Shown: piece by piece, positions 1 to 64,000 of the stretch | How positions within the stretch are numbered: position 1 is the first letter of the stretch | Layout of the letters: each line of letters starts with the position of its first letter | DNA from: Chitinivibrionales bacterium | Lineage (GTDB): Bacteria; Fibrobacterota; Chitinivibrionia; Chitinivibrionales; FEN-1185 | Assembly (NCBI GenBank): GCA_035516255.1 | Contig: DATJAL010000031.1 | Span: 62,001-126,000, forward strand | Reading direction: 5' to 3' | Length of the DNA stretch: 64,000 nucleotides | Made by a program: the position numbers and the translations under genes | The notes under the pieces: model-generated | What the model was told of the DNA's origin: nothing | The model's database searches: none | Seen by the model: the letters and a program-made list of their open reading frames with translations, nothing else

Positions 1-2
1 AA

Positions 3-518
3 GCGAGGTCGGCCATGCCGTCCAGGACGGCGGGTCTTGAGGCGGAAAAAAGCAAAAGGGAGGAATTGAGTGCCAGGCCGTCCGGGGCTGGCGCCGCTAT
101 TGCAGAAAGTAATCCGCGGCAAGTTCGGGAAATCGTCGCTCAATACGCCTTTAACAGCGCCGGTGAAGCGCCGCAGCCTGCCCAATACGAAAAAATGAGA
201 ATGGCGGAAGCGAAAAAGTCCATCTCCGGTAATTACGCGGCCCCTGCCGCCGCGCCGGCTCCGGAAATGAAGGCGGACCGTTTAATGGCCAAAGAGGATC
301 AGGAAGGATTCATCAACGCGGTTGCTTCGAAGTTTAATGCCGGTGTCCAGTCAAGGGATTCCGGTGACTTAAGGATTTATTCAATCACCATCCCATCACG
401 ATATGTGCCGTCGTTTCTTGATTCGCTCCGTGCAAAGGGTGCACTGACTATATCAGGATACGCCGCGGTGAAAGCAATTGCTGATAAGGTTACGGTTATC
501 CTAAAGACTTCTCGATAA
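3..518 (+). CDS. C-terminal part of an unrecognised protein (5' end outside window)
   Basis: The frame is open from base 3, so the start is probably upstream of the window; an ATG at 15 is the first internal candidate. The first half is low-complexity (Ala/Pro/Lys/Glu-rich, PAAAPAPEMK). The last 70 residues look like a small folded domain with regular secondary structure (RIYSITIPSRYVPSFLDSL). I do not recognise the family. A linker followed by a small domain would suit an envelope or anti-sigma-type protein, but that is a guess. A perfect hairpin follows about 40 bases downstream. Confidence 0.5.
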   Translation, partial: ARSAMPSRTAGLEAEKSKREELSARPSGAGAAIAESNPRQVREIVAQYAFNSAGEAPQPAQYEKMRMAEAKKSISGNYAAPAAAPAPEMKADRLMAKEDQEGFINAVASKFNAGVQSRDSGDLRIYSITIPSRYVPSFLDSLRAKGALTISGYAAVKAIADKVTVILKTSR

Positions 519-557
519 AAAAATCTTTTTTGCTTTTTCCTTGAAACCTCGCCCCAG

Positions 558-580
558 CCCCTCTCCGAATCGGAGAGGGG
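558..580. terminator. Perfect 10-bp hairpin downstream of the first gene
   Basis: CCCCTCTCCG and CGGAGAGGGG pair perfectly around an AAT loop. There is no clean T-run on the plus strand. It may act as a terminator or be a copy of a common intergenic palindrome, since the flanking GCCCCAGCCCCTCTCC resembles repeats seen in many genomes. Confidence 0.5.
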
Positions 581-643
581 AGAATAAATGAAATATCCTC
601 TCCGCGAACGTAGGTTATTCCAATATTTTGTTGAAGGACTTTA

Positions 644-1009
644 TTATATCCATTCCAATTCCGTATCCGTCAAACTGCCGCCCGCGTTTCCGGTGTTGAG
701 CGTGCCCTTTGGCTCTATCAGCATAACGGTGCATTCCGTTTCGCAAACCGGTTTGTGCTCAACGCCCTTGGGCACCACGATCAGTTCGCCCTTGTTCAGG
801 GGAAAAACAGCGTCGCGCAGCGCGAGCTTCATGCGGCCATCAACCACGAAGAAGAGCTCGTCGGTCTCTAGATGGCTGTGCCAGACAAAATCGCGCTTTG
901 CCTTTACCATCTTGAATTGGTAATCGTTGAGCTCGGCAACAAGTTTGTATTTGTGAAGCTCGGTGATCTTGCGGGCTTTTTCTTCGAGATTGACAACGCG
1001 AATGTCCAT
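644..1009 (-). CDS. Small cupin-domain protein
   Basis: A single-domain cupin of 121 residues. Cupin motif 1 is visible as H44-S-H46 followed by E51 and G58, and motif 2 as G74-ELIVVPKGVEH85. The three histidines and the glutamate are the usual metal ligands, so the metal site looks intact. Start is the ATG at 1009; I see no strong Shine-Dalgarno. Small stand-alone cupins include isomerases, dioxygenase-like enzymes and sugar- or ligand-binding proteins, and the substrate cannot be deduced here. It lies in the same orientation as the next gene upstream, about 100 bases away. Confidence 0.8.
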   Translation of the reverse strand: MDIRVVNLEEKARKITELHKYKLVAELNDYQFKMVKAKRDFVWHSHLETDELFFVVDGRMKLALRDAVFPLNKGELIVVPKGVEHKPVCETECTVMLIEPKGTLNTGNAGGSLTDTELEWI

Positions 1010-1113
1010 GGTGTTGTATTCTTTTCTATCAATGGCACTGTCGAGGACGACAGTGGCACACGTTAAGAGGTCTTATATCCAGCCAAGTACCTAGCAGACT
1101 CTGTTTAAATGGA

Positions 1114-1536
1114 TTATGCTGACAAAACTGGTCGTCGAGAATAATCCTTATCTGGCGAACTGCCAAATTCCTTATACCAGCGAATTTCTTGAGCCCATTT
1201 CTGCTTTTGGAGTATGTCATCGATAGCGAGTGCGAGTTGGGTAGCTTCCGGTTCTTTATATTGTGAAAATATTCTGGTTAGGAAGGTAGGAGCTTCCCGA
1301 AAATTAACTTCCCACCATTGTTCACCCGCATAATCAAAGCCAGCTGAAACAATATACCTGAAATTTCCAATCCTGCAGGGAAACTCGTGGTCGTATTCTG
1401 AATGTTCTATATCGCCAAGCTCATATTTCTGGTGTAACCCATCATGAAGCGCTTGGATAATAGCGGTATCCGGCGGTACACCAGCAGGAGGTTTTGGCAA
1501 ATTAGTTAAGAGCCGCGCAAACCTAAAGGGTTTCAA
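1114..1536 (-). CDS. Hypothetical protein, 140 aa, TTG start
   Basis: The start is TTG at 1536, chosen because AAAGGAGG sits 5 bases upstream, one of the strongest ribosome sites in the window. The protein is soluble, rich in aromatic and acidic residues (GEQWWEVNF, WAQEIRWYKEFG), and has no signal peptide or membrane segment. I do not recognise a family. The good ribosome site and plausible composition argue that it is real. Confidence 0.6.
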   Translation of the reverse strand: MKPFRFARLLTNLPKPPAGVPPDTAIIQALHDGLHQKYELGDIEHSEYDHEFPCRIGNFRYIVSAGFDYAGEQWWEVNFREAPTFLTRIFSQYKEPEATQLALAIDDILQKQKWAQEIRWYKEFGSSPDKDYSRRPVLSA

Positions 1537-1597
1537 CTATTCCTCCTTTCATTTACTTTACTGTTCTATTACTGCATATAAAAAAAAATTGAAAAAT

Positions 1598-1678
1598 ACC
1601 CCCTTTCCAAGGGGGTTCGGTGGTTGTTATAAAAAGCATTTTCCTTGCCGGGTTTTAGGGGCGGCGAGCCCCTACCAT
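1598..1678. repeat. Intergenic hairpins between convergent/tandem genes
   Basis: Two palindromes lie here: CCCCCTTTCCAAGGGGG near 1599-1615 and AGGGGCGGCGAGCCCCT near 1658-1675. Both resemble short palindromic intergenic repeats and could also act as transcription terminators for the lipoprotein gene to the right (minus strand). Confidence 0.4.
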
Positions 1679-1701
1679 GTCTTTTTTATTTACTTCCTGC
1701 A

Positions 1702-2427
1702 TTATTTTTTGCTGCTTGCGCCTTTGTAAATCGGCACATGCTGCATCAAGGTGTATACCACATTCATGAGCAGGTTCTGCTGCTGCAGTTCGTCGGTAAA
1801 CGGCTTGTACAGGTCAAAGCGGACCTTGAAGACGTCCTCCCATAGGATGGATTTTTTCTGCGACTTAAGCTTTACGTACAGGGTGATTCTCGCGCTTGCC
1901 TGTGTGGATTGAAGAGTGCTCGAGTCTTTCGAGGAGAGGCGCTGGTATTCCGGCCCGACATCATAAACTATGGTAACAAACCCGAGCGGCAGGGAGATCG
2001 CGTTCGCAATGACGTTGGCCGCGATGAGCTTGGGGGTGGGATCGCCGAATTCGTTCTCGATAGAATCGTTTATCCTTGCGTTCTGCCTATTGATGCTGTC
2101 GCGTACGTTGAAGAATTTGGTTTGCGATTCCGCTGTTGCAAGGGAATAATTGGCTATGGTTATTTCAAACAATAGGTCGGCTTTTCCGGTGTCGGGTGTC
2201 GTGGTGAATCTTTTATTGCAGTTTGCCTCGGATTGAATATTATTGCTCAGCCGTTTTAGCAGGGAATCCGCAACGGGCGCCTGCGAACTCTGCATAATCC
2301 CGATTTTCAACGAAACACTCGGTTTGGCGCCGTTTGCGGTGCGCAGAATGCGCCAGCTGTCGCTGCAACCGGATGTGCAGAGGAGGACTGCAACAATGAT
2401 AATTGGAAACCATGTTGATTTTTTCAT
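1702..2427 (-). CDS. Putative lipoprotein, 241 aa
   Basis: The N-terminus is a lipoprotein signal: a short basic start, a hydrophobic stretch and lipobox C-T-S-G-C with Cys21 as the lipidation site. The rest is a soluble mixed alpha/beta sequence with no family I recognise. GGGAA lies just upstream of the ATG at 2427. It is followed in the same direction 31 bases after another lipoprotein gene (stop at 2459), so the two probably form an operon. The C-terminus ends in SSKK. Envelope location is well supported; function is unknown. Confidence 0.7.
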   Translation of the reverse strand: MKKSTWFPIIIVAVLLCTSGCSDSWRILRTANGAKPSVSLKIGIMQSSQAPVADSLLKRLSNNIQSEANCNKRFTTTPDTGKADLLFEITIANYSLATAESQTKFFNVRDSINRQNARINDSIENEFGDPTPKLIAANVIANAISLPLGFVTIVYDVGPEYQRLSSKDSSTLQSTQASARITLYVKLKSQKKSILWEDVFKVRFDLYKPFTDELQQQNLLMNVVYTLMQHVPIYKGASSKK

Positions 2428-2458
2428 GCGATTTCCCGGAACTGGGTTTGTTAAATCG

Positions 2459-2890
2459 TTACCTCTTGTTTTTCTGTGTGAAAATCGATCTGTTGCGTCC
2501 GCTGGCGAGGGTTACCTCATCTTTCCATTCGTCGCTCCCATATTTGAAAACGAGCGTGTGGGTTCCCGGCTTGAAATACAGCAGGCTGACGTTCGTTTTC
2601 CCCACGTACTCGCTGTTTTCGTACACCTCGGCAACCGGAGGCAGGCTCGCGATGAAAACAGCGGCCGTCAATTGCATGGCTTCACTCTTTTCCCTCGGCT
2701 TTCCTATTTCCTGAAAATGTTTGGCAACATTGTTGAAATAGATTTCATTGTCCGCCGATGAATCCGGGATGTAATAGGTGACGGATTTGTCGCCCGATTG
2801 CTGCCGCGCAGACGAAAAACACCCGGAAAGGCCGACGATGCTTAGTGCCGTGATACACGCAATGCTGAACAGGATTTTAAGGGAATCCAA
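2459..2890 (-). CDS. PEGA-domain lipoprotein
   Basis: The start is TTG at 2890, with AAAGGA 8 bases upstream. Residues 1-24 form a lipoprotein signal with lipobox L-S-G-C24. Residues 80-140 resemble a PEGA domain: a value in an extracellular beta domain (AEVYENSEYVGKTNVSL) then a GTHTLVFKYG-type strand. PEGA domains are small beta domains of surface proteins thought to bind envelope partners. It is co-directional with and just upstream of the other lipoprotein gene, consistent with a two-gene envelope operon. Confidence 0.7.
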   Translation of the reverse strand: MDSLKILFSIACITALSIVGLSGCFSSARQQSGDKSVTYYIPDSSADNEIYFNNVAKHFQEIGKPREKSEAMQLTAAVFIASLPPVAEVYENSEYVGKTNVSLLYFKPGTHTLVFKYGSDEWKDEVTLASGRNRSIFTQKNKR

Positions 2891-2950
2891 CGCGACCGTC
2901 CTTTCTTAAAACTATTTGGCTGAAATATAAATGAAGATTGCAATAACATT

Positions 2951-3460
2951 TTACCATCCGTTCCAATGCACCTTTTTCTCATCATACCGTGATTCAGGTT
3001 CCTTTGTTTCCGCAGGCCACCCCACAGAAACCACGCAGAAAGGAAGCACACCATCAGGCATGTTCAGGAGATCACCAATATTTTTCATCCGTTCTTCGCG
3101 CGGGTAAACGCCCAGCCATACCGCGCCGAGGCCAAGGTCGTGCGCGGCGAGGAGCACGTTCTGCGTCGCGGCGGCGCAGTCCTGCACCCAGTAACCCTTG
3201 TGCTTTTCAACCGACAATTCTCCGCATACGATTATTGCGAGCGGCGCGTGTTTGAGCATTTTGCCGTGCGGGTGGATGTCCGCAACGGCGTCCAGCGTTT
3301 TTCGCTCATTGACAACCACGAACCGCCACGGCTGCTGGTTGCCCGCCGACGGCGCGTTCATGGCGGCGGAGAGAAGTTTCCGGATTATTTCTTTTGGAAC
3401 CGGCCGGCCATCGTATTTACGGATGCTGCGGCGGGTGAGGAGGGAGGTGAAGGTGTCCAC
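2951..3460 (-). CDS. Nitroreductase-family FMN oxidoreductase
   Basis: A 169-residue nitroreductase-fold protein. The N-terminal FMN-binding signature R10-R-S-I-R-K-Y is followed by APSAGNQQPWRF (about 36-47), the classic phosphate/isoalloxazine contact. The C-terminal GWPAE-type segment is also typical. These enzymes use NAD(P)H and FMN to reduce nitro compounds, quinones or, in some cases, flavins. The start is GTG at 3460. It is a monofunctional short member; the substrate cannot be predicted. A divergent gene starts about 300 bases away. Confidence 0.85.
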   Translation of the reverse strand: MDTFTSLLTRRSIRKYDGRPVPKEIIRKLLSAAMNAPSAGNQQPWRFVVVNERKTLDAVADIHPHGKMLKHAPLAIIVCGELSVEKHKGYWVQDCAAATQNVLLAAHDLGLGAVWLGVYPREERMKNIGDLLNMPDGVLPFCVVSVGWPAETKEPESRYDEKKVHWNGW

Positions 3461-3756
3461 CAGGATTATGCTTCCTTTATTTGAAAAGATTTATTTGTTG
3501 AAGATGTTTTAACTGATTTTTCCCTATATAAATCAATTCCCGCCCTTTTGTAAATCAAGTAAGAAAAAAATTGCCAGGGGAACGCCAAGTTTTTTAAAAT
3601 TGACAACCAAGGATATTATTTTCAATGTTTAGCCATAGTTATCCTGCAAGAAAATGCTTTTCATCCTCGCATGTCTCATATATTTTTTCTTCTCAGAAAA
3701 ACCATGTATTTGGCACAGTATCATATAGTCGATTAACCGTTTAAAGGAGGTTCCCT
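3461..3756. other. Divergent intergenic region
   Basis: About 296 AT-rich bases between the nitroreductase gene (minus) and the next gene (plus). I see no open frame or strong palindrome. It must hold promoters for both genes. The strongest element is AAAGGAGG at 3744-3750, the ribosome site of the downstream gene. Confidence 0.5.
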
Positions 3757-4374
3757 TTGCATCCCCGCATCATGATGAAATCAATCATCGCCGTTTGCAT
3801 TTTCTGCAGCTTGCTATTTGCGAAAGAGATGGTACTCACCACGCTCGACGGCGTCAAGATCGTGCTCAAGGAGGACAACACCTGGGTGCTGCAGAGCGGA
3901 AAGGCGCCGAGCTTCGAAAGGGATTTCACGGTGCCGGTGAACGGGGGCAAGTACGTGCTCATCGCGATGGACGGAACCTGGGGCTTTGTGGAGAAGGAGC
4001 TTGTCCACCAGGAGGACCAGGTGAGGGCCGATTCGATCGTCGGCAACGGCCATTCGGTGAACAAGGACGTCATGGCGGCAAACGCCGAGGCGCAGAAACA
4101 GGCGCTTTCGCAGGTCACCACGAAGATGCGGAACGCGCTGGCGAAACTGAAAATCGACCAGAAGCTGCTGGGCGACTGCATCAAGCGGGCCGAAAAGGAC
4201 GTCACGAAAAAAGAGGACTTTAAGCAAGGCTTGGGCTGGGACGTTTCCATAAGGATGTTCGTTGACCGGGGCAGCATCCTTGCCGTTGCCGACTGCGCGA
4301 TGGCCAAAGAGGACGAGGCTGCGGATTCAACGAAAAAGGCGGCCGGCGGGAAAAAGAAGAAGGCGGCGAAATAG
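3757..4374 (+). CDS. Exported hypothetical protein with Lys-rich tail, TTG start
   Basis: TTG at 3757 is preferred because AAAGGAGG lies 6 bases upstream; the in-frame ATGs at 3772/3775 are 21 or more bases from it. Residues 1-22 are a signal peptide ending near LLFAKE. Next comes a short beta segment (TTLDGVKIVLKEDNTW), a pattern seen in small SH3-like or DUF3157-like exported proteins. A helical middle and a strongly basic C-terminus (KKAAGGKKKKAAK) follow. The basic tail could bind polyanions such as peptidoglycan-linked polymers or LPS. Function unknown. Confidence 0.65.
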   Translation: MHPRIMMKSIIAVCIFCSLLFAKEMVLTTLDGVKIVLKEDNTWVLQSGKAPSFERDFTVPVNGGKYVLIAMDGTWGFVEKELVHQEDQVRADSIVGNGHSVNKDVMAANAEAQKQALSQVTTKMRNALAKLKIDQKLLGDCIKRAEKDVTKKEDFKQGLGWDVSIRMFVDRGSILAVADCAMAKEDEAADSTKKAAGGKKKKAAK

Positions 4375-4399
4375 ACTTTTGTGCTATTATTGGAAGATA

Positions 4400-4440
4400 G
4401 GGGCGTTCCCCTCGCCTTCGGCGGGGCGCCCGGATTTTTT
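4400..4440 (+). terminator. Terminator-like hairpin, possible fragment of the GC-rich repeat
   Basis: GGGCGTTCCCC...GGGGCGCCC with a T-run at 4434-4440, 25 bases after the preceding stop. The sequence GGCGGGGCGCCC followed by T's matches the right end of the 135-bp GC-rich element at 40810-40944, so this may be a small remnant of it that now works as a terminator. Confidence 0.5.
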
Positions 4441-4525
4441 TATTTATTTACCTGGACAAAAAACCGGCACAATATTTTCACCTGCGCCGGTCTGAATATA
4501 AAATATCCGAAAAATATTTATACTA

Positions 4526-4948
4526 TTACTTCGCCGTAAACGTCCCCGACCCGATCACCTCGCCCTGCTCGTTGACGACATCCACTTTCCAGTCGCCCGG
4601 CGTCACGGTCTTATAGCTCCAGAGACGGCCTGAGGCATACTTGAGCCGCAGGGGCAGTTCGAACACCTTTTCGCTGCCGTTGTACCACACGTGTTTCACC
4701 GTGACCGGCGCCCGGTCGATTGAAATTTTGGTCCAGCAGAACACCTTTCGCGACGTCGGTTCGAACACGTTGGTGACACCCACGAGCGCCCGCGATTCGA
4801 CGCCGGTGCCAAACGCGATGCTGTCGAGCTTGCAAACCTTGGGCGCGGAGGAGGCCGAATCGGTTGACGCGGTAGAATCGGTCTGGGCGAACACGGTAAA
4901 GCTCATGAAAACGAGCCCGAGAATGGCGAGGAGTGCAATCCTCTTCAT
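4526..4948 (-). CDS. DUF2914-domain secreted protein
   Basis: A 140-residue protein with an N-terminal signal peptide cleaved after VFA-Q22 (about residue 21). A Ser/Ala-rich linker is followed by a DUF2914 domain. Its marks are the conserved strand around FCWTKI, then VKHVWYNGSEKVFELPL and the C-terminal GDWKVDVVNEQGEVIGSGTF pattern. DUF2914 proteins are periplasmic or membrane-anchored and of unknown role. GGAG sits upstream of the ATG at 4948. It stands alone between non-coding stretches. Confidence 0.75.
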   Translation of the reverse strand: MKRIALLAILGLVFMSFTVFAQTDSTASTDSASSAPKVCKLDSIAFGTGVESRALVGVTNVFEPTSRKVFCWTKISIDRAPVTVKHVWYNGSEKVFELPLRLKYASGRLWSYKTVTPGDWKVDVVNEQGEVIGSGTFTAK

Positions 4949-5234
4949 AAAAACTCCTTGGGTTAATAGTGTAGGTGAAAATGTTTTAAAATTATTTTCA
5001 TGCGGATAAAACAGAATATTTGTTTATGGATCAACATATAATCCTATCATGTTTCACAAAACAAGTCCACCCTGAATTTGATTTTTATTTTCCTGAAAAC
5101 CCCCGGTTCTCAAAAAATTGCCTCTGCCGGTCTTCCGGTCAAGATTGTTTTCCATTGCAGACCCGATGTCCCGGATCTGCACCCTGCCGATCCCATTTTC
5201 CGGCGTGTTTTTCGGCGGCAGGATTATTTCAATT
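4949..5234. other. Non-coding stretch
   Basis: 286 bases without a credible gene. The part nearest 4949 carries the promoter of the DUF2914 gene. The rest lies downstream of the SecA2 remnant; no strong hairpin or repeat was seen. Confidence 0.4.
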
Positions 5235-5798
5235 TCAGGCGCCTTCCTTCTTTTTCGCCAGCCTTCTTACCAGAAAATATAATCCCGTCAGGGGCCATAG
5301 TAACCCCGCCCACATCGAGAGTCCCAGATTACCTTTCAATTGCACCTCCAGCATTGGGTCGCTGAGATTGTCGTTGATGAGGTATGCCCATGTGGCCGAC
5401 GGCGCCTTTGTTTCAAGAGCGCCGTCACTTGCCTTCTTTTCTGTCAATTATCCGAACGCCTTTGCCATGTCATCTTCGATGTGCTGCCGCATGACCTCGA
5501 AAATATGGATGCTCAATTTCTGGAATTCATACAGCGGGTCCAGCCCGCCCATTTTCCGCAGGTGGATGCCTTCGCGTATTTCGGTCATTTCGGCAAGGTA
5601 CCGCGACCAGTGCTTGTCATGATGGAACAGCGCGAGCGAGGTGCATTCAGCGGCAATGGTTTTGATTTTAAAATAAGGAGCAAGGGACTTGATTTTGTCA
5701 AGCACTGCATGATAAGGGGAAAGATCGTATTCAATGGAGCAGCCGTTAAGGCGTTTTATATAACGGTCGAGTTTGGCGAGCGTGTTTATATGCGGCAT
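5235..5798 (-). pseudogene. C-terminal remnant of an accessory SecA2-like ATPase, broken by an in-frame stop
   Basis: Two frames read through one another. 116 codons (5798-5451) end in TAA at 5450-5448, and the same frame continues for 70 codons (5447-5238) to a second stop. The first part matches the helical-scaffold C-terminus of SecA-type ATPases, with the run HWSRYLAEMTEIREGIHLR then GGLDPLYEF. The second part has a TWAYLINDN motif like the extreme C-terminus of SecA2-type accessory SecA proteins, plus one membrane-like segment (MWAGLLWPLTGLYFLV). The motor domains (NBD1/NBD2, about 600 residues) are absent upstream. I read this as a decayed gene. A short expressed protein remains possible because AAGGGA precedes the ATG at 5798. 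Confidence 0.55.
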
Positions 5799-6367
5799 GA
5801 TAATATCCCTTGTAAATGAAATGGTTTATGCAGTCAGGAAAACGCAAATTCAAGATGCAAAAAAACTGTCAGATGCGGCTGGAGTGAATGTCGTCGGCGG
5901 ATTGATGCCAGATGGAGTGTTTCTGGGTGATCGAGATCAAGGGGTGAAAAAAACCGTTGTTGACGCTGTGCAATTTTAAGACTTGAAGGGCGAAGGCATT
6001 ATATTCGGTCTGGACAAATTGATTGATGCACGGGTTTTCACGGGAACAATCCGGCTGCCGGATAGGGGAGAAAAATGTATTGCAAAAGGTGATATTAATT
6101 GATGGATGGTCATGAATGACGAGTTCGATTGAAGATTTGGCTTTGATCTCAGAATTATCCGATGTGACGCATAAGCCTGACTCAAGTCTTGCGAGCCAGA
6201 TAAAAATATTGAGGATGAAAAGACAGCGGATGAACTTTGCTGCGTTCATGGATAAAACCTTACGTTTGAAATATATCAGGATTCAGCGGCAAAGAGCAAA
6301 TGCTTTCTTTCTAAAGTAAAGCAGTATGATGCTGCCGGGGAACGCCCAGATTTGTCGTAGGAACGAT
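5799..6367. other. Non-coding or decayed region, 569 bases
   Basis: This is more AT-rich than its surroundings. A 126-codon minus-strand frame (6249-5869) exists, but its composition and lack of any recognisable pattern make it unlikely to be a gene. It may be the eroded body of the SecA2-like gene, although I could not see SecA motor motifs in it. Confidence 0.4.
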
Positions 6368-9187
6368 TTATCGCAGTGCAAACACTCTCTTTACAAATAC
6401 ATTCCCGTCCACATTTGCCCGGATCAAATAAATCCCGCTCACCGAGCCGCTCCCGGTTGATGCTCCCGTCAACTGCACCAAATGCCAGCCCCGGTCCTGC
6501 TGAGCGCCTGCGATCCGCTGCACCACTTTGCCGCTCGCGTTGAGGATATCAACGGCGACATGCGCCGGTTGGTCTATGAAATACCGGACCACGCCTTTTG
6601 CATTTTCCAGCTTGAACGCCGGCAGGGAAGCGGCCGCTGAAAAAGACGCCGCGGGCCGGTACACCGGCGTCATGCCGATGGGGACGGTGGCGAATGACGC
6701 AGTGCCGGATGTCAATCCTGGTGACGCCGCAGTAACGTTCACGGTCCCCGGCATGAAGGTGGAGCGGACCGCCACCTTGCTCAGGCCGCCCTCGGCCTCG
6801 AGTTCCGGGTCGAGCGGGGAGTGGTAGCCCACGGGTTTTCCGGAGGTGACGTACGCATTGGCGCCGCCGCGGTAATTGCCCGGGCCCGAAACGCTCCAGG
6901 TGATGAAATGGCTGTCGGTGGGGCACAGGTTCCCCTGCGCGTCAACGACCTTCGCAACGATGAACGCCGCGTCGCTGCCGTTGGCCCTGATCTGGAACAC
7001 CTCGCCGGTCTGCTTGACAATGGGAGAATCAACCGCGAGCACGATGTGGTCGGCGTTGCCGGCAGTCACCTTCCGGTCGGTGCACACCACGTTGCCGCTT
7101 GCGTCAAGGCCTTCGGCCAGAAGCGTGCCCGCCGCCCAGGTCACGTTGTCCCAGTAGGCCTGGAACGGAAGCTGCGTGGTGTTCTCGGTGAGGTCATTGT
7201 TGCTGCCGCTGCCCGTTGCCGGGTTCGGCGTCTTGGTGCCGATGACTGTTCCGTTAAGTGAAAGCCTGACGCTCGGGCAGTTGCTGAAGGCGTTGACGCG
7301 TACGGTTCCCGAACGGTTCCAGTGATGCGCAAGCGACACCACCGGCCTGATCGAATAGGGAACCCAGGCCGCCTGGTAAATCTTGTACAGCATCTTGGGG
7401 AAGCGGTTGAAGTCCATCATCGAGGTCCCGGTCGACCGCACGTTCGCGGCCGTCACACCTTCCAGATAATCGGCCTGCTCGCCGGGAGTGTCGGCCATGT
7501 ACCATTGACAGACACCGAAGCAGTTTGCGGCCACGCTCGCCCTCCAGTTCTGGAAGTACTGCGCCGCGAACGCGATTTCGAAGTCGTAGGCGAACCTCGC
7601 CGAGCTCCTGTTCCAGGCCTCGGCGCACCACGCCGGGTTGTTGGGGTACTGGTTCTTCACCCCTATCTCGCATCCGGAAAGCGTGCAGGAAAGGATGTCG
7701 CCGTTGGCCGGATTGGGGGTCCGGTCGGCCTGCGCCCGGGTGTTGATGGGGTCCCACTGCACCGAGATCGCCTTGAGCGCCTGTGCCACGACCGTTGCCG
7801 TGACGCCGTTGTCCGCCTCCCAGGCGAGTATGGATGGATTGTTCCTGTCGCGGACGATCATGTCCCTGTGGAGCTCCGACTTCAGGATGTATTTGTTGTC
7901 GGTCAACACCGTGTTTGCGAACCCGTTCTCGCCGTCGCCGCTGGGCTGCACGAGCATGATGCCGTAATTGTCGCACGCGGCCACGAACCCCTTGCTGCAC
8001 GATGAATGTCCCGGACGCCACAGGCTGCCCCCGCACTGCGCCATGAGCTTCGCGTCGCGGAATTCCTGCTCGTTGGGCACGGCGGAGCCCAGCGCCGGAT
8101 AATCGTACCGAGAGGCGCCGCCGTCGAGCAGGTGCTTGTGGCCGTTGATATAGGGGAAATTCTTGTCCCATGTTATCACCCTGATCCCGAGCGGGTCTGC
8201 GAACAGGTCCAGCGTGGCCGAACCGACCTTTACAATGTGATAAACCTTGTACAGATACGGCGTGCCGAAGGTGCTGTTGTTCGGATACCAGAGGGTGGGA
8301 TTGGCGACGTCGCCGGTCTGGTCGAACACGTAGCTCTGGCCCGCGGCGATTGACTGCGTCGCATCGAGGCTGAGCACCACGTTGTTGCCGTTGCGTATGT
8401 CAACCACCTTCGTGGTGAGCGTCACGTTCTGGGAAGCCGCGCTTTCGTTGAGGACGTTCGTCTGTATCTCCACCGTCGCCGACGACCCGTCGCCCGCAAC
8501 CGACTTCGTCACCACGTAGGTTCCCCACTGGTTGAGCACCGAGTACACGTTCTGGGGGACGTGCACCTTGTCGGTGATGTGCATCCACACGGGCCGGAAA
8601 AGCCCGCCGTCCTCCTGGCCGAACCTGAACACCTCGGAGAAGCCGGGGTCCGTATAGAAGCCGCCGCTCTTGCCGACGCGGACGGCGAAAACGTTGTCGG
8701 CGCCGCCGAACTGTACGCTCGAGGTGATGTCCACGACGAACCCGATGAACCCGACCACGTGCGTGGCGTTCGGATTGAGCGCGCTGTTGCCGGGAATGAA
8801 CGTCCCGTTGATGTACGCCGCGGCGCCCACGTGCGCTCCCTCGACCTCGATGAATATCTTCCTGCCGGAGTACTGGTTGTCAAGGGTGAAGTGCTTCCGG
8901 TACCAGCACGTGCCGCCGAGCATTGACCCGTCGCCGCCGCCGCTGCCCTGGTTGATGAAGGTGTCGGTGTCGTTCCAGCAGTGTGGAATGCCTACGTCCT
9001 TCCAGGTGGCGTCGTTGAAGGTCGGGCTCTGGGCGTTCGCCACGTCGCCCTTGGTGAATTTCCACGGCGTCTCGCCGAGGTTGATCGTCACGCGGTTGGA
9101 CGGCTCGGGCGTGTAGGTTTCGGCGAAACACGTTGCCGCCAGAATGAATATCATAACGATAGTTGAAAGGCAGGATTTTACGGACAT
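6368..9187 (-). CDS. Secreted glycoside hydrolase family 2-like protein with C-terminal sorting-like domain
   Basis: The start is the ATG at 9187, with AGGAGG 5 bases upstream, giving 939 residues. The signal peptide ends near CFAE. The order is a GH2 sugar-binding jelly roll (about 30-190, with WYRKHF and the GAHVGAAAYING stretch), Ig-like domain(s), a TIM barrel (about 340-640), Ig-like domains, and an 80-residue C-terminal module (VDILNASGKVVQRI ... GIYLIRANV) like the FlgD/Por-type sorting domains of FCB bacteria. At the usual acid/base position (NPSI..W..NE) it reads W456-E-A-D-N-G, so the canonical Glu is a Gly. It follows the three-repeat surface protein after 112 bases on the same strand, suggesting an operon. 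Substrate unknown; beta-galactosidase-like fold. Confidence 0.8.
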   Translation of the reverse strand: MSVKSCLSTIVMIFILAATCFAETYTPEPSNRVTINLGETPWKFTKGDVANAQSPTFNDATWKDVGIPHCWNDTDTFINQGSGGGDGSMLGGTCWYRKHFTLDNQYSGRKIFIEVEGAHVGAAAYINGTFIPGNSALNPNATHVVGFIGFVVDITSSVQFGGADNVFAVRVGKSGGFYTDPGFSEVFRFGQEDGGLFRPVWMHITDKVHVPQNVYSVLNQWGTYVVTKSVAGDGSSATVEIQTNVLNESAASQNVTLTTKVVDIRNGNNVVLSLDATQSIAAGQSYVFDQTGDVANPTLWYPNNSTFGTPYLYKVYHIVKVGSATLDLFADPLGIRVITWDKNFPYINGHKHLLDGGASRYDYPALGSAVPNEQEFRDAKLMAQCGGSLWRPGHSSCSKGFVAACDNYGIMLVQPSGDGENGFANTVLTDNKYILKSELHRDMIVRDRNNPSILAWEADNGVTATVVAQALKAISVQWDPINTRAQADRTPNPANGDILSCTLSGCEIGVKNQYPNNPAWCAEAWNRSSARFAYDFEIAFAAQYFQNWRASVAANCFGVCQWYMADTPGEQADYLEGVTAANVRSTGTSMMDFNRFPKMLYKIYQAAWVPYSIRPVVSLAHHWNRSGTVRVNAFSNCPSVRLSLNGTVIGTKTPNPATGSGSNNDLTENTTQLPFQAYWDNVTWAAGTLLAEGLDASGNVVCTDRKVTAGNADHIVLAVDSPIVKQTGEVFQIRANGSDAAFIVAKVVDAQGNLCPTDSHFITWSVSGPGNYRGGANAYVTSGKPVGYHSPLDPELEAEGGLSKVAVRSTFMPGTVNVTAASPGLTSGTASFATVPIGMTPVYRPAASFSAAASLPAFKLENAKGVVRYFIDQPAHVAVDILNASGKVVQRIAGAQQDRGWHLVQLTGASTGSGSVSGIYLIRANVDGNVFVKRVFALR

Positions 9188-9299
9188 GGCAGCCTCCTTG
9201 TTTTGTCGCGCATTTATGAAATTTATTTGACAGGTTGACAGTTGAATGCTAACCGTTGACAAGAAATATATTATTCCCTTCTGTCAACATGAGTTCTCG

Positions 9300-10919
9300 T
9301 TATTGTGAATGCCACACCGCCGTCTGGGTCACCGGCTGTACCGGCGAATCGTCCATGTACGTGACCTTCACCGTATCGCCGTCGGCGACCGAGATGAACC
9401 CGGGCCGCGACGCGCCGGTCGTGAACCCGACCGTGCCGATGAAATTCCTGATTGTCGTTCCCGTCACCCGCAGGGTGTCCTTGATGCCCGCAGGGTCTTT
9501 CTTGCTTGTCACGGAGACCACGGCCGTGCTATCCGCGATGTCATTATCGCTCAGGTTGATCGTCATGCTGCCGGCAATGCCATGGTATGCGGCCGAATCA
9601 AGGAACATTATGCCCAGGACCGGCAGCCAGATGGTGTAACCGGCCACGATGTCCTGGCGCGGGGTCAGATCGTGATATACGATCGAGATGGTGTCGGCAA
9701 CCGCGCCCATCACCGCAAGCACGCTGTCGCCCGACGAACCCTTCAGGGAGAACCAGACCTGGCCGAAAAAGTCGCCGGCGCCGCCGGCCGCCAGCAGTTT
9801 CACGGCGAACCCCACCGTGTCTTTCTTGCTTTTCACCCACACCGTGAGCGAGGAGTCGGTGACGTCCGGGTCCCACACGTGGATCGGCATGGGCGTGATC
9901 ACGCCGAGAAAGGGGGAGCCGCCGGGCTGGACCGTTGCGGGCTGGCCGGCCCATGTTGTCGAAACGGAATCGGTCTGCGGCGGCGACGCGTCGGCGTAAT
10001 ACGCGGCGACGACGTCCTGGTCCCGCACCTCGATGAGTTTTTTCGCGGAATCGGATTTGACAATAGAGAAAAAGACGCTGTCGGAATAGGCGCCGACAAG
10101 GCCGGGTATTTTTTTCAGCGGCACCGTTATGCCCGCAGGGTCCGTGGTGCTTTTCACCTTCACCGGAACGGTGGGTCCAACGAGATCGGAATCAACCAGG
10201 GTGATGACAAGGGGGACAATGCAACTCTGGTAGGAGCCATTTTCAAACGAGATGATACCGCGATGGCCGCTATTTGCGGCAAGCAGGAAATCGTTGACGC
10301 CGGCGTAGGAGGAGATCGCCTTTTGGACGGTTTTATACCCCGCTGCTGACACGACAAGCGTATCGGTCACCGCCGAGACCTTTGCCAGACTACTATTTCT
10401 GGAGATCCCCCCCGGGGGAGCAGCGTGGTCTTGAACAAGAGGTGCCTTGAATATCGCTGTGCGATCACCGGTTTGCAGCTTGACAAGGTAGATTTTGTCG
10501 ATGGGCATGGCCGCCAGCGGATTGATCCGGTATGATCCCTGGCTTACCTTTTCATCAACAAGCGCCGCAATGCGCCGGCCGGAAGGGTCAAACACCTCGA
10601 GCCGGACGCGCTCTCCGTTATTCGCAACCCCGAAGAAAAGGGCATTGTTCTGGAAAACAGGGGAGTAATTAAACGGACTCGAACTTTTCAGGGAACGAAT
10701 TGAGTTTCCGGCAAGTAAATAGCCGCCGTTTGCGTCCGTTGTGGTGGACAGGGAAAGTCCCTTGAGACTGACTGTCGCGCCGCTTATGGCCTGTTGCGTG
10801 GAGGAATCTTTGACAATGCCGGTGAGATTGACGGATTGGCCGGCGGAAGCACAAAGAATACCGGCGGTTACAACAGCGCTCGCGGTTACAAAAATCGGAT
10901 GAGAGGAATAAAATTTCAT
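9300..10919 (-). CDS. Secreted protein with carboxypeptidase-regulatory-like domain and three internal repeats
   Basis: 539 residues with a signal peptide (cleavage near SAG-QSV). Residues 29-75 form a carboxypeptidase-regulatory-like beta-sandwich (GIVKDSSTQQAISGATVSL). Residues about 100-160 resemble the FlgD-like sorting module, here internal rather than terminal (LEVFDPSGRRIAAL). Three tandem beta domains of about 95 residues follow (about 222-325, 340-430, 435-535). Each carries an SDxD/V-type strand, an SKKDPAG-like turn and a final VxYxD...W segment. It probably acts on the cell surface, together with the GH2-like enzyme downstream. Confidence 0.7.
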   Translation of the reverse strand: MKFYSSHPIFVTASAVVTAGILCASAGQSVNLTGIVKDSSTQQAISGATVSLKGLSLSTTTDANGGYLLAGNSIRSLKSSSPFNYSPVFQNNALFFGVANNGERVRLEVFDPSGRRIAALVDEKVSQGSYRINPLAAMPIDKIYLVKLQTGDRTAIFKAPLVQDHAAPPGGISRNSSLAKVSAVTDTLVVSAAGYKTVQKAISSYAGVNDFLLAANSGHRGIISFENGSYQSCIVPLVITLVDSDLVGPTVPVKVKSTTDPAGITVPLKKIPGLVGAYSDSVFFSIVKSDSAKKLIEVRDQDVVAAYYADASPPQTDSVSTTWAGQPATVQPGGSPFLGVITPMPIHVWDPDVTDSSLTVWVKSKKDTVGFAVKLLAAGGAGDFFGQVWFSLKGSSGDSVLAVMGAVADTISIVYHDLTPRQDIVAGYTIWLPVLGIMFLDSAAYHGIAGSMTINLSDNDIADSTAVVSVTSKKDPAGIKDTLRVTGTTIRNFIGTVGFTTGASRPGFISVADGDTVKVTYMDDSPVQPVTQTAVWHSQ

Positions 10920-11567
10920 TGGCGCGTACCCGCCTCAAAGCAATGCCCTGAGAAAAGCGCACGCGATGCGTAACAAGCCCTTGACTTTCCCCCTCACCAT
11001 ACGCCGTCACTGCTCTATTATTATTGGAAAATATAGGTATAATGTAATGCGGAATCAATGAGATTGCTGATTATTTTTATGATTTGATTTAAAAGGCAAA
11101 TTAAATAATATATTGGAGGATTATTTGGATGCTGCGAAGATCACCGCGATCGCTCAAAACACCCGGCAATGGCCGGGATTTTGCCGCGCTGCGACCGGGT
11201 GATGAATTCCGACCGGCGTAGTGCCGGAATTTTCCATCCCTGTTCGGAAGAAAAAAGGGCGCGCAGTTCATCTTCGCGGACTTCCCGCGGCGGGGTTTCA
11301 CAATAGGCGGCGTCGAAGAAGTCGGGGGATTGGAGGGGAGAAAAGTTGTTCATGATATGGTTCCTGATCGGGCAAAAAATAATTTGTTTTAGGACTGGGT
11401 GTGATTCGAAATAACTTACTATTTATCAATATAAAATCTTATAATGGGGATGTTGTTCTCCAAGGATTGGAACGGTTAAAAAAGTTCTTTTCTAATGTAA
11501 ATAACCAATAGTACCATTATAAGGATAAAATATACCGTTCCACAAAGGCCGAAAGGAGCGCGCGCCG
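10920..11567. other. Repeat-rich intergenic region, 648 bases
   Basis: No confident gene. Hairpins are CCCGGCAATGGCCGGG at 11162-11177 (followed by ATTTT) and CCGGCGTAGTGCCGG near 11212-11226. A 70-codon minus-strand frame (11353-11141) starts plausibly but runs through these palindromes for its last third, so it is either a truncated gene end or chance. The left edge holds the promoter region of the three-repeat protein, the right edge that of the AbiEii-type gene. Confidence 0.45.
11162..11226. repeat. Pair of GC-rich palindromes
   Basis: Two hairpins 35 bases apart, CCCGGC-AATG-GCCGGG and CCGGC-GTAGT-GCCGG, separated by a GCGCTGCGACCGGGTGATGAATTC stretch. They look like an intergenic palindromic repeat unit rather than a simple terminator. 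Confidence 0.45.
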
Positions 11568-12578
11568 ATGTCCATAGCCTCGCCGGCTTTGTTCACAAAA
11601 GAGCATATTGAATCCCACGCGTTTGCGGCGCCGCTCGCGCTTGCCGAGCAGGCCGTCCACTGCCTCGAGCTCGTGGCCGAGCTTGCATGGGCAAACCTGT
11701 CGTTCCAGTTCAAGGGCGGCAACTCGCTGCTGGTCATCCTGCAGGATCCCCGGCGTTTTTCCATCGACGTTGACATCGCGACCGACGAGCCCGTGAGCCG
11801 CATCGAGGAGGTGCTCGACAAGATCACTGCCGAGTGCGGGGTGTTCTCCAAATGGACCAAGCGCCAGCACAAGACCAAGCCGTGGATCGCGCTGTCGAGC
11901 TACTATCTTTTTTACAAGTCGCATTACGTAAAGGAAGACGAGGCCTTTGTGATGCTCGACGCCCAGCTCACGCGCAGCCCGTATGCCACCAAGGACATGC
12001 CGGTTGCCTGCGGCGCGCTTTTCACCTCCGTGATACGGGCAGAGATGCCGCTCCCGTCAAGCCTTATCGGCGACAAGCTGCTCACGCTCGGGCCCGGCAC
12101 CCTGGGGATTCCGGTGGGAAAAGGCAAGGAGGCGCAGCGGCTCAAGCACGTGTTCGATGTAAGCCTCCTGCTCGGGGCAGGGCCGCAGCTGTCAGGGATT
12201 CGGGAGAGTTTTTTCGCGTGCGTGAAGCATGAGAACAGGCTTCAGCAGAAGACGATCACCGCCGAACAGCTGCTGGAAGACACGCTGATGTTCTGCCGGT
12301 CGATAGTTGAGTACCATGGGGCGCATGAGGCGCAGAAAAACATGCCGCCCGTTTGCGCCGAAAACGTGAAAGGCCTTCCTGAATTCGCGGCACACCTGTT
12401 TACGAAAGGCTATTCATGGGAAGATCTCAGGCGTGACGCGGCACGAGTGGGGCTCTGCATCGCGGCGGTGTGCAACAATGGTGTGGATGATGCGGCGTTC
12501 GCAGAGGCATTAAAAAAATGCGGCGATGATGCCAAAAAGTGCTGGCAAGCGGCAGCGGCGTGGGCCGCAAAGGAGTAA
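11568..12578 (+). CDS. AbiEii/AbiGii-family nucleotidyltransferase (toxin-like), no partner antitoxin seen
   Basis: 336 residues. The nucleotidyltransferase core is visible: F-K-G50-G51-N-S-L, the GG[S/N]-type motif, then R-R-F-S-I-D67-V-D69-I, the metal-binding DxD pair. This is the pattern of AbiEii/AbiGii (DUF1814) proteins, which act as toxins or phage-defence NTases in type IV systems, usually just after an AbiEi antitoxin. No AbiEi-like gene lies on the plus strand within 650 bases upstream. It may be an orphan, or depend on an unrecognised antitoxin. GAAAGGAG lies upstream of the ATG. It ends just before a strong hairpin. Confidence 0.75.
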   Translation: MSIASPALFTKEHIESHAFAAPLALAEQAVHCLELVAELAWANLSFQFKGGNSLLVILQDPRRFSIDVDIATDEPVSRIEEVLDKITAECGVFSKWTKRQHKTKPWIALSSYYLFYKSHYVKEDEAFVMLDAQLTRSPYATKDMPVACGALFTSVIRAEMPLPSSLIGDKLLTLGPGTLGIPVGKGKEAQRLKHVFDVSLLLGAGPQLSGIRESFFACVKHENRLQQKTITAEQLLEDTLMFCRSIVEYHGAHEAQKNMPPVCAENVKGLPEFAAHLFTKGYSWEDLRRDAARVGLCIAAVCNNGVDDAAFAEALKKCGDDAKKCWQAAAAWAAKE

Positions 12579-12589
12579 AAATAGAGAGT

Positions 12590-12612
12590 GGCCCGCACCT
12601 TTAGGTCGGGCC
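12590..12612 (+). terminator. Strong hairpin after the AbiEii-type gene
   Basis: GGCCCG-C-ACCT-TT-AGGT-CGGGCC: a 10-bp stem with one bulged base, 11 bases after the stop. Only a weak T-run follows, so it may be a rho-dependent or attenuating hairpin. Confidence 0.5.
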
Positions 12613-12725
12613 GAAGGAACAATTTTAAAAATATTTTAAGGGAAAAATGCAGAAACCCGACGCGGTTACGGCGTGGGTCAAGAAATAAGAGAGAAAAGGA
12701 AAGTCGCGGCTTTAGGTCAGATAAA

Positions 12726-13466
12726 ATGAAAATATTTTTAATTACATGTTCTCTCTTATTATTAAGTACAAATGCGGCGACCAATAACAGGGGCTATAAT
12801 TTTAATAAGCTTGCTCATGCAATAGATTCAGATTCCTGTTGTCCGATTTGGAAAGTCAATGAGAACAAGACAGGCAAGGGATACGGTTATCAATTAATCT
12901 TTAATGAAAACGCTGCGGACGAAATTCAAATTGCCAATTTCGATTCAGTTCTCGATGGAAAGGATTATTTATTGCTTGCATGCTACGGTAAAATCAATCC
13001 TCCGGAAAATGACGGCTATGTCATCGGCACTGCAAATCCACCCCCAACCTCCGGGAAAATCCTTGTTTACGATTGCGGATTTCATAAAATCACCGAAATA
13101 GAATCCCAAAAAGTCGTAAAAATTACCCTGATTAATTTGTTAGGAAGTGATGTGCGTGAAATCGTTTCCTGGGAAGACCACCGTTATGGTACCGCTACAA
13201 CTCGAAGGGTTTTAAACATTTATCAAGTTCGTTCTGATAAGAAAATAAGAAAAATATTTGAGCATGACGTGGTAGACGCGAGGCTTCTGCCTGGAGGTTC
13301 CTGCGATGACAAAGAGAGTTGCTACGAAATTGATTTTCGGTCATTTGTCAAACAAAAAAAGATTGTGGTAGTTAACAAGGACAGTGGAGAAAAAGAAACG
13401 TATCAATGGGACGGCCAATGTTATAGAGATGAAACCAGCCGTAAGCGTTGTCCCGTCGGGCCATGA
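12726..13466 (+). CDS. Exported hypothetical protein, 246 aa
   Basis: The ATG at 12726 is chosen over an upstream GTG in the same frame because it gives a clean signal peptide (residues 1-18, LLLLSTNA). The mature part is beta-rich with several cysteines (Cys34-Cys35, Cys near GGSCDDKESCYE and QCYRDE ... KRC), suggesting disulfides. The local base composition is more AT-rich than the neighbours, as is its codon use, which hints at acquisition by transfer together with the AbiEii-type gene. No family is recognised. Confidence 0.6.
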   Translation: MKIFLITCSLLLLSTNAATNNRGYNFNKLAHAIDSDSCCPIWKVNENKTGKGYGYQLIFNENAADEIQIANFDSVLDGKDYLLLACYGKINPPENDGYVIGTANPPPTSGKILVYDCGFHKITEIESQKVVKITLINLLGSDVREIVSWEDHRYGTATTRRVLNIYQVRSDKKIRKIFEHDVVDARLLPGGSCDDKESCYEIDFRSFVKQKKIVVVNKDSGEKETYQWDGQCYRDETSRKRCPVGP

Positions 13467-13520
13467 ATCCAATGGCGTTCTGAATATAAACCGCAAACAG
13501 TTTTTAATGGCATCATTTTT

Positions 13521-14225
13521 ATGTCATTTCATTCCATCTATTTCTGCCCCCTCTGCTCCTCCTCCGTTGAATCCTATTGCAAGGATGATTTCCGGTTGTA
13601 TCTCCGCTGCCCCTCCTGCAGCCTAATTTTCGTCCCTCCCCAATACCACGTGTCCCCTGACGAGGAAAAACTCCGTTATGCCAGGCACAGGAATACAAAA
13701 GACAATGAAAACTACGTTGCCTATTTATCGGGCATTGCAAATGAAATTCTCGATTTGACCGAGCAGCCTCCCTCGGTTCTTGATTTCGGCTGCGGGGAAT
13801 ATCAGGTGCTCTCGGACATTTTAAACGAGCGGGGAGCGCGATGCGCGTCCTACGACCCGCTGTACGGCATATCAACGATAACGCCGGGGGAGCGCTACGA
13901 CATCGTTGTGGCATGCGAGGTGTTCGAGCACCTGCGCGGCGTTAAAAAGGAATTGGACCTTGTGGCGGGCCTGATGAAACCGGACGGTTTTCTGTTCGTC
14001 CGCACGCTGTTGTACGACGGCGTGCAGGACTTCGCCTCATGGTGGTATGCCAAGGACGTCACCCATGTCAATTTTTTCTGCGAAATGTCCATGGAAAAGG
14101 TGGGGGAGATTATGGGAATCAAGCTGCTGTCATCGGATAAAAGAAATACGGTGGTTTTTTCAAACGGTGCGAAGGCGAAGAAAAAATGGACGTGGAAACC
14201 AAACTTTGAAGGCGAAGATTCTTAA
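13521..14225 (+). CDS. Class I SAM-dependent methyltransferase with N-terminal zinc ribbon
   Basis: 234 residues. Residues 9-33 form a Cys4 zinc ribbon (C9-P-L-C12 ... C30-P-S-C33). SAM-binding motif I is V-L-D88-F-G-C-G-E, with an acidic strand end (YDPLYG) as motif II and a VACEVFEHL motif as in Methyltransf_11/12 enzymes. Such zinc-ribbon methyltransferases are often involved in sugar or nucleotide-sugar C-methylation or in polysaccharide synthesis. The acceptor cannot be deduced. ATG start at 13521; no obvious operon partner. Confidence 0.8.
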   Translation: MSFHSIYFCPLCSSSVESYCKDDFRLYLRCPSCSLIFVPPQYHVSPDEEKLRYARHRNTKDNENYVAYLSGIANEILDLTEQPPSVLDFGCGEYQVLSDILNERGARCASYDPLYGISTITPGERYDIVVACEVFEHLRGVKKELDLVAGLMKPDGFLFVRTLLYDGVQDFASWWYAKDVTHVNFFCEMSMEKVGEIMGIKLLSSDKRNTVVFSNGAKAKKKWTWKPNFEGEDS

Positions 14226-14249
14226 TCGAAGCTGGGTTTCTCCATTATC

Positions 14250-16124
14250 TCACATAGCACTGAATTTTTTCAAATCCGCCATGCATGTCTCGCGCCAAAT
14301 CCCGTCCGGCGCCAGTGACAGATATGTTTTAAAATCCCTCTGTGCTTCCTCCACCTTGCCCGTGGCAAGCTCGCATTCGGCGCGGCGGAAGAAAGCGGCT
14401 GCACGGTACTTGCTGGCATGGAAGGAGTCAATGAGCCGCGAATACCAGAGCGCCGCTTTCTCGCACCTATTCAAGTCCTGACCCAGGATACAGGCAAGAT
14501 TGTACATGGACCTGTCGATGTCAGGGTCGTCCGGAAACGTTGTGATGTGTTTTTTATAGGTCTCCGCCGCGTTTTCGTATTTGCCGAGGTAATACTGGAT
14601 TTCGGCGAGCTTGCTGTACGCGCTGTGCGCCCAGATCGCGTTGGGCTGGACAATAAGGAATTCCACCAGCGCCATTTCGGCCCCCTGGTAATCGCCCAGG
14701 CAGTTGGCGCGCATGGTGGCCATCTGCCACAGGAGCTGCCCCTTGTCCTGCGGCGTTTCGGCCTTCTGATACTTGTCCTCGAGCGCCTCCGAGGCCTTGG
14801 CGAAGTCTCCGAGCTTCTGGTAACAGGCGTTCACCTTTTCCATGAGGCACATCCTGCCCTTGAGGTCGACGATGCCGCTTGACCAGAGCGAATCGAAGAT
14901 GTGGAGGGCGCGCTGGTATTCGCCGCTCGAAATGTCAACGAGCGCCTCGATGTAGTCCGGAATGAGCGCGAGCTCGGTTTCACCTTGCTGTCGCAGCGAG
15001 ACGGGAAGCGCCGCGACTTTCTTGGCCGGCGCAGGCTGCGGCTGAGACGCCGAGACCGCGGCGGAAAGGGGAGCGTGCACCGCGCAGACGAGGTCGCGGT
15101 CAACCCTGACGCTGGTTTCCCACGGCGAATAACCGTCGGCATAGACTGCGATGGCATAGTCGCCGCCCTTGCGTACCTTGACCATGAACGGCGTTTTCCC
15201 CGACATGGTGCCGTTGATGAGGACCATTGCGCCGTCGGGGTTGGAGGTGATGTCGAGCACGCCGGTTTCCGCGTCCTGGCCCGCAAGCATGCCGAGCACT
15301 GAGATCTCGTGGATCGGCGCGGACATTCCCGAAAGCCTGCGTCCCACGGGCCCCACGTCCCGGCTCACGGTGAGCTGGCGGCCGGTCTCGACCAGGGTAT
15401 CGGACCCCTCCACGCCGTCCGACGGCATGAGCAGGACCTTTCCCTGATACACCGACAGCGCGGTTTTCGACCGGTCAAACGCCTCCACCTTGAACACAGT
15501 GCCCACGACCCTGCATGACGCGCACGGGGTCTGCACCTCGAACCGCTCGCCGCCTTCTCGTTTTGTCACCTTAACAAGCACGCTGCCCTTTGAGAGAAAA
15601 CATATCTGCTGCGATTCGTTTGATTTCCTGATCACGAGCCGCGAACCCGCGAATAATTCCAACGCGCTTCCCCGGCCCAGCCTTATGACGGCCGATCCGT
15701 TGCCCGCGGGAACGGCGATCACGGTGCCGAGCGGCGCTTTTCTGGCAAAGGCTCCTGTTTCACCGGAAGTCACGGTTTGGGCCGTGCCCATGCCGCCCCA
15801 GGTGACGCTTGCGCTGCCGCGTACGCTCATGATGCTTGCCAGGGAAGTGGCGGAGCTTCCGTTGAGCAGGGCAATGGTAACGCCTGCGCCGGCGATCAAA
15901 AGAACAAGGCCGGCAGCCGCGGCCCATGCAACATTCAAATGAGGCAACCGGAAAGAAAGGCCGAAGTATTGCCGGGCCGCTGGTTTTTCATCGAGCCGGA
16001 CAAACAGGTCGTTTTCGAGCCGCTGCCACTCGTTGTCCGTTTTGGCAGGCACCCGCACCCTTCTCAAAAGCTCGCCAAGCCGGCCTTCAGAAAGGTTGTC
16101 TTTGTTTGTTCCCGGATTCGACAT
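14250..16124 (-). CDS. FecR/PEGA/TPR membrane protein, probable anti-sigma or sensor partner of the adjacent sigma factor
   Basis: The start is the ATG at 16124, because AAGGA lies 7 bases upstream and the alternative ATG overlaps the sigma-factor stop. The 624 residues run as a cytoplasmic N-terminus, one transmembrane helix (about 64-87), a FecR-like periplasmic domain (about 100-255), a PEGA domain (about 277-340; LDITSNPDGAMVLING ... PFMVKVRKGGDY), a Pro/Ala linker and C-terminal TPR repeats (about 395-615). It directly follows the sigma gene, the standard arrangement for ECF sigma/FecR pairs. Role inferred: transducing an envelope signal to the sigma factor. Confidence 0.8.
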   Translation of the reverse strand: MSNPGTNKDNLSEGRLGELLRRVRVPAKTDNEWQRLENDLFVRLDEKPAARQYFGLSFRLPHLNVAWAAAAGLVLLIAGAGVTIALLNGSSATSLASIMSVRGSASVTWGGMGTAQTVTSGETGAFARKAPLGTVIAVPAGNGSAVIRLGRGSALELFAGSRLVIRKSNESQQICFLSKGSVLVKVTKREGGERFEVQTPCASCRVVGTVFKVEAFDRSKTALSVYQGKVLLMPSDGVEGSDTLVETGRQLTVSRDVGPVGRRLSGMSAPIHEISVLGMLAGQDAETGVLDITSNPDGAMVLINGTMSGKTPFMVKVRKGGDYAIAVYADGYSPWETSVRVDRDLVCAVHAPLSAAVSASQPQPAPAKKVAALPVSLRQQGETELALIPDYIEALVDISSGEYQRALHIFDSLWSSGIVDLKGRMCLMEKVNACYQKLGDFAKASEALEDKYQKAETPQDKGQLLWQMATMRANCLGDYQGAEMALVEFLIVQPNAIWAHSAYSKLAEIQYYLGKYENAAETYKKHITTFPDDPDIDRSMYNLACILGQDLNRCEKAALWYSRLIDSFHASKYRAAAFFRRAECELATGKVEEAQRDFKTYLSLAPDGIWRETCMADLKKFSAM

Positions 16125-16134
16125 AGTGCTTTCC

Positions 16135-16752
16135 TTAATGTTCCACATGCCGCTTAAGGAGTTTCTCGAGCGTCTTTCTTCCGTGGAACAGCCGCGATTT
16201 CACCGTTCCCAGCGGAATGTTCGACATCTCGGCAATCTCCTCCAGCGATCGTCCTTCCATTTCGTACATCACCACGGTCATCCGTTTCTCAGCGTCCAGC
16301 TTGTCAAGCGCATCGTAGATCGAGGCCTCCAGCTCCCGCTGCTCTAGGTCGGCCGAGGGACCGTTTGCGCTGGGGTCCGCTTCGGCCTCCATCTGCTCCG
16401 TATCGTACACCACCTGGGGCTGCCGCTTGCGGTATTTTTTGCGCAGCTGCGTCGTGCATACTTTCGCGCCGATCCGGTACACCCATGTGTCAAGCGACGA
16501 GTCGCCCTTGAAGTATGCAAGGCTCTTGAACAGCTCAATGAACACCTGCTGCAGCACGTCGTCGGTGTCGAATTTCGGCCCGAGCGACTTATATACCAAG
16601 TCATGCACCTTGTGCTTGTAGCAGTTGAACAGCTCCCGCTGGGCCCTGCGATCGTTCTTCAAGCATTGCTGCAAAAGCAGCCTCGTGTCCTGCATCGCGC
16701 CCTCGGTGCCGTCACTTCTGGCTCTAGTGGTATAGTCGCTGGTTTGGGGCAT
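16135..16752 (-). CDS. ECF-type RNA polymerase sigma factor
   Basis: Sigma-70 family, ECF group. Region 2 (FDTDDVLQQVFIELFKSL, with the LDTWVYRIG end) and region 4 (EMEGRSLEEIAEMSNIPLGT, VKSRLFHGRKTLEKLL) are clear. Start uncertain: ATG 16752 (205 aa) is used, and ATG 16695 has GAGG 5 bases upstream. A longer in-frame ATG at 16809 adds a hydrophobic stretch that is not expected in a sigma factor. The FecR-like gene begins 11 bases after the stop codon, so the two form a signal-transduction pair. Target genes are unknown. Confidence 0.85.
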   Translation of the reverse strand: MPQTSDYTTRARSDGTEGAMQDTRLLLQQCLKNDRRAQRELFNCYKHKVHDLVYKSLGPKFDTDDVLQQVFIELFKSLAYFKGDSSLDTWVYRIGAKVCTTQLRKKYRKRQPQVVYDTEQMEAEADPSANGPSADLEQRELEASIYDALDKLDAEKRMTVVMYEMEGRSLEEIAEMSNIPLGTVKSRLFHGRKTLEKLLKRHVEH

Positions 16753-16809
16753 TTGTTTCAATAAAATAATAAAAAGTGGAATATTCAAATGAAATACGCT
16801 GAAAGACAT

Positions 16810-16948
16810 GGGCGCCCCCCGCCGAAGACGGCGGCGGCCCTCCTTCCGGGCTCGGCCCTTCGGCCTCGTTGCCGGACCGCCCTGTGCCGCTTCGCGGCGG
16901 GGTCGGCCGACAATGCGCTCCAGCGCACCACTCCAGTCCTGCCTGGCG
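16810..16948 (-). repeat. GC-rich dispersed repeat, copy B
   Basis: About 139 bases. On the minus strand it reads CGCCAGGCAGGACTGGAG ... GGGCGCCC, collinear with the copy at 40810-40944 over nearly its whole length. Shared blocks include CCGAGCCCGGAAGGAGGG and AGGGCGGTCCGGCA. Ends are GGGCGCC-like inverted repeats. It has no gene; any frame through it is an artefact. Confidence 0.8.
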
Positions 16949-17143
16949 CGTCGAGATGCAATATTTCCATGAGCGACGCATCAGTGACTCCTATCGAATC
17001 ATCTGTGCACGACAAAGTGGAGGAGTGAAAAAATCCTTCATGTAATTGATTATGTTAGTTGAAATAATAGGTTGATATTAAATAAGAAATTACCATCAAT
17101 CAAACAATGTGCTGGAAGTGAAAATAATCAATGGAAGGAAAAA
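16949..17143. other. AT-rich intergenic stretch beside repeat copy B
   Basis: Together with the repeat, this gives about 390 gene-free bases upstream of the sigma gene. No further palindrome or gene is seen. Confidence 0.4.
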
Positions 17144-17608
17144 TTAACTCGTCTTTCCAAAACCTCTGGCGCGGGATTTGTACTTTTTTATAAGGAATTT
17201 TGCCGCGGCCGGTCTTTTGCCTGATTCAAACATCACCGTCGTATTCACATTTCCCCGCGGAAAAAAATCGCCGGCCACAAGCAGCCATTTCGGCGAGAGA
17301 ATGCGCCTGAGCGTGGTAAATAAATGGGCGGTCACGGTCTCGTGGAACGAGCCGATCATGCGGAACGAGTTGAGATACAATTTCCACGATTTGAGTTCGA
17401 TGCAAGTTTTTGCGGGAAGATAGTACACATCTATGGAAGCAAAGTCTGGATATCCCGTTTTTGGGCACACGCAGGTGAACTCAGGAAAAATGATGCGGAT
17501 CACTCCCGATGCCGCCCCTTTTTTGCACGGGCACGGAAAGGTGTCGATCCGCGGAAAAGAGTTTTTCCCCAGCGCGTTTTCCAGGAGGGTCATTTTTTCT
17601 TTGAACAT
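17144..17608 (-). CDS. queF: NADPH-dependent 7-cyano-7-deazaguanine reductase (preQ0 reductase)
   Basis: 154 residues, type I length. It reduces preQ0 to preQ1 in queuosine biosynthesis. The catalytic cysteine lies in T-C-V-C48-P-K-T-G-Y-P-D55 (thioimide-forming Cys and the following Asp). The NADPH/substrate motif E71-L-K-S74-W-K-L-Y and the later SFHE (His89-Glu90) are conserved. Start ATG 17608; ATG 17593 is an alternative. tgt, the next enzyme using preQ1, is in this window at 26.9 kb but not adjacent. No queCDE genes are seen. Confidence 0.92.
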   Translation of the reverse strand: MFKEKMTLLENALGKNSFPRIDTFPCPCKKGAASGVIRIIFPEFTCVCPKTGYPDFASIDVYYLPAKTCIELKSWKLYLNSFRMIGSFHETVTAHLFTTLRRILSPKWLLVAGDFFPRGNVNTTVMFESGKRPAAAKFLIKKYKSRARGFGKTS

Positions 17609-17692
17609 AAGGTATTTTATCCGTCAACGAAAAGAAAATGATTTTTAAAAAATAATTCAGGTTAAGATTGCACTAGGGTCTAAAAAGTCATT

Positions 17693-18742
17693 ATGGCAAA
17701 AATCCTTGTCGCCATGAGCGGCGGCGTGGACTCGTCGGTGGCAGCCGCGCTGCTTGCGAAGCAGGGCCACGAGGTGACCGGCGTCACCATGAAGCTGCTT
17801 GATAAAAGCGCATCAGACGCCTCGTCGCAACGCTCGTGCTGCGGCTTCGATTCCTCGCGCGACGCCAAACTGGTCGCCGACGCAATCGGCATCCCGCATT
17901 ACACGGTCAACGCCGTTGAGGTGTTCAGCGAGACGGTGATGAGGGATTTTTTCGCCGAATACCACAACGGCAGAACGCCGAACCCCTGCGTGCGGTGCAA
18001 CCGGTTTGTGAAGTTCGACTTCCTCATGAAAAAAGCGGACGAACTCGGTTGCGAGTTCCTGGCAACCGGCCATTACGCGAAACGGGAAGGGCGCCGTCTT
18101 TATAAGGGAGCTGATGAGAAAAAAGACCAGTCGTATTTCCTCTACGTTATTTACGAAGCGGCAATCGAGCGGATACTGTTTCCGCTTGGAGGCAGGACCA
18201 AAACTGAAATCCGGGGAATTGCCTCAAAGCTCGGCCTTGTCACGGCGAAAAAACCCGAAAGCCAGGACATCTGCTTTGTAGAAAACGGAAAATATTTCGC
18301 GGCGCTTGAGCCGGAAGAGGGGCATTCATCGGGTCCGATAGTCGATTGCTCCGGAAAAATACTGGGCCGGCATCACGGCATTTTCCGTTATACCGTCGGC
18401 CAGCACAAGGGGCTCGGCTCGCTGGGAAGAAAAATGTTTGTAAAAGAAATCAGGCCTGCCGACAATACCGTGGTCGTTGGTTTGGAAGACGAGTTATTCG
18501 CAAGAAAGATTTGTTTGGAAGATGTGGTAATTGCTGGCGGCTATGTCATTGATTCAAAAGAAGAATATGACATTCAGGTGAGGTATCGCGGAAAGCCTGT
18601 CAAAGGGTTGGTTTCATCATCAGGAAACAGTCTTGCGGTGTCCCTCGCCGAGCCGGTGCGCGCAATCGCGCCAGGGCAGTCCGCGGTGGTTTACGACGGA
18701 GAAATGGTAGTGGGCGGCGGAGTGATTGATAAGGCGGAGTGA
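17693..18742 (+). CDS. mnmA: tRNA-uridine 2-sulfurtransferase
   Basis: 349 residues, full length. It makes the 2-thio group of s2U34 in tRNA for Lys, Glu and Gln. The PP-loop S9-G-G-V-D-S14 binds ATP. The catalytic pair is C100 (T-P-N-P-C-V-R-C-N) and C195 (S-Q-D-I-C-F-V). The central and C-terminal beta-barrel domains are present. ATG start, no strong Shine-Dalgarno. It is divergent from queF, 84 bases apart, so the two tRNA-modification genes may share a promoter region. Confidence 0.95.
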   Translation: MAKILVAMSGGVDSSVAAALLAKQGHEVTGVTMKLLDKSASDASSQRSCCGFDSSRDAKLVADAIGIPHYTVNAVEVFSETVMRDFFAEYHNGRTPNPCVRCNRFVKFDFLMKKADELGCEFLATGHYAKREGRRLYKGADEKKDQSYFLYVIYEAAIERILFPLGGRTKTEIRGIASKLGLVTAKKPESQDICFVENGKYFAALEPEEGHSSGPIVDCSGKILGRHHGIFRYTVGQHKGLGSLGRKMFVKEIRPADNTVVVGLEDELFARKICLEDVVIAGGYVIDSKEEYDIQVRYRGKPVKGLVSSSGNSLAVSLAEPVRAIAPGQSAVVYDGEMVVGGGVIDKAE

Positions 18743-18883
18743 CAATTTGAGTCCTTAATCCGACTTGACCTTTTAAAAAGTGTCGCTCCGTGTCACCATT
18801 GACAAAAAACCATAAAAGCCGTATATTCTCAGAAGCAATTAGTGTCCGTTTAGCGCGGGGGTTTGAAGGATAGGTGGGGCTTT

Positions 18884-20536
18884 ATGAAATCCATGGGGGT
18901 ATCACGGGCGTTGACATCAGCGATCATGATTATAGTTGCTTCTGCTGCCGTTCTCAGTGCCGCACCTTCGTATCCGGTCAAAATGAGCGCAAACAAGCGC
19001 TACCTTGTCGACCAGAACAATGTTCCGTTCCTCATTCACGGAGATTCGCCACAGGCGCTCATGGTGAACCTTTCCGAGGCAGACGCCGATACGTTTTTCG
19101 CGGACCGCCAGCGGTTCGGATTCAACGCCGCGTGGGTCAACCTGCTCTGCGCAACGTACACGGGCGGCCGCGCGGACGGCAGCACCTTCGACGGCATCGC
19201 GCCGTTCACGACCTCAATGGACCTTTCCGCGCCCAACGAAACGTACTTTACACGGTGCGACCACATGATCCAGTCTGCCGCGTCGCACGGGATCACCGTG
19301 GTACTTGACCCGTGCGAAACAGGCAGCTTCCTTTCCGTGATGAAGCAGAACGGCGTGGCAAAGTGCCGCGCCTACGGCAGATACCTGGGCGACCGGTACA
19401 AGAATTTCGACAACATCATCTGGATGAGCGGAAACGACTTCCAGAGCTGGAGCGATAATTATTCAGACTCGGTTGCCACGGCGGTCGCGCTCGGGATCAA
19501 GGACAACGACACGAGGCATCTGCACACCGTGGAGCTGGATTATGTGGTGAGCGGGTCGCTCGACGATCCGAATTGGGCGGCCATCGTGGGACTCGACGCG
19601 TCGTACACCTATTACCCCACCTATGCGCAGGTGCTTCTGGACTACAACCGCGCGCTCGGCAAAATGCCCGTTTTCTTAGTGGAGGCGAACTACGAGTTCG
19701 AGGGAAACAACGGCATCATGACCACTATAAAGGTGCTCCGTGAACAGGCATACTGGGCCATGCTTTCGGGCGCCACCGGCGAAATGTACGGCAACGGCTA
19801 CACGTGGCCCTTCAAGTCGGGATGGAAATCGCATTACGACACCCCGGGCGCCACCCAGGTCGGCTACGCAAGGGCGTTTTTCGCGTCGCGGCAGTGGTGG
19901 AACCTCGTGCCCGACCAGAACCACAATATCCTGACGAAAGGATACGGCACGTTCGCGTCCACCGGCTTCGACCTCGCGGCAAACGATTACGCGACCGCGG
20001 CAATCACGGCGGACAGTTCGTTTTTCGCAGCATATCTTCCGTCAGGCAGGACGGTCACGATAGACATGACGAAGCTCCGTCCACAGGTCAACGCCCAGTG
20101 GTTCGACCCTTCCAGCAACACGTCCTCAACAATCACGGGCTCGCCGTTTGCAAATACGGGTGCGCACGATTTTACGCCGCCCGCGACCAACAGCGGCGGC
20201 GACGGGGATTTCGTGCTGGTGCTCGAGTCCGGCCAGGCGTCGGCTGCACATGTCCCGTCGGTGAAGACCGGCGGCGCTTTGTTTACAATCAGGAACACCG
20301 TACAGGGCCTGCGTATCGAGTTTGACGGGAACGTCGCCCCGGGCCTTAAGCGCGCCGCGCTGTTTGACGCGGCCGGACGGATGGTGAAATGTTTCGTCGG
20401 GTCTGCCGGAAAGGATTTGCCGGTTCCCGACGGATGCCTCGTGATGCCCGGTGAAATACCTCCGGGGGTGTATATGTTCAAGGCGGATTTCACAAACAAG
20501 ACGGCCGCGGCGCGCGTCGTGATTGACAAGAGATAG
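18884..20536 (+). CDS. Secreted DUF4038-type glycoside hydrolase with sorting-like C-terminus
   Basis: ATG 18884 is preferred over a TTG at 18863: AGGTGGGG lies just upstream and the signal peptide (cleavage near LSA-APS) starts naturally. The DUF4038/GH140-like barrel is marked by the conserved opening LVDQNNVPFLIHGDSPQAL (about 42-60), then WVNLL and DNIIWMSGNDF, where the last Asp/Asn could be catalytic. The C-terminal 70 residues (LKRAALFDAAGRMVKCF ... PPGVYMFKADF) resemble Por/FlgD-like sorting modules. It probably acts on plant cell-wall side chains (apiose or similar), by family analogy only. Confidence 0.75.
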   Translation: MKSMGVSRALTSAIMIIVASAAVLSAAPSYPVKMSANKRYLVDQNNVPFLIHGDSPQALMVNLSEADADTFFADRQRFGFNAAWVNLLCATYTGGRADGSTFDGIAPFTTSMDLSAPNETYFTRCDHMIQSAASHGITVVLDPCETGSFLSVMKQNGVAKCRAYGRYLGDRYKNFDNIIWMSGNDFQSWSDNYSDSVATAVALGIKDNDTRHLHTVELDYVVSGSLDDPNWAAIVGLDASYTYYPTYAQVLLDYNRALGKMPVFLVEANYEFEGNNGIMTTIKVLREQAYWAMLSGATGEMYGNGYTWPFKSGWKSHYDTPGATQVGYARAFFASRQWWNLVPDQNHNILTKGYGTFASTGFDLAANDYATAAITADSSFFAAYLPSGRTVTIDMTKLRPQVNAQWFDPSSNTSSTITGSPFANTGAHDFTPPATNSGGDGDFVLVLESGQASAAHVPSVKTGGALFTIRNTVQGLRIEFDGNVAPGLKRAALFDAAGRMVKCFVGSAGKDLPVPDGCLVMPGEIPPGVYMFKADFTNKTAAARVVIDKR

Positions 20537-20593
20537 CCTTAACGAGTTGCGGCGCCCTTGCCGGTGATTCGGAGCGAACGGCGGCGAACAGGC

Positions 20594-21418
20594 ATGAAAT
20601 TCCGTATTGTTGCACCCGCGGTCTGCGTCCTCGCCTCAATAACGCTTGCCGAACCGCTGCCGGCGTTCTTCCAGTCACTTTTTCAAAAACATCAGCGGCA
20701 GATCCTGCAAAAATTTTCCGGGCAATGTTCCCAAATCTGCGGAAAGCTGGATATTGACAAAAGCGACACCTCCGCGATAAGCGCGGTCAATTCGCTCCTG
20801 TTCCTGCACGCGCTTTTCACCGCCACGGACGCGACCGACTGCACCCGCGGCGGCATCCTCAAAACGGTTTATCTATGGCATTGGACAGACCCCAACCCGC
20901 GGCATTTTCTGCTTCACCTGCCGGATTCGGCAAAGCTTGTTGCCATGAAACCTCCCAAGGGATTTGAAAAGTACAAATCGCTTGCGGACATAGACCGTTT
21001 GCCATGCATTTACCTGGGTGACGCGGTATCATCGGCGCCCTCGTATTACCATCCGCTGTGCGGGGAAATGTTCACGTTCGGCTGGTGCAGCGAAAGGGAA
21101 ATGGCGTTCAATGCGCTGCTGCAGATTTTGGGGTTCGACTGCAAAATAAAGCAGGAGGGGATTCACGTGTGGTCGGAGGTCCTTTTGAAAACGGCGCGTC
21201 ATGACGAGCCCGGGACGCTGCTGGTCATTTCTCTTGATAATACTTTTAACGCAGTCGGCTGCGGGAAAATGCGGATAAAACATCAGACATGGAAAGATGA
21301 TGTTGGAAAAGGCGGACAAGTCAAGTGGTACAATGCCGTGGCGCATTCGGCGAAGCAGGAGGGTTTGGTAAAAAACATTGAGGTGAGCGAACCCGCCCGG
21401 CTGAGGATTGAAAGGTAA
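20594..21418 (+). CDS. Secreted transglutaminase-like protein
   Basis: The ATG at 20594 begins a signal peptide (cleavage near TLA-EPL); an upstream in-frame start gives a basic N-terminus that does not fit. The transglutaminase-like triad can be read. Cys lies in GWCSEREMAFNALLQILG, His in IHVWSEV and Asp in VISLDNTF, with the spacing usual for this cysteine-protease-like fold. The partner substrate is unknown. Weak ribosome site. A bidirectional terminator follows at 21526-21555. Confidence 0.65.
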   Translation: MKFRIVAPAVCVLASITLAEPLPAFFQSLFQKHQRQILQKFSGQCSQICGKLDIDKSDTSAISAVNSLLFLHALFTATDATDCTRGGILKTVYLWHWTDPNPRHFLLHLPDSAKLVAMKPPKGFEKYKSLADIDRLPCIYLGDAVSSAPSYYHPLCGEMFTFGWCSEREMAFNALLQILGFDCKIKQEGIHVWSEVLLKTARHDEPGTLLVISLDNTFNAVGCGKMRIKHQTWKDDVGKGGQVKWYNAVAHSAKQEGLVKNIEVSEPARLRIER

Positions 21419-21525
21419 GTGCTATCGTGGATTGGAGAGTAATTGACAAAATGACATCAGGATGCATTCGCGAATATTCTTGATCGTTTAAAGCCGCATT
21501 TCAAACAACAGGTCATTTGCTTATT

Positions 21526-21555
21526 AAAAAAGCCCCGCATACGCAGGGCTTTTTT
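21526..21555. terminator. Bidirectional rho-independent terminator
   Basis: AAAAAAGCCC and GGGCTTTTTT form a 10-bp stem with inner CGC/ACG pairing. A-tract and T-tract flank both sides, so it can end transcription from the transglutaminase-like gene (plus) and from the DUF2846-like gene (minus), which converge here. Confidence 0.9.
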
Positions 21556-21581
21556 AATAACGAACGTATCAATTCCGTTAT

Positions 21582-22133
21582 TTAGAATCCCTGCAGATGG
21601 TCGGTATCCTCATGTTTTTTCGGATCCTCTTTTTCTTCTTTCTCGAAATCTGCGACGGTCTCCTTGTAATCCTTGTCGCCCAGCACCGGCGCTTTTTCTT
21701 CGGTGTTGACAATCAGGCAGTCCATCTCCTTCTGCTGCTCCTCGAATTCCTTGAGGGTGCCGGGCGTAAAACCGGTACGCGCCGACCAGACGCCGATGAA
21801 AATCGATTGGCACAAATAATACACCTTGCCCGCCTCAAAATTGATTTTCGCGCACGCCTTGTTCTCGGCGTCTGCAATCACATAATGCGAGCCGGGATCG
21901 ACCTTTGTGGCGAAAAAGCATTTACCCTTTGTGGTCCCGATATAGGCCTTGTCCAGGTAGTTGTGGATCTCCTTGACCCATCCGAACGACGTCGTGCGGT
22001 AGATGACCAGCGTCGCCTTTGATTGGTCGGCTTTTATTTCCGGGCACGCTGCTGGTTTTCTCATGTACTGGTTGCCGCACCCTGCGATGAAGAATACCAG
22101 CATGGCCGTAACGCCGACTTTTTTAAAAGACAT
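21582..22133 (-). CDS. DUF2846-like lipoprotein
   Basis: 183 residues. Residues 1-19 are a lipoprotein signal with lipobox I-A-G-C19. The core (about 35-110) follows the DUF2846 pattern: TLVIYRTTSF, a loop with YIGTTKGKCFF, then a PGSHYVIAD strand and GKVYYLC. The C-terminal third is charged, disordered and acidic. DUF2846 proteins are small envelope lipoproteins of unknown role. GGAGG lies upstream of the ATG at 22133. It converges with the preceding gene on a shared terminator. Confidence 0.7.
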   Translation of the reverse strand: MSFKKVGVTAMLVFFIAGCGNQYMRKPAACPEIKADQSKATLVIYRTTSFGWVKEIHNYLDKAYIGTTKGKCFFATKVDPGSHYVIADAENKACAKINFEAGKVYYLCQSIFIGVWSARTGFTPGTLKEFEEQQKEMDCLIVNTEEKAPVLGDKDYKETVADFEKEEKEDPKKHEDTDHLQGF

Positions 22134-22424
22134 AAAACCTCCGTTGGGAAAAAGTTGTTGTTTTAACCGGTTGTCGTCTGATATTGCACAAACGATGCCA
22201 TATCAAGGCACTTGGTAAAATAAATTTATAAAAATTGATAAGAAAGGGGAAATTTGCGTTGAGGCTCCCATGTCTTGTAGTATGAACGCCATTTCTTTCT
22301 GATGGATCATACGGAGGTTCGATTGGTCATGAAAAATGCGGTTTTAACCGCTTTACAAACAATAAACAGTACAATTTCCTTGGTTTTAAAGTGTAATATC
22401 ATTGAACAGTTTTAAGGAGGGATT
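22134..22424. other. Divergent intergenic region with a palindrome
   Basis: 291 bases. GCGGTT-TT-AACCGC at 22339-22352 is a 6-bp dyad that could be an operator for the plus-strand gene. TAATAT near 22393 is a possible -10 element and AAGGAGGG at 22413-22420 is the ribosome site of the next gene. Confidence 0.4.
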
Positions 22425-22988
22425 ATGAAAACAAGAATAATGATAAGAGCAAGGTTATGGGTGGAATTATTAATGATATGCCTGGCAGCTGGTGCGGGTA
22501 CGTCTGCATTGGCGCGCGGGGGTGGATTCCACGGAGGCGGTTTTCACGGAGGTGGATTCCATGGGAGCGGTTTTCATGGGTATGCATGGTCGCACGGATT
22601 TTACGGCCCGCATCGCTGGGGTGGATTTTATATAGGCCCCGATTGGTTTTGGGGCCCTACAGTGGTAGTAGCAGGAGTCCCTTACTATTTCTATAATGGC
22701 TGCTATTACACTTATGACGGGGACGTTCTCGTGGCGGTCGATCAGTCGCTTGTGGCTCCGGCCCCGGCACCGGCGGCCGCCGTGCCGTCACCGGCAACCA
22801 CACCAAAGGTTGGGTCAGCGCTGGCTCAAAAGTCGGATGAAACAATTACTGTAAATGTTCCTAACAACAACGGAGGGTTTACACCCGTTAAGCTTGTTAA
22901 AACAGACAAAGGTTATGTCGGCCCGCAAGGAGAATTATATACGGGTCATCCGACGGTTGACGAACTGAAAGTGTTGTATGGAAAATAA
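22425..22988 (+). CDS. Exported Gly/His-rich repeat protein, DUF6515-like
   Basis: 187 residues with a signal peptide (cleavage near LARG). Residues 31-50 are four copies of a GGFHG-type unit, followed by aromatic strands (FYGPHRWGGFYIGP). The middle has VVAGVPYYFYNGCYYTYDGD, as in DUF6515-type proteins. A Pro/Ala linker precedes a C-terminal SH3-like segment. The His-rich repeat suggests metal binding. AAGGAGGG is 5 bases upstream of the ATG. The SH3-like gene follows after 33 bases, so the two are likely co-transcribed. Confidence 0.65.
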   Translation: MKTRIMIRARLWVELLMICLAAGAGTSALARGGGFHGGGFHGGGFHGSGFHGYAWSHGFYGPHRWGGFYIGPDWFWGPTVVVAGVPYYFYNGCYYTYDGDVLVAVDQSLVAPAPAPAAAVPSPATTPKVGSALAQKSDETITVNVPNNNGGFTPVKLVKTDKGYVGPQGELYTGHPTVDELKVLYGK

Positions 22989-23021
22989 TCCTTCCAGGAA
23001 GCGGGGGTGAGGGAGGAAACT

Positions 23022-23486
23022 ATGAGAATCCTTTTCACAGGCGTGATAGTTGTATTTTTGGGGGCTGCATATGCGGGGGGCGCTCCAGGCGCGGAGCGAT
23101 ACGTGACACCGGCGAAAAGCGAAATACCGGTTTTTGCGCATGATCCGATCGACACGAGCGAGCAGCCGGTTTTTATTGCCAACTTCGGCGAATGGCTGAT
23201 GGTGCTCGAATCCAGCGCCGATGCGTACAAGGTGAGCGATATGAAGGGTGAAATCGGCTGGATACCCAAGTCACGGGTACGGCAGTCAGCGGCCGGGGAG
23301 GACCTTTCCTTTAACGATGTGAACGTTTTGGCTTACCTCGATAATCCGACGCCGGTCTACATTCTTGACGCAAGCAATGCCCTTGATAAAAGCATCTTGC
23401 TCGATCGGTCGTTTTCAGCCGAGCTCATGGATAATATCGACTGGATGACGGTTGAGAGGATCGTCGGCGAGGCTGAGGCACGCTAA
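23022..23486 (+). CDS. Secreted bacterial SH3-like protein
   Basis: ATG 23022 is chosen because GGGAGG lies 6 bases upstream. A signal peptide (about 1-19) is followed by an SH3b-type fold: VFIANFGEWLMVL ... YKVSDMKGEIGWIPKSRV. The last 60 residues are a helical extension. SH3b domains often bind cell-wall peptides. Probably in an operon with the Gly/His-rich protein upstream. Confidence 0.65.
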   Translation: MRILFTGVIVVFLGAAYAGGAPGAERYVTPAKSEIPVFAHDPIDTSEQPVFIANFGEWLMVLESSADAYKVSDMKGEIGWIPKSRVRQSAAGEDLSFNDVNVLAYLDNPTPVYILDASNALDKSILLDRSFSAELMDNIDWMTVERIVGEAEAR

Positions 23487-23503
23487 TGTTGAGAAAGGGA
23501 ATA

Positions 23504-24622
23504 TTAATAGAATCTTTTTTTTAGTACTTCCCAAATAAGAGTGGCGCCGAAGAGATAACTCGAGCTGGGGGGTTCATAAAAGGTTTCTGAGGCCGATCCG
23601 GCGCTTGCCGTTTCGGTGTTGCTTTTTCCAAAGCCGTACCATGAAAGGTAAGGAGAAAATTTTATCGAAAGTTGTTCGTTGAGCAGTTTTTCCATGAAAA
23701 GGGCGATGTTCAATGATGTTCGGTTGCCAAGGGTCACATTCGGGAAATTGATCGGAGTCCCGTCCGAGGAAGTCATGGTGACGCCCATATTCCCGGTGAG
23801 CATGAAGGTTGCATTGGCGTCCAGGCCCAGGACGAGTTTCGGGGATACGGGACAGGTGAGCAAAACTCCGAGCGGCAGGCCGAGCCAGTAGTAGGTTTCC
23901 GAATTAGCAATGTTGGTGGAATAATACAATAATCCCTGATTGTCGATCAGGTTCCGGTACCACAGCTTGAAATCGAGGCCGCTGTAGAGGGCGAAAGGGG
24001 CAACGGGGTTGGAAAACGTATATCCCACCTCGCATCCCGCGTGCACGAAGAAATTGTTTTTATTGAACTTGTACGGATCGTATTCGAGCCCCACGGTGTC
24101 GCCGTTCCCATTTATCAATAGCTGGCTCTGCAGCGAGCCGTCGTAGGTGTTGCCGAACCCGAGGAGCGCCGTAACCTCGGGCCGCGCCCACAACTTGTTC
24201 TCCAGGGAGTAAAATTGCCCCCCGAGGTGGAGCCCGATCAAAAAACCGTATTCGGTGCTCTTGGGAGCGCCCTGGATTTGCGGAGGCCGTCCAAAGTAAT
24301 CCTTAAAGGACTGGATCTCGTCGCTTATGTCAATTTCCTCCTTGTAATACAGGTAATCGACCGAAACGCCGAAGGAAATGATTTCGCCGTAATCGAACAG
24401 GGAGAAAGGGCGCGTCGGCGGCTCTGGATAAACGGGTTGGGCTTCGGCTTTCGGCGGCTCGGACTCCGGCGCCGATGGCCTTGACATGGCGGAATCCATC
24501 GGAAGGAGGCCGGCGGAATCCGCCGCGCTCCCGGGCGTCTGGGCGTAAAGCGCCGCCACGGAAAAAAGCGCTATTGCCGCGGTTTTGGTCGTGTGGTGAG
24601 GGGACATAATCGTTTTACCCAT
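23504..24622 (-). CDS. Outer-membrane beta-barrel protein
   Basis: 372 residues with a signal peptide (cleavage near LYA-QTP). A Pro-rich linker (SAPESEPPKAEAQPVYPEPP) follows, then alternating amphipathic strands through the end, with the C-terminal aromatic residue (RFY) typical of outer-membrane barrels. Strand-like runs include ISFGVSVDYLYY and SIKFSPYLSWYGFG. No named family. It may be a porin-like or assembly barrel protein. ATG 24622 is used; ATG 24607 is an alternative. Confidence 0.55.
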   Translation of the reverse strand: MGKTIMSPHHTTKTAAIALFSVAALYAQTPGSAADSAGLLPMDSAMSRPSAPESEPPKAEAQPVYPEPPTRPFSLFDYGEIISFGVSVDYLYYKEEIDISDEIQSFKDYFGRPPQIQGAPKSTEYGFLIGLHLGGQFYSLENKLWARPEVTALLGFGNTYDGSLQSQLLINGNGDTVGLEYDPYKFNKNNFFVHAGCEVGYTFSNPVAPFALYSGLDFKLWYRNLIDNQGLLYYSTNIANSETYYWLGLPLGVLLTCPVSPKLVLGLDANATFMLTGNMGVTMTSSDGTPINFPNVTLGNRTSLNIALFMEKLLNEQLSIKFSPYLSWYGFGKSNTETASAGSASETFYEPPSSSYLFGATLIWEVLKKRFY

Positions 24623-24715
24623 AAAATTAATCTTTCTTTTAAGGCAAGGGGATGATTTTATGCGATTTTGGCGGCGGCAAAACGGGCGCCCTCGAAGTGA
24701 TAAAACCGCGGGGGA

Positions 24716-26602
24716 TTATTTGGCCTTCAGGAATTCCCTGATGCGTGCGGCGACCGTCGGGGGATCGAGTCCGATATTTTCGAGGAGCCGTGCCGTGTTG
24801 CCGTGTTCCAGAAACCGGTCGGGATAGCCGAGGCACAGGATCTTGGGCCTGTGTTCCGCCTTTGACACAGCGGCGAGCTCGAGCACCGCCGAACCGAACC
24901 CTCCCGTGATGGTATTGCTTTCAAGGGTCACGACATGCGGGTGGGTTGAAAAAAGTTTTTGGTAAAATTCGCCTGAAAGCGGCTTGACAAACCGCGCATT
25001 GACCAGCGTCGGGTTCAGGCCTTCTTTTTCGAGCAGGCCGCACGCCGCCGTGGCGTTGGCAAAAAGGTCTCCCGCGCACAGAAGTGCCAAACCGGAACCG
25101 TTCCTGACGGTCTCCGGTTGCGGGATCGGAATGGGGGATCGGTCGCCGTCGAGCACATCGTCCGGAACTGCGCCGCGGCCGTAGCGGATGAAGACCGGTC
25201 CCTTGGTATAGGCCATTGCGGTATGGAGCATGCGGCAAAGCTCGCCGCCGCTGCGCGGCGCCATGATCACGGCGCCGGGAACGCTCCTGACAAAGGAGAG
25301 ATCGAGCATGCCGTGGTGCGTGGGCCCGTCCTCGCCCACGATGCCGGCGCGGTCGATGCAGAAGGTGACGTTGAGGCCGTCGAGCGCCACGTCGTGGACG
25401 ACCTGGTCAAAGGCGCGCTGGAGGAACGTTGAATAGACGGCCACCACGGGCTTGAGCCCCTTGAGCGCGAGGCCCGCGGCAAAGGTCACGGCGTGGCCCT
25501 CGGCGATGCCGACATCAAAGAAACGGTTGGGGAACTCGTCGCGGAACACCGAAAGGCCGGTGCCGTCGGGCATCGCGGCCGTGATCGCGACAACGTCGCC
25601 GCGGTCGCGGCCGATTTCGACCAGCGTTGCGCCGAACAGGTCGCTGTACGAGGGGTTTGTTTTCGGTGCGGCCACCACGTCGCCGGTGTCAAGGGCGAAT
25701 TTCGAAATGCCGTGATATTTGGTGGCATCGTCCTCGGCGAAACGGTACCCTTTTCCCTTTGTGGTGATCGTGTGGACAAGCACCGGGCCCTTGGTGTGGC
25801 TTTTAATGAAATTAAAAACTTCGACCAGTTCGGAAATGTTGTGGCCGTCAAACGGGCCGAAATACCTGATGCCCATGTCTTCGAACAGCTTGCCCGGGAT
25901 GACGAAGTGCTTGATGGCCTCGTCGATGTCGTGGATCAGCGTGCGGATCCTGTTTCCGACCCTCGGCAGCCGGCCCGTGAGCTCCCACAGCTCGTCCTTG
26001 ATTTTGTTGTACCGCTTGTCGGTGATCACCCGGTTGAGATACCGCGACAGAGCGCCCACGTTCTGCGAAATCGACATCTTGTTGTCGTTGACCACGATGA
26101 TCATGTCGGTGGAAAGGGTGCCCAGGTTGTTGAGCCCCTCAAAGGCGAGCCCGCCGGAAAGCGAGCCGTCGCCGATCACCGCGATCACGGCATGGTTTTC
26201 CTTTTTCATGTCCCGGCCGATGGCAAGGCCGAGCGCCGCGGAAATGGAGGTTGACGCATGACCCACCGAAACCGCATCGTACTCGCTTTCCGAAATGCGC
26301 GGGAAACCGCTTATGCCGCCGATCTGGCGGAGTTCCTTGAACTGCTCCCTTCTGCCGGTGAGGATTTTATGCGCGTATGCCTGGTGGCCCACGTCCCAGA
26401 CGATTTTGTCAACCGGCGTTTTGAAGCAGTAGTGGAGCGCGACCGCGAGCTCGACGGCGCCGAGGCTTGACGCCAAGTGCCCCCCGCTCCGGCTTACGTA
26501 GGTGAGCATAAACTCGCGGATCTCATCGGCAACATCGGGGAGCTTTTCGAGGGGAAGGTTCCGCAGGTCGGCCGGGCTGTTAATGGATTCTATGAGGTTC
26601 AT
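24716..26602 (-). CDS. dxs: 1-deoxy-D-xylulose-5-phosphate synthase
   Basis: 628 residues, full length. It joins pyruvate and glyceraldehyde-3-phosphate in the MEP isoprenoid pathway, using thiamine diphosphate. The cofactor site has H42 (S-G-G-H-L) and G144-D-G-S-L-S-G-G then NDNKMSIS. The pyrimidine domain carries FDVGIAEGHA and the DRAGIVGEDGPTHHG signature. The C-terminal transketolase domain is intact. It is a single gene, running toward the outer-membrane gene with a short gap, so it may be read into it. Confidence 0.97.
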   Translation of the reverse strand: MNLIESINSPADLRNLPLEKLPDVADEIREFMLTYVSRSGGHLASSLGAVELAVALHYCFKTPVDKIVWDVGHQAYAHKILTGRREQFKELRQIGGISGFPRISESEYDAVSVGHASTSISAALGLAIGRDMKKENHAVIAVIGDGSLSGGLAFEGLNNLGTLSTDMIIVVNDNKMSISQNVGALSRYLNRVITDKRYNKIKDELWELTGRLPRVGNRIRTLIHDIDEAIKHFVIPGKLFEDMGIRYFGPFDGHNISELVEVFNFIKSHTKGPVLVHTITTKGKGYRFAEDDATKYHGISKFALDTGDVVAAPKTNPSYSDLFGATLVEIGRDRGDVVAITAAMPDGTGLSVFRDEFPNRFFDVGIAEGHAVTFAAGLALKGLKPVVAVYSTFLQRAFDQVVHDVALDGLNVTFCIDRAGIVGEDGPTHHGMLDLSFVRSVPGAVIMAPRSGGELCRMLHTAMAYTKGPVFIRYGRGAVPDDVLDGDRSPIPIPQPETVRNGSGLALLCAGDLFANATAACGLLEKEGLNPTLVNARFVKPLSGEFYQKLFSTHPHVVTLESNTITGGFGSAVLELAAVSKAEHRPKILCLGYPDRFLEHGNTARLLENIGLDPPTVAARIREFLKAK

Positions 26603-26742
26603 GTGTGGAAACGTATTTTATTATATGAAAAGTATTTTTGACGTGGTAATTATTGATTAAAGATACCTGAAAATTACGGAAATTTCAACAACTACCGGTA
26701 GGGAACCTTTAATAATTAATAAATTACGCATTTTTTGTCCAC

Positions 26743-26809
26743 CCCGCTTAAACGGGAGTCCATCGTTCTATCTGGGCCTTCTATCATTGATTCCCGCTTT
26801 TGCGGGAAT
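26743..26809. repeat. Short palindromic repeats (dRS3-like)
   Basis: Hairpins CCCGCTTAAACGGG (26743-26756) and ATTCCCGCTTTTGCGGGAAT (26790-26809). The second has the ATTCCC...GGGAAT ends of the widespread dRS3-type repeat. A related hairpin, CCCGA-CCTGA-TCGGG followed by GGGAATCCATC-like sequence, is at 42651-42665. This stretch is often wrongly included in the tgt coding frame. Confidence 0.6.
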
Positions 26810-26857
26810 GACGCCATGGAGATGCAATCGTTAAAAGCTCCAGGGAAATGTTTACTT

Positions 26858-28051
26858 ATGAATAATACGATACAACCGATGTTTTTCAACCTTGTGCACG
26901 CCGACCATGCCACAAAGGCGCGCGCCGGGATAATCCGAACCGCTCATGGACCCGTTGAGACGCCCGTGTTCATGCCCGTGGGGACGCAGGCGACGGTCAA
27001 GTCGCTTTCGCCGGCAGACCTTGACGAATGCGGATGCTCCATGATCCTCGCGAACACCTACCATCTGCACCTGCGGCCGGGCGACGAGCTTGTCGCCGCC
27101 GCGGGCGGGCTCCATGCATTCGAGAGCTGGGAGCGGCCGATCCTCACGGACAGCGGCGGGTTCCAGGTGTTCAGCCTTCGCGACATTTCCAAGATCACGG
27201 ACGAGGGTGTCTGGTTCCAGTCGTACATCGACGGCTCGAAACATTTTTTCTCGCCGGAGCGTTCCATCGAGATCCAGCGCAACCTCGGCGCCGACGTCAT
27301 CATGGTGTTCGACGAATGCCCGCCCGCAAAGGCCGCTGCCCGCGATATTGAGCGGGCCGTTGACCGCACCATCCAGTGGGCCTGGCGCTGCCGCGACGCG
27401 CACGCGGCCCAGCCAATCAAGCACGGATATCCGCAGGAGCTGTTCGCGGTTGTCCAGGGCGGCCTTGACAAAGGACAGCGGCGGCGCTGCGCCGAAGCGC
27501 TGGTCGGGCTCGACCTGCCAGGGTATGCCGTGGGCGGGCTGGCCGTGGGCGAGACCGTCCCGGAGATGTATGATGCGGCCGCCTTCACCTGCTCGCTGCT
27601 GCCGGAAGCCAAGCCGCGGTACCTCATGGGCGTCGGCACGCCTGAAAACATCATTGAATGCATTTCCCGCGGCATTGACATGTTCGACTGCGTGCTGCCC
27701 ACGCGCAACGCGCGTAACGGGACCGCGTTTTCGTGGGACGGAAAAATCAACATAAGGAATGCCTGCCACACGAGGGACTTCGGCCGCGGCCTGAGCGCCT
27801 CATGCGGCTGCTACGCGTGCAAAAATTTCAGCAGGGCGTATCTGCGCCATTTATTTCTTGCCGGAGAAATTTTATCCTTGCGGCTCCTCACCCTGCACAA
27901 TGTTTATTTCTATATGGACCTGGTGCGGCAGGCGCGCGCCCATATCGTCCAGGGTGATTTTGCCGCATTTTCAGCGGAAACGCTTTCGCGAATGCAAAAA
28001 ACGGAAAGCGGCGGCGAAGAACGGCTTGCCACGGGAGCGGACGATGAATGA
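26858..28051 (+). CDS. tgt: Queuine tRNA-ribosyltransferase (TGT)
   Basis: The start is the ATG at 26858 (397 aa); the frame is open further upstream but there crosses a palindromic repeat. It exchanges guanine-34 for preQ1 in tRNA. Nucleophile loop D98-S-G-G-F-Q-V-F-S is present. The second catalytic Asp and tRNA-binding loop are in GIDMFDCVLPTRNARNG. Zinc ligands are seen in C-G-C-Y-A-C with the later histidine. The peptidase gene overlaps its last 8 bases, so the two are translationally coupled. Confidence 0.95.
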   Translation: MNNTIQPMFFNLVHADHATKARAGIIRTAHGPVETPVFMPVGTQATVKSLSPADLDECGCSMILANTYHLHLRPGDELVAAAGGLHAFESWERPILTDSGGFQVFSLRDISKITDEGVWFQSYIDGSKHFFSPERSIEIQRNLGADVIMVFDECPPAKAAARDIERAVDRTIQWAWRCRDAHAAQPIKHGYPQELFAVVQGGLDKGQRRRCAEALVGLDLPGYAVGGLAVGETVPEMYDAAAFTCSLLPEAKPRYLMGVGTPENIIECISRGIDMFDCVLPTRNARNGTAFSWDGKINIRNACHTRDFGRGLSASCGCYACKNFSRAYLRHLFLAGEILSLRLLTLHNVYFYMDLVRQARAHIVQGDFAAFSAETLSRMQKTESGGEERLATGADDE

Positions 28052-28997
28052 GCAGTTCAGGGAATCGGCGCGCATCGCGCTCATGGAATGCCTCGGCCTC
28101 GGCCGGCAGGAAACGCTCCTTGTCGTATGCGACCCGCCCTGCGCCGAGATCGGGTGGATGTTCTGGAGCGTGGGCAGCAAGCGGTGCCGGGAGGCGGTGC
28201 TGGTGCAGATCTCGCCGCGCAAGCAGAACGGCAACGAGCCCCCGCAGCCGGTGGGCGAGTGGTTCGGCAGGTTCGACGTCGCCGTGATGCCCACGTCAAA
28301 ATCGCTCTCGCACACCCAGGCGCGTCGCAAGGCCAGCGAGCAGGGCACGCGCATCGCCACGCTGCCCGGCATAACCAAGGACATGTTCGTCCGCACCATG
28401 CGTACCGACTGGAAAAAACTCGGCATCATCACGCGCAAGGTGGCCGGGCTGCTTTCTTGCGCAAAGGCGGTGAGAATAACCTCGGACGCAGGCACCGATC
28501 TTTCGTTTAAAACCGGCGGCAGGGCTGCCAAGGCCGACGACGGCCGCCTCATCTTCAAAGGCGCGTTTGGAAACCTGCCCGCGGGCGAGGCCTACCTTGC
28601 GCCGCTCGAAGGTACGGCCGAGGGCCGCATCGTCATCGACGGATCGTTTCCGCTCGCCGGACTGTGCAAAACGCCGCTTGACATACGGGTGAAAAAGGGG
28701 AAGGTGGCCGAGGTCGGCGAGCACCTCTGCAAGGCCGAGCTCGAGCAGCTGTTCAAAAAATACGGCTCGCCCGCGAAAAACATCGCGGAGTTCGGCGTGG
28801 GTACGCTCGACACCGCGATCATTTCCGGCAACACGCTCGAGGACGAAAAAGTGAGGGGGACCTGCCACATCGCGTTCGGCGACAATGCGTCCATGGGCGG
28901 CTGGGTGAAGGTGCCGATGCATCTGGACGGAATAATAAAAAGGCCGACGATATGGCTGGATGAAAAGTTGTGGATGAAAAATGGAATACTAGTGTAA
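28044..28997 (+). CDS. AmpS-type (COG2309-like) aminopeptidase
   Basis: 317 residues from the ATG at 28044, which overlaps tgt by 8 bases. The signature RITSDAGTDLSFKTGGR and FGNLPAGEAYLAPLEGTAEG in the middle, followed by FGVGTL and GTCHIAFGDNASMGG, match the M29/AmpS leucyl-aminopeptidase-like family. These are metallo-aminopeptidases, and metal ligands are expected at the conserved Glu/His positions in these blocks. The link to tgt is likely coincidental. Substrate unknown. Confidence 0.75.
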   Translation: MNEQFRESARIALMECLGLGRQETLLVVCDPPCAEIGWMFWSVGSKRCREAVLVQISPRKQNGNEPPQPVGEWFGRFDVAVMPTSKSLSHTQARRKASEQGTRIATLPGITKDMFVRTMRTDWKKLGIITRKVAGLLSCAKAVRITSDAGTDLSFKTGGRAAKADDGRLIFKGAFGNLPAGEAYLAPLEGTAEGRIVIDGSFPLAGLCKTPLDIRVKKGKVAEVGEHLCKAELEQLFKKYGSPAKNIAEFGVGTLDTAIISGNTLEDEKVRGTCHIAFGDNASMGGWVKVPMHLDGIIKRPTIWLDEKLWMKNGILV

Positions 28998-29055
28998 AGA
29001 TTGCGGATTGTGGAATTCGGATTGCGGATTTTTTTTAAAGTTCTGATAGTCTGAT

Positions 29056-29520
29056 TTAAATCCTATTAATCCCCAATAATCTGATTGCAACTTCAGGATC
29101 AATCCTAAACGCGCTGCCTTTCCCCTGAAAAAAATCATGCCTTTCAATTAACATCATTGACAACGGCGTAATGACGATTGATTCGCCACTTTTCTTGTCT
29201 GTCACTACTGTCTCGCCCTTGGGAAGTGTGCCGTCCTCCGGAAAAGGCGAGGGGATCCGTCCTCGCGCTTCATGGTGGACCGCAATCACTCCAGGGCTGA
29301 TTTCAACGGGATTCCCAAGCGCCCGTTCCGCGGTGATGTATGTTTTTCGCAATGCTGCAACAAGATTGTTTTTACCGATCCCAAGCCTTGCCAGTATTAT
29401 TAAATCTTCCTGAATGATTTCCTCAGGCGCTCTTTCATCATTTCCAAGATATCCCTGCGCAGAAAATTTTGAAGGGCCAAGAGCGGCTTTAAGATCTGTT
29501 TTTCCATTTTCTAGGTTCAT
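29056..29520 (-). CDS. Conserved-looking hypothetical protein, 154 aa
   Basis: A soluble protein without signal peptide. It has helical stretches (EEIIQEDLIILARLGIGKN) and a C-terminal SMMLIERHDFFQGKGSAFRIDPEVA segment. I do not recognise a family. AAAGGAAA upstream of the ATG at 29520 and a codon pattern like its neighbours support a real gene. Its neighbour to the right is the NqrF-like reductase, about 160 bases off on the same strand. Confidence 0.6.
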   Translation of the reverse strand: MNLENGKTDLKAALGPSKFSAQGYLGNDERAPEEIIQEDLIILARLGIGKNNLVAALRKTYITAERALGNPVEISPGVIAVHHEARGRIPSPFPEDGTLPKGETVVTDKKSGESIVITPLSMMLIERHDFFQGKGSAFRIDPEVAIRLLGINRI

Positions 29521-29586
29521 TTTATTTCCTTTTAACGATCCTTGTTATCAAGTAGGATATCGGACCTGTTGATTTTTTTTCGCGTT

Positions 29587-29665
29587 AGGCAGGACTGGAG
29601 GCCGCGCCGTAGCGCGGTGCTCCCCGGCGCCCCGCGAAGCGGCCTCGCGCCGTGGAGACACCCAT
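29587..29665 (+). repeat. GC-rich dispersed repeat, divergent copy C
   Basis: Begins TAGGCAGGACTGGAG, as copy B does on its own strand, then diverges into GCCGCGCCGTAGCGCGG and a GGCGCCCCGCGAAGCGGCC palindrome. Shorter than copies A and B; homology is limited to the left end, so this assignment is tentative. Confidence 0.45.
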
Positions 29666-29680
29666 TTTAATAGAAAAATA

Positions 29681-30703
29681 TTAGGCAAATTTATCATAAA
29701 AAATATTTTCATCCTTCATTCCGCCCTTCTTCAATACCGCGAGACAGGCGTTGATCATCCCGGGCGAGCCGCAGAGATACGCTTCATAGTCTGAACAATC
29801 GGGAATAATACGTGCCACGACTTCGGTGATGAGCCCGCGTTCGCCGTCCCAGTCGCTGTCCGCAGGTTCGTTGGAAAGTGCAGGCGTAAATGTGAAATCG
29901 GCCAGTTCCTTTTTCAGTCCGTTCAGTTCCTCAACAAGAAAAAGGTCTTTTTGCGTGAGCGCGCCGAAAAAATAGTGGATCCGGCGGTTGGATTTCTTCT
30001 CGCGCATGTCCTGAAGGATCGACCACATCGGCGCCATGCCGCTTCCCCCGGCAATGCACAACATGGGTTTGCCGGTATTTGTTGCACCGAATTTACCGTA
30101 AGGCCCGGAAAAAGAAATGCTGTCGCCTTCCTTTAAAACATCGATCGCCCACGGCGTGAAAATGCCGTTTGGAATTCTGCGGATCATCAATTCCACCGAA
30201 TTTTTTTGTGATGGAGACGATGCTATTGAGAAATCCCTGAGTACCGCTTCCTTACCATCATAAGGCATTGATTTTAATTGAAGATACTGACCTGATCTAA
30301 AGTCGATTGTTGAAGGGTTCACAAGGCCGATGCTGAGCCCAAGAATATCATAGGTGTACATTTTTTTCCGCAGGACTTTTCCTGAAAAGCGCTTTACTGA
30401 AAAAAGTTCTTCGGGAATTTCTATGGCAATGTTCTTTTCGGGTTTGGTCTGGCAGGCAAGGCGGACGCCGTCTTTTTTTTCAAGGTCCGACAGCAGCGCT
30501 AATTCCGGCGGCGTGGGGGGGGTGTCGGGAGATATAACTTTTATTTTGCAATACCCGCACCGCGCGTTGCCGCCGCAGGCGGAGGGAATAAAAACGCCGT
30601 TTCTGGCAAGTCCTGCAAGGAGCGAGGATCCCTTGTTGACCTGAACCTTTTTTCGACCGCGGTTTATATCAACCGAGATTGATAAAACAGTTGACGGGTT
30701 CAT
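29681..30703 (-). CDS. NqrF-like 2Fe-2S/FAD oxidoreductase
   Basis: ATG 30703 is preferred (GGAAAG 5 bases upstream); an ATG at 30739 adds 12 residues. Plant-type 2Fe-2S domain in residues 1-90 with C-G-G-N-A-R-C-G-Y-C and later A-C-Q. The FAD domain has R-D-F-S-I-A-S-S. The NAD domain has CIAGGSGMAPMWSIL and a C-terminal YDKFA. The arrangement equals NqrF or a methane-monooxygenase-reductase-like protein, but the N-terminal membrane helix of NqrF is missing. It probably transfers NAD(P)H electrons to a partner not seen here. Confidence 0.75.
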   Translation of the reverse strand: MNPSTVLSISVDINRGRKKVQVNKGSSLLAGLARNGVFIPSACGGNARCGYCKIKVISPDTPPTPPELALLSDLEKKDGVRLACQTKPEKNIAIEIPEELFSVKRFSGKVLRKKMYTYDILGLSIGLVNPSTIDFRSGQYLQLKSMPYDGKEAVLRDFSIASSPSQKNSVELMIRRIPNGIFTPWAIDVLKEGDSISFSGPYGKFGATNTGKPMLCIAGGSGMAPMWSILQDMREKKSNRRIHYFFGALTQKDLFLVEELNGLKKELADFTFTPALSNEPADSDWDGERGLITEVVARIIPDCSDYEAYLCGSPGMINACLAVLKKGGMKDENIFYDKFA

Positions 30704-30890
30704 TAATGCTTTCCACGCCGTTAATGTCCAAAAGACCATTAAAACTATTTCATGATTCAGTTCAAGACAACCAGTAAAATGCCTTTTAGCCGTTTGTGCC
30801 GCTCAAATTTATCAAGCGCTTCAGCCGTAATTAATAAAATAAGAAACAGACGAAAAGGAATGTATTTTTTATCTGAAGGATGCAACCTTG

Positions 30891-31694
30891 ATGAGCGGTC
30901 AACTTAAGGCTGAGTTGGACAACATTTACACGGTTTTTCATTGTCCATATTATTTGTATCTTGATCCGGTTCAGTATGTCCATCGGTTCGTAGGAAAACA
31001 AAACATCGAAATCGGCGGCCTTCTGTGTTCGTCCCTTTCTTACGGCAGGGTGGAGCAGATTCGAAACAGCATTGAAAAAGTGCTTCGGATCACGGGGACC
31101 GAAATTTATGATTTCTCCACTGCTGTTCCGCTGCGTGAAAAAATGAGACTCCTTTCCGGCATTAAACACAGGTTCAATACCGGAACGGATATCGCGCTGC
31201 TGCTCGAATGCTGCGCTGTAGCGACCGGGCATTACGGATCGCTTGAGGCGTTGTTCGTAAAAGGCCTGAAAAAGTCCGAGAATACAATAAAAGAAGCCCT
31301 GGACAAATTTGTCCTGTCCATGCGTGCCGTTGCCGCCGCAATTCTTAAAAACAGGCCTTCCGGCATGTATTTTTTCTTGCCAAGGCCGGCCGCGGGCAGC
31401 ACCTGCAAGCGGCTGAACATGTTTTTGCGGTGGATGATACGGGAGGATGACGGGATTGACTGCGGGGCATGGAAATCAATTTCTCCTTCGAAGCTCGTGA
31501 TGCCCGTGGACACTCATGTCGCCGCGCTGGCAAAAAGACTGGCACTGACAAAAAGAAAATCGGTTGACTGGCGCATGGCCGAGGAAATCACTGCAACATT
31601 GAAAACCGTGTACCCAAACGACCCGGTGCGCTGCGACTTTTCGCTGTGCAGGGCCGGCATGGTTGATTTCAGAAATCTTTGGAAAGCGGCGTGA
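30891..31694 (+). CDS. DUF2400 (TIGR02757) family protein
   Basis: 267 residues, ATG 30891 with AAGGA 10 bases upstream. The family pattern is distinct: FLPRPAAGSTCKRLNMFLRW in the middle, then DCGAWKSISPSKLVMPVDTHVA, and DPVRCDFSLCRAGM at the end. These proteins have an HhH-glycosylase-like fold; their role is unknown and could be nucleic-acid related. The stop overlaps the ATG of ptsI by one base, so the two are co-translated, and the third gene likewise. Confidence 0.85.
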   Translation: MSGQLKAELDNIYTVFHCPYYLYLDPVQYVHRFVGKQNIEIGGLLCSSLSYGRVEQIRNSIEKVLRITGTEIYDFSTAVPLREKMRLLSGIKHRFNTGTDIALLLECCAVATGHYGSLEALFVKGLKKSENTIKEALDKFVLSMRAVAAAILKNRPSGMYFFLPRPAAGSTCKRLNMFLRWMIREDDGIDCGAWKSISPSKLVMPVDTHVAALAKRLALTKRKSVDWRMAEEITATLKTVYPNDPVRCDFSLCRAGMVDFRNLWKAA

Positions 31695-33415
31695 TGCGTA
31701 TGGCGAAAAAAGTTTTTGAAGGGCTCGCGATCACCTCGGGAAAAGTACTGGCGCCCGCTTGCCTTTACGCATCGGAACTCCATAAGGCGGTTGAGGAATA
31801 TTCCATCGCCGAGAAGGACCTTTCGGCGGAGCTGCAGCGATTTGAGGCGGCGCTCGCCGAGAGTTCCCGGGAGCTGGAGAGCATCTCCATCAACGTGGCG
31901 GACAAGGTAGGCAACGTCGAATCCGAGATATTCATGGCGCAGAAGCACATCATGAACGATGCCGCCATCGTACGGCAGATACGCGAGGGGATCCGTGATA
32001 AGAAGAAAAACGCCGAGGCCGTCGTGTTCGAGGTGTTCAGCGCCTACGAGGAAAAGTTCAAGGTCATGGACAACCAATACATGCGCGAGCGCGGCTCCGA
32101 CATCGTCGAAATCCGGCGGCGGCTGCTCGACAACCTGAAAATGAAGAAGGGCGGCTTCCTCTGCGAAGGTCAGGAACACTGCCAGCGCGGCACGAACCGG
32201 ATCATCGTCACCGAGGAATTCACGGCCGACATGATGTCGCACATGAATTTCGAGCGCGTGCGCGGGTTCGTCACCGAGCACGGCGGCGTGTCGTCGCACG
32301 CCGCGATCATCGCGCGTTCGCTCGGCATCCCGTCGGTCACCGGCGTGCGCGGCATCATGGAACTTGTCAGATGCGGAGATCACGTGCTTCTGGACGGCGA
32401 CAGCGGGCGGGTGTACCTCAACCCGCCGCACGACCTGGTGAAAAAGGTGATCACCGTCGTCGATGTGAAGGCCCGGGAGAAAATCTCGCTCGTGACCCCG
32501 CCCGGCATGGCGGTGCTCGCGAACGCGAGCATCCTCGAGGACGTGCAGCAGGCCGCGCACCTCAGGGCCGACGGCATAGGACTTTACAGAACAGAAATAA
32601 TGTTCATCAAGGAGGACCGCCTGCTCACCCAGGACGAGCAGCACGGCCGGTACCAGAAGGTGGTGGACGAGATGAAGGGGCGGCCGGTGACGTTCCGGCT
32701 GCTCGACGTGGGCGGCGACAAGCCGCTCCCGTTTCTGCGGATCCAGAAGGAGTCCAACCCGTACCTGGGATGGCGCGGCGCGCGGTTTTTGCTGGGCAAC
32801 CCGGACATCTTCAGCGACCAGGTACGCGCGCTCGGCCGCGTGGCGAAAACCGGGAGGATAAGAATCCTGTTCCCCATGGTCGTTGACGAACGGCAAATAC
32901 GGATGCTGGTGGAGGGCACGCGCGAGGTGCTGGCGTCGGTTCCGGGCGCCGCCGAAAACGTTGAGCTCGGCGCCATGTTCGAGGTGCCCAGCGCGTGCAT
33001 GCAGGCGCGGCGGATCTTCAAGCTCGTCGACTTCGGCAGCATCGGCTCGAACGACCTGATCCAATACCTGTTCGCGGTCGACCGGAACAACGAGCAGGTC
33101 TCGGCCGACTATAATCCCGAGCATCCCGTTCTGTGGGACCTTTTAACCGATCTGGTGTCCGCCGCGCGCGAGGCGGGCAGGGACCTTTCCATCTGCGGAG
33201 AGATGGCGGGCAAGGAGGGCTTTGCCGCGCGATTGCTTGACATAGGAATACATTCGCTCAGCGTGAGCCCCCGGCTGATTCCGCAGGTGCGGAACGAGAT
33301 GGCGGAATACCATGAGGCCGCCAAAAAAGGCCCTGCGCGTTCTGTAAAGGGCCAGGCCGGCACGAAGCTGAAAACCCGTCTCCTCCATTCACCTTCCGCG
33401 ACAAAGGCGCAATAA
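31694..33415 (+). CDS. ptsI: Phosphoenolpyruvate-protein phosphotransferase (enzyme I)
   Basis: 573 residues from ATG 31694. The phosphocarrier His is H202 in G-G-V-S-S-H-A-A-I-I-A-R. The PEP-binding barrel follows, with GLYRTEIMF and FRLLDVGGDKPLPFL, and the C-terminal C-G-E-M-A-G active loop is conserved. It would normally phosphorylate HPr, but no HPr or EII genes are in the window, so it may serve a regulatory PTS. Its stop overlaps the next gene's start by one base. Confidence 0.95.
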   Translation: MRMAKKVFEGLAITSGKVLAPACLYASELHKAVEEYSIAEKDLSAELQRFEAALAESSRELESISINVADKVGNVESEIFMAQKHIMNDAAIVRQIREGIRDKKKNAEAVVFEVFSAYEEKFKVMDNQYMRERGSDIVEIRRRLLDNLKMKKGGFLCEGQEHCQRGTNRIIVTEEFTADMMSHMNFERVRGFVTEHGGVSSHAAIIARSLGIPSVTGVRGIMELVRCGDHVLLDGDSGRVYLNPPHDLVKKVITVVDVKAREKISLVTPPGMAVLANASILEDVQQAAHLRADGIGLYRTEIMFIKEDRLLTQDEQHGRYQKVVDEMKGRPVTFRLLDVGGDKPLPFLRIQKESNPYLGWRGARFLLGNPDIFSDQVRALGRVAKTGRIRILFPMVVDERQIRMLVEGTREVLASVPGAAENVELGAMFEVPSACMQARRIFKLVDFGSIGSNDLIQYLFAVDRNNEQVSADYNPEHPVLWDLLTDLVSAAREAGRDLSICGEMAGKEGFAARLLDIGIHSLSVSPRLIPQVRNEMAEYHEAAKKGPARSVKGQAGTKLKTRLLHSPSATKAQ

Positions 33416-35193
33416 TGGGAGGCGTTCTTTTTCTTTGCGCGCATAATTCCTGCCGGAGCCAGATGGCTGAGGCGTTTGCCCGCCGAAGAGCCCCTGCTGG
33501 CGTAACGGTCGCGAGCGCAGGGATTGAGCCTACCTCCCTCCATCCGCTCGCAATAAGCACCATGTCGTCGCTGGGCTTTGACATTTCTTCGCAGAAGTCA
33601 AAATCTGTCGCGGATCTCGGCACGATGGCCTTCGACCTTGTCGTGACGGTGTGCGACAAAGCCAGGCGAAGGTGCCCCGTTTTCCCCGGCGCGCCCGCAA
33701 CCATCCATTGGGACGTCAAGGATCCTGAGGACGCAGACGGAACTGATGCGCCGCCGGAACACCGCTTTCTTGAGACCGCGCGGGATCTTGAGCGGCGTGT
33801 TTCCGACCTCTTTACAGGCGGCTATTTTTCCGCTTTTATCAGGCAAAAGAAAAATTCCGAAAACATGCTCGACAGCCTTACCGAAGGCGTCATCGCGCAC
33901 GACCTTGGGCGAAAGATTTTCTTTTTCAGCCGCGGCGCGCAGCGGCTGACCGGCTTTTCGCCGGCCGAGGTGCTCGGGCGCGACTGCCACGACGTGTTCG
34001 GACCGTCGCTGTGCGGACCCGCGTGCGCGTTCGACGGCGTGAGCGGCTCCCTGGCGCGCCTCGAACGTCTTCCGTATGGAACAACGCTTAAGAAACGCGA
34101 CGGCGCTGCGGTGGAACTCGAGGTGACGCGCATGCCCCTTAAAAACGACGGCGCGGAAACCGTGGGCGTGATCGCGTCGCTCAACGACAGGTCGCGCGTG
34201 CGGCGCCACCTCCAACAGCAGCTTTCGCAGACCAGCGAATATCGCGGGATCATCGGCCAGGACTATGCCATGCAGCTCATCTTCGACCTCATCCGCGATC
34301 TGGGCGAAAGCGATTTCTCGGTCGTGGTCAGCGGCGAGAGCGGAACCGGCAAGGAGCTCGTGGCGCGCGCCATTCACGCCGAAAGCGGGCGCGCCGAGAA
34401 ATTATTCGTTCCTGTCAATTGCGGCGCGCTGCCCGAGGGCACGCTCGAGAGCGAGCTGTTCGGCCATGTGAAAGGCGCCTTTACCGGCGCGATACGCGAC
34501 AAGAAGGGCCGCTTCGAGCTCGCCGACGGCGGCACCATGTTCCTCGACGAAGTGGCGGAACTGCCGCCGGCCACGCAGGTGAAGCTCCTGCGCGTGCTGC
34601 AGGAGGGCACGTTCGAGGCGGTCGGCGACGAAAAGCCGAAAAAGGTCGACGTGCGGATCATCTGCGCCACGAACAAGAACCTCAAGGAGCTTGTTGTCAA
34701 AGGGAAATTCCGCGAAGACCTCTATTACCGGCTGGCGGTGGTGCCCATCGACCTGCCGCCGCTGCGGCAGCGGAAAAACGACATCGCGCTGCTGGCCGAA
34801 TCGTTTTTAGCGCAGGTGTCGGAAAAGCTCAATAGAAAAAACATGCGGTTTTCGCCTGATGCCATGGCCGTGCTCGTCAATTACCCTTGGCCCGGCAATG
34901 TGCGCCAATTGCAGAACGCGATACAATACGCAATGGTGAAATGCCGCGCCGGCGTCGTGGAGGCCGCGCACCTGCCGCCGGAAATCATTGCGAGCATGCC
35001 GCTCGCAGAGCAAGGTGTTCAGCTTGAGGGCGCGGGAAAAGCGGGGCGGAAACCGAAATTGTCCTTGCCGGCGGTGGAGCACGCGCTCGAAAAAAGCGGC
35101 GGCAACAAGGCAAAGGCCGCGCGCATGCTCGGGGTGGGCAGGGCAACGCTGTATAATTTTATCAATGAGAACAGGGTGCAGGTGCCGGAATAG
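33415..35193 (+). CDS. Sigma-54 activator with N-terminal arsenate-reductase-like (LMW-PTP) domain
   Basis: 592 residues in four parts. Residues 1-140 form a low-molecular-weight phosphatase/ArsC fold, with P-loop C8-AHNSC-R14, then C80-DKARRR-C87 with the exact six-residue spacing of thioredoxin-coupled ArsC, and D103-P. Residues about 145-260 form a PAS-like domain. Residues 275-505 are the AAA+ module with Walker A GESGTGKE, the GAFTGA loop and DEVAELPP. Residues 550-590 are a Fis-type helix-turn-helix. It ends a DUF2400-ptsI-regulator operon with one-base overlaps. Inference: the catalytic-looking domain senses arsenate, a phospho-signal or redox. No ars genes are nearby. Confidence 0.85.
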   Translation: MGGVLFLCAHNSCRSQMAEAFARRRAPAGVTVASAGIEPTSLHPLAISTMSSLGFDISSQKSKSVADLGTMAFDLVVTVCDKARRRCPVFPGAPATIHWDVKDPEDADGTDAPPEHRFLETARDLERRVSDLFTGGYFSAFIRQKKNSENMLDSLTEGVIAHDLGRKIFFFSRGAQRLTGFSPAEVLGRDCHDVFGPSLCGPACAFDGVSGSLARLERLPYGTTLKKRDGAAVELEVTRMPLKNDGAETVGVIASLNDRSRVRRHLQQQLSQTSEYRGIIGQDYAMQLIFDLIRDLGESDFSVVVSGESGTGKELVARAIHAESGRAEKLFVPVNCGALPEGTLESELFGHVKGAFTGAIRDKKGRFELADGGTMFLDEVAELPPATQVKLLRVLQEGTFEAVGDEKPKKVDVRIICATNKNLKELVVKGKFREDLYYRLAVVPIDLPPLRQRKNDIALLAESFLAQVSEKLNRKNMRFSPDAMAVLVNYPWPGNVRQLQNAIQYAMVKCRAGVVEAAHLPPEIIASMPLAEQGVQLEGAGKAGRKPKLSLPAVEHALEKSGGNKAKAARMLGVGRATLYNFINENRVQVPE

Positions 35194-35346
35194 GGGAATA
35201 AAAAATCGCATTGCATCAGAACATTATTCTTCTTCGTTGATTATATTTATCTCAGGATGGGAAATCCTGGATAAGATTCCTCAGCCCCTTCGGGGAAGAA
35301 AATTATTTTATTTGCGGATATCAAAATCAAACAGGAGCGATTCATC

Positions 35347-36609
35347 ATGAATTTTCGCAATCGATCATTGCTGTTCATTGCCGTCATTTCATCAATGATG
35401 TTGACAATAAGTAATCCTGCTTTCTCCTCCGACGCCGACCGCGTGGCCCAGCTCATCGACGTCATCCGCAAGGGACCGTCGCTGTACCGCACGCAGGAGG
35501 CCGCCGCGGCCCAGGTGCGGTTCAATCCGCAGGGCGCGGGCGTGGCAATGACCGACGACGCGTCGTTCGCGGCGATCAAGCAGAGCATCAGGGCCGCGAT
35601 AAGCCTGGCCGACATGGGCCCCGCGGCGAAGGAGGCCGTTCCGGCCCTCATCGAGGTGTTTCCGAGGGCCGAGCACGTTGCTATCATCGCCAACGCGCAG
35701 TACGGCCCGGGCGTGGGAAAGTTTGAGGACTGGGTGTCGACCTATACGCTCAGCGCGAAAAACAAGTTCATTCTTTCGTCGCCGTTCATCGAATACCAGA
35801 CCCTCAGCCGCTGCGAGCAGTTCGTCGAGGCCTCGGCCTACACCGACATCCACGACAAGCGCACCTCGGGCCAGCGGATCGTGTCGGCGCTTGCCGACAT
35901 TTACGTCGTGCTCAGGATCAACGCGGCCGCGTGCGCGCTGTCGAGCATCACCGGCGTTTCGCCGGGAAACACGCCCGAGGCGTGGCGGTCGTGGTACGCG
36001 AGCATCCAGGTGTCGAGCGCGCCCGCGCCGGCGTCAAACACCGCGCCGCCCACCAAGGTGACCGTCATTTCCACGCCGGCCAACCCGCCGTCCGATTACG
36101 TTATAGGCGCCCGATACCAGTTGCGGATGTCAACCGGCGACTTCATCACCGGCACGCTCGAGGGCGTTGACGAGTCGTCCATCACCTTTCGGCTTGACAA
36201 CGGGGGAAGGTACATTTACGAAAAGAGCTTTGTCCGCGAACGGACCCTTCTTTCGGCGCCCTATTCCGCCTCGACCACCTATTCCACCGCTCCGGCATAT
36301 TCTCCCGCGCCGGCGCAAAGCGCCCCGGCGGCGGCCGCGCAGGCGTATCCCGGCTCCGTGAGCTACGAGGACCTGATGAACTTCACCTATTCCGGCAGGA
36401 TGATGGAGGTGTACCTGCAGAACGGCTCGGTGCTCAGGGGCACGCTCGGCGTGGTGGACGCGACCATCATGCACCTGAACGTTGACGGAGTGGAAATGCC
36501 GATCTCGCGCAGCGTGATCCTGCGGGTGGTGGCCGTGCCCGATGCGGCGAGCACCAAACCCTCCCCGAGCAACACGGGCGGCTCCTCGGGCGGCCCGACC
36601 CCGTGGTAA
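35347..36609 (+). CDS. Secreted HEAT-like protein with two Sm-like domains
   Basis: 420 residues with a signal peptide (cleavage near NPAFSS). Residues 30-220 look alpha-helical and HEAT-like (AAISLADMGPAAKEAVPALIEV). A Pro/Ala linker precedes an Sm-like beta-barrel (YQLRMSTGDFITGTLEGVDE). A second linker leads to another Sm-like unit (VYLQNGSVLRGTLGVVDATI). Sm-like folds outside the cytoplasm are unusual; here they may be protein-binding modules. ATG at 35347 with AGGAG upstream. A palindromic repeat follows immediately after the stop. Confidence 0.6.
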   Translation: MNFRNRSLLFIAVISSMMLTISNPAFSSDADRVAQLIDVIRKGPSLYRTQEAAAAQVRFNPQGAGVAMTDDASFAAIKQSIRAAISLADMGPAAKEAVPALIEVFPRAEHVAIIANAQYGPGVGKFEDWVSTYTLSAKNKFILSSPFIEYQTLSRCEQFVEASAYTDIHDKRTSGQRIVSALADIYVVLRINAAACALSSITGVSPGNTPEAWRSWYASIQVSSAPAPASNTAPPTKVTVISTPANPPSDYVIGARYQLRMSTGDFITGTLEGVDESSITFRLDNGGRYIYEKSFVRERTLLSAPYSASTTYSTAPAYSPAPAQSAPAAAAQAYPGSVSYEDLMNFTYSGRMMEVYLQNGSVLRGTLGVVDATIMHLNVDGVEMPISRSVILRVVAVPDAASTKPSPSNTGGSSGGPTPW

Positions 36610-36615
36610 AAAAAA

Positions 36616-36706
36616 TCACCGCACAGGCGCAAAGAACGCAAAGAAGAAAAAAGTGATCTAAAATTCTGCAATGGATTTCTTTGCGAACTTTGCGTCTCTG
36701 CGGTGA
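36616..36706. repeat. CACCGCAAAG-type palindromic repeat, copy 1
   Basis: TCACCGCACAGGCGCAAAG ... CTTTGCGTCTCTGCGGTGA, 91 bases, near-perfect long inverted repeat with an unpaired middle. It lies between convergent genes. This copy is far from the cluster where the other six lie, showing that the family is dispersed. Confidence 0.85.
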
Positions 36707-36716
36707 ATATTTTTTT

Positions 36717-38276
<1,560 letters not shown>

Positions 38277-38487
38277 AGGGCATTAAAATTAATAGATGGT
38301 ACAAAAATGTATAATAAATAGTTGGAGTTGAAAGGTTGATGTTGCAAGCGGAATGATACGGATTTCTCTTTGACTGTTTTCTTCGGTCCTTAGGCAAATA
38401 TTTTTCAAGCAAAGTTAATTGCCAAATTGGATATTATATTCATCAAGTATACCATAATTCCATTGTCAAATTGATAGGAGAGACCGC

Positions 38488-40302
38488 ATGAAAAAAGCCG
38501 CGATTGTAAAAATCGTCATGAGCGTCATTTTCTTTTCATCTTTCTGCATTGCCGTCGAAATCCAGGTCGACCTCTCCAAGGGCCGCCGCGCCATATCGCC
38601 GTACATTTACGGACGCAACAACGACGTGTCGGACGACCCGTCGGCGCCCATGTCCGCCGCGACCGTGACGCTGTACAACGACGCGGGCCTCAGGATGACG
38701 CGCGACGGCGGCGGCAACAATTCCACCAAGTACAACTGGCGCCGCAAGCTCACCTCGCACCCGGACTGGTACAACAACGTTTACCCGCACGACTGGGACT
38801 TCGCCTCGCAGAGCATAGTGCAGCGGCTCCCGCAGACCTGCGGCCTGTGGACGCTCCAGCTTCTGGGGAAGGCGGCGAGCAACACCCAGCACAATTATCC
38901 GGACAACGGCGACGGCTCGAACGCCTCCCAAAACTGGGCGGGCGGCGGCGGGCCGACGCCCACCCCGCATGACGGCGACCCCAACCTGTACCTCATGGAC
39001 TGGCCGCCGGATTCGACCACGGCCGTTTTCGACTTCTGGTTCAAGCCCGCTGCGCAGGGCGGACTCGGACTCGACAGTTCGCGATTCCGCTACTGGAACA
39101 TGGACAACGAGCCCGAGGTGTGGAACAGCACGCACGACGACGTGGTGAAGGACACCATTCCCGTCGAGACCTATCTCGCCAAGTATTTCGCGGTCGCAAA
39201 GCTGGCGCGCCAGAGGTTCCCGGGAATCAAGATCGTTGGGCCGGTGTTCACCAACGAGTGGCAGTGGTGGAACTGGAACAACCATTTCGTGGGCGGCATC
39301 CCGTGGATGGAATATTTCATCATGCGCGTGGCCCAGGAACAGGCCGCGTCCGGCCTGCGGCTGCTCGACGTTCTTGATTTTCACTTTTACCAGAACGCAA
39401 ACAGCAATGCCGCGGACGAGCACAACGTCACGCAGCTGCACCGCATCTGGTACGACACCACGTACGACTGGCCGTGGGCGAACGGCTCAAAGGCATATCC
39501 GAGCGGCTGGGACGAGTCGAGGAAAAAACAGTACATCTTCAAGCGCTGCGAGGACTGGTTTACGCAGTACCTCGGCGCGAACCACGGCGTGACCATCAGC
39601 ATGACCGAGACCGGTATCTCCGGCATCAACATCGACGGCTCGCTCGCGACCGTGTGGTACGGCTCCCAGCTCGGCACGTTCGCGGACCACGGCGTGGAGA
39701 TCTTCACGCCCTGGTACTGGAACTACGGCCAATGGGAGACCCTGCACCTGTTCTCTAAAAACGCCAAAGCCATCCGCGTGGAAAGCACGAGCGACCTCGA
39801 CACCACCGTGTCGGCATACTCGTCCGTCAATGCAACGGGCGACTCGTGCACCGTGATCCTCATCAACCGCGACAATGCGGCAACGCAAACCGCGCACGTC
39901 ACCCTCGCGCATTTCACGCCAAATGCGGCCGCCCACAATGTGCTTGAATTGTCGAGCCTGCCAACCGGCAGTGAAACGTTCGTCTCCGAAACCAACAACG
40001 CGCTCAAGAAAAAGACCGTGACGCCGGCGGGAAACGCTTTTTCGCTCGACCTGCCCGCATATTCGGTCACGGCCGTATTGCTAAAGGGGACTTCCGACGT
40101 GGCGGTGAGGATGGGGATACCCGCAGTAAAGGTAAACGGTGCGATCAAGGGCGGAAAGGCCGAGTGGTTTGATGTGAGGGGGAGAAGGGTGGCGGCGCTT
40201 GACGGAGTTGCAATTGACAAAGTAAGAAATATGTCGGCGGGAGGGGTGTGGCTGGTGAAGGAGGGCGAAAGGGTGAGGAAGGTAGTGGTGGAGAAAGAAT
40301 AA
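38488..40302 (+). CDS. GH44-like secreted glycoside hydrolase
   Basis: 604 residues with a signal peptide (about 1-22). The barrel carries the acid/base region YWNMDNE208PEVW, a GH44 hallmark, and a nucleophile candidate S-M-T-E374-T-G. Family members are endoglucanases or xyloglucanases. The C-terminal 60 residues (AEWFDVRGRRVAALDGV ... GGVWLVKEG) form a short sorting-like module with a basic tail. GGAGAG lies upstream of the ATG. The next small gene begins 5 bases after its stop. Confidence 0.85.
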   Translation: MKKAAIVKIVMSVIFFSSFCIAVEIQVDLSKGRRAISPYIYGRNNDVSDDPSAPMSAATVTLYNDAGLRMTRDGGGNNSTKYNWRRKLTSHPDWYNNVYPHDWDFASQSIVQRLPQTCGLWTLQLLGKAASNTQHNYPDNGDGSNASQNWAGGGGPTPTPHDGDPNLYLMDWPPDSTTAVFDFWFKPAAQGGLGLDSSRFRYWNMDNEPEVWNSTHDDVVKDTIPVETYLAKYFAVAKLARQRFPGIKIVGPVFTNEWQWWNWNNHFVGGIPWMEYFIMRVAQEQAASGLRLLDVLDFHFYQNANSNAADEHNVTQLHRIWYDTTYDWPWANGSKAYPSGWDESRKKQYIFKRCEDWFTQYLGANHGVTISMTETGISGINIDGSLATVWYGSQLGTFADHGVEIFTPWYWNYGQWETLHLFSKNAKAIRVESTSDLDTTVSAYSSVNATGDSCTVILINRDNAATQTAHVTLAHFTPNAAAHNVLELSSLPTGSETFVSETNNALKKKTVTPAGNAFSLDLPAYSVTAVLLKGTSDVAVRMGIPAVKVNGAIKGGKAEWFDVRGRRVAALDGVAIDKVRNMSAGGVWLVKEGERVRKVVVEKE

Positions 40303-40307
40303 GAATT

Positions 40308-40703
40308 ATGGATCGAGAAACCCAAGAATTGCTCGATAGTGCGAAATTATACCTCGACCTATTTGAATCCATCCAAAGTGGCGAGAAGACCGAATTTATT
40401 AAATGGTGTCATTTGGCTTCTGCTGCAATAAGGATTTCAACTCTTCACGAGAAAAATGGCAAAAAGATAAAAAAAGAGGATATGGAAAGAATATGCAATA
40501 GTACATATGATGTCGTTAAAGAAGAAATAAAAAAGGACTTGGTAAAATATGCCTACATTTTATTGAGAGATAATATTTGTCATTTTGAGAATAAAAAAAT
40601 GAAATATTATGAATATAGACCGCAACTTATTAAAGCTGTCGGGATGGATCAGATGTGGAAAGCTATTAAAGAAGATTATTGCAAGCTTTGCAAATGTCCA
40701 TAG
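40308..40703 (+). CDS. Small helical hypothetical protein
   Basis: 131 residues from ATG 40308, starting 5 bases after the GH44-like stop. Highly charged and helical (KKIKKEDMERICNSTYDVVKEE), with a C-terminal CKLCKC cysteine cluster that could bind a metal. Its AT-rich composition differs from the GH44 gene. No family is recognised; transferred origin is possible. Confidence 0.55.
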   Translation: MDRETQELLDSAKLYLDLFESIQSGEKTEFIKWCHLASAAIRISTLHEKNGKKIKKEDMERICNSTYDVVKEEIKKDLVKYAYILLRDNICHFENKKMKYYEYRPQLIKAVGMDQMWKAIKEDYCKLCKCP

Positions 40704-40713
40704 AAAATTCTAT

Positions 40714-40782
40714 ATCGTCCCGACGGGACTTCGAATAAAATTTAAATATTTTTCTATAAATATTCCGTCCCTCCGGGACGAT
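40714..40782. repeat. MITE-like palindrome with CGTCCC ends
   Basis: ATCGTCCCGACGGGAC (40714-40729) and GTCCCTCCGGGACGAT (40767-40782) form near-perfect inverted ends around an AT-rich middle. It lies immediately upstream of GC-rich repeat copy A. It looks like a common short repeat (CGTCCCGNNGGGACG type). Confidence 0.65.
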
Positions 40783-40809
40783 GACAAATACGCAAAATTA
40801 TCTTTAATC

Positions 40810-40944
40810 GGGCGCCAGGCCGGACTGCAGGGTGCGCTAGAGCGCAATGCCGGCCGACCCGGCCGCAGGCATAGGGCGGTCCGGCATCGAGGCGAATAGC
40901 CGAGCCCGGAAGGAGGGTCGCCGCGGCAAAGCCGCGGGGCGCCC
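40810..40944 (+). repeat. GC-rich dispersed repeat, copy A
   Basis: 135 bases beginning GGGCGCCAGGCCGGACTG and ending GCCGCGGGGCGCCC. It is the same element as the one at 16810-16948 (opposite orientation), sharing blocks such as AGGGCGGTCCGGCA, CGAGCCCGGAAGGAGGG and the inverted ends. A T-rich stretch follows, so it can also terminate transcription. Confidence 0.8.
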
Positions 40945-40992
40945 AGGTTTTATTTTTAAATACAGAATATAGGTTAATAGAAAGGTTACCCA

Positions 40993-42618
40993 ATGTCCTC
41001 CACATCATCCAAAGAATTCAAATTCCCTTCTCGCAATGACATTCCCTCCCAACACCTATTACCATCAAAACTAAACCAGAAATCCTACTTGATAAACGGC
41101 GTCCTCCACAAATGGCCCGGCCCCTTCCGCGAAGTCAAGTCACCCATTTATATAAATAAAAACGGAAAATCAATTCCCGAAATCATCGGCTCCTATCCCC
41201 AGCAAACCGAAAAAGAGGCCCTGGCCGCTCTTGACGCAGCAGTCAAGGCCTACGGCAACGGCCGCGGCAAATGGCCGACCATGAGCACGGCAAGGCGCAT
41301 CGAACACGTTGAAAAGTTCATCGGTCTGATGAAAAGCAGGCGCGCCGGCATCGTGAAGCTGCTCATGTGGGAAATAGGCAAGGGCCTTGCGGATTCGGAA
41401 AAGGAATTCGACAGGACCGTTGAATACATAGTGGCCACGGTGGAGGCGCTCAAGGAGCTTGACCGGAAGTCGTCGCGGTTCGAGATAGAGCAGGGCATCG
41501 CGGCGCAGATCAGGCGCGCGCCGCTGGGCGTGGTGCTGTGCATGGGGCCGTTCAATTACCCGCTCAACGAGACGTTCACCACGCTCGTTCCTGCCTTGAT
41601 AATGGGGAACACCGTGGTGTTCAAGCCGCCCAAGCTCGGCGTGCTGCTCCACGAGCCGCTGCTCGAGCCGTTTCGGGATTCTTTCCCGGCCGGCGTGGTG
41701 AACACGGTGTACGGCGAAGGGCAGAGGGTGATCGGCCCGCTCATGGAATCGGGCAAGGTGGACGTGCTGGCGTTCATCGGGTCGAGCAGGGTGGCGGGGA
41801 TTCTCAAGAAGCGGCACCCGCGTCCGCACCGTTTGCGGTGCGTGCTCGGGCTTGACGCGAAAAACGCCGCGATAATTCTTGGGGACGCGGACATCGAGCT
41901 TGCGGTCAAGGAATGCGCCACCGGCACGCTTTCATTCAACGGACAGCGGTGCACCGCGCTGAAGATCCTGTTTGTCCATGCCGGCATCGCGGAAAAATTC
42001 GTAAGGCGTTTTTCAGAGGCGGTAGAGGCGCTCGGTCTTGGCATGCCGTGGGACAATGACGTTTCCATTACGCCGTTGCCTGATCCCGGCAAGCCGGCAT
42101 ACCTTGATTCGCTGGTAAAAGACGCAATGGAAAAGGGCGCAACAGTAAGAAACAAAAACGGCGGAAAAATCTTTGAGTCGATGTTCACGCCCGCGGTCCT
42201 CTATCCTGTCAGAAAGGAAATGCGTGTTTACGAAGAGGAACAGTTCGGCCCGGTTATTCCCATAGTTCCGTTTAAGAAAGCGGCGGAGCCGATCAACTAC
42301 ATCCTCAACTCCCCCTACGGCCAGCAGATAAGCATTTTCGGACGCGACCCGGGCGTCATGGCGGGCCTTATCGACCACATGGTGAACCAGGTGTGCCGCG
42401 TCAACATCAATTCCCAGTGCCAGCGCGGGCCGGACAGTTTTCCGTTCACGGGTCGAAAGGACTCGGCCGAAGGCACGCTCTCGGTTTCCGACGCGCTCAG
42501 GGTGTTTTCGATACGCTCCCTGGTCGCGGCGAAACTGAACCCGGCGAACAGGGAGCTGATTACAAAGATCACGCGGGAGAGGAAGTCGGAGTTTTTGTCA
42601 ACGGACTTTTTGTTTTAA
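40993..42618 (+). CDS. gapN: NADP-dependent non-phosphorylating glyceraldehyde-3-phosphate dehydrogenase
   Basis: 541 residues, ALDH fold. It oxidises glyceraldehyde-3-phosphate to 3-phosphoglycerate. The catalytic Cys lies in S-F-N-G-Q-R-C-T-A-L-K (about residue 322). The GPFNYPLNE stretch and VLGLDAKNAAIILGDADIE match GapN. Such enzymes supply NADPH in bacteria. AAAGG lies upstream of ATG 40993. It is separated from the GH44 pair by repeats, so it is probably transcribed alone. Confidence 0.85.
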   Translation: MSSTSSKEFKFPSRNDIPSQHLLPSKLNQKSYLINGVLHKWPGPFREVKSPIYINKNGKSIPEIIGSYPQQTEKEALAALDAAVKAYGNGRGKWPTMSTARRIEHVEKFIGLMKSRRAGIVKLLMWEIGKGLADSEKEFDRTVEYIVATVEALKELDRKSSRFEIEQGIAAQIRRAPLGVVLCMGPFNYPLNETFTTLVPALIMGNTVVFKPPKLGVLLHEPLLEPFRDSFPAGVVNTVYGEGQRVIGPLMESGKVDVLAFIGSSRVAGILKKRHPRPHRLRCVLGLDAKNAAIILGDADIELAVKECATGTLSFNGQRCTALKILFVHAGIAEKFVRRFSEAVEALGLGMPWDNDVSITPLPDPGKPAYLDSLVKDAMEKGATVRNKNGGKIFESMFTPAVLYPVRKEMRVYEEEQFGPVIPIVPFKKAAEPINYILNSPYGQQISIFGRDPGVMAGLIDHMVNQVCRVNINSQCQRGPDSFPFTGRKDSAEGTLSVSDALRVFSIRSLVAAKLNPANRELITKITRERKSEFLSTDFLF

Positions 42619-42994
42619 CATTATAATTTTCTTTGTTTACTATTGTTATCCCCGACCTGATCGGGAATCCATCTGTAAATTCAGGGGTGAAAAATAGCAA
42701 AGAGTCCGCAGGTATGTGTGTATGTTTTGACCCCATCCGCCTTCTCCTGAATTAGGATAGGGAGAAAATATGAAGAGAAGAATATTGTTAATGGATGGTG
42801 ATACGATTGCGGCAGTGCGAGCTTTCCATGGTGGAAGAAGACAAATATTTATCCGTTACTTTCAAACTCTATTTTTTTTCTACTCTGCGTGCGGTGAATT
42901 CATCCGATTTGTTAATTATCATTTTGTAAAACATTAATTTCTGCAGGATCGACGCATTTGCCTTGATTTAATAGAATACGGTCATAATGCCGTT
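42619..42994. other. Non-coding stretch between gapN and the hydrolase gene
   Basis: 376 bases with no gene. A CCCGACCTGATCGGG hairpin at 42651-42665, followed by GGGAATCCATC, is related to the repeats near 26743. No other structure was seen. Confidence 0.4.
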
Positions 42995-43870
42995 TCAACT
43001 GCCGCCGTTCCCCGAAAAACATGGTTTTTGCTCTTCTTTTTTAACCCTTGCAAAAAAATCAAACGACATCTGAATTGCCTCGCCGGTAAGTTGGTGGCCG
43101 ATGCCAGGGAATTCCTTTAAATCAATCTGAATGCCGTGCTCTCCGCACGCCTTGGCGAACCGACGGGCACACGCAACGCGCTCCGGCGTATCGTTCAGCC
43201 CGACGGCGATCAAAAATCTGACGGGCGCTGTTGCTTCCGGCAAGGTCACTCCGCCCGGCGCGTGCGCCGCAACCGCCCTGCACCGTTCCGGATACAGCAG
43301 AGCGAAGCGGTGGACAAATTGCGCGCCGGCCGAATGGCCGAAAAGATAAAGTCTGTTTTTGTCAATGGGCCCCTTTTTGGCAAGCGAATCGAGAATGTCA
43401 TTCATGGCCTGTCCCGACCACACCGCCGGGAATTGATAGCTCCTTTGCCTTTGCCAATCCGCTTCGTTGAAGCAAAACGACGGCGAGACAATGGCAAACC
43501 CGTTTTCTTTAGCGAATTCGCGCCAATGCCCGGTGACATAGTGATGACCTTTGGCATTGAGTCCGCCAACGACGATGAGGACGGGTAATTTGGCGGGGGT
43601 GCCGGCGATTGCGGGGAAAAAATAAAAATATTCCAGGTCGCGGTTGGTGCTGTCCGAGGTAGGTACTGTCCCTCCCGGCGGCATCTCGCGGACCTCGACG
43701 ATTTTGCCGGTGGATTTTTGCTTGACCGGCCACCAGGAATCGGGATAAATCATGAGAATCATTACAAAGAGAGTTCCTGCCACGAGGATCGCAGCGAGCC
43801 TGGTTTTCACCGCGGTTCTGTTGGGGTTTCGCCAGTAGCGGCTTTGTATTTTACTTTTTAATAATTGCAT
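42995..43870 (-). CDS. Membrane-anchored alpha/beta hydrolase
   Basis: 291 residues with a single N-terminal transmembrane segment (about 24-45, LAAILVAGTLFVMILMIY). The core is an alpha/beta hydrolase: nucleophile loop L-F-G-H-S-A-G-A-Q, an oxyanion-type GGLNAKGHH segment, and an Asp near GLNDTPERV with His near GIGHQ. PHB-depolymerase or esterase-like proteins have this arrangement. The substrate is unknown. The gene is convergent with gapN. Confidence 0.75.
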   Translation of the reverse strand: MQLLKSKIQSRYWRNPNRTAVKTRLAAILVAGTLFVMILMIYPDSWWPVKQKSTGKIVEVREMPPGGTVPTSDSTNRDLEYFYFFPAIAGTPAKLPVLIVVGGLNAKGHHYVTGHWREFAKENGFAIVSPSFCFNEADWQRQRSYQFPAVWSGQAMNDILDSLAKKGPIDKNRLYLFGHSAGAQFVHRFALLYPERCRAVAAHAPGGVTLPEATAPVRFLIAVGLNDTPERVACARRFAKACGEHGIQIDLKEFPGIGHQLTGEAIQMSFDFFARVKKEEQKPCFSGNGGS

Positions 43871-44336
43871 AAGCTGCCCTCACGATCCTTGGGCACCTTG
43901 TGGGCGAACGGCTCAGGTTTGATGGACCGGTCATAACCAGCACAATCTTGCTTTTTGGCAATATAGATGGAAGGAAGCGTAAAATGCAAGGAAAAGGGAG
44001 CAATGGGTTTTCAGCCATACAAGAAATTTAAATGGAAAGAAATAAAATTCGACGGCCAAGGCTTGATCAATGCCGCCCGGTCGCTCTTCAATCCGTGAGT
44101 CCGTTTTGTCAAAAAAAGGTTGTCAACATCGCCGGTAAATGAATTTTAATTTGTAAATTTTCAAAATCCAAAAAATCAATGTTTCCTTCCAAGTTTGACG
44201 TCATACGGCAACAATGCCGTTTTAAACAAGCCGGGTTTGCAAAAAAACATTATTTTTACGGCCATATTACGGCAATAATTATTTTGAATACCTTGAAAAT
44301 CGACCCTTTCTATATAGTATATCGGTTTAAGGGAAT
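43871..44336. other. Regulatory region upstream of the Hdr/Nuo cluster
   Basis: 466 gene-free bases between the hydrolase gene (minus) and the NrpR-type gene (plus). It should hold the cluster promoter; TATAGTATAT near 44315 is AT-rich and promoter-like. It contains the ACGGCA/TGCCGT dyad described separately and a second ACGGC near 44258. No gene was seen. Confidence 0.5.
44205..44220. promoter_or_regulatory. Perfect dyad ACGGCA-N4-TGCCGT upstream of the NrpR-type gene
   Basis: ACGGCAACAATGCCGT at 44205-44220, about 120 bases before the NrpR-type start. A related ACGGC lies about 50 bases further on. It differs from the GGAA-N6-TTCC operator known for methanogen NrpR. A self-regulatory operator is possible but unproven. 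Confidence 0.35.
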
Positions 44337-45383
44337 ATGGGTGGAGTGACGGCTCATACGGTTGAGAGAGAACACGCTGCATCGGGGCGCAGTTCCCGGG
44401 CCCGTTTGGCGATTCTCAAGGCGCTTGAAGAGCTCGGCGAATCGGCCGGCGCGTCAAAAATTTCGAGCATGCTCCAGGGGACGGGGATCGACCTCCAGGA
44501 ACGCACCATCCGTTTCCATTTGAGAAAAATGGACCGCGACGGGCTCACCCGGTTCGTGGCGAAGCGCGCGGGCCGGCTGATCACCGAAAACGGCAGGCGT
44601 GAACTGGCCTGCCAGACCGTCATGACCAAGGTCGGGTTCGTGACCTCGAAGATGGACGAATTCGGCTTCCGCATGTCATTTCATCCCGATGCTGCAAGCG
44701 GGACCGTTCCCGCAAACACCGCCTTTATCAATGAAATTGATTTACCCCGCGCCCTTCATCTTATGCAGCCGGTATTCACCTCAGGTCTGAGCATGGGCGA
44801 CCGTATCGCGCTCAGGACCGATGATCCTGCGGTGCCTCGCGGGAAAACCGGAATCATGACGATTTGCAGCGTCATCATAAACGGGGTTTTTCTCAAGGCC
44901 GGCATCCCGGTGGTCTCACGGTTCGGCGGCCTGGTCGAAATGGAACACGGCGCGCCGAAGCGTTTTCTGGAGATCATCGAATACCGGGGCACCTCGGTGG
45001 ATCCGCACAAGCTTTTTATCAAGGCGAACTTCACGACCGTGAACCGCTGCGCCGAGACGGGCCGCGGCGTCATCTGCGTCAGTTTCCGCGAGTTCCCGTC
45101 GGCCGCGATCGACACGGCAAAGAAGCTCGTTGCGAAGTTGCAGGATGTCAACTGCCACGGCGTGCTTGCCGTGGGCGCGCCGAACCGGCCCCTTCTTGAC
45201 GTTCCGGTGGGTGACGGGCGGACCGGCATGATCACCATCGACGGGCTCAACCCGATCGCGGCGTTGCACGAGGCGGGCGTTCCGGTCGAGTTGAGCCCGC
45301 TGTCCGGTCTTGAGGAGATATCAAGTTTTGCTGCATTCAAGGACGTTGCGGCCATGGAACGGCGCAGCGCCTCCATGGAGTGA
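44337..45383 (+). CDS. nrpR: NrpR-type regulator (winged helix plus DUF128 domain)
   Basis: 348 residues. Residues about 20-85 are a winged helix-turn-helix (RLAILKALEELGES ... RTIRFHLRKMDRDG). Residues about 95-335 form one NrpR regulatory domain (DUF128), with VGFVTSKMDEFGF at its start, GRGVICVSFREFPSAA and a C-terminal GLEEISSFAAFKD. In methanogens NrpR represses nif and glnA and is relieved by 2-oxoglutarate. Here it heads a co-directional cluster containing glutamate synthase, an apt place for a nitrogen sensor. The next gene starts 4 bases after its stop. Confidence 0.8.
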   Translation: MGGVTAHTVEREHAASGRSSRARLAILKALEELGESAGASKISSMLQGTGIDLQERTIRFHLRKMDRDGLTRFVAKRAGRLITENGRRELACQTVMTKVGFVTSKMDEFGFRMSFHPDAASGTVPANTAFINEIDLPRALHLMQPVFTSGLSMGDRIALRTDDPAVPRGKTGIMTICSVIINGVFLKAGIPVVSRFGGLVEMEHGAPKRFLEIIEYRGTSVDPHKLFIKANFTTVNRCAETGRGVICVSFREFPSAAIDTAKKLVAKLQDVNCHGVLAVGAPNRPLLDVPVGDGRTGMITIDGLNPIAALHEAGVPVELSPLSGLEEISSFAAFKDVAAMERRSASME

Positions 45384-45386
45384 CGC

Positions 45387-45821
45387 ATGACTGCCGCGAA
45401 TGAAAAATCATTGACGGATAAGAAGCCTTCCTGCATCATCATTTTTCTCTGCAAAAACTGCGTTCCGGCCGGGGGCAAGCTGCCGGTCCAGTGGAATGAG
45501 GAAGGTGTTCATGTGCGTATCAGGGAGATTCCCTGCAGCGGAAAAGTCGACGCGCAATACATGATGCACGCGCTTGAGGGCGATGTCGGCGGGATCTTCG
45601 TGATCACCTGTCCCGTGGGCGAATGCACGCTTTCGCAGGGCAACTACCGGGCCGAGATGCGCGTGAAAACCGTGCAGCGGCTTCTTGCCGAGGCCGGGCT
45701 CGATCCGAAACGGGCCGGCATCGCGCACTGCAAGGCCGGCGTGACGATTGAAGGACTGAAAGGAATCATCGGCGACGCGGTCCGCACCATTGCGGGAACC
45801 GCCGTTGCGGCGCAATCATAA
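45387..45821 (+). CDS. mvhD: MvhD/FrhD-like iron-sulfur electron-transfer subunit, copy 1
   Basis: 144 residues. Cys pairs are C22-K-N-C25, C in IREIPCSGKVD, and the family's C-P-V-G-E-C-T-L-S-Q-G-N-Y block. MvhD hands electrons from hydrogenase or formate modules to HdrA; here it is the first gene after the regulator and no hydrogenase gene is in the window. It is more divergent than the other two copies. ATG start; it begins 3 bases after the NrpR stop and is followed by metF after 13 bases. Confidence 0.75.
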   Translation: MTAANEKSLTDKKPSCIIIFLCKNCVPAGGKLPVQWNEEGVHVRIREIPCSGKVDAQYMMHALEGDVGGIFVITCPVGECTLSQGNYRAEMRVKTVQRLLAEAGLDPKRAGIAHCKAGVTIEGLKGIIGDAVRTIAGTAVAAQS

Positions 45822-45834
45822 GAAAGTTGAAATT

Positions 45835-46746
45835 ATGCAACAAGACAAGACCAACCTGCAGAAACGGATCGAATCGGGAAAAACGCTCGTGACCGCCGAG
45901 ATCGCGCCTCCGCGCTCGACCGACGGGCAGGCAGTGCGCGCCGTTGCGAAACGTTTTTCCGGAAAGGTCCATGCAATAGGCGTGAGCGACAACAAGGACT
46001 CCATCACCATGTCGGCAGTGGCGGCCGCCTCGATTTTGGCAGCGGAAAACGTGGAGCCCATTCTCCACATGGCCACGCGCGACCGCAACCGTGCCGCGCT
46101 CGTTTCCGATTTCCTCGGCGCGTGCGCGCTCGGCGTGCGCAACGTGCTCTGCACCAGCGGCACGCACCAGACCCTGCTGCCGTTCCGGGCGGCCAAGAAC
46201 GTATTTGACATCGATGCCACCGTGCTGATCCAAACGCTGCACGATCTTAAAAAAAACGCAAAAATCGTGGGCGAGAAAAATATCGACGGCGATGTATCGT
46301 ATTGCCTTGGGGCCGTTGTTTCTCCGTATGCGGATCCGATGGATTTGCAGCTTCCGCGCCTGGCCCAGAAGATATTCGTGGGCGCGCAGTTCGTGGTCAC
46401 CCATCCGGTGTTCGACCTGGAACGGTTCAATGCCTGGTGGAAAGAGGTGACGAACCGGGGGCTGCACGAAAAGGCGGCTTTTATCGCGGGAATAAAAATT
46501 TTCACCGACGCTGCAGCGGCAAAGGCGTTTTCGGAAAAGCGCCCCCTGCCCATGGTGCCGGACGCAATGCTCGCACGGCTTGGCTTAAAATCAGGCGCAA
46601 GCAGGGGGGAAGGGATCAAAATCGCGCTCGAAACCATTGAAAAACTTTCTTCGATAAACGGCCTGCGCGGTTTTCAGGTCGAAGTTGACGGCGACGCCGA
46701 CGCGGCGATAGAAGTGCTCGACACCCTGAAATCGAAACTCGGATAA
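45835..46746 (+). CDS. metF: 5,10-methylenetetrahydrofolate reductase, MetF-type
   Basis: 303 residues, from the ATG at 45835 (AAGAAAG upstream). The barrel begins E-I-A-P-P-R-S and has the flavin/folate positions of MetF. The NILCTSGTHQTLLP-like block and HPVFDLERFNAWW are present. It is a short, single-domain enzyme; the zinc/Fe-S MetV domain is encoded separately at 59.5 kb. It catalyses CH2-THF to CH3-THF. With Hdr and MvhD genes nearby it resembles the Moorella MetFV-HdrABC-MvhD type of complex, but with several extra genes between. Confidence 0.9.
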   Translation: MQQDKTNLQKRIESGKTLVTAEIAPPRSTDGQAVRAVAKRFSGKVHAIGVSDNKDSITMSAVAAASILAAENVEPILHMATRDRNRAALVSDFLGACALGVRNVLCTSGTHQTLLPFRAAKNVFDIDATVLIQTLHDLKKNAKIVGEKNIDGDVSYCLGAVVSPYADPMDLQLPRLAQKIFVGAQFVVTHPVFDLERFNAWWKEVTNRGLHEKAAFIAGIKIFTDAAAAKAFSEKRPLPMVPDAMLARLGLKSGASRGEGIKIALETIEKLSSINGLRGFQVEVDGDADAAIEVLDTLKSKLG

Positions 46747-46752
46747 TTGTAA

Positions 46753-48135
46753 ATGTCCGCGAAATACCACGTCCATACGCATCTGACGCCGCCGCGCATC
46801 AGGCCCGAGGGCAAACTCGGCATTGTTGACTGGCGGGAAGACTGCTCGAGTTGCAAGAACTGCGTGAAAAAAGGCTGCGTGTACAACCTGTACCGCGAGG
46901 AATACGACGCCCTGCACCAGGAGCTGGGCTATCTGGACTACATTTACCAATGCAAAGGCTGCCTCACCTGCGTGCAGAACTGCACCAAGAACATCCTCAC
47001 GCGCGTGGTGAACCCCGAATACGAGCGGCTCGGCGACGGCTACTATACCCCCGACATCGTGCTTACCACCTGGTACCAGGCCGAGACCGGCGCGGTGCCC
47101 GTGTCGGGCTGCGGCTACGGCGGCCCGTTTTCGGGCCAGGGGTTCGATTCCATGTGGACCGACATGTCGGAGATCGTGCGGCCCACGCGCGACGGCATTC
47201 ACGGACGCGAATACATCAACACCGGCGTGGATATCGGCCGCAAGCGGCCGCGTCTTTCCTTCGACGGCATGAACCTTGTCGGCGAGGCGCCGCCGCTCAT
47301 CCAGAGCCCGCTGCCGCTCATGTTCGGCGATATTCCGGCGCGGTGGCGCCATGATGCAGTCATTGAGTCGATTCTTTCCGCGGCGGGAGACCTCGGGCTC
47401 CTTGCCGTGCTTCCCCTCGATCTGGCCGAGAAACATGCCGGCAGGATGAACAACATCGTGCCGCTGATTGACAAACAGGAACCTTCCGCGGCAGGCGCGG
47501 CCATGGTGATCGTCCCGGACTCCGAAAAGGTTTCCGATCTCATCACGGCCCTTAAAAAGGAAAATCCCAAGCGGATCATTGCGGTGAGAATGAATGCCGG
47601 ACCGGACACCGCGGCGCGCGTGCTGGACCTTGCCCGCCGGGGCGTGGAAGCGGTGAACCTCGTGTTCGACAAGCACGGCAGGGAAACAGGCGCGGCCAAG
47701 CCCCGTCATGTGCGCGACGCCGTGCGCGAGACGCACAAGGCGCTTGTCAAGGAAGCGATCCGCGACGAGATCACGCTCATCGCCTCGGGCGGCATCGCGC
47801 TTCCCGAGCACATGGCAAAGGCGATCATCTGCGGCGCCGACCTTGTGACGGTCGATATCCCGCTCATTCTCGCCATGGACTGCAGGCTGTGCGGCGAATG
47901 CGAAAGGGGCGAGCCGTGCCAGGTTGACCTGGCTGGCATCGACGTGAAATACGGCGCGGGCAGGCTCAAGAACCTCATGGGCTCGTGGCACAGCCAGCTG
48001 CTCGAGATGCTGGGCGCCATGGGGATACGCGAGGCGAGGCGCCTGCGCGGCGAGACTGGCCGCTGTATGTTCTTCGAGGATTTGGAGGCGGCGGCGTTCG
48101 GAAGAATCTTTGGTAAAAGGAAGGATGCCTGTTGA
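46753..48135 (+). CDS. GltB-related ferredoxin-like protein, reduced paralogue of glutamate synthase
   Basis: 460 residues. Two [4Fe-4S]-type clusters in the N-terminus: C31-xx-C34-xx-C37-xxxx-C42 and C67-xx-C70-xx-C73-xxx-C77. A middle part with poor similarity is followed by a half-barrel related to the GltB FMN domain (ITLIASGGIALPEHMAKAI ... CRLCGECERGEPC). It lacks the GGMSFG region and other FMN contacts of the next gene. I read it as a diverged paralogue that may have kept electron transfer but lost synthase activity. It starts 6 bases after metF and is followed by a palindromic repeat. Confidence 0.65.
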   Translation: MSAKYHVHTHLTPPRIRPEGKLGIVDWREDCSSCKNCVKKGCVYNLYREEYDALHQELGYLDYIYQCKGCLTCVQNCTKNILTRVVNPEYERLGDGYYTPDIVLTTWYQAETGAVPVSGCGYGGPFSGQGFDSMWTDMSEIVRPTRDGIHGREYINTGVDIGRKRPRLSFDGMNLVGEAPPLIQSPLPLMFGDIPARWRHDAVIESILSAAGDLGLLAVLPLDLAEKHAGRMNNIVPLIDKQEPSAAGAAMVIVPDSEKVSDLITALKKENPKRIIAVRMNAGPDTAARVLDLARRGVEAVNLVFDKHGRETGAAKPRHVRDAVRETHKALVKEAIRDEITLIASGGIALPEHMAKAIICGADLVTVDIPLILAMDCRLCGECERGEPCQVDLAGIDVKYGAGRLKNLMGSWHSQLLEMLGAMGIREARRLRGETGRCMFFEDLEAAAFGRIFGKRKDAC

Positions 48136-48160
48136 TTCGGTTGGGTTTGAAAATTAGACG

Positions 48161-48259
48161 CACCGCAAAGGCGCAAAGTACGCAAAGAAGAAAATGACCG
48201 ATGAGAAAAAAATGAAATATAATTCTGTTTTACTTTGCGATCTTTGTGTCTTTGCGGTG
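48161..48259. repeat. CACCGCAAAG-type palindromic repeat, copy 2
   Basis: CACCGCAAAGGCGCAAAG ... CTTTGTGTCTTTGCGGTG, 99 bases, in the gap between the GltB-related and GltB2-type genes. Each arm carries two GCAAAG units. Confidence 0.9.
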
Positions 48260-48300
48260 AATTTTTCATATCAAAAATAGAAATTAACCAGTAGCTTTTT

Positions 48301-49866
48301 ATGGCCGTCGCAACCGAAAAAATCAATCGTCCCCAGAGCGCCGAGGAGTTCTCCTCCAAGCCGGAATTCGCCGACATCCCGCGCCAGGTGCGCATCGCGC
48401 CGCCGCGGTACCGCAACGAGATGGGGAAATACAGCATCCACCGCGCGTCAACCTGCGTCAACTGCGGGAAATGCGTCGAGATCTGCCAGTACGGCGTGCA
48501 CCAGCGGCCCGAGGGCTACCGCCAGGTGATCCGGCCGCTCGATTACCGGTGCATCGGCCCGGACTGCGAAAAGGCCGGACGGTTCTGCATCACCAATTGC
48601 CCCAAGGGCGCGCTCTCACTCGACGAAAACCCGGTGTTCAAGACGCTCGGCGATTACCGCTGGACACCCGATCTCCTGGCGAGCAACTGGCACATGGCCG
48701 AGACCGGGAAACAGCCGCCTTCGCATCTGGAAAGCCAGATAGGGAATTCGGGCGGCGGGTTCGACCGGCTGCGGTTCGTGTTCCCGGAAAAACCGCCCAA
48801 GGACCTGCGGCGCGAGGACATTTCGACAAAGCTTCTTCTTAACAAAAGGAAGAACGATCCGCGGCCGAAGATCACCATCGACGTTCCGTGGTACGGCGGC
48901 GGCATGTCGTTCGGCTCCACCAATATCCGCGCGCAGCTCGGAAAGGTGCGCGCCGCAAAGGCGTGGAACACCTTCAGCTGCACGGGCGAGGGCGGCTACC
49001 CGGAGCGTTTTATTCCCTATAAAGATTACATGATCACCCAGGTCGCAACCGGGCTTTTCGGCGTGCGCGAGGAGACCATCCAGCGCGCGCGCATCGTGGA
49101 ATTCAAGTACGCGCAGGGCGCCAAACCCGGCCTGGGCGGGCACCTTCTTGGCGACAAGAACACGCCGGCCGTGGCCGCCATGCGCGAGGCCGTGGTGGGC
49201 ACGAGCCTGTTCTCGCCGTTCCCGTTCCACAGCGTGTATTCCATCGAGGACCACAAGAAGCACCTCGACTGGATCGCGCATGTCAACCGCACCGCGCTGC
49301 TCTCGGCAAAGGTGTCCACGCCCAACGACGTGGAGATGGTGGCCGTGGGCTCGTACTGCGCGGGCGCGCACATCGTGCACATGGACGGCAGCTACGGCGG
49401 CACCGGCGCCGCGCCGAACATCGCCAAGAAGAACATCGCCATGCCCATCGAATACGCGATAAGCAACGTGCACCAGTTTCTGACGGCCGAGGGCGTGCGC
49501 GACGAGGTCACGCTCATCGTGTCGGGCGGCATCCGCAATCCATGGGACATCGCCAAGGCCATCGCCATGGGCGCCGACGGCATCGTGATCGGCACCGCAG
49601 AGCTTGTCGCGCTCGGCTGCATCCGCTGCGGCTGCTGCGAGAGCGGACGCGGGTGTGCGCGCGGCATCTGCACCACCGACGCCGAGCTGCACCAGCTTTT
49701 CACGGTTGACTGGGCAACCCAGCGCCTCGTCAACATGCACCATGCATTCCGGGAATGCCTTGTTGATATTTTATACCGGCTTGGCCTTGATTCGGTGACT
49801 GCTTTACGGGGAAGAACGGATTTACTTATGCATTTGGATTATGAAAGCGACCGAGGGAAGAGATGA
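48301..49866 (+). CDS. Archaeal-type glutamate synthase synthase subunit (GltB2-like)
   Basis: 521 residues. N-terminal Cys clusters C52-xx-C55-xx-C58-xxx-C62 and C84 ... C89 ... C96 ... C100. The FMN/2-oxoglutarate barrel starts VPWYGGGMSFGS (about 195-206) and has GGTGAAPNIAKKNIAMP and VSGGIRNPWDIAKAIAMGAD. The C-terminal C-I-R-C-G-C-C ... C cluster is also present. It makes glutamate from 2-oxoglutarate and ammonia. Its ATGA stop/start overlap with the next gene shows coupling to the amidotransferase subunit. Confidence 0.85.
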   Translation: MAVATEKINRPQSAEEFSSKPEFADIPRQVRIAPPRYRNEMGKYSIHRASTCVNCGKCVEICQYGVHQRPEGYRQVIRPLDYRCIGPDCEKAGRFCITNCPKGALSLDENPVFKTLGDYRWTPDLLASNWHMAETGKQPPSHLESQIGNSGGGFDRLRFVFPEKPPKDLRREDISTKLLLNKRKNDPRPKITIDVPWYGGGMSFGSTNIRAQLGKVRAAKAWNTFSCTGEGGYPERFIPYKDYMITQVATGLFGVREETIQRARIVEFKYAQGAKPGLGGHLLGDKNTPAVAAMREAVVGTSLFSPFPFHSVYSIEDHKKHLDWIAHVNRTALLSAKVSTPNDVEMVAVGSYCAGAHIVHMDGSYGGTGAAPNIAKKNIAMPIEYAISNVHQFLTAEGVRDEVTLIVSGGIRNPWDIAKAIAMGADGIVIGTAELVALGCIRCGCCESGRGCARGICTTDAELHQLFTVDWATQRLVNMHHAFRECLVDILYRLGLDSVTALRGRTDLLMHLDYESDRGKR

Positions 49867-52484
49867 CATCCGACCGCGCAATCGCCCTCATTCGAAGCCG
49901 GGACGGACTCCGTCCCCCAGGCGAATGGCTCGGTAAGCCGCAGGAAGCCGAAGGCGGCTGCGGGGTCACCGGATTCGCCTGCACCGTGCCGGTGCGCGGA
50001 AAGCACATCTACGAGCCGAGCATCCAGATGCGCAACAGGGGCAACGGCAAGGGCGGCGGCATAGCGGCGTGCGGCTTGGTGCCCGAGGACTTCGGCGTTT
50101 CCCGCAGCGTGCTTGAGCAGGACTACTGCCTGCAGGTCGCGCTCCTCGACCCCGGCGCACGGGGAGAGGTTGAAAAGGAATTCATCGAGCCGTTCTTCAC
50201 CATCGACCAGGGCGGCATAATCCCCACCGTCAAGGACTTCCGCGACGTGCAGCTGCTCGAGGTGAAGCCCCCCGACGTGGCGCGGTACTTCGTGAGGCCC
50301 AAGCAGGACGTCCTCGCCGCGTTTGCAAAAGAGAAGGACCTGTTGAATCTTGACAGGCGCGAAATCGAGGACGAGTTCGTGTTCCAGAACTCCTTCAGGC
50401 TCAACGCGAAATTCTACGCCTCGCTCGGCGAGAAGCGCGCGTTCGTGCTGTCGCACGCCCGCAACCTCATCATCCTCAAGGTGGTGGGATACGCCGAGGC
50501 CGTGGTGCAGTACTACTGCATGGAGAACTCGCGGGCGCACGTGTGGATCGCGCACCAGCGCTATCCCACGCGCGGCCGCGTGTGGCACCCGGGCGGCTGC
50601 CACCCCTTCATCGGCATGAACGAGGCGCTCGTGCACAACGGCGACTTCGCCAACTACGTATCGGTGTGCGAATACCTGGCGCAGCGCAACCTTTTCCCGC
50701 AGTTCCTCACCGACACCGAGGCGTCGATCATGCTGTTCGACCTCATGAACCGCGCCTACAAATACCCGGTGGAATACATCATCGAATCGCTGGCGCCCAC
50801 CACGGAGCTCGACTTTGACCGGCTGCCCGCCGAAAAGCAGCGCATCTACCGCGAGATCCAGGCGGCGCAGATCCATTCGTCGCCCGACGGCCCGTGGTTT
50901 TTCATCATCGCGCGCAACCTTGACAAAGCGGGATTCCAGCTCCTCGGCATCACCGACACCGCCATGCTGCGGCCGCAGGTGTTCGCGCTGCAGGAGGGCG
51001 AGGTGTCCATCGGCCTCATCTGCTCCGAGAAGCAGGCCATCGACGCCACGCTGGCGAGCCTGTCGCGCGAGGACGCGCGGTTCTCGCCGATCGCAGACAT
51101 GTACTGGAACGCACGCGGCGGCAGCGCCAACGACGGCGGCGCGTTCCTCATTAATGTTGCGCCCGACGGCGCCGGAAGCGGCGCGCCGCATTACAAGCTG
51201 CAGGTGACCAACAAGTTCGGCCAGCCCGTGAACACACGGCCGGGCCAGAAACATTGCGATTTTTCAACGCCGGTCTCGGTGCCTTCCGATACAACGCAGG
51301 ACAAGAGAGCGATCGAAGAGGCGCTTGACAAAAACGACCCGCGGCCGATCTATGAGCATCTGAGGAAAAACATCCATGCCGTGGATTACAACCGGCTCCG
51401 CTGGTGCGTGAGCGAGATCGCGTCACAAACCGCGATAAAAGCGCCGATGCTTGCCATCGAGGCGCTCACGCTGTGTATCGACCGGAGGTATCCCACGGGC
51501 GCCAAGAAACGCAGCTCCGTGATCGCGGCGCTGCGCCAGGGGCTCGACGCGATATTCTCCGCGCAGCCGCTGTTCACGCAGGAGGGCGAGGCCGTGTGCC
51601 GGCGCATCAATCTTGACACAAGAGCGGCGCTGCGCTCACCGACGGGCCCGGAAAAAACACTGCTCATTGACGCGCGCGGGTTCGCGGCCGAGGGCGCCGG
51701 CTGCGACGCGTCCCTTGCCGTTGACGCATACAAGCTCGGCTGGCGCCGCATCGTGCATTACAACTCGCGCGGCACGCGCTTCCACGCCGCTGGGTTCGGC
51801 CCGGCCACCGACGGCCTGCGCGTCGACTGTTACGACAATCCCGGAGATTACCTCGCCTCGGGCGTGGACGGCCTCGAGGCGTACGTGCACGGAAACGCGC
51901 AGGACCAGTTGTGCCAGATCGCCAAGCGCGGAAAGGTGGTGATCTACGGCGACGTGGGCCAGACGTTTCTCTACGGCGCAAAGGGCGGCGACATCTTCGT
52001 GATGGGCAACGCGGCCGGAAGGCCCATGATCAACGCGGTGGGAAAACCAAAAGTGGTGATCAACGGGACCGCGCTGGACTTTCTCGCCGAATCGTTCATG
52101 GCCGGCGACGCGCTCAACGGCGGAGGGTTCGCGGTTGTAAACGGCCTCAAGGTGGAGGACAACGGCGACATCGTCCCGCTCGACCTGCCGTATCCGGGCA
52201 GCAACCTGCTGTCGCTGGCGTCGGGCGGCGCGATTTACGTGCGCGACCCGAAGCGCACGCTCGTGGCGGAGCAGCTCAACGGCGGCATGTACGGCCGGTT
52301 CACGGAGGCCGACTGGAAGCTCATCCTGCCGTACCTTGAGGAGAACGAGCGGCTGTTCGATATCCGTGTCGGACGCGACCTGCTTACGGTTGACGGCGTA
52401 CTGAAAAAGCCGTCGCAGGTGTACCGCAAGGTGATGCCGAAGGGCAAGTCGGCGGAAGAAGAGACGGAAGAAGTCGGGGAATAA
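49863..52484 (+). CDS. Fused glutamine amidotransferase (class II) and GXGXG glutamate synthase subunit
   Basis: 873 residues. The GATase nucleophile would be Cys33 in E-G-G-C33-G-V-T-G-F; 32 residues precede it, like the propeptides of other glutamate synthases. The amidotransferase half runs to about residue 430 (HQRYPTRGR ... CHPFIGMNEALVHNGDF). A helical middle is followed by the GXGXG beta-helix (about 640-790, GKVVIYGDVGQTF ... GGDIFVMGNAAGR). It works with the preceding subunit. No GltD-type NADPH subunit is present; the Hdr/Nuo proteins next door are the natural candidates for electron supply. Confidence 0.85.
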   Translation: MTSDRAIALIRSRDGLRPPGEWLGKPQEAEGGCGVTGFACTVPVRGKHIYEPSIQMRNRGNGKGGGIAACGLVPEDFGVSRSVLEQDYCLQVALLDPGARGEVEKEFIEPFFTIDQGGIIPTVKDFRDVQLLEVKPPDVARYFVRPKQDVLAAFAKEKDLLNLDRREIEDEFVFQNSFRLNAKFYASLGEKRAFVLSHARNLIILKVVGYAEAVVQYYCMENSRAHVWIAHQRYPTRGRVWHPGGCHPFIGMNEALVHNGDFANYVSVCEYLAQRNLFPQFLTDTEASIMLFDLMNRAYKYPVEYIIESLAPTTELDFDRLPAEKQRIYREIQAAQIHSSPDGPWFFIIARNLDKAGFQLLGITDTAMLRPQVFALQEGEVSIGLICSEKQAIDATLASLSREDARFSPIADMYWNARGGSANDGGAFLINVAPDGAGSGAPHYKLQVTNKFGQPVNTRPGQKHCDFSTPVSVPSDTTQDKRAIEEALDKNDPRPIYEHLRKNIHAVDYNRLRWCVSEIASQTAIKAPMLAIEALTLCIDRRYPTGAKKRSSVIAALRQGLDAIFSAQPLFTQEGEAVCRRINLDTRAALRSPTGPEKTLLIDARGFAAEGAGCDASLAVDAYKLGWRRIVHYNSRGTRFHAAGFGPATDGLRVDCYDNPGDYLASGVDGLEAYVHGNAQDQLCQIAKRGKVVIYGDVGQTFLYGAKGGDIFVMGNAAGRPMINAVGKPKVVINGTALDFLAESFMAGDALNGGGFAVVNGLKVEDNGDIVPLDLPYPGSNLLSLASGGAIYVRDPKRTLVAEQLNGGMYGRFTEADWKLILPYLEENERLFDIRVGRDLLTVDGVLKKPSQVYRKVMPKGKSAEEETEEVGE

Positions 52485-52487
52485 AAT

Positions 52488-52623
52488 TCACCGCAAAGGC
52501 GCAAAGTGCGCAAAGATGAATGTGGATTTTTACTAAGGAAAAAGGCATTAACCTTTGAGAAAATTTAAAAGGCAACCTTTTAAAATTAAAAAAGTGCTTT
52601 GCGATCTTTGCGTCTTTGCGGTG
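52488..52623. repeat. CACCGCAAAG-type palindromic repeat, copy 3
   Basis: TCACCGCAAAGGCGCAAAG ... CTTTGCGTCTTTGCGGTG, 136 bases. It begins right at the end of the amidotransferase gene and fills most of the gap to the fused HdrA/NuoE gene. The longer unpaired middle has its own inner dyad (AAAGGCA...). Confidence 0.9.
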
Positions 52624-52657
52624 CATGTTTTTTTAAGAATTAATATGGAAGTAAAGA

Positions 52658-53569
52658 ATGACCGTTGATACCATAAAAGAAACACAACCCGCGGCACAGG
52701 TCAAGAAGGCCCCGGTCGGCGCCGTGCTTGTGTGCGGCGGCGGGATCGCGGGCATACAGGCGTCGCTCGACCTCGCGTCATCCGGGTTCTACGTGTACCT
52801 CGTGGAGGAGAGCCCCACCATCGGCGGCAACATGGCGCGGCTCGACAAAACGTTCCCCACGGGCGACTGCGCCACGTGCATCATCTCTCCCAAGGTGGTG
52901 GCGTGCATGCGCGACCTGAACATCGAAGTGATCACCATGGCGCAGGTGAAGAATCTTTCCGGCGAAGCCGGCAACTTCACCGCGACGCTGTCGGTGCGGC
53001 CGCGCTACGTCAACGAGGACAAGTGCACCGGCTGCGGCGACTGCGTGGAGCGCTGCCCGGTGCGCAACGTACCGCAGGAGGTGTCGGCCGTGGTCGTGGA
53101 GGAGGCGCTTGACAAGAAAGACCAGGACCTGCTCGACGGCCTCGTGGAAAAGCACAAGGGCGACCCGGGCGCGCTTATGCCGGTGTTGGAGGCGATCAAC
53201 AGGATCCGCGGCTACCTGCCGCGGCCGCTGCTCGAACATGCCGCGGCGCGGCTCGAAATTCCGATCGCGCAGGTGCTCACGGTGGCGAGTTTTTACGACA
53301 AGATGGGGTTTGATGCGCCGGGAAGGCACGTGATACAGGTGTGCAACGGTACGAGCTGCCATTCTCGGCATTCACAGAAGCTGCTCGCGGCGCTGGAGAA
53401 AAGACTCGGCGTTTCCGAAGGCGGCACCGATAAACAAGGCCGGTTTACCTTAAAGACCGTGCGCTGTCTCGGGCTGTGCGCGCTGTCGCCGTCCATGCGC
53501 GTCGACGACGTGAGCTTCGGCAGGGTTGACATAAGCGATCTTGATAAAATATTGGGACAATTCAAATGA
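52658..53569 (+). CDS. HdrA N-terminal module fused to NuoE
   Basis: 303 residues. Residues 20-140 are the start of HdrA: FAD loop G27-G-G-I-A-G, the IGGNMARLDKTFPTGDCATC stretch and [4Fe-4S] site C123-xx-C126-xx-C129-xxx-C133. The HdrA part then stops. Residues about 145-303 are a NuoE-type (24-kDa, thioredoxin-like) 2Fe-2S protein, with C229-xxxx-C234 and C270-xxx-C274. The stop overlaps nuoF (ATGA). The remainder of HdrA is found fused to NuoG in the gene after next, so this is one half of a split HdrA. Confidence 0.85.
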   Translation: MTVDTIKETQPAAQVKKAPVGAVLVCGGGIAGIQASLDLASSGFYVYLVEESPTIGGNMARLDKTFPTGDCATCIISPKVVACMRDLNIEVITMAQVKNLSGEAGNFTATLSVRPRYVNEDKCTGCGDCVERCPVRNVPQEVSAVVVEEALDKKDQDLLDGLVEKHKGDPGALMPVLEAINRIRGYLPRPLLEHAAARLEIPIAQVLTVASFYDKMGFDAPGRHVIQVCNGTSCHSRHSQKLLAALEKRLGVSEGGTDKQGRFTLKTVRCLGLCALSPSMRVDDVSFGRVDISDLDKILGQFK

Positions 53570-55365
53570 GCGATACGGTAAAGACATCGGCCGACCTCGA
53601 CCGCCTTGCAAAGGCGGGGAGCGCCACGCTGTATCCCGGGGGGCTTAAGATCCTCGTGGGGTCCGCAACGTGCGGCCTTGCCATGGGCGCGCAAAAGGTG
53701 GAAGACGCGGCGGTCGCGACCGTGAAGAAATTCAAGGCCGACGCGGTTGTCAAGAAAACCGGTTGCATCGGGTTCTGCAGCCGCGAACCCCTGCTCGACA
53801 TGGTGCTGCCCAACGGTCCGCGCATCAGCTTCGGCAACATGACGCCGGAAAAGACCCGCGAGGTGCTTTCGGCGTACTTTACAAACGGTGCCGTCAGCCC
53901 GGAGGCGGCGCTCGGCAGGTTTACCGGTGAGGATCATGTGCTCACCGGCGAGTCGCATGCTTACGGAACAATTCCGGCGGCGCAGACCATACCCGAATGG
54001 TCGCAGCTCGATTTCATGCGCGGACAGAAGAGAATCATCATGCGCAGCTGCGGATCCATCGATCCGATGTCCATCGAAGAGGCAATAGCGCGCGGGGCGT
54101 ACCGGGGTGCGCTTAAGGCGCTCACCACGATGAAACCCGAACAGGTGATCGAGGAAATTCTAGCGTCCGGCCTTCGCGGCCGCGGCGGCGCGTATTTCCC
54201 CACCGGACAAAAATGGAAGTTCGCGCGCAACGCAAAGGGCGACGTGAAATACATAGTGTGCAATGCGGACGAGGGCGCTCCCGGTTCGTCAATGGACCGC
54301 ACCGTGATCGAGGGCGACCCGCACGCCGTCATCGAGGGAATGATCGTGGGCTCGTACGCCATCGGCGCGCGCCAGGGTTTCGTGTACGTGCGCAGCGAAT
54401 ACCCGCTTGCCATAGCGATACTCGAACACGCCATTGACGAGGCGGAAAAGCTCGGCCTGCTCGGCAAAAACATTTTCGGCAGCGGATGGTCTTTCTCGCT
54501 TTCGGTGCGCCGCGGCGCCGGCGCGTACGTGTGCGGCGAGGAGACCGGCCTCATCGAATCCATCGAAGGGCATGCGGGCGAGCCGCGCGCAAGGCCGCCG
54601 TTCCCGGTGACCGCAGGGCTGTGGGGAAAACCCACGGTGGTGAACAACGTCAAGACCTGGGCGAGCGTGGCGCCGATCCTCACCCGCGGCGCGCAGTGGT
54701 ATGCGTCAATGGGCACCAAGAACACCACGGGCACCACGATTTATTCGCTCGAGGGGTCGGTGAACAACGCCGGGCTCGTGGAAGTGCCGTTCGGCATCAC
54801 GCTGCGCGAAATGATTTACGGAATGGGGGGCGGCGTGCGGGACGGCAAGGCGTGCAAGGCCGTGCAGATCGGCGGGCCTTCGGTCGGGTGCATCCCGCCG
54901 TCGATGCTCGACCTGGCGATCGACTCGGTTGACATTCCGGGAAAATCGGCCAACATGGGCACGGGCGGCATCATCGTGATGGACCAGGACAGCTGCGTGG
55001 TCGACATGACGCGCTTTCTGCTCGGGTTTTTCGTGGATGAGTCGTGCGGCAGGTGCACGCCGTGCCGCGAGGGCACCAAACAGATGTATGGCATGCTCGA
55101 CGACATTGCCAGTGGCAGGGCAAACGCGGACACTATTGCAAGCCTCGAGCGGTTGAGCAGGGCCATGAACGCCACCGCGGTGTGCGGGCTCGGCAACACG
55201 GCCTCCGGGCCGGTGGCAAACGCGCTGACGCATTTCAGGGACGAGATCGACATGCACATCGCGGGAAGAAAATGCCCTGCTGGCGTGTGTTCGATGAAAG
55301 TAAAAAAAGATTGCCACAGAGGCACAGAGAACGCTGAGAAAACGGAGTTGGAAGTTGGAGGTTGA
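53566..55365 (+). CDS. nuoF: NuoF/HndC-type NADH-binding flavoprotein
   Basis: 599 residues. The N-terminal thioredoxin-like 2Fe-2S domain has C36, C67 and C71. The FMN/NAD core has GLRGRGGAYFPTGQKW and the glycine-rich NADEGAPGSSMDRT. [4Fe-4S] ligands are C494, C497, C500 (E-S-C-G-R-C-T-P-C-R-E-G) and a Cys near 540. It oxidises NADH. Unlike HndC/HydB relatives it has no C-terminal ferredoxin domain: after CPAGVC the frame runs into a palindromic repeat and stops. Start overlaps the HdrA/NuoE stop. Confidence 0.9.
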   Translation: MSDTVKTSADLDRLAKAGSATLYPGGLKILVGSATCGLAMGAQKVEDAAVATVKKFKADAVVKKTGCIGFCSREPLLDMVLPNGPRISFGNMTPEKTREVLSAYFTNGAVSPEAALGRFTGEDHVLTGESHAYGTIPAAQTIPEWSQLDFMRGQKRIIMRSCGSIDPMSIEEAIARGAYRGALKALTTMKPEQVIEEILASGLRGRGGAYFPTGQKWKFARNAKGDVKYIVCNADEGAPGSSMDRTVIEGDPHAVIEGMIVGSYAIGARQGFVYVRSEYPLAIAILEHAIDEAEKLGLLGKNIFGSGWSFSLSVRRGAGAYVCGEETGLIESIEGHAGEPRARPPFPVTAGLWGKPTVVNNVKTWASVAPILTRGAQWYASMGTKNTTGTTIYSLEGSVNNAGLVEVPFGITLREMIYGMGGGVRDGKACKAVQIGGPSVGCIPPSMLDLAIDSVDIPGKSANMGTGGIIVMDQDSCVVDMTRFLLGFFVDESCGRCTPCREGTKQMYGMLDDIASGRANADTIASLERLSRAMNATAVCGLGNTASGPVANALTHFRDEIDMHIAGRKCPAGVCSMKVKKDCHRGTENAEKTELEVGG

Positions 55366-55453
55366 AAGTAACGATTCAAATAAGACACGTCCAACTTTCA
55401 ACTTCAAACTCTAAACTATTTATCTTTTCTGCGTCCTCCGCGTCTCTGCGGTG
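55313..55453. repeat. Palindromic repeat, copy 4, overlapping the end of nuoF
   Basis: GCCACAGAGGCACAGAG ... CGCGTCTCTGCGGTGA, 141 bases; a divergent member with an inner inverted repeat (GAGTTGGAAGTTGGAGG / CCAACTTTCAACTTC). It starts inside the nuoF frame and supplies its last 17-18 codons and stop codon at 55363-55365. Confidence 0.8.
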
Positions 55454-55506
55454 AAGGTCTTGAGAAACGGCTGAGAGTGTTATTGTAGGCTTGGAAAAAG
55501 AGAAAA

Positions 55507-58500
55507 ATGGAAAAAGCGGCACCAGATAAAATCACGGTAACCATCGACGGGCGGACGTCCGACTTCGCGCCGGGCACCACCGTTCTCAACGCGGCGCGGC
55601 AGATGGGAATCGCGATCCCCACGCTGTGCAACTACCGCGGCATGGAACCGATCGGCGCTTGCCGCGTGTGCATCGTCGAGCTCGAGACACCGCGCGGCCC
55701 CAAAATCGTCTCGTCGTGCAATTACCCGGTGGAAAGCGGCATGAAGGTAAAGACCGACACGCCGTTTGTGCTTGACAACAGGAAGGTGGTCCTCGAGCTG
55801 CTCCTTGCCCAGGCGCCGGAATCAAAAAAGATAGCGGAATTCGCCGCGGGCCTGGGGGTGGCCTCAACGCCGTTTGCGAAAAAGGATGGCGGCGACTGCA
55901 TTCTGTGCGGCCTGTGCGTGAAAGTCTGCGCCGACCTCATGGGCCGCGGCGCAATAGGCATTTACGGCCGCGGCGCGGGCCGCGAGGTGAAGCCAGCGTT
56001 CGACGAGAAGAGCGAGCAGTGCCAGGTATGCGGTGCCTGCGATTTTGTGTGTCCGGCAGGAACGTCCGATCACACCGAGGTCGCCGCACGGCGCACCAAA
56101 AAACACGCCACGGCGTTCAACCAGTTTTTGGAGGCGCGTCCCAACATCGACTTCGCGCACCCGCAGGCGGTGCCGCGCGTGCCTTCGATAGACCCCAAGA
56201 CCTGCGTCAAGTTGACAACAGGAGAATGCGGCCTGTGCTCGGAGGTGTGCGGCGCGGGCGCCATAGAGTACGAGCAGAAGGAGGCAACGCGCGAGATCGA
56301 CGTGGGCGCGGTGCTGCTGACGCCCGGCTTCTCCGCGTTCGACCCGCTGCGCCGCATCGAATACGGCTCCGGGTACGATTCAAACGTCATCGCCAACACG
56401 CAATTCGAGCGCATCCTTTCCGCGGCCGGCCCCACCAAGGGCCATGTGCGGCGGCCGTCCGACGACACGACGCCCAGGCGCATCGCGTTCATACAGTGCG
56501 TGGGCTCGCGCGACAACAAGGTATGCAATGATTTCTGCTCCGCCGTGTGCTGCATGGCCGCCACCAAAGAGGCGATATTGACAAAAACGCATGAGCCCGA
56601 CGCTCTGGTAACGGTGTACTACATGGACATGCGCGCCTACGGAAAGGATTTTGACCGGTATCTTGACCGCGCAAAGGAAATGGGCGTTTCGTATGTACGC
56701 TGCCGTCCGTCCTCCGTTGAGGAAGTAAATGAAACGAAAAACCTTAAAATCACCTATGTCAACGATGACAACCGCATCGTGACCAGCGAGCACGACCTCG
56801 TGGTGCTGTCGCTCGGCCTCGAGCCCAGCGCGAGCATCAGGGAACAGGCAGAGCGCTTCAACGTGATGCTGAACCAGTGGGGCTTTGCAAACACGACCGA
56901 GCTTTCTCCTTTGGAAACTTCACGTCCCGGCGTTTTCGTCGGCGGCGTGTTCTCCGAGCCCAAAGACATTCCCGATACCGTGATGCAAGCGTCCGCCGTG
57001 GCGGCAAAGGCGATGGCGCTGCTTGCCCCGGCCCGCGGCACTGCCGTAAAGACCAAGATCTATCCGCCGGAGCGCGACATCACGGACGAGCCGCCGCGCG
57101 TGGGCGTGTTCATCTGCCACTGCGGCAGCAACATCGCGTCCGTGGTCGACGTCGAGGCCGTGGTGCAGTCGGCACGGAAGCTGCCCTACGTGGTGCTTGC
57201 GGAACGCAACACCTACACCTGCGCCGACGACACGCAGGACCAGATCAAGGAAAAGATCATCAAGCACCGGCTCAACCGCGTGATCGTGGCGTCGTGCACG
57301 CCGCGTACGCACGAGGCGATTTTCCGCGACACGCTCCGCGACGCGGGCCTCAACCCGTACCTGCTCGAAATGGCAAACATCCGTGACCAGTGCTCGTGGG
57401 TGCACTCTGCCGAGCCGGACAAGGCAACGGCAAAAGCAAAAGACCTCGTGCGCATGACCGTGGGCCGCACCGTGGGCCTTGCCCCGCTTACGGAATCCAC
57501 CGTGCCCGTGAAGGGCGCGGCGCTCGTGATCGGCGGCGGGCTGGCCGGCCTCACTGCGGCGCTGGCCATCGCGGACCAGGGATTTCCGGTGCATCTTGTC
57601 GAAAAGGAAAACACGCTCGGCGGCATGGCGGCCCGCGTGTACCAAACGCTCGACGGCGGCAGCGTGGAGGCGCACCTGTCGCAGGCCATCGGCCGCGTCA
57701 CGTCGCACCCGAAAATCATTGTGCACCTCAAGTCGAAAGTGAAAAAGGTTGACGGTCACGTGGGCGACTTTACATCTGAGATTGTGGCCCCGGAAACAAC
57801 CGTAAAGGTCGAACACGGCGTGGTGATTGTCGCCACCGGCGCCGCCGAGGGAAAGCCACAGTCGTACGGATATGGAAAAAACCCGAAAGTGGTCACCCAG
57901 CTCGAGTTGTCGGAAAAACTCGGCCGCAACGAGCTTTCCATACCGGAAAAAGCCTCCATCGTGATGATACAATGCGTTGACCAGCGCAACAAGGAACGTC
58001 CGTACTGCAGCAGGGTGTGCTGCACCTCGGCGATCAAGAATGCTTTACTGTTGCGCAAACGGTATCCCAAGGCCGCGATCGTGGTGCTGTACCGCGAGAT
58101 GCGCACCTACGGGTTCCGCGAGGCGGCGTATAAAGAGGCGCGCGAGAAAGGCATTCTCTTTGTGCGCTACGACGAAAACAAGCCGCCAATGGTAACGGAA
58201 AACGAGCCGCTCTTGGTGAAGACCTTCGACGCGGTGCTCGGCCGCCAGTTGCAGATGAAACCGGACCTGCTCGTTCTTGCGGCGCCCATCGTTGCCGCGG
58301 AAGACCGGCAGGAGATTTCGGAGCTGTTGCGCGTGCCGCTCAACGCGGACGGGTTCTTCCTTGAGGCGCATGTCAAGCTGCGCCCTGTCGATTTCGCGAG
58401 CGAGGGATTGTTTTTGTGCGGCACGGCGCACGCGCCGAAGTTCATCGGCGAGACCATTTCGCAGGCAAACGCGGTGGCGGGCCGCGCGGCCACCATTCTC

Positions 58501-58827
58501 TCACGTAAAGTAATGCCTGTGGGTGCGCAGACCGCCTGGGTGGATCCCGACAAGTGCATCGCGTGCATGACCTGCGTGCACGTGTGCCCGTACCTGGCCC
58601 CGCGCATCGGCAAGGACAACAAGGCTGAGGTGGACGCGGCCGTTTGCATGGGCTGCGGCAGCTGCACTTCGGCGTGCCCGGCAAAGGCGGTCTCGCTGCA
58701 CCATTACCTTGACGCGCAGATCCTCGGCGCGATCAACAGCCTGCTCGCCGGTACGTTTGAAGAAAAGGCGGCGGAGAAAGATTATCTGGAACAGGTGGGC
58801 GTGGCCCAACCGCGATGGAAAAAGTAA
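55507..58827 (+). CDS. NuoG N-terminus fused to the HdrA remainder (double HdrA-type)
   Basis: 1106 residues. Residues 1-190 are NuoG/HndD-type: 2Fe-2S C41, C52, C55, C71 and [4Fe-4S] sites C131-xx-C134-xx-C137-xxx-C141 and C172-xx-C175-xx-C178-xxx-C182. From about 215 onward it matches HdrA from just after the first FeS site (HPQAVPRVPSIDPKTC233 ... C241, C244, C248), then [17 protein letters not shown] and a second flavin module ([21 protein letters not shown]). Two ferredoxin sites close it (C-I-A-C-M-T-C ... C-M-G-C-G-S-C). Together with the HdrA/NuoE protein it completes one HdrA. Confidence 0.85.
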   Translation: MEKAAPDKITVTIDGRTSDFAPGTTVLNAARQMGIAIPTLCNYRGMEPIGACRVCIVELETPRGPKIVSSCNYPVESGMKVKTDTPFVLDNRKVVLELLLAQAPESKKIAEFAAGLGVASTPFAKKDGGDCILCGLCVKVCADLMGRGAIGIYGRGAGREVKPAFDEKSEQCQVCGACDFVCPAGTSDHTEVAARRTKKHATAFNQFLEARPNIDFAHPQAVPRVPSIDPKTCVKLTTGECGLCSEVCGAGAIEYEQKEATREIDVGAVLLTPGFSAFDPLRRIEYGSGYDSNVIANTQFERILSAAGPTKGHVRRPSDDTTPRRIAFIQCVGSRDNKVCNDFCSAVCCMAATKEAILTKTHEPDALVTVYYMDMRAYGKDFDRYLDRAKEMGVSYVRCRPSSVEEVNETKNLKITYVNDDNRIVTSEHDLVVLSLGLEPSASIREQAERFNVMLNQWGFANTTELSPLETSRPGVFVGGVFSEPKDIPDTVMQASAVAAKAMALLAPARGTAVKTKIYPPERDITDEPPRVGVFICHCGSNIASVVDVEAVVQSARKLPYVVLAERNTYTCADDTQDQIKEKIIKHRLNRVIVASCTPRTHEAIFRDTLRDAGLNPYLLEMANIRDQCSWVHSAEPDKATAKAKDLVRMTVGRTVGLAPLTESTVPVKGAALVIGGGLAGLTAALAIADQGFPVHLVEKENTLGGMAARVYQTLDGGSVEAHLSQAIGRVTSHPKIIVHLKSKVKKVDGHVGDFTSEIVAPETTVKVEHGVVIVATGAAEGKPQSYGYGKNPKVVTQLELSEKLGRNELSIPEKASIVMIQCVDQRNKERPYCSRVCCTSAIKNALLLRKRYPKAAIVVLYREMRTYGFREAAYKEAREKGILFVRYDENKPPMVTENEPLLVKTFDAVLGRQLQMKPDLLVLAAPIVAAEDRQEISELLRVPLNADGFFLEAHVKLRPVDFASEGLFLCGTAHAPKFIGETISQANAVAGRAATILSRKVMPVGAQTAWVDPDKCIACMTCVHVCPYLAPRIGKDNKAEVDAAVCMGCGSCTSACPAKAVSLHHYLDAQILGAINSLLAGTFEEKAAEKDYLEQVGVAQPRWKK

Positions 58828-58832
58828 AACAT

Positions 58833-58964
58833 TACCGCAAAGGCGCAAAGATCGCAAAGAAAATTATTGGAAGATAGATGGATACTAGAAAAATAAACAT
58901 GTTATGCAAGGTCGCCATTCCTAAGGGTAAATATCACTTTGCGGCCATTGCGTCTTTGCGGTGA
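58833..58964. repeat. CACCGCAAAG-type palindromic repeat, copy 5
   Basis: TACCGCAAAGGCGCAAAG ... GCGTCTTTGCGGTGA, 132 bases, covering nearly all of the gap between the NuoG/HdrA fusion and the second MvhD-like gene. Confidence 0.9.
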
Positions 58965-58987
58965 ATTTTTAAATGGGATCAAGGGAT

Positions 58988-59470
58988 ATGAACCATCAAC
59001 CCGTCATCCTTGCCTTCTGCTGCCATTACTGCGCCTATGCGGCCGCGGACATGGCGGGCTCGATGCGGCTGCAGTATCCGGCCAACGTGCGGGTGCTGCG
59101 GTTTCCCTGCACGGGAAAGATCGAGGAGAACTACCTGCTCGCCGCGTTCGAAAAGGGCGTTGACGGCGTGTTGGTCGCGGGATGCCTCGAGGGCGGGTGC
59201 CACTTTTTAGAGGGCAACCTGCGCGCGAAGAAAAGAGTCGCGCGCGTCAAGGAGATACTTGCCGAGGCCGGCATCGAGCCGCAGCGGCTCGAGATGTTCA
59301 ACCTGTCGTCGGCCGAGGGACCGCGGTTCGCCGAGATCGCTAAAGAAATGTACAACCGCGTGGCGCCGCTCGGACCGAGCCCGCTGCGCAAAAGCAGGGA
59401 AGCCGTGGAACAGGGCATTTCGGACATGGCGCTTGAGGCCGAATTGGCCATTGAAGGAGGGAAAAAATGA
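58988..59470 (+). CDS. mvhD: MvhD-like iron-sulfur subunit, copy 2
   Basis: 160 residues from ATG 58988 (AAGGGA closely upstream); ATG 58973 is an alternative adding 5 residues. The family signature is FCCHYCAYAAADMAG, then GCLEGGCHFLEGNLRAKKRV with its Cys pair, and LEMFNLSSAEGPRFAEI. It passes electrons between a donor module and HdrA. It is much closer to the third copy (63.9 kb) than to the first. Its stop overlaps the metV start (ATGA). Confidence 0.85.
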   Translation: MNHQPVILAFCCHYCAYAAADMAGSMRLQYPANVRVLRFPCTGKIEENYLLAAFEKGVDGVLVAGCLEGGCHFLEGNLRAKKRVARVKEILAEAGIEPQRLEMFNLSSAEGPRFAEIAKEMYNRVAPLGPSPLRKSREAVEQGISDMALEAELAIEGGKK

Positions 59471-60159
59471 TCGTTGCAGACCGCAAGAAGATCCCCGAGA
59501 TCCGCGATATGGTTAAAAACCACGACCGCGTGCTTGTTGTCGGATGCGGAACGTGCGTCACGGTGTGTTTGGCGGGCGGCGAGCGCGAGACCGGCATCAT
59601 CGGCTCCGCGCTGCGCATGGCGCTTAAACTTTCCGGACGCGAAAAAACCCTGGTGCACGAGGTGACCATCGAGCGCCAGTGCGAGGACGCGTTCATCGAC
59701 GTGCTCGCGCAGCGCGTGAACGAATACGACGCGATCCTTTCGCTCGGGTGCGGCGCGGGCGTGCAGGCGCTTGCCGAGCGCTTTCCCGGCAAGGCCGTAT
59801 ATCCTGGACTCAACACGCAGTTCATGGGAATTCTCGAATCGCAAGGCGTGTGGGCCGAAAAATGCGCGGGCTGCGGCAACTGCCGGCTCGGATCGTATTT
59901 CGGCATCTGCCCCATCACGCGGTGCTCCAAGCGCCAGATGAGCGGCCCGTGCGGAGGGTCGCGCAACGGCAAATGCGAAGTGAGCGAAAACACCGATTGC
60001 GCGTGGCAGCTGATTTACGACCGGGCGAAATCGCTCGGTAAAACCGATATGCTCGCCTCGATCATTGGGCCGCAGGACTGGTCGACGTCCAACGACGGCG
60101 GCGTACGTGTGGTGGTGCGCGAGGACCAGTGCATCGCTGGCATGGGGCCAAAGGCATGA
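59467..60159 (+). CDS. metV: MetV-type methylene-THF reductase C-terminal domain protein
   Basis: 230 residues. The signature is the C-terminal MTHFR-C block: C-A-G-C-G-N-C-R-L-G ... C-P-I-T-R-C-S-K, then S-G-P-C-G-G-S-R-N-G-K-C-E-V and D-C-A-W-Q-L-I-Y. These cysteines bind Fe-S or zinc in MetV. An N-terminal half (about 1-110) has its own GCGTCVTVC and GCGAGVQAL segments. It should partner MetF, encoded 13 kb earlier. Overlap with the MvhD-like gene shows translational coupling. Confidence 0.9.
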   Translation: MIVADRKKIPEIRDMVKNHDRVLVVGCGTCVTVCLAGGERETGIIGSALRMALKLSGREKTLVHEVTIERQCEDAFIDVLAQRVNEYDAILSLGCGAGVQALAERFPGKAVYPGLNTQFMGILESQGVWAEKCAGCGNCRLGSYFGICPITRCSKRQMSGPCGGSRNGKCEVSENTDCAWQLIYDRAKSLGKTDMLASIIGPQDWSTSNDGGVRVVVREDQCIAGMGPKA

Positions 60160-60163
60160 AAAA

Positions 60164-60269
60164 TCACCGCAAAGGCGCAAAGATCGCAAAGGAAAGATGA
60201 TTCGCAAACAAAAAAATTGATTTCTTATTAATTCTATTTATCTTTGCGGCCTTTGCGTCTTTGCGGTGA
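60164..60269. repeat. CACCGCAAAG-type palindromic repeat, copy 6
   Basis: TCACCGCAAAGGCGCAAAG ... CTTTGCGTCTTTGCGGTGA, 106 bases, nearly perfect arms, in the gap between metV and the HdrC-like gene. Confidence 0.9.
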
Positions 60270-60307
60270 AATCTGTTATAAAACAAAGGAATAATCGAGA
60301 GGTACCG

Positions 60308-60769
60308 ATGAGTAAAACGAACGAGGATACTATTATCGTCGAAGACCTTGACCCGACCTTCCGCGAGGAAGTGGCACTTTTGCCGGGCGGTGCGAACATC
60401 ACCAGGTGCTTCGCCTGCGGCACGTGCGCGGCGGGGTGCCCGGTCACCAACATCGACGACGGGTACAACTGCCGCACTATTATCCGTAAAGTGCTGTTCG
60501 GCATGCGCGAGGAGGTGCTGCGCTCGCCCGAGCTCTGGCTGTGCATGATGTGCTACCGGTGCTACGCGCGGTGCCCGCAGCAGGTGAATTTCACCGACAT
60601 CATGCGCGCGCTGCGCCACCTTGCGGTGCGCGACGGGTATGCGCCGGCCGAAATGCTTGCCAAAGAGGAAGAATTCGATAAAAAGGCTCAGGCCCTGCGG
60701 CGCGACCTGGTGAAGGGTGCGGCGGCGGGGAAGAAGACGGTTGCGAAGAAACATGCCAAGAAAAAATGA
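60308..60769 (+). CDS. hdrC: HdrC-like [4Fe-4S] protein
   Basis: 153 residues from ATG 60308 (GAGAGG 5 bases upstream). Two clusters: C34-xx-C37-xx-C40-xxx-C44 and C79-xx-C82-xx-C85-xxx-C89, the HdrC arrangement. The C-terminus is a short basic tail ([12 protein letters not shown]). HdrC normally bridges HdrA and HdrB; no HdrB with its CCG motifs is in the window. The ATG of hdrA overlaps its stop. Confidence 0.85.
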   Translation: MSKTNEDTIIVEDLDPTFREEVALLPGGANITRCFACGTCAAGCPVTNIDDGYNCRTIIRKVLFGMREEVLRSPELWLCMMCYRCYARCPQQVNFTDIMRALRHLAVRDGYAPAEMLAKEEEFDKKAQALRRDLVKGAAAGKKTVAKKHAKKK

Positions 60770-63700
60770 CAACGCATAAAAAAGCGATGGTGGTCGGCGG
60801 CGGCGTGGCAGGCATTCAGGCCGCGCTCGACCTTGCCGACATGGGCGTGGAGACGTTCCTGGTGGAGAGCGGGCCGTCCATCGGCGGACGCATGGCCCAG
60901 CTTGACAAAACGTTCCCCACCAACGACTGCGCCATGTGCATCCTGTCGCCAAAGCTCGTGCAGGCGGGAGGCCATCCGTACCTCCGCATCATCACCAACG
61001 CGGAGGTGACCGGCATTGCGGGACAGGCGCCCGACCTTCAGGTCACGGTGCTCAAGCACCCGCGGTATGTTGACGAAAGCAAATGCACCGGGTGCGGTAT
61101 TTGCACATCGAAATGCCCCGCCAAGATGCCGGATCCGTACAATAAGGGATTGTCTCAAACCAAGGCGATCCGCATCCCGTTTCCGCAGGCGGTGCCGGCG
61201 ATCGCGGTGATCGACCCCTCAAAATGCCTGTATCTTAACAAAGGAACATGCAGGCTGTGCGAAAAGTCGTGCGGCACCAATGCAATCAATTTCAAGCAGA
61301 AAGAAGAGGTGCTCACGCTCGAGGTAGGCTCCGTTGTGCTCGCCTGCGGCACCGCCGAATTCGATGCGCGGCTCAAGGGCGAATACGGGTACGGCATTTT
61401 CCCCAACGTAGTCACGAGCATCGAATACGAGCGGCTCCTGAGCGCATCCGGCCCCACCTCCGGCCATATTGTGCGGCCTTCCGACAAAAAGGAACCCAAG
61501 AAAATCGCCATTCTCCAATGCGTCGGGTCGCGCGACCTTTCCGCGGCGGGCGAACACTGCTCGGCCATCTGCTGCATGCAGGCGGCCAAGGACGCGATCA
61601 TCACCCAGGAACATTTACCGAACGCGAAAAGCACCATTTTCTACATGGACATCCGCGCCTACGGCAAGGGGTTCGACCGTTTCATCGACAAGGCAAGGGA
61701 CCGGCACGATACGTCATTTGTCAATGGCCGCATTTCGTCGGTGGAGAGCGACCCGGTCACCAACGACCTGAAAATCGGCTATATCACCCAGGACGGCACG
61801 GTGAAGAGCGCGACGTTCGACCTGCTCGTGCTGTCGGTGGGCATACGGCCGTCGCCGCTTTCGATGGCTACCGCCCGCCGCCTCGACGTGACGCTTGACG
61901 GATCGGGATTCGTGGCCACCGGCGACATGACGCCCGTGTCCACGGTAAAGCAGGGCGTTTTCGTGTGCGGCAGCATGAGCGGCCCCAAGGACATCCCGGA
62001 ATCGGTTATGGAGGCCAGCGGCGCCGCGAGCGCGGCGGCGACGGTGCTCGGCTGCCTGCCGGTGAAAAAGATAAAGGTTGAGATGCCGGCCCAGAAGGAC
62101 CTTCGCGGCGAGCCGCCGCGGATCGGCGTGTACGTCTGTCGCTGCGGCATCAACATCGCCTCGGTGGTGGACGTTCCCGCTGTGGTGAAATACGCCGCAA
62201 CATTGCCGGGCGTCAAGTTCGCGGGCGAGCTCATGTTCTCCTGCGCGCAGGACTCGCAGAAGGCCATCCGCGCGGCCATCGAACAGCACAGGCTCAACCG
62301 GCTCGTGGTGGCGGCGTGCACGCCGCGCACGCACGAGCCGCTGTTCCAGAAAACGCTCGAAAGCGCGGGCATCAACCCGTACCTGTTCGAGTTCGCGAAC
62401 ATCCGCGAGCACTGCTCGTGGGTGCACCAGAAGGAGCCGCAAAAGGCAACCGAAAAAGCGTGCGGACTGGTGCGCGCGGCGATCGCAAAAGTCAAGCTGG
62501 CTTCGCCGCTTTACAAAAAGTCAATGGGCGTGAACCGGGGCGCGCTCGTGATCGGCGGCGGGCTTGCCGGCCTCACGGCCGCGCTCGACCTCGCTGACCA
62601 GGGATACGCGGTCTCGCTTGTCGAGAAGACCGGGGAGCTGGGCGGCAATTTGCTGCATGTGCATTCCACGCTCTCAGGGGAAAAAACCGGCACGATGCTG
62701 GAAGGACTTGTTGACAAAGTAAAGAAGCATCCGAATATCAAGACGCATTTGAGGTCAAATATCAAAAACGTCGCGGGATATGTTGGTAATTTCAAGACTG
62801 AACTTGAGGACGGCCATGTTTTCGAGCATGGCGCCGTTATCGTCGCGGCCGGCGCAAATCAATATGAACCGGTTGAATATTCCTATGGAAAAGATTCCCG
62901 GATCATTACACAGCGCCAGTTGGAAGACCTGTTGCATTCCGACAATCTGCAATCAGTCATCAGCAATCAGCAATCAATTGTTATGATCCAGTGCGTCGGC
63001 TCACGCGAAGGCAAGCGCGACTTCTGCAGCAGGGTGTGCTGTTCGAACGCGATCAAGAACGCGATCGCGATCAAGGAAAAAAACCCGAAGATTCCGGTGT
63101 ACATTCTGTTCCGCGACATCCGCAGCTACGGGTTGCGGGAGAAATACTACCGGATCGCGCGGGAAAAGGGCGTGATATTTGTCAGGTTTGACAAGGACGA
63201 AAAACCGGAAGTCTCGGTAAAGGGCGGCCATCTTGTCGTAAAAGTAAAGGATGAGGTCCTTAAAAAGACTCTTGCCATTCGCCCCGGGCTCCTGGTGCTT
63301 TCCACGGGTATCGCGGCCAATCCGGACAATAAAGCTTTGTCCCAGTTCCTCAAGGTGCCGCTCGACCAGGACGGTTTCTTCCTCGAGGCGCACATGAAGC
63401 TGCGTCCGGTTGATTTCGCCACCGACGGCGTGTTCGTGGCGGGCCTGGCGCATTATCCCAAGGACATCAGCGAGACCATCGCGCAGGCGCGCGCAGCGGC
63501 CGGAAGGGCCGCGACCGTTTTGTCAAAGGATTCTTTGGAATCCGAGGGCAAGATTTCGAGCGTGCGCCAGGAACTGTGCTCGGGCTGCGGTGCGTGCGCG
63601 GCCGTGTGCGCGTACAGCGCGATCGAACTCGACCCGGTAAAGCGCATCGCGGTTGTCAATGAGGCGCTGTGCAAGGGCTGCGGCGCCTGCGCCGCCTCCT

Positions 63701-63771
63701 GCAGGGCGGGCGCGGTGGATTTGAACGGATTCAAAAATGAACAGATATTGAGCGTGCTGGCAACGATATGA
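60766..63771 (+). CDS. hdrA: Complete double-module HdrA
   Basis: 1001 residues. Module 1 has the FAD loop G11-G-G-V-A-G16 and [4Fe-4S] sites C107-xx-C110-xx-C113-xxx-C117 and C154, C162, C165, C169. [18 protein letters not shown] segment near 450 links to module 2, which starts near residue 590 ([20 protein letters not shown]). Ferredoxin sites end the protein (about 938-985, [11 protein letters not shown] ... [11 protein letters not shown]). HdrA is the flavin-bifurcating core of heterodisulfide-reductase-like complexes. It provides the reference for the split copy 8 kb upstream. Confidence 0.92.
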
Positions 63772-63779
63772 ATACAATG

Positions 63780-63864
63780 CACCGCAAAGGCGCAAAGAGC
63801 GCAAAGATAAAAATGATGTACAAGAACATTCTCACGTCCTTTGCGTACTTTGCGTCTTTGCGGC
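63780..63864. repeat. CACCGCAAAG-type palindromic repeat, copy 7
   Basis: CACCGCAAAGGCGCAAAG ... CTTTGCGTCTTTGCGGCG, 85 bases, between hdrA and the third MvhD-like gene. The shortest copy, with little sequence between arms. Confidence 0.9.
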
Positions 63865-63889
63865 GAGTTTTTTCATGAGGAGATCAACC

Positions 63890-64000
63890 TTGACCAAGCC
63901 TTCCCAGACCTATGAACCCACGATCGTGGCGTTCCTCTGCAACTGGTGCTCCTATGCCGGCGCCGACCTTGCCGGCGTGAGCAGGATGCAGTATCCGGCC
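63890..64000 (+). CDS. mvhD: MvhD-like iron-sulfur subunit, copy 3 (3' end outside window)
   Basis: The first 37 codons are present. TTG 63890 is preferred (GAGGAG 7 bases upstream); an in-frame ATG at 63875 adds five codons. The visible sequence includes [15 protein letters not shown], the MvhD N-terminal block, nearly matching copy 2. It shows the cluster continues past the window. An HdrB gene may follow. Confidence 0.8.

Follow-up and report, generated by a model that had tools for sequence, protein, structure and literature searches.

A decayed secA2 gene and the intact leader open reading frame upstream of it in a Chitinivibrionales bacterium

Anatomy of the secA2 remnant

The locus described here lies in a 64,000-nucleotide stretch of contig DATJAL010000031.1 from a Chitinivibrionales bacterium (GCA_035516255.1), the whole of which is referred to below as the window. 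It consists of a decayed secA2 gene and, upstream of it, an uninterrupted open reading frame (ORF) that we call the leader, with the following features.

5235..5798, minus strand: secA2 remnant, a single frame that starts at ATG (5798), ends at TGA (5237-5235) and has one internal stop, from frame reading and from profile and homologue matches
5661..5798, minus strand: N-terminal piece, residues 1-46, of which residues 3-39 match the SecA2 N-terminus
5658..5681, minus strand: deletion junction, window residues 40-47, alike to neither flank; homologue residues 40-666 are without counterpart
5448..5660, minus strand: SecA helical scaffold piece, residues 47-116, plus the TAA
5448..5450, minus strand: in-frame TAA between scaffold and tail
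5235..5447, minus strand: ATWAYLIND linker and hydrophobic tail ending in Lys/Arg, severed by the TAA
5799..5868, minus strand: 70 nt separating the leader from the remnant and carrying the Shine-Dalgarno-like CAAGGGAT
5869..6249, minus strand: intact leader ORF of 126 aa, with a hydrophobic segment at residues 6-20, a spacer of 97 residues and a C-terminal motif
5890..5910, minus strand: leader C-terminal motif WHQSADD, residues 114-120, 6 residues ahead of the stop

A preliminary description of this DNA had reported an accessory SecA2-type ATPase broken by one stop codon, of which only the C-terminal scaffold remained. A single frame with one TAA (5450-5448) does span 5235-5798, on the minus strand, and its origin as a decayed accessory SecA2-type ATPase is supported by an intact homologue from the same genus (G001), found among 100 relatives searched. 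The G001 protein, the sole intact copy run against NCBIfam, scores 796.6 bits, above the curated TIGR04221 cut-off of 725. Residues 54-113 of the remnant match Pfam SecA_SW (E=1.4e-12, 48.6 bits; cut-off 26.7), and its best NCBIfam family is SecA2_Mycobac (E=3.4e-14), where its 52 bits fall far under the whole-protein SecA2 (TIGR04221) cut-off of 725, as expected of a fragment. Judged by its sequence, the window copy descends from the SecA2 (TIGR04221) family as a remnant and is not a working member of it.

More than the scaffold survives. Window residues 3-39 align with residues 3-39 of the intact G001 SecA2 at 51% identity, and the C-terminal part of the remnant (window residues 48-185) aligns, in the same frame as the N-terminal match, with G001 residues 667-806 at 55%; the tail beyond the TAA is 77% identical to the homologue over 56 residues. 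Between these two ends, 627 residues of the G001 protein are absent in frame, and eight window residues at the junction have no match in either flank. On this alignment, an in-frame deletion of approximately 1.9 kb inside the gene is the main damage, and the stop arose either before or after it. The nucleotide-binding motor lies within the missing stretch (homologue residues 40-666), and because it is gone the window SecA2 cannot be a working ATPase. Recoding of the TAA as a rescue was set aside, since the deletion already takes out the motor. A search of the genome (4.28 Mb assembly, 96.6% complete) at E 0.001 recovered the missing middle only as the housekeeping SecA (G000:C31:220476-223298), a retained frame of 1043 codons. 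The preliminary description proposed that the loss could matter for the export of surface proteins; besides this SecA, the genome gives one SecY match.

The differences that separate the remnant from its G001 homologue, given as fractions at the first, second and third codon positions, are 0.30/0.32/0.46 in the N-terminal piece, 0.29/0.29/0.57 in the scaffold and 0.25/0.16/0.59 in the tail beyond the TAA, where the third position is highest and the second lowest. A long-dead gene would differ evenly across codon positions, and most of this divergence would therefore predate the death of the gene; these codon differences suggest that the decay of secA2 is recent. In the scaffold, 29 of 63 residues differ between the window and G001, whereas 24 of 59 separate G001 from the G039 copy, which is intact and more distant, as expected if constraint on the window copy had been relaxed. 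The window also departs at 3 of the 17 residues that are invariant in all 15 intact copies, as compared with 0-2 of 17-19 when single intact copies are set against the other 14. This contrast shrinks when only the six Fibrobacterota copies are compared: the window departs at 6-9 of 35-39 and single intact copies at 2-6, with equal values for the two against one set of five.

The tailed SecA2 family and its leader

We use the term tailed SecA2 for copies that end with a linker, a hydrophobic stretch and then Lys/Arg. In G001 the C-terminus runs through P-S-A-T-W-T-Y-L, a short linker and the hydrophobic stretch to Lys/Arg, and a structure model of this protein (mean pLDDT 66.8) places a low-confidence helix at 770-807. 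Searches at E 1e-15 yielded tailed SecA2 matches in 7 of 167 genomes of the phylum, with an internal stop in the window copy alone and frames of more than 800 codons in the other six. At the same threshold, the phylum of G169 contributed 2 matching genomes out of 40, that of G173 contributed 8 out of 82 (G252, G254 and a fragment in G240 being new), and that of G172 contributed 2 out of the 198 drawn from it. Within the best 80 of 381 matches from a contig scan, Fibrobacterota, Calditrichota, KSB1 and one 'Deltaproteobacteria' entry stand on top and are followed almost only by actinobacterial SecA2, for which the matches rarely extend into the tail. The maximum Kyte-Doolittle mean over 15 residues, taken within the last 60, reaches 1.25-2.34 in the 15 intact tailed loci (more than 1.8 in 8 of them); it does not exceed 0.90 in any of the other 67 loci among these best 80 of 381, none of which has a comparable hydrophobic end.

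A single SecY match per genome was found in all 12 genomes searched at E 1e-5, and no second SecY, the mark of a SecA2/SecY2 system, was detected in any of them. From the single SecY in each of the 12, we infer that tailed SecA2 must use the ordinary channel. The sole SecY match of G169 (G169:C46:61358-62269) carries a TAG inside the matched stretch. Additional SecA-like frames, besides SecA and tailed SecA2, occur at G032:C363:7499-9112, G026:C61:49330-50895 and G026:C170:110419-112227 (621, 665 and 979 codons). Two further tailed copies are damaged or appear so. On the reverse strand of L124 (G170, KSB1), a tailed secA2 with an intact leader has a single in-frame TGA (oriented 2591-2593) in an otherwise continuous frame, and is either a pseudogene or an assembly error. 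At L123:1-435 (G240), a tail-only piece of tailed SecA2 is fused to an unrelated frame and looks like an independent wreck of a tailed secA2.

The preliminary description had called the region upstream of the remnant unrecognisable. Comparison of the locus with relatives, which it had proposed, led to the intact same-genus secA2 of G001 and the leader upstream of it; the window ORF at 5869-6249 (minus strand) is homologous to that G001 ORF (E=1.6e-9) and is recovered at E=4.4e-13 by a leader profile from which it was left out, the second-best value of 19. The earlier sighting is thus correct for a common event, the loss of an accessory gene, and wrong in two details, and the part of the locus worth following is the upstream leader family. 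Tailed secA2 was located at 19 places, two of which were left out: G168, where the contig begins inside the gene, and G240, where there is the tail alone. Among the 17 loci judged, the window included, 16 have a leader, and they come from Fibrobacterota, Calditrichota, KSB1 and a 'deltaproteobacterium'. At the remaining locus, L120 of G254, the frame of the tailed secA2 is open and no leader precedes it. A leader-like ORF that does not have the motif is present in G168.

The leaders that precede secA2 are same-strand ORFs of 121-146 codons ending 52-236 nt upstream of the gene, some of the starts being our own choice among possible ATGs. With three copies that precede a hydrolase, described below, they form a set of 19. 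Held-out profiles ranked 18 of the 19 above every decoy among 1877 frames. The G026 leader was weakly recovered (E=0.064), and the G252 leader was recovered neither by its held-out profile nor by the leader profile run on its genome. At the 67 other SecA2 loci, 65 of which carry at least 3000 nt ahead of the match, 0 of 6915 frames matched the leader. Searches of Pfam with four leaders, and of NCBIfam with three of those four, gave a best E of 0.097, and we treat the leaders as an unnamed family.

The leaders are conserved at their extreme C-terminus, and their middle can scarcely be aligned. The consensus approximates L-x-K/R-K-x-x-x-H-x-S-x-D-D/E-x-P, with a core near W-H-Q-S-x-D-D/E-x-P, and the window motif is without the Pro that follows the acidic pair. 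The pattern S-x(0,1)-[DE][DE], picked after the leaders had been seen, occurs within the last 24 residues of 13 of 15 leaders and of 10 of 687 other frames, the G001 and G336 leaders being the exceptions; in the G170 leader, found after the pattern was set, the motif is WHHAGDDDP, with Ala in place of the Ser. The acidic motif starts 6-13 residues before the leader stop. Near the N-terminus, the hydropathy maximum is 1.69-2.93 in all 19 leaders, and the spacer from this signal, judged by hydropathy, to the motif measures 84-107 residues in 18 of 19, G001 being not measurable.

The leader profile was also run on 41 and then 167 genomes of the phylum, and on 82 KSB1-group genomes. Three genomes (G022, G174 and G275) contain copies of the leader family ahead of an alpha/beta hydrolase (L126:3300-3704; L145, leader ending at 3074; L147, reverse-strand leader ending at oriented 1041). 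Both of the hydrolases tested, out of the three, match Pfam Abhydrolase_1. The three are 45-51% identical, each with a strongly hydrophobic N-terminus, and hydropathy suggests that they are membrane-anchored. At E 1e-15, G275 yielded no match to tailed SecA2. The placement of leaders before the hydrolase is more easily reconciled with a movable control element than with a partner of SecA2 only. At L148 (oriented 4088-4162, G217), just the last 24 leader codons are present with the motif kept (DWHQSPDEDPFPV) and no next gene nearby, a relic. Leader matches in G111, G289 and G020 were dropped, being weak and interrupted by stops.

Predicted pairing of the leader end with the next Shine-Dalgarno site

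The duplex energy between the last 14 leader codons and the 20 nt before the next start was compared with a null of 1000 synonymous recodings that follow local codon usage, a test chosen after the first 15 loci had been looked at. Over 14 intact loci, pairing exceeds the synonymous null (Fisher p=3.4e-4, or 6.6e-4 when G336, which is closely related to G172, is left out). Four of the 14, namely G039, G022, G167 and G171, reach p<0.05 singly, and the other ten do not. Across 15 parameter settings, each with 300 recodings, p ranges from 3.6e-5 to 3.8e-3. As controls, five interior leader stretches gave p values of 0.41-0.95, and 13 rotations of the leader ends onto the Shine-Dalgarno sites of other loci (150 recodings) gave 0.094-0.73.

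Four loci that came later gave 0.72 (G170; 0.22 with an alternative start), 0.018 (G022b), 0.13 (G174b) and 0.0007 (G275), two of the four being significant alone, with a combined Fisher p of 6.1e-4. In the window itself, pairing of the leader tail with the downstream Shine-Dalgarno-like site is not above chance (p=0.62). Folding of the whole junction against shuffles gave z values from -4.74 to +0.58 over 15 loci and is not uniformly stronger. When a stalled ribosome was represented by a simple mask, the Shine-Dalgarno site was opened by at least 0.1 in 5 of 15 loci and closed by 0.08-0.18 in three (G039, G169 and G172).

A candidate export-monitoring leader and its alternatives

Over the set, the leader and secA2 form a conserved unit, and the leaders have a hydrophobic N-terminus, a spacer, a C-terminal motif and codon-level pairing with the Shine-Dalgarno site. 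We consider it probable that the window locus is a decayed leader-secA2 unit, and that in its relatives the leader serves as a monitoring substrate of the SecM/MifM type. Export of the leader, its arrest, its release by export and the induction of secA2 would be linked as follows. The N-terminal signal of the leader would direct it to the translocon, and the C-terminal motif would stall the ribosome a few codons before the leader stop unless export pulls on the chain. During such a stall, the final leader codons would be unable to pair with the secA2 Shine-Dalgarno site, and the freed site would allow the export motor to be made when export is slow. In the window organism, this would leave the sensor without its output gene.

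SecM of E. coli, in the sections of PMC10987492 considered, is a small signal-bearing protein encoded just upstream of secA, with a conserved C-terminal motif and with the secA Shine-Dalgarno site paired with upstream RNA. The leader resembles it in being a small signal-bearing protein just before a secA-type gene, in its conserved C-terminal motif and, over the set, in a predicted pairing of the next gene's Shine-Dalgarno site with upstream RNA. It differs from SecM in that F-x4-WI-x4-GIRAGP is absent, its motif being acidic with His and Ser, and in that the target is an accessory SecA2 and arrest would be predicted by analogy. The leader spacer of 84-107 residues lies between the SecM medians of 71 and 131.5 and not near the MifM median of 54 (values from the same sections of PMC10987492). 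MifM of B. subtilis, which lies upstream of yidC2, stalls mainly at codons 89-92 of 95, where acidic residues matter (PMC6037786). The likeness, compared by features, is the acidic motif near the stop (6-13 residues before it in the leader), whereas MifM differs in monitoring YidC. The SecA2 of the tailed loci is like the mycobacterial type (TIGR04221) in that the G001 homologue exceeds the curated cut-off and its genome has one SecY, and is unlike it in the C-terminal hydrophobic tail and the upstream leader ORF; the window copy differs further in having no motor.

All of the features used to screen for Sec-monitoring arrest peptides in the sections of PMC10987492 considered are found in the leader family, namely a small unannotated ORF upstream of a sec gene, an N-terminal signal or transmembrane segment, a conserved C-terminus and a spacer of more than 30. 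The leader motif nevertheless differs from every motif named in those sections. A word search of the main text of that paper returned no mention of Fibrobacterota, Calditrichota or KSB1; its lone 'SecA2' is 'secA' followed by a reference number. A word search of PMC7897499 gave no hit, and the published text covered by the literature search mentions no motif of this kind, no SecA2 as a target and none of these phyla, and describes no leader upstream of SecA2. Our best reading, based on the text covered, is that the leader motif is probably unlike the published arrest classes.

For the window alone, and compatibly with the monitoring interpretation of the family, it is quite possible, though we do not favour it, that the locus is a plain pseudogene in which the upstream ORF is a decaying remainder with no function here. 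The chance-level pairing of the window leader and the absence of Pro after the acidic pair of its motif are in line with such decay, as is the fact that secA2 is clearly dead; against this, no stop interrupts the leader ORF, its length is normal (126 codons, compared with 121-146) and it is among the best recovered of the family when held out. A different function for the whole family, in which the leader is small and exported, a substrate of SecA2 or its partner, and stays beside it because the two cooperate, would account for its tight link to tailed secA2 (16 of 17 loci) and its hydrophobic N-terminus. We consider it unlikely, as the leader family also precedes an unrelated hydrolase in three genomes, including one that gave no tailed SecA2 match (G275), as its conservation lies at the extreme C-terminus, and as a plain substrate leaves unexplained the synonymous tail codons that, over the set, favour pairing with the Shine-Dalgarno site.

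It is very improbable that secA2 is intact and that the TAA, or the entire lesion, stems from faulty sequencing or assembly. A single error would be enough to create a TAA, but base-calling errors do not remove approximately 620 codons and leave two conserved ends joined in frame, the missing middle was found elsewhere in the assembly, at E 0.001, only as the housekeeping SecA, and the window departs from otherwise invariant residues. Least credible is a working small protein made from the 116-aa fusion of N-terminus and scaffold, for example a regulator that binds SecA or SecY: it has an ATG start behind a Shine-Dalgarno-like site, a frame kept by the deletion and a persisting codon-position bias, but the retention of frame is a one-in-three chance, invariant residues are altered and the six other tailed frames among the 167 genomes of the phylum all have more than 800 codons.

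With less assurance than for the monitoring role itself, we lean towards the view that the leaders represent a new class of nascent-chain sensor, marked by an acidic His-Ser-Asp motif, which would control a hydrophobic-tailed accessory SecA2 in Fibrobacterota, Calditrichota and KSB1 and would have been put to a second use ahead of a membrane-anchored hydrolase. The sensor of the window would have outlived its gene, and the effects of a stall there may be limited to ribosome traffic or to the remnant. Little is known of how SecA2 is switched on. Should the arrest prove real, an accessory SecA2 would be under nascent-chain control, one leader family would have been placed ahead of two unrelated genes, and a stalling motif would be added that is unlike the RAPP group. 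The leader would also offer a ready-made reporter of export stress for phyla with few genetic tools. The window would represent a leader-secA2 unit that is losing its output gene before its sensor.

Around the unit, synteny with the same-genus relative is weak. Over the 20 kb compared (E 1e-6), the ORF at 3757-4374 is the only match outside the leader-secA2 unit, at 24% identity. The window contains no Rfam match at gathering scores and no tRNAs. Beside the unit, at 6368-9262 on the minus strand, lies a gene for a large glycoside hydrolase family 2 protein with a weak, below-cut-off match to a FlgD-type C-terminal domain.

Follow-up and report, generated by a model that had tools for sequence, protein, structure and literature searches.

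A glutamate synthase gene cluster in a Chitinivibrionales bacterium in which an HdrA/NuoEFG module may take the place of GltD

A gene cluster within a 64,000-nucleotide stretch of Chitinivibrionales DNA (the window) probably encodes a glutamate synthase that works anaerobically on NAD(P)H, with a module made of HdrA and NuoEFG in place of GltD. The argument is built on gene content, domain identity, the conservation of active-site residues, cysteines and gene neighbourhood, and the equivalence of a GltD slot and a NuoEFG slot in HdrA. Characterised glutamate synthases use NADH, NADPH or ferredoxin as donor, and F420 has been proposed for methanogens (PMC3448663). A literature search found FGltS, HdrL, type III HdrA, and the Bfu-HdrA of Bam, and no report of an Hdr- or FlpD-linked glutamate synthase.

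The core of the cluster consists of three genuine open reading frames, on the forward strand like all of the window genes described here. They encode a synthase-fold paralogue, GltX (46753-48135, 460 aa), the catalytic FMN synthase subunit, GltS (48301-49866, 521 aa), and a class-II glutamine amidotransferase fused to GXGXG, GAT (49863-52484, 873 aa; PF13522, PF01493). The original prediction had named these synthase and amidotransferase/GXGXG subunits and the HdrA/Nuo genes that follow them, and both are indeed present; the functional unit is larger than it noted, however, since genes for NrpR, FlpD and a MetF homologue precede the core and place the start at about 44337. The complete order is NrpR-FlpD-MetF-GltX-GltS-GAT, then HdrA(N)-NuoE, NuoF, NuoG-HdrA(C), FlpD, and MetV. 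The NrpR-type nitrogen regulator (44337-45383; HTH_12 and NRD1_2; Pfam PF01995, 249 bits, and PF08461), which also adjoins the core in L033/G039, ends 3 bp before FlpD1, an MvhD-like [2Fe-2S] carrier (45387-45821; PF02662, 80 bits). (The NrpR operator GGAA-N6-TTCC has a single site in the window, at 41164, neither above chance nor near the operon, and promoter and terminator scans of the region gave results near chance.) The four FlpD cysteines are kept in 48 of 49 aligned rows, the exception being a row in the wrong frame. Because most of 80 bacterial and archaeal contigs carry the same three-gene core, the association exceeds chance.

The two synthase-like proteins of the core are not equivalent. 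GltS (PF01645, 278.6 bits) has two N-terminal [4Fe-4S] sites and a C-terminal cluster motif, which are kept in 64 relatives, and its residues 199-512 align to 2vdc/1ofd with the Lys/Arg/Ser positions of the 2-oxoglutarate site retained; His replaces Gln978 of 1ofd, as it does in stand-alone archaeal-type triads. GltS is, as judged by alignment, an active-looking FMN synthase. GltX also has two N-terminal [4Fe-4S] sites, with the eight invariant ferredoxin cysteines kept, but it is without the FMN/2-oxoglutarate half, its PF01645 match (58 bits) being confined to the last half of that family. A structure model of GltX (pLDDT 77.9) has an FMN-barrel fold, and with it Foldseek returns generic FMN-barrel matches only (best TM about 0.4), a result that points to fold family and not to function. 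In GAT, the nucleophile Cys33 is found in all 78 rows that cover it, and Arg233, Asn259, Gly260, Asp261 and Asp284 in 80 of 80, so that the class-II catalytic set of Cys, Arg, Asn-Gly-Asp and Asp is complete. The arrangement is of the archaeal (split) type, in that the synthase is a chain of its own with an N-terminal ferredoxin domain, apart from GATase and GXGXG; these last two are joined in one protein here, which they are not in the triads of L015, L016 and L031. Relative to GltBD, the class-II GATase, FMN synthase and GXGXG domains are the same and the same glutamine and 2-oxoglutarate chemistry is expected, but synthase and GATase-GXGXG are on separate chains and there is an extra subunit, GltX.

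It is conceivable that the enzyme aminates another 2-oxo acid or an amine, as in N-methylglutamate synthase. Characterised GltS proteins are distant from this family, a PDB search with the 873-aa protein gave no match, and sequence cannot tell substrate choice. This is nonetheless very unlikely, given that conservation extends to both the synthase motifs and the GATase residues, that the core neighbours in relatives are nitrogen-assimilation genes (GlnA, GSIII, Amt, PII, CarAB and PurF, with NrpR in the window), and that in 7 of the 20 genomes searched no glutamate synthase other than the core was found.

The original prediction held that this synthase has no GltD partner. No GltD-like gene is present in the cluster, and hence no dedicated GltD of the GltBD type, whereas sister loci have GltD within HdrA. 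The claim does not extend to the genome, in which the search that had been proposed did find gltD (474 aa, 633 bits to TIGR01317), directly after its own full-length gltB (1515 aa, 1771 bits to PRK11750). A gltD-less genome is therefore rejected: gltB and gltD are both there, on the core's own contig and roughly 31-37 kb downstream of it (L009:3213-9184), an NfnAB-like pair and amtB lie in between, and the archaeal-style enzyme is, by its sequence, the genome's second glutamate-making enzyme. The proximity of gltD and the NfnAB-like pair (less than 40 kb, same contig) is what could be said for a free-standing GltD or NfnB-like protein feeding the core in trans; such an arrangement is scarcely credible, since gltD directly follows its own gltB and the conserved FlpD/MetV/MetF/Hdr linkage would be left unexplained.

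The module that would take the place of GltD begins 173 bp downstream of the core, a gap that counts against Hdr feeding. Its first protein (P0004, 52658-53569) joins the first part of the HdrA FAD domain (residues 16-136, corresponding to HdrA 147-267 of 8rvu, up to the first inserted [4Fe-4S] motif) to NuoE (residues 162-302). A NuoF-like FMN/NADH subunit follows (53566-55365; PF01512, PF10589; 407.7 bits to PRK13596, over the cut-off); it carries Ala near the NADH site where other NuoF proteins carry Glu or Asp, which again argues against the proposal. The third protein (P0006, 55507-58827; PF13510) starts with the NuoG N-terminal [2Fe-2S]/[4Fe-4S] domain, continues with the remainder of the HdrA FAD domain (residues 204-444, HdrA 264-501), and then contains a second HdrA-like half (residues 528-760, HdrA 2-235; residues 901-1080, HdrA 468-650) that ends in a C-terminal ferredoxin. 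Two further genes complete the set, FlpD2/MvhD (58973-59470; PF02662, 165 bits) and MetV (59467-60159; PF12225, 117 bits). FlpD is the usual electron partner of HdrA. Other enzymes too are served by FlpD, HdrA and Nuo modules, and this promiscuity also weighs against an Hdr-fed synthase. The class-II benzoyl-CoA reductase Bam, which has HdrA and NuoEFG-like BfuABC modules (PMC9304861), also joins HdrA to NuoE/F/G-like subunits, but here there is no tungsten reductase. In addition, the C-terminal ferredoxin domain that BfuB (NuoF) has within the conserved BfuBC core of the electron-bifurcating Bfu enzymes is absent from NuoF in the window and in G001, although it is present in G039.

The sister loci show what the inserted Nuo subunits correspond to. 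In six of them (L037, L038, L084, L096, L108 and L109), the HdrA adjacent to the core contains a GltD domain (PF14691 plus Pyr_redox_2), with 27-34% identity to the genome's own GltD, between HdrA parts that match residue ~135 of P0004 and residue ~240 of P0006. NuoE/NuoF(/NuoG-N) occupy this same place in the window, G001, G030, L033/G039, L034, L035 and L036. Alignment thus shows the GltD and NuoEFG slots in HdrA to be equivalent. On the tree of the core, grouping the GltD-slot loci into a single clade is rejected (AU p=8e-5). (Frames are broken in L037, L039 and L040, so that exact gene ends there are unsure.) HdrA with a GltD/NADH-binding domain that adjoins MvhD/FlpD, and is predicted to use NADH, is known from HdrL, an HdrA-GltD fusion found with MvhD in Desulfobacterium autotrophicum (PMC2702500), and from type III HdrA of ANME-1/Bathyarchaeota (PMC12054007). 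Those proteins are linked to dsrABC, mvhADG or nothing obvious rather than to a glutamate synthase core, the window has NuoE/F/G in the slot instead of GltD, and the literature search found no report connecting such fusions to glutamate synthase.

A survey of 80 relatives, 53 of whose loci have at least 5 kb of upstream sequence, indicates that electron-input modules are a constant companion of the core. Such a module adjoins it in all 53: FlpD-MetV-MetF in 23, a GlcD/F-like flavoprotein in 17, FlpD-MetF in 8+1 (8 of them with Hdr downstream), and FlpD only in 4. Wherever a non-type-B locus extends far enough upstream, FlpD immediately precedes the core or the MetV/MetF genes that belong to it. 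Hdr genes are found 3' of the core in 12 of the 80 loci, and in G001 and G030 as well. These observations bear on the view that the core is nothing more than a ferredoxin-dependent glutamate synthase of ordinary archaeal type, with which the Hdr/Nuo operon shares only nitrogen regulation. GltS and GltX do have N-terminal ferredoxin domains of their own, which makes direct uptake from ferredoxin conceivable and counts against Hdr feeding, and the GltS motif AKPG[LI]GGHL is identical in the stand-alone triads. The dedicated redox module beside the core in every sufficiently long locus, together with the GltD insert in the neighbouring HdrA, renders this view unlikely. Comparison across loci gives the original prediction of an Hdr-fed glutamate synthase good support, through the downstream Hdr genes, the six HdrA proteins with GltD, the upstream FlpD, and the lack of HdrB. 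A close precedent is FGltS(I)/(II) of methanogens and ANME (PMC3448663, PMC9012536), where gene context likewise pairs an archaeal-type synthase with an alternative input subunit; that subunit is FrhB/FpoF-like and F420-linked, whereas here it is FlpD with HdrA/Nuo.

The MetF and MetV genes suggest another explanation, that Hdr/Nuo/FlpD/MetFV constitute a Wood-Ljungdahl methylene-THF reductase complex of the Moorella/Sporomusa type and that the adjoining synthase genes have a donor of their own. In its favour, the cluster has metV, metF, flpD, hdr and nuo genes, a genome search finds the cluster's MetV to be the sole MetV, and the genome encodes CdhC. The metV, metF, mvhD, hdrA and hdrC set is that of Sporomusa/Moorella MetVF-HdrCBA-MvhD (PMC9430772). 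In the window, however, MetF (45790-46746; PF02219, 73 bits) has a degenerate folate site (residue roles in PMC9900621, PMC11094777): in E. coli numbering, Asp120 is Thr and Gln183 is His, with Glu28 kept. Asp120 is lost in every resolved Hdr-linked locus, whereas the Glu/Asp/Gln residues are kept in 24 of 24 loci without linked Hdr, and Asp120Asn leaves E. coli MTHFR 0.3% of its kcat (PMC11094777). The cluster MetF is therefore rejected as a working MTHFR, and a canonical MetF (318 bits) is encoded elsewhere in the genome. There is also no HdrB, the glutamate synthase genes are interleaved (they always lie between metF and metV in type C loci showing both ends), and sister HdrA proteins contain GltD, so that a methylene-THF reductase complex is an improbable account.

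In the favoured reading, a glutamate synthase fed by HdrA/NuoEFG, NADH would reduce the FMN of NuoF, from which electrons would pass to the NuoE and NuoG-N Fe-S clusters that form part of the split HdrA, and then to the HdrA FAD. The FAD would in turn reduce FlpD at its [2Fe-2S] and MetV at its Fe-S, MetF serving as an adapter that does no catalysis; in Sporomusa ovata, pulldowns show that MvhD binds both HdrA and MetF (PMC9430772). FlpD/MetV would then supply the ferredoxin domains of GltX and GltS, and finally the FMN of GltS. The amidotransferase-GXGXG subunit would release ammonia from glutamine, and 2-oxoglutarate and ammonia would give 2-iminoglutarate, to be reduced by this FMN. Complex formation, each of the electron transfers, and NADH as the donor are what we infer from the genes.

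HdrA might also bifurcate electrons to ferredoxin. Reduction of 2-iminoglutarate by NADH is exergonic (about -0.13 V, close to the -0.14 V of the heterodisulfide), and a more tentative proposal, which we consider doubtful, is that HdrA couples it to ferredoxin reduction, GltD and NuoEFG being interchangeable NAD(P)H inputs in one HdrA slot. Were this so, nitrogen assimilation would conserve energy. More broadly, a widespread anaerobe family with exchangeable inputs (FlpD-MetVF, GlcD/F-like, HdrA-GltD, HdrA-NuoEFG) would tie nitrogen assimilation into the network of Hdr electron transfer; it would also point to a substrate for HdrA-GltD fusions, whose ANME-1 function was called obscure, and open an energy-conserving glutamate synthase to direct testing.

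Since HdrB (PF02754, CCG domain) is nowhere matched in the genome, which is 96.6% complete (the same search was positive in 12 of 14 control genomes), the window Hdr is not a soluble HdrABC and cannot act as a classical heterodisulfide reductase. The CCG domain is likewise missing from G000, G001, G002, G030 and the genome of L038. Geobacter-type loci have HdrB/HdrC within the same operon, and a disulfide is there a possible acceptor for Hdr, which speaks against feeding of the synthase. Beyond MetV, the window contains an HdrC-like dicluster protein (60266-60769; TIGR03290, 95 bits) and a second HdrA (60766-63771; NF040770, 1004 bits), which is probably the start of another Hdr unit; FlpD3 and AsrA/AsrB-like genes come after it, outside the window (L008).

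The three genes of the synthase core lie in the middle of a longer cluster on one strand, in the order NrpR, FlpD1, MetF, GltX, GltS, GAT-GXGXG, HdrA-NuoE, NuoF, NuoG-HdrA, FlpD2, MetV, HdrC and HdrA2. The synthase and amidotransferase/GXGXG genes predicted at 46753-52484 are real open reading frames with confirmed domain matches: GltX (46753-48135) matches the glutamate synthase domain over its last half only, GltS (48301-49866) matches it strongly, and GAT-GXGXG (49863-52484) is a glutamine amidotransferase (GATase) fused to GXGXG. From NrpR through GltX, genes overlap or are separated by a few bases; gaps of 165 bp and 173 bp precede GltS and HdrA-NuoE, respectively. The genome (4.28 Mb, 61 contigs, 96.6% complete; the window belongs to contig C31) has Chitinivibrionales/Chitinispirillaceae MAGs (Fibrobacterota) as its closest named relatives. 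The original prediction also held that the synthase has no GltD partner. A genome search for gltD found a full-length gltB (1515 aa) directly followed by gltD (474 aa) on the same contig, ~31-37 kb downstream, with an NfnAB-like pair and an ammonium transporter in between; thus, the premise holds for the cluster but fails for the genome.

The core fits a true glutamate synthase, judging from its conserved residues, its being the only synthase found in some genomes, and its nitrogen-gene neighbours. The FMN/2-oxoglutarate region of GltS aligns to the Azospirillum and Synechocystis enzymes, and the motifs GGGMS, CTGEGGYP, EFKYAQGAKPGLGGHLLG, SPFPFHSVYS and DG.YGGTGAAP, together with the cluster motif CESGRGC, are near-invariant in 64 relatives. 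The sole notable change at the 2-oxoglutarate site, Gln978 to His, is shared with the relatives' stand-alone archaeal-type triads. GATase residues are invariant in the alignment of relatives. GltX, which is without the substrate half, has a predicted FMN-barrel fold and eight invariant cysteines, for two [4Fe-4S] clusters. In 7 of 20 core-bearing genomes, the search turned up no glutamate synthase domain scoring above 60 bits beyond those of the core itself. Genes near the core in relatives encode, among other products, glutamine synthetases, Amt, PII, carbamoyl-phosphate synthase and PurF. In genome G030 (L138:5927-6540), the GltS end and GAT-GXGXG start are partly duplicated in tandem.

The window encodes the HdrA FAD domain in two pieces: the HdrA-NuoE protein (P0004, 52658-53569) carries HdrA 147-267 followed by NuoE, and the NuoG-HdrA protein (P0006, 55507-58827) has NuoG-type Fe-S domains at its start, after which HdrA continues from 264. 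In six compared loci (L037, L038, L084, L096, L108 and L109) HdrA is a single chain, about 1490-1645 aa where complete, in which the P0004 match runs to residue ~135, a complete GltD domain follows (PF14691 plus Pyr_redox_2; 27-34% identity to the GltD of the window's genome), and the P0006 match starts at residue ~240. Judged from domain order, NuoE/NuoF/NuoG-N and GltD share one slot in HdrA, since the same flanks enclose either. Of all the evidence, this sharing speaks most strongly for the Hdr/Nuo genes as the NAD(P)H input of the window's glutamate synthase. GltD-slot loci are not monophyletic on the core tree (2 changes; AU p=8e-5, from a quick tree with groups named after seeing it). 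HdrA-GltD fusions are already known as HdrL (PMC2702500) and type III HdrA (PMC12054007), as are glutamate synthases with alternative donors, FGltS (PMC3448663; PMC9012536); Bam complexes, like the window, combine HdrA with NuoEFG-like modules (PMC9304861). In the non-subscription literature we found no report of an Hdr- or FlpD-glutamate synthase link or of a GltD/NuoEFG swap in HdrA. In Desulfobacula, an HdrA-GltD gene (L101:17444-18676, minus strand) lies close to a core with an FlpD-MetV-MetF module, in opposite orientation.

Relatives came from one genome-collection scan whose peptide patterns were derived from five close sequences; of 126 loci the best 80 were kept, so distant forms are missed. 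Most are MAGs, some with broken frames; L033 and G039, with identical gene coordinates, are apparently one genome and were not treated as independent. These best 80 span Thermodesulfobacteriota, Fibrobacterota, Chloroflexota, Bacillota, Planctomycetota, Verrucomicrobiota, Ignavibacteriota and Bacteroidota, among others, as well as methanogens and ANME-1. Among them, a redox module adjoins GltX in all 53 loci with at least 5 kb of upstream sequence: FlpD-MetV-MetF (type A) in 23, a 616-aa FAD_binding_4/Fer4 protein like GlcD-GlcF (type B) in 17, FlpD-MetF with downstream Hdr genes (type C) in eight, FlpD only (type F) in four, and FlpD-MetF on a contig ending too soon in one. None of the 53 has GltD at the module position; in L100 a gltD-like gene lies ~6 kb upstream of the core, ahead of its type B module. 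On the core tree, loci with the same module type group together (5 changes vs 29 in shuffles). Type A loci among L042-L111 (e.g. L049:4318-12607) have the module upstream of the core, with folate-site residues intact in 24/24; a methyl-THF-linked glutamate synthase in sulfate reducers is possible. The type B protein, with FAD and 4Fe-4S domains, lies immediately upstream of the core in 18 loci (e.g. L091:4951-6801), in hosts including Syntrophus, Smithella, Syntrophomonas, Dehalococcoidia and Methanocellales, and could possibly make the core a hydroxyacid-driven glutamate synthase. An 862-aa protein with a PPDK N-terminal domain occurs near the core at L089:4619-7207 and 11 more loci, mostly type B.

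Type A MetF keeps Glu28, Asp120 and Gln183 (24/24). In type C MetF, Asp120 is Thr, Tyr or Phe at every resolved locus, including G001, G030 and G039 (Lys in one alignment for L039), and the window MetF additionally has Gln183 replaced by His. Asp120 is described as invariant and essential for catalysis (PMC9900621); the Asp120Asn variant retains 0.3% of MTHFR kcat (PMC11094777). Because this residue is lost and a canonical MetF is encoded elsewhere in the genome, the cluster MetF is probably an adapter, and electrons would come in via Hdr/Nuo. The MvhD of Sporomusa ovata, which binds HdrA, HdrB and MetF (PMC9430772), is a precedent for such FlpD/MetF bridging. No CCG (HdrB) domain was found in the window's genome (96.6% complete), G001, G002, G030 or the genome of L038, which argues, at the level of gene content, against a heterodisulfide as acceptor in the classical manner.

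In the path that we infer at every step, NADH would reduce the FMN of NuoF, and electrons would pass through the clusters of NuoE/NuoG to the FAD of HdrA, on to FlpD/MetV, then to the clusters of GltX/GltS, and finally via the FMN of GltS to 2-iminoglutarate. The glutamate couple is about -0.13 V. Since this is near the heterodisulfide couple of -140 mV (PMC9304861), it is thermodynamically conceivable that HdrA reduces ferredoxin. In the window (53566-55365) and in G001, NuoF is without the C-terminal ferredoxin domain and reads NADEGAPG, with Ala where Geobacter has Glu and G030 and G039 have Asp; the window NuoF has just three cysteines in its N-terminal thioredoxin-like domain. NuoF of G039 is Bfu-like, with NADEGDPG and the C-terminal ferredoxin domain; that of G030 has NADEGDPG on a contig that stops short of the C-terminus. 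NADH use and bifurcation may vary by lineage.

Elsewhere in the window, a low-molecular-weight phosphotyrosine phosphatase domain is fused to a sigma-54 activator (33415-35193), preceded by a PtsI-like gene (31679-33415). Past HdrA2, on the same contig (L008:3876-7140), are FlpD3, a Fer4 protein, an AsrA-like Fer4_22 protein and an AsrB-like FAD/NAD protein, which together with HdrA2 suggest another NADH-linked Hdr unit.
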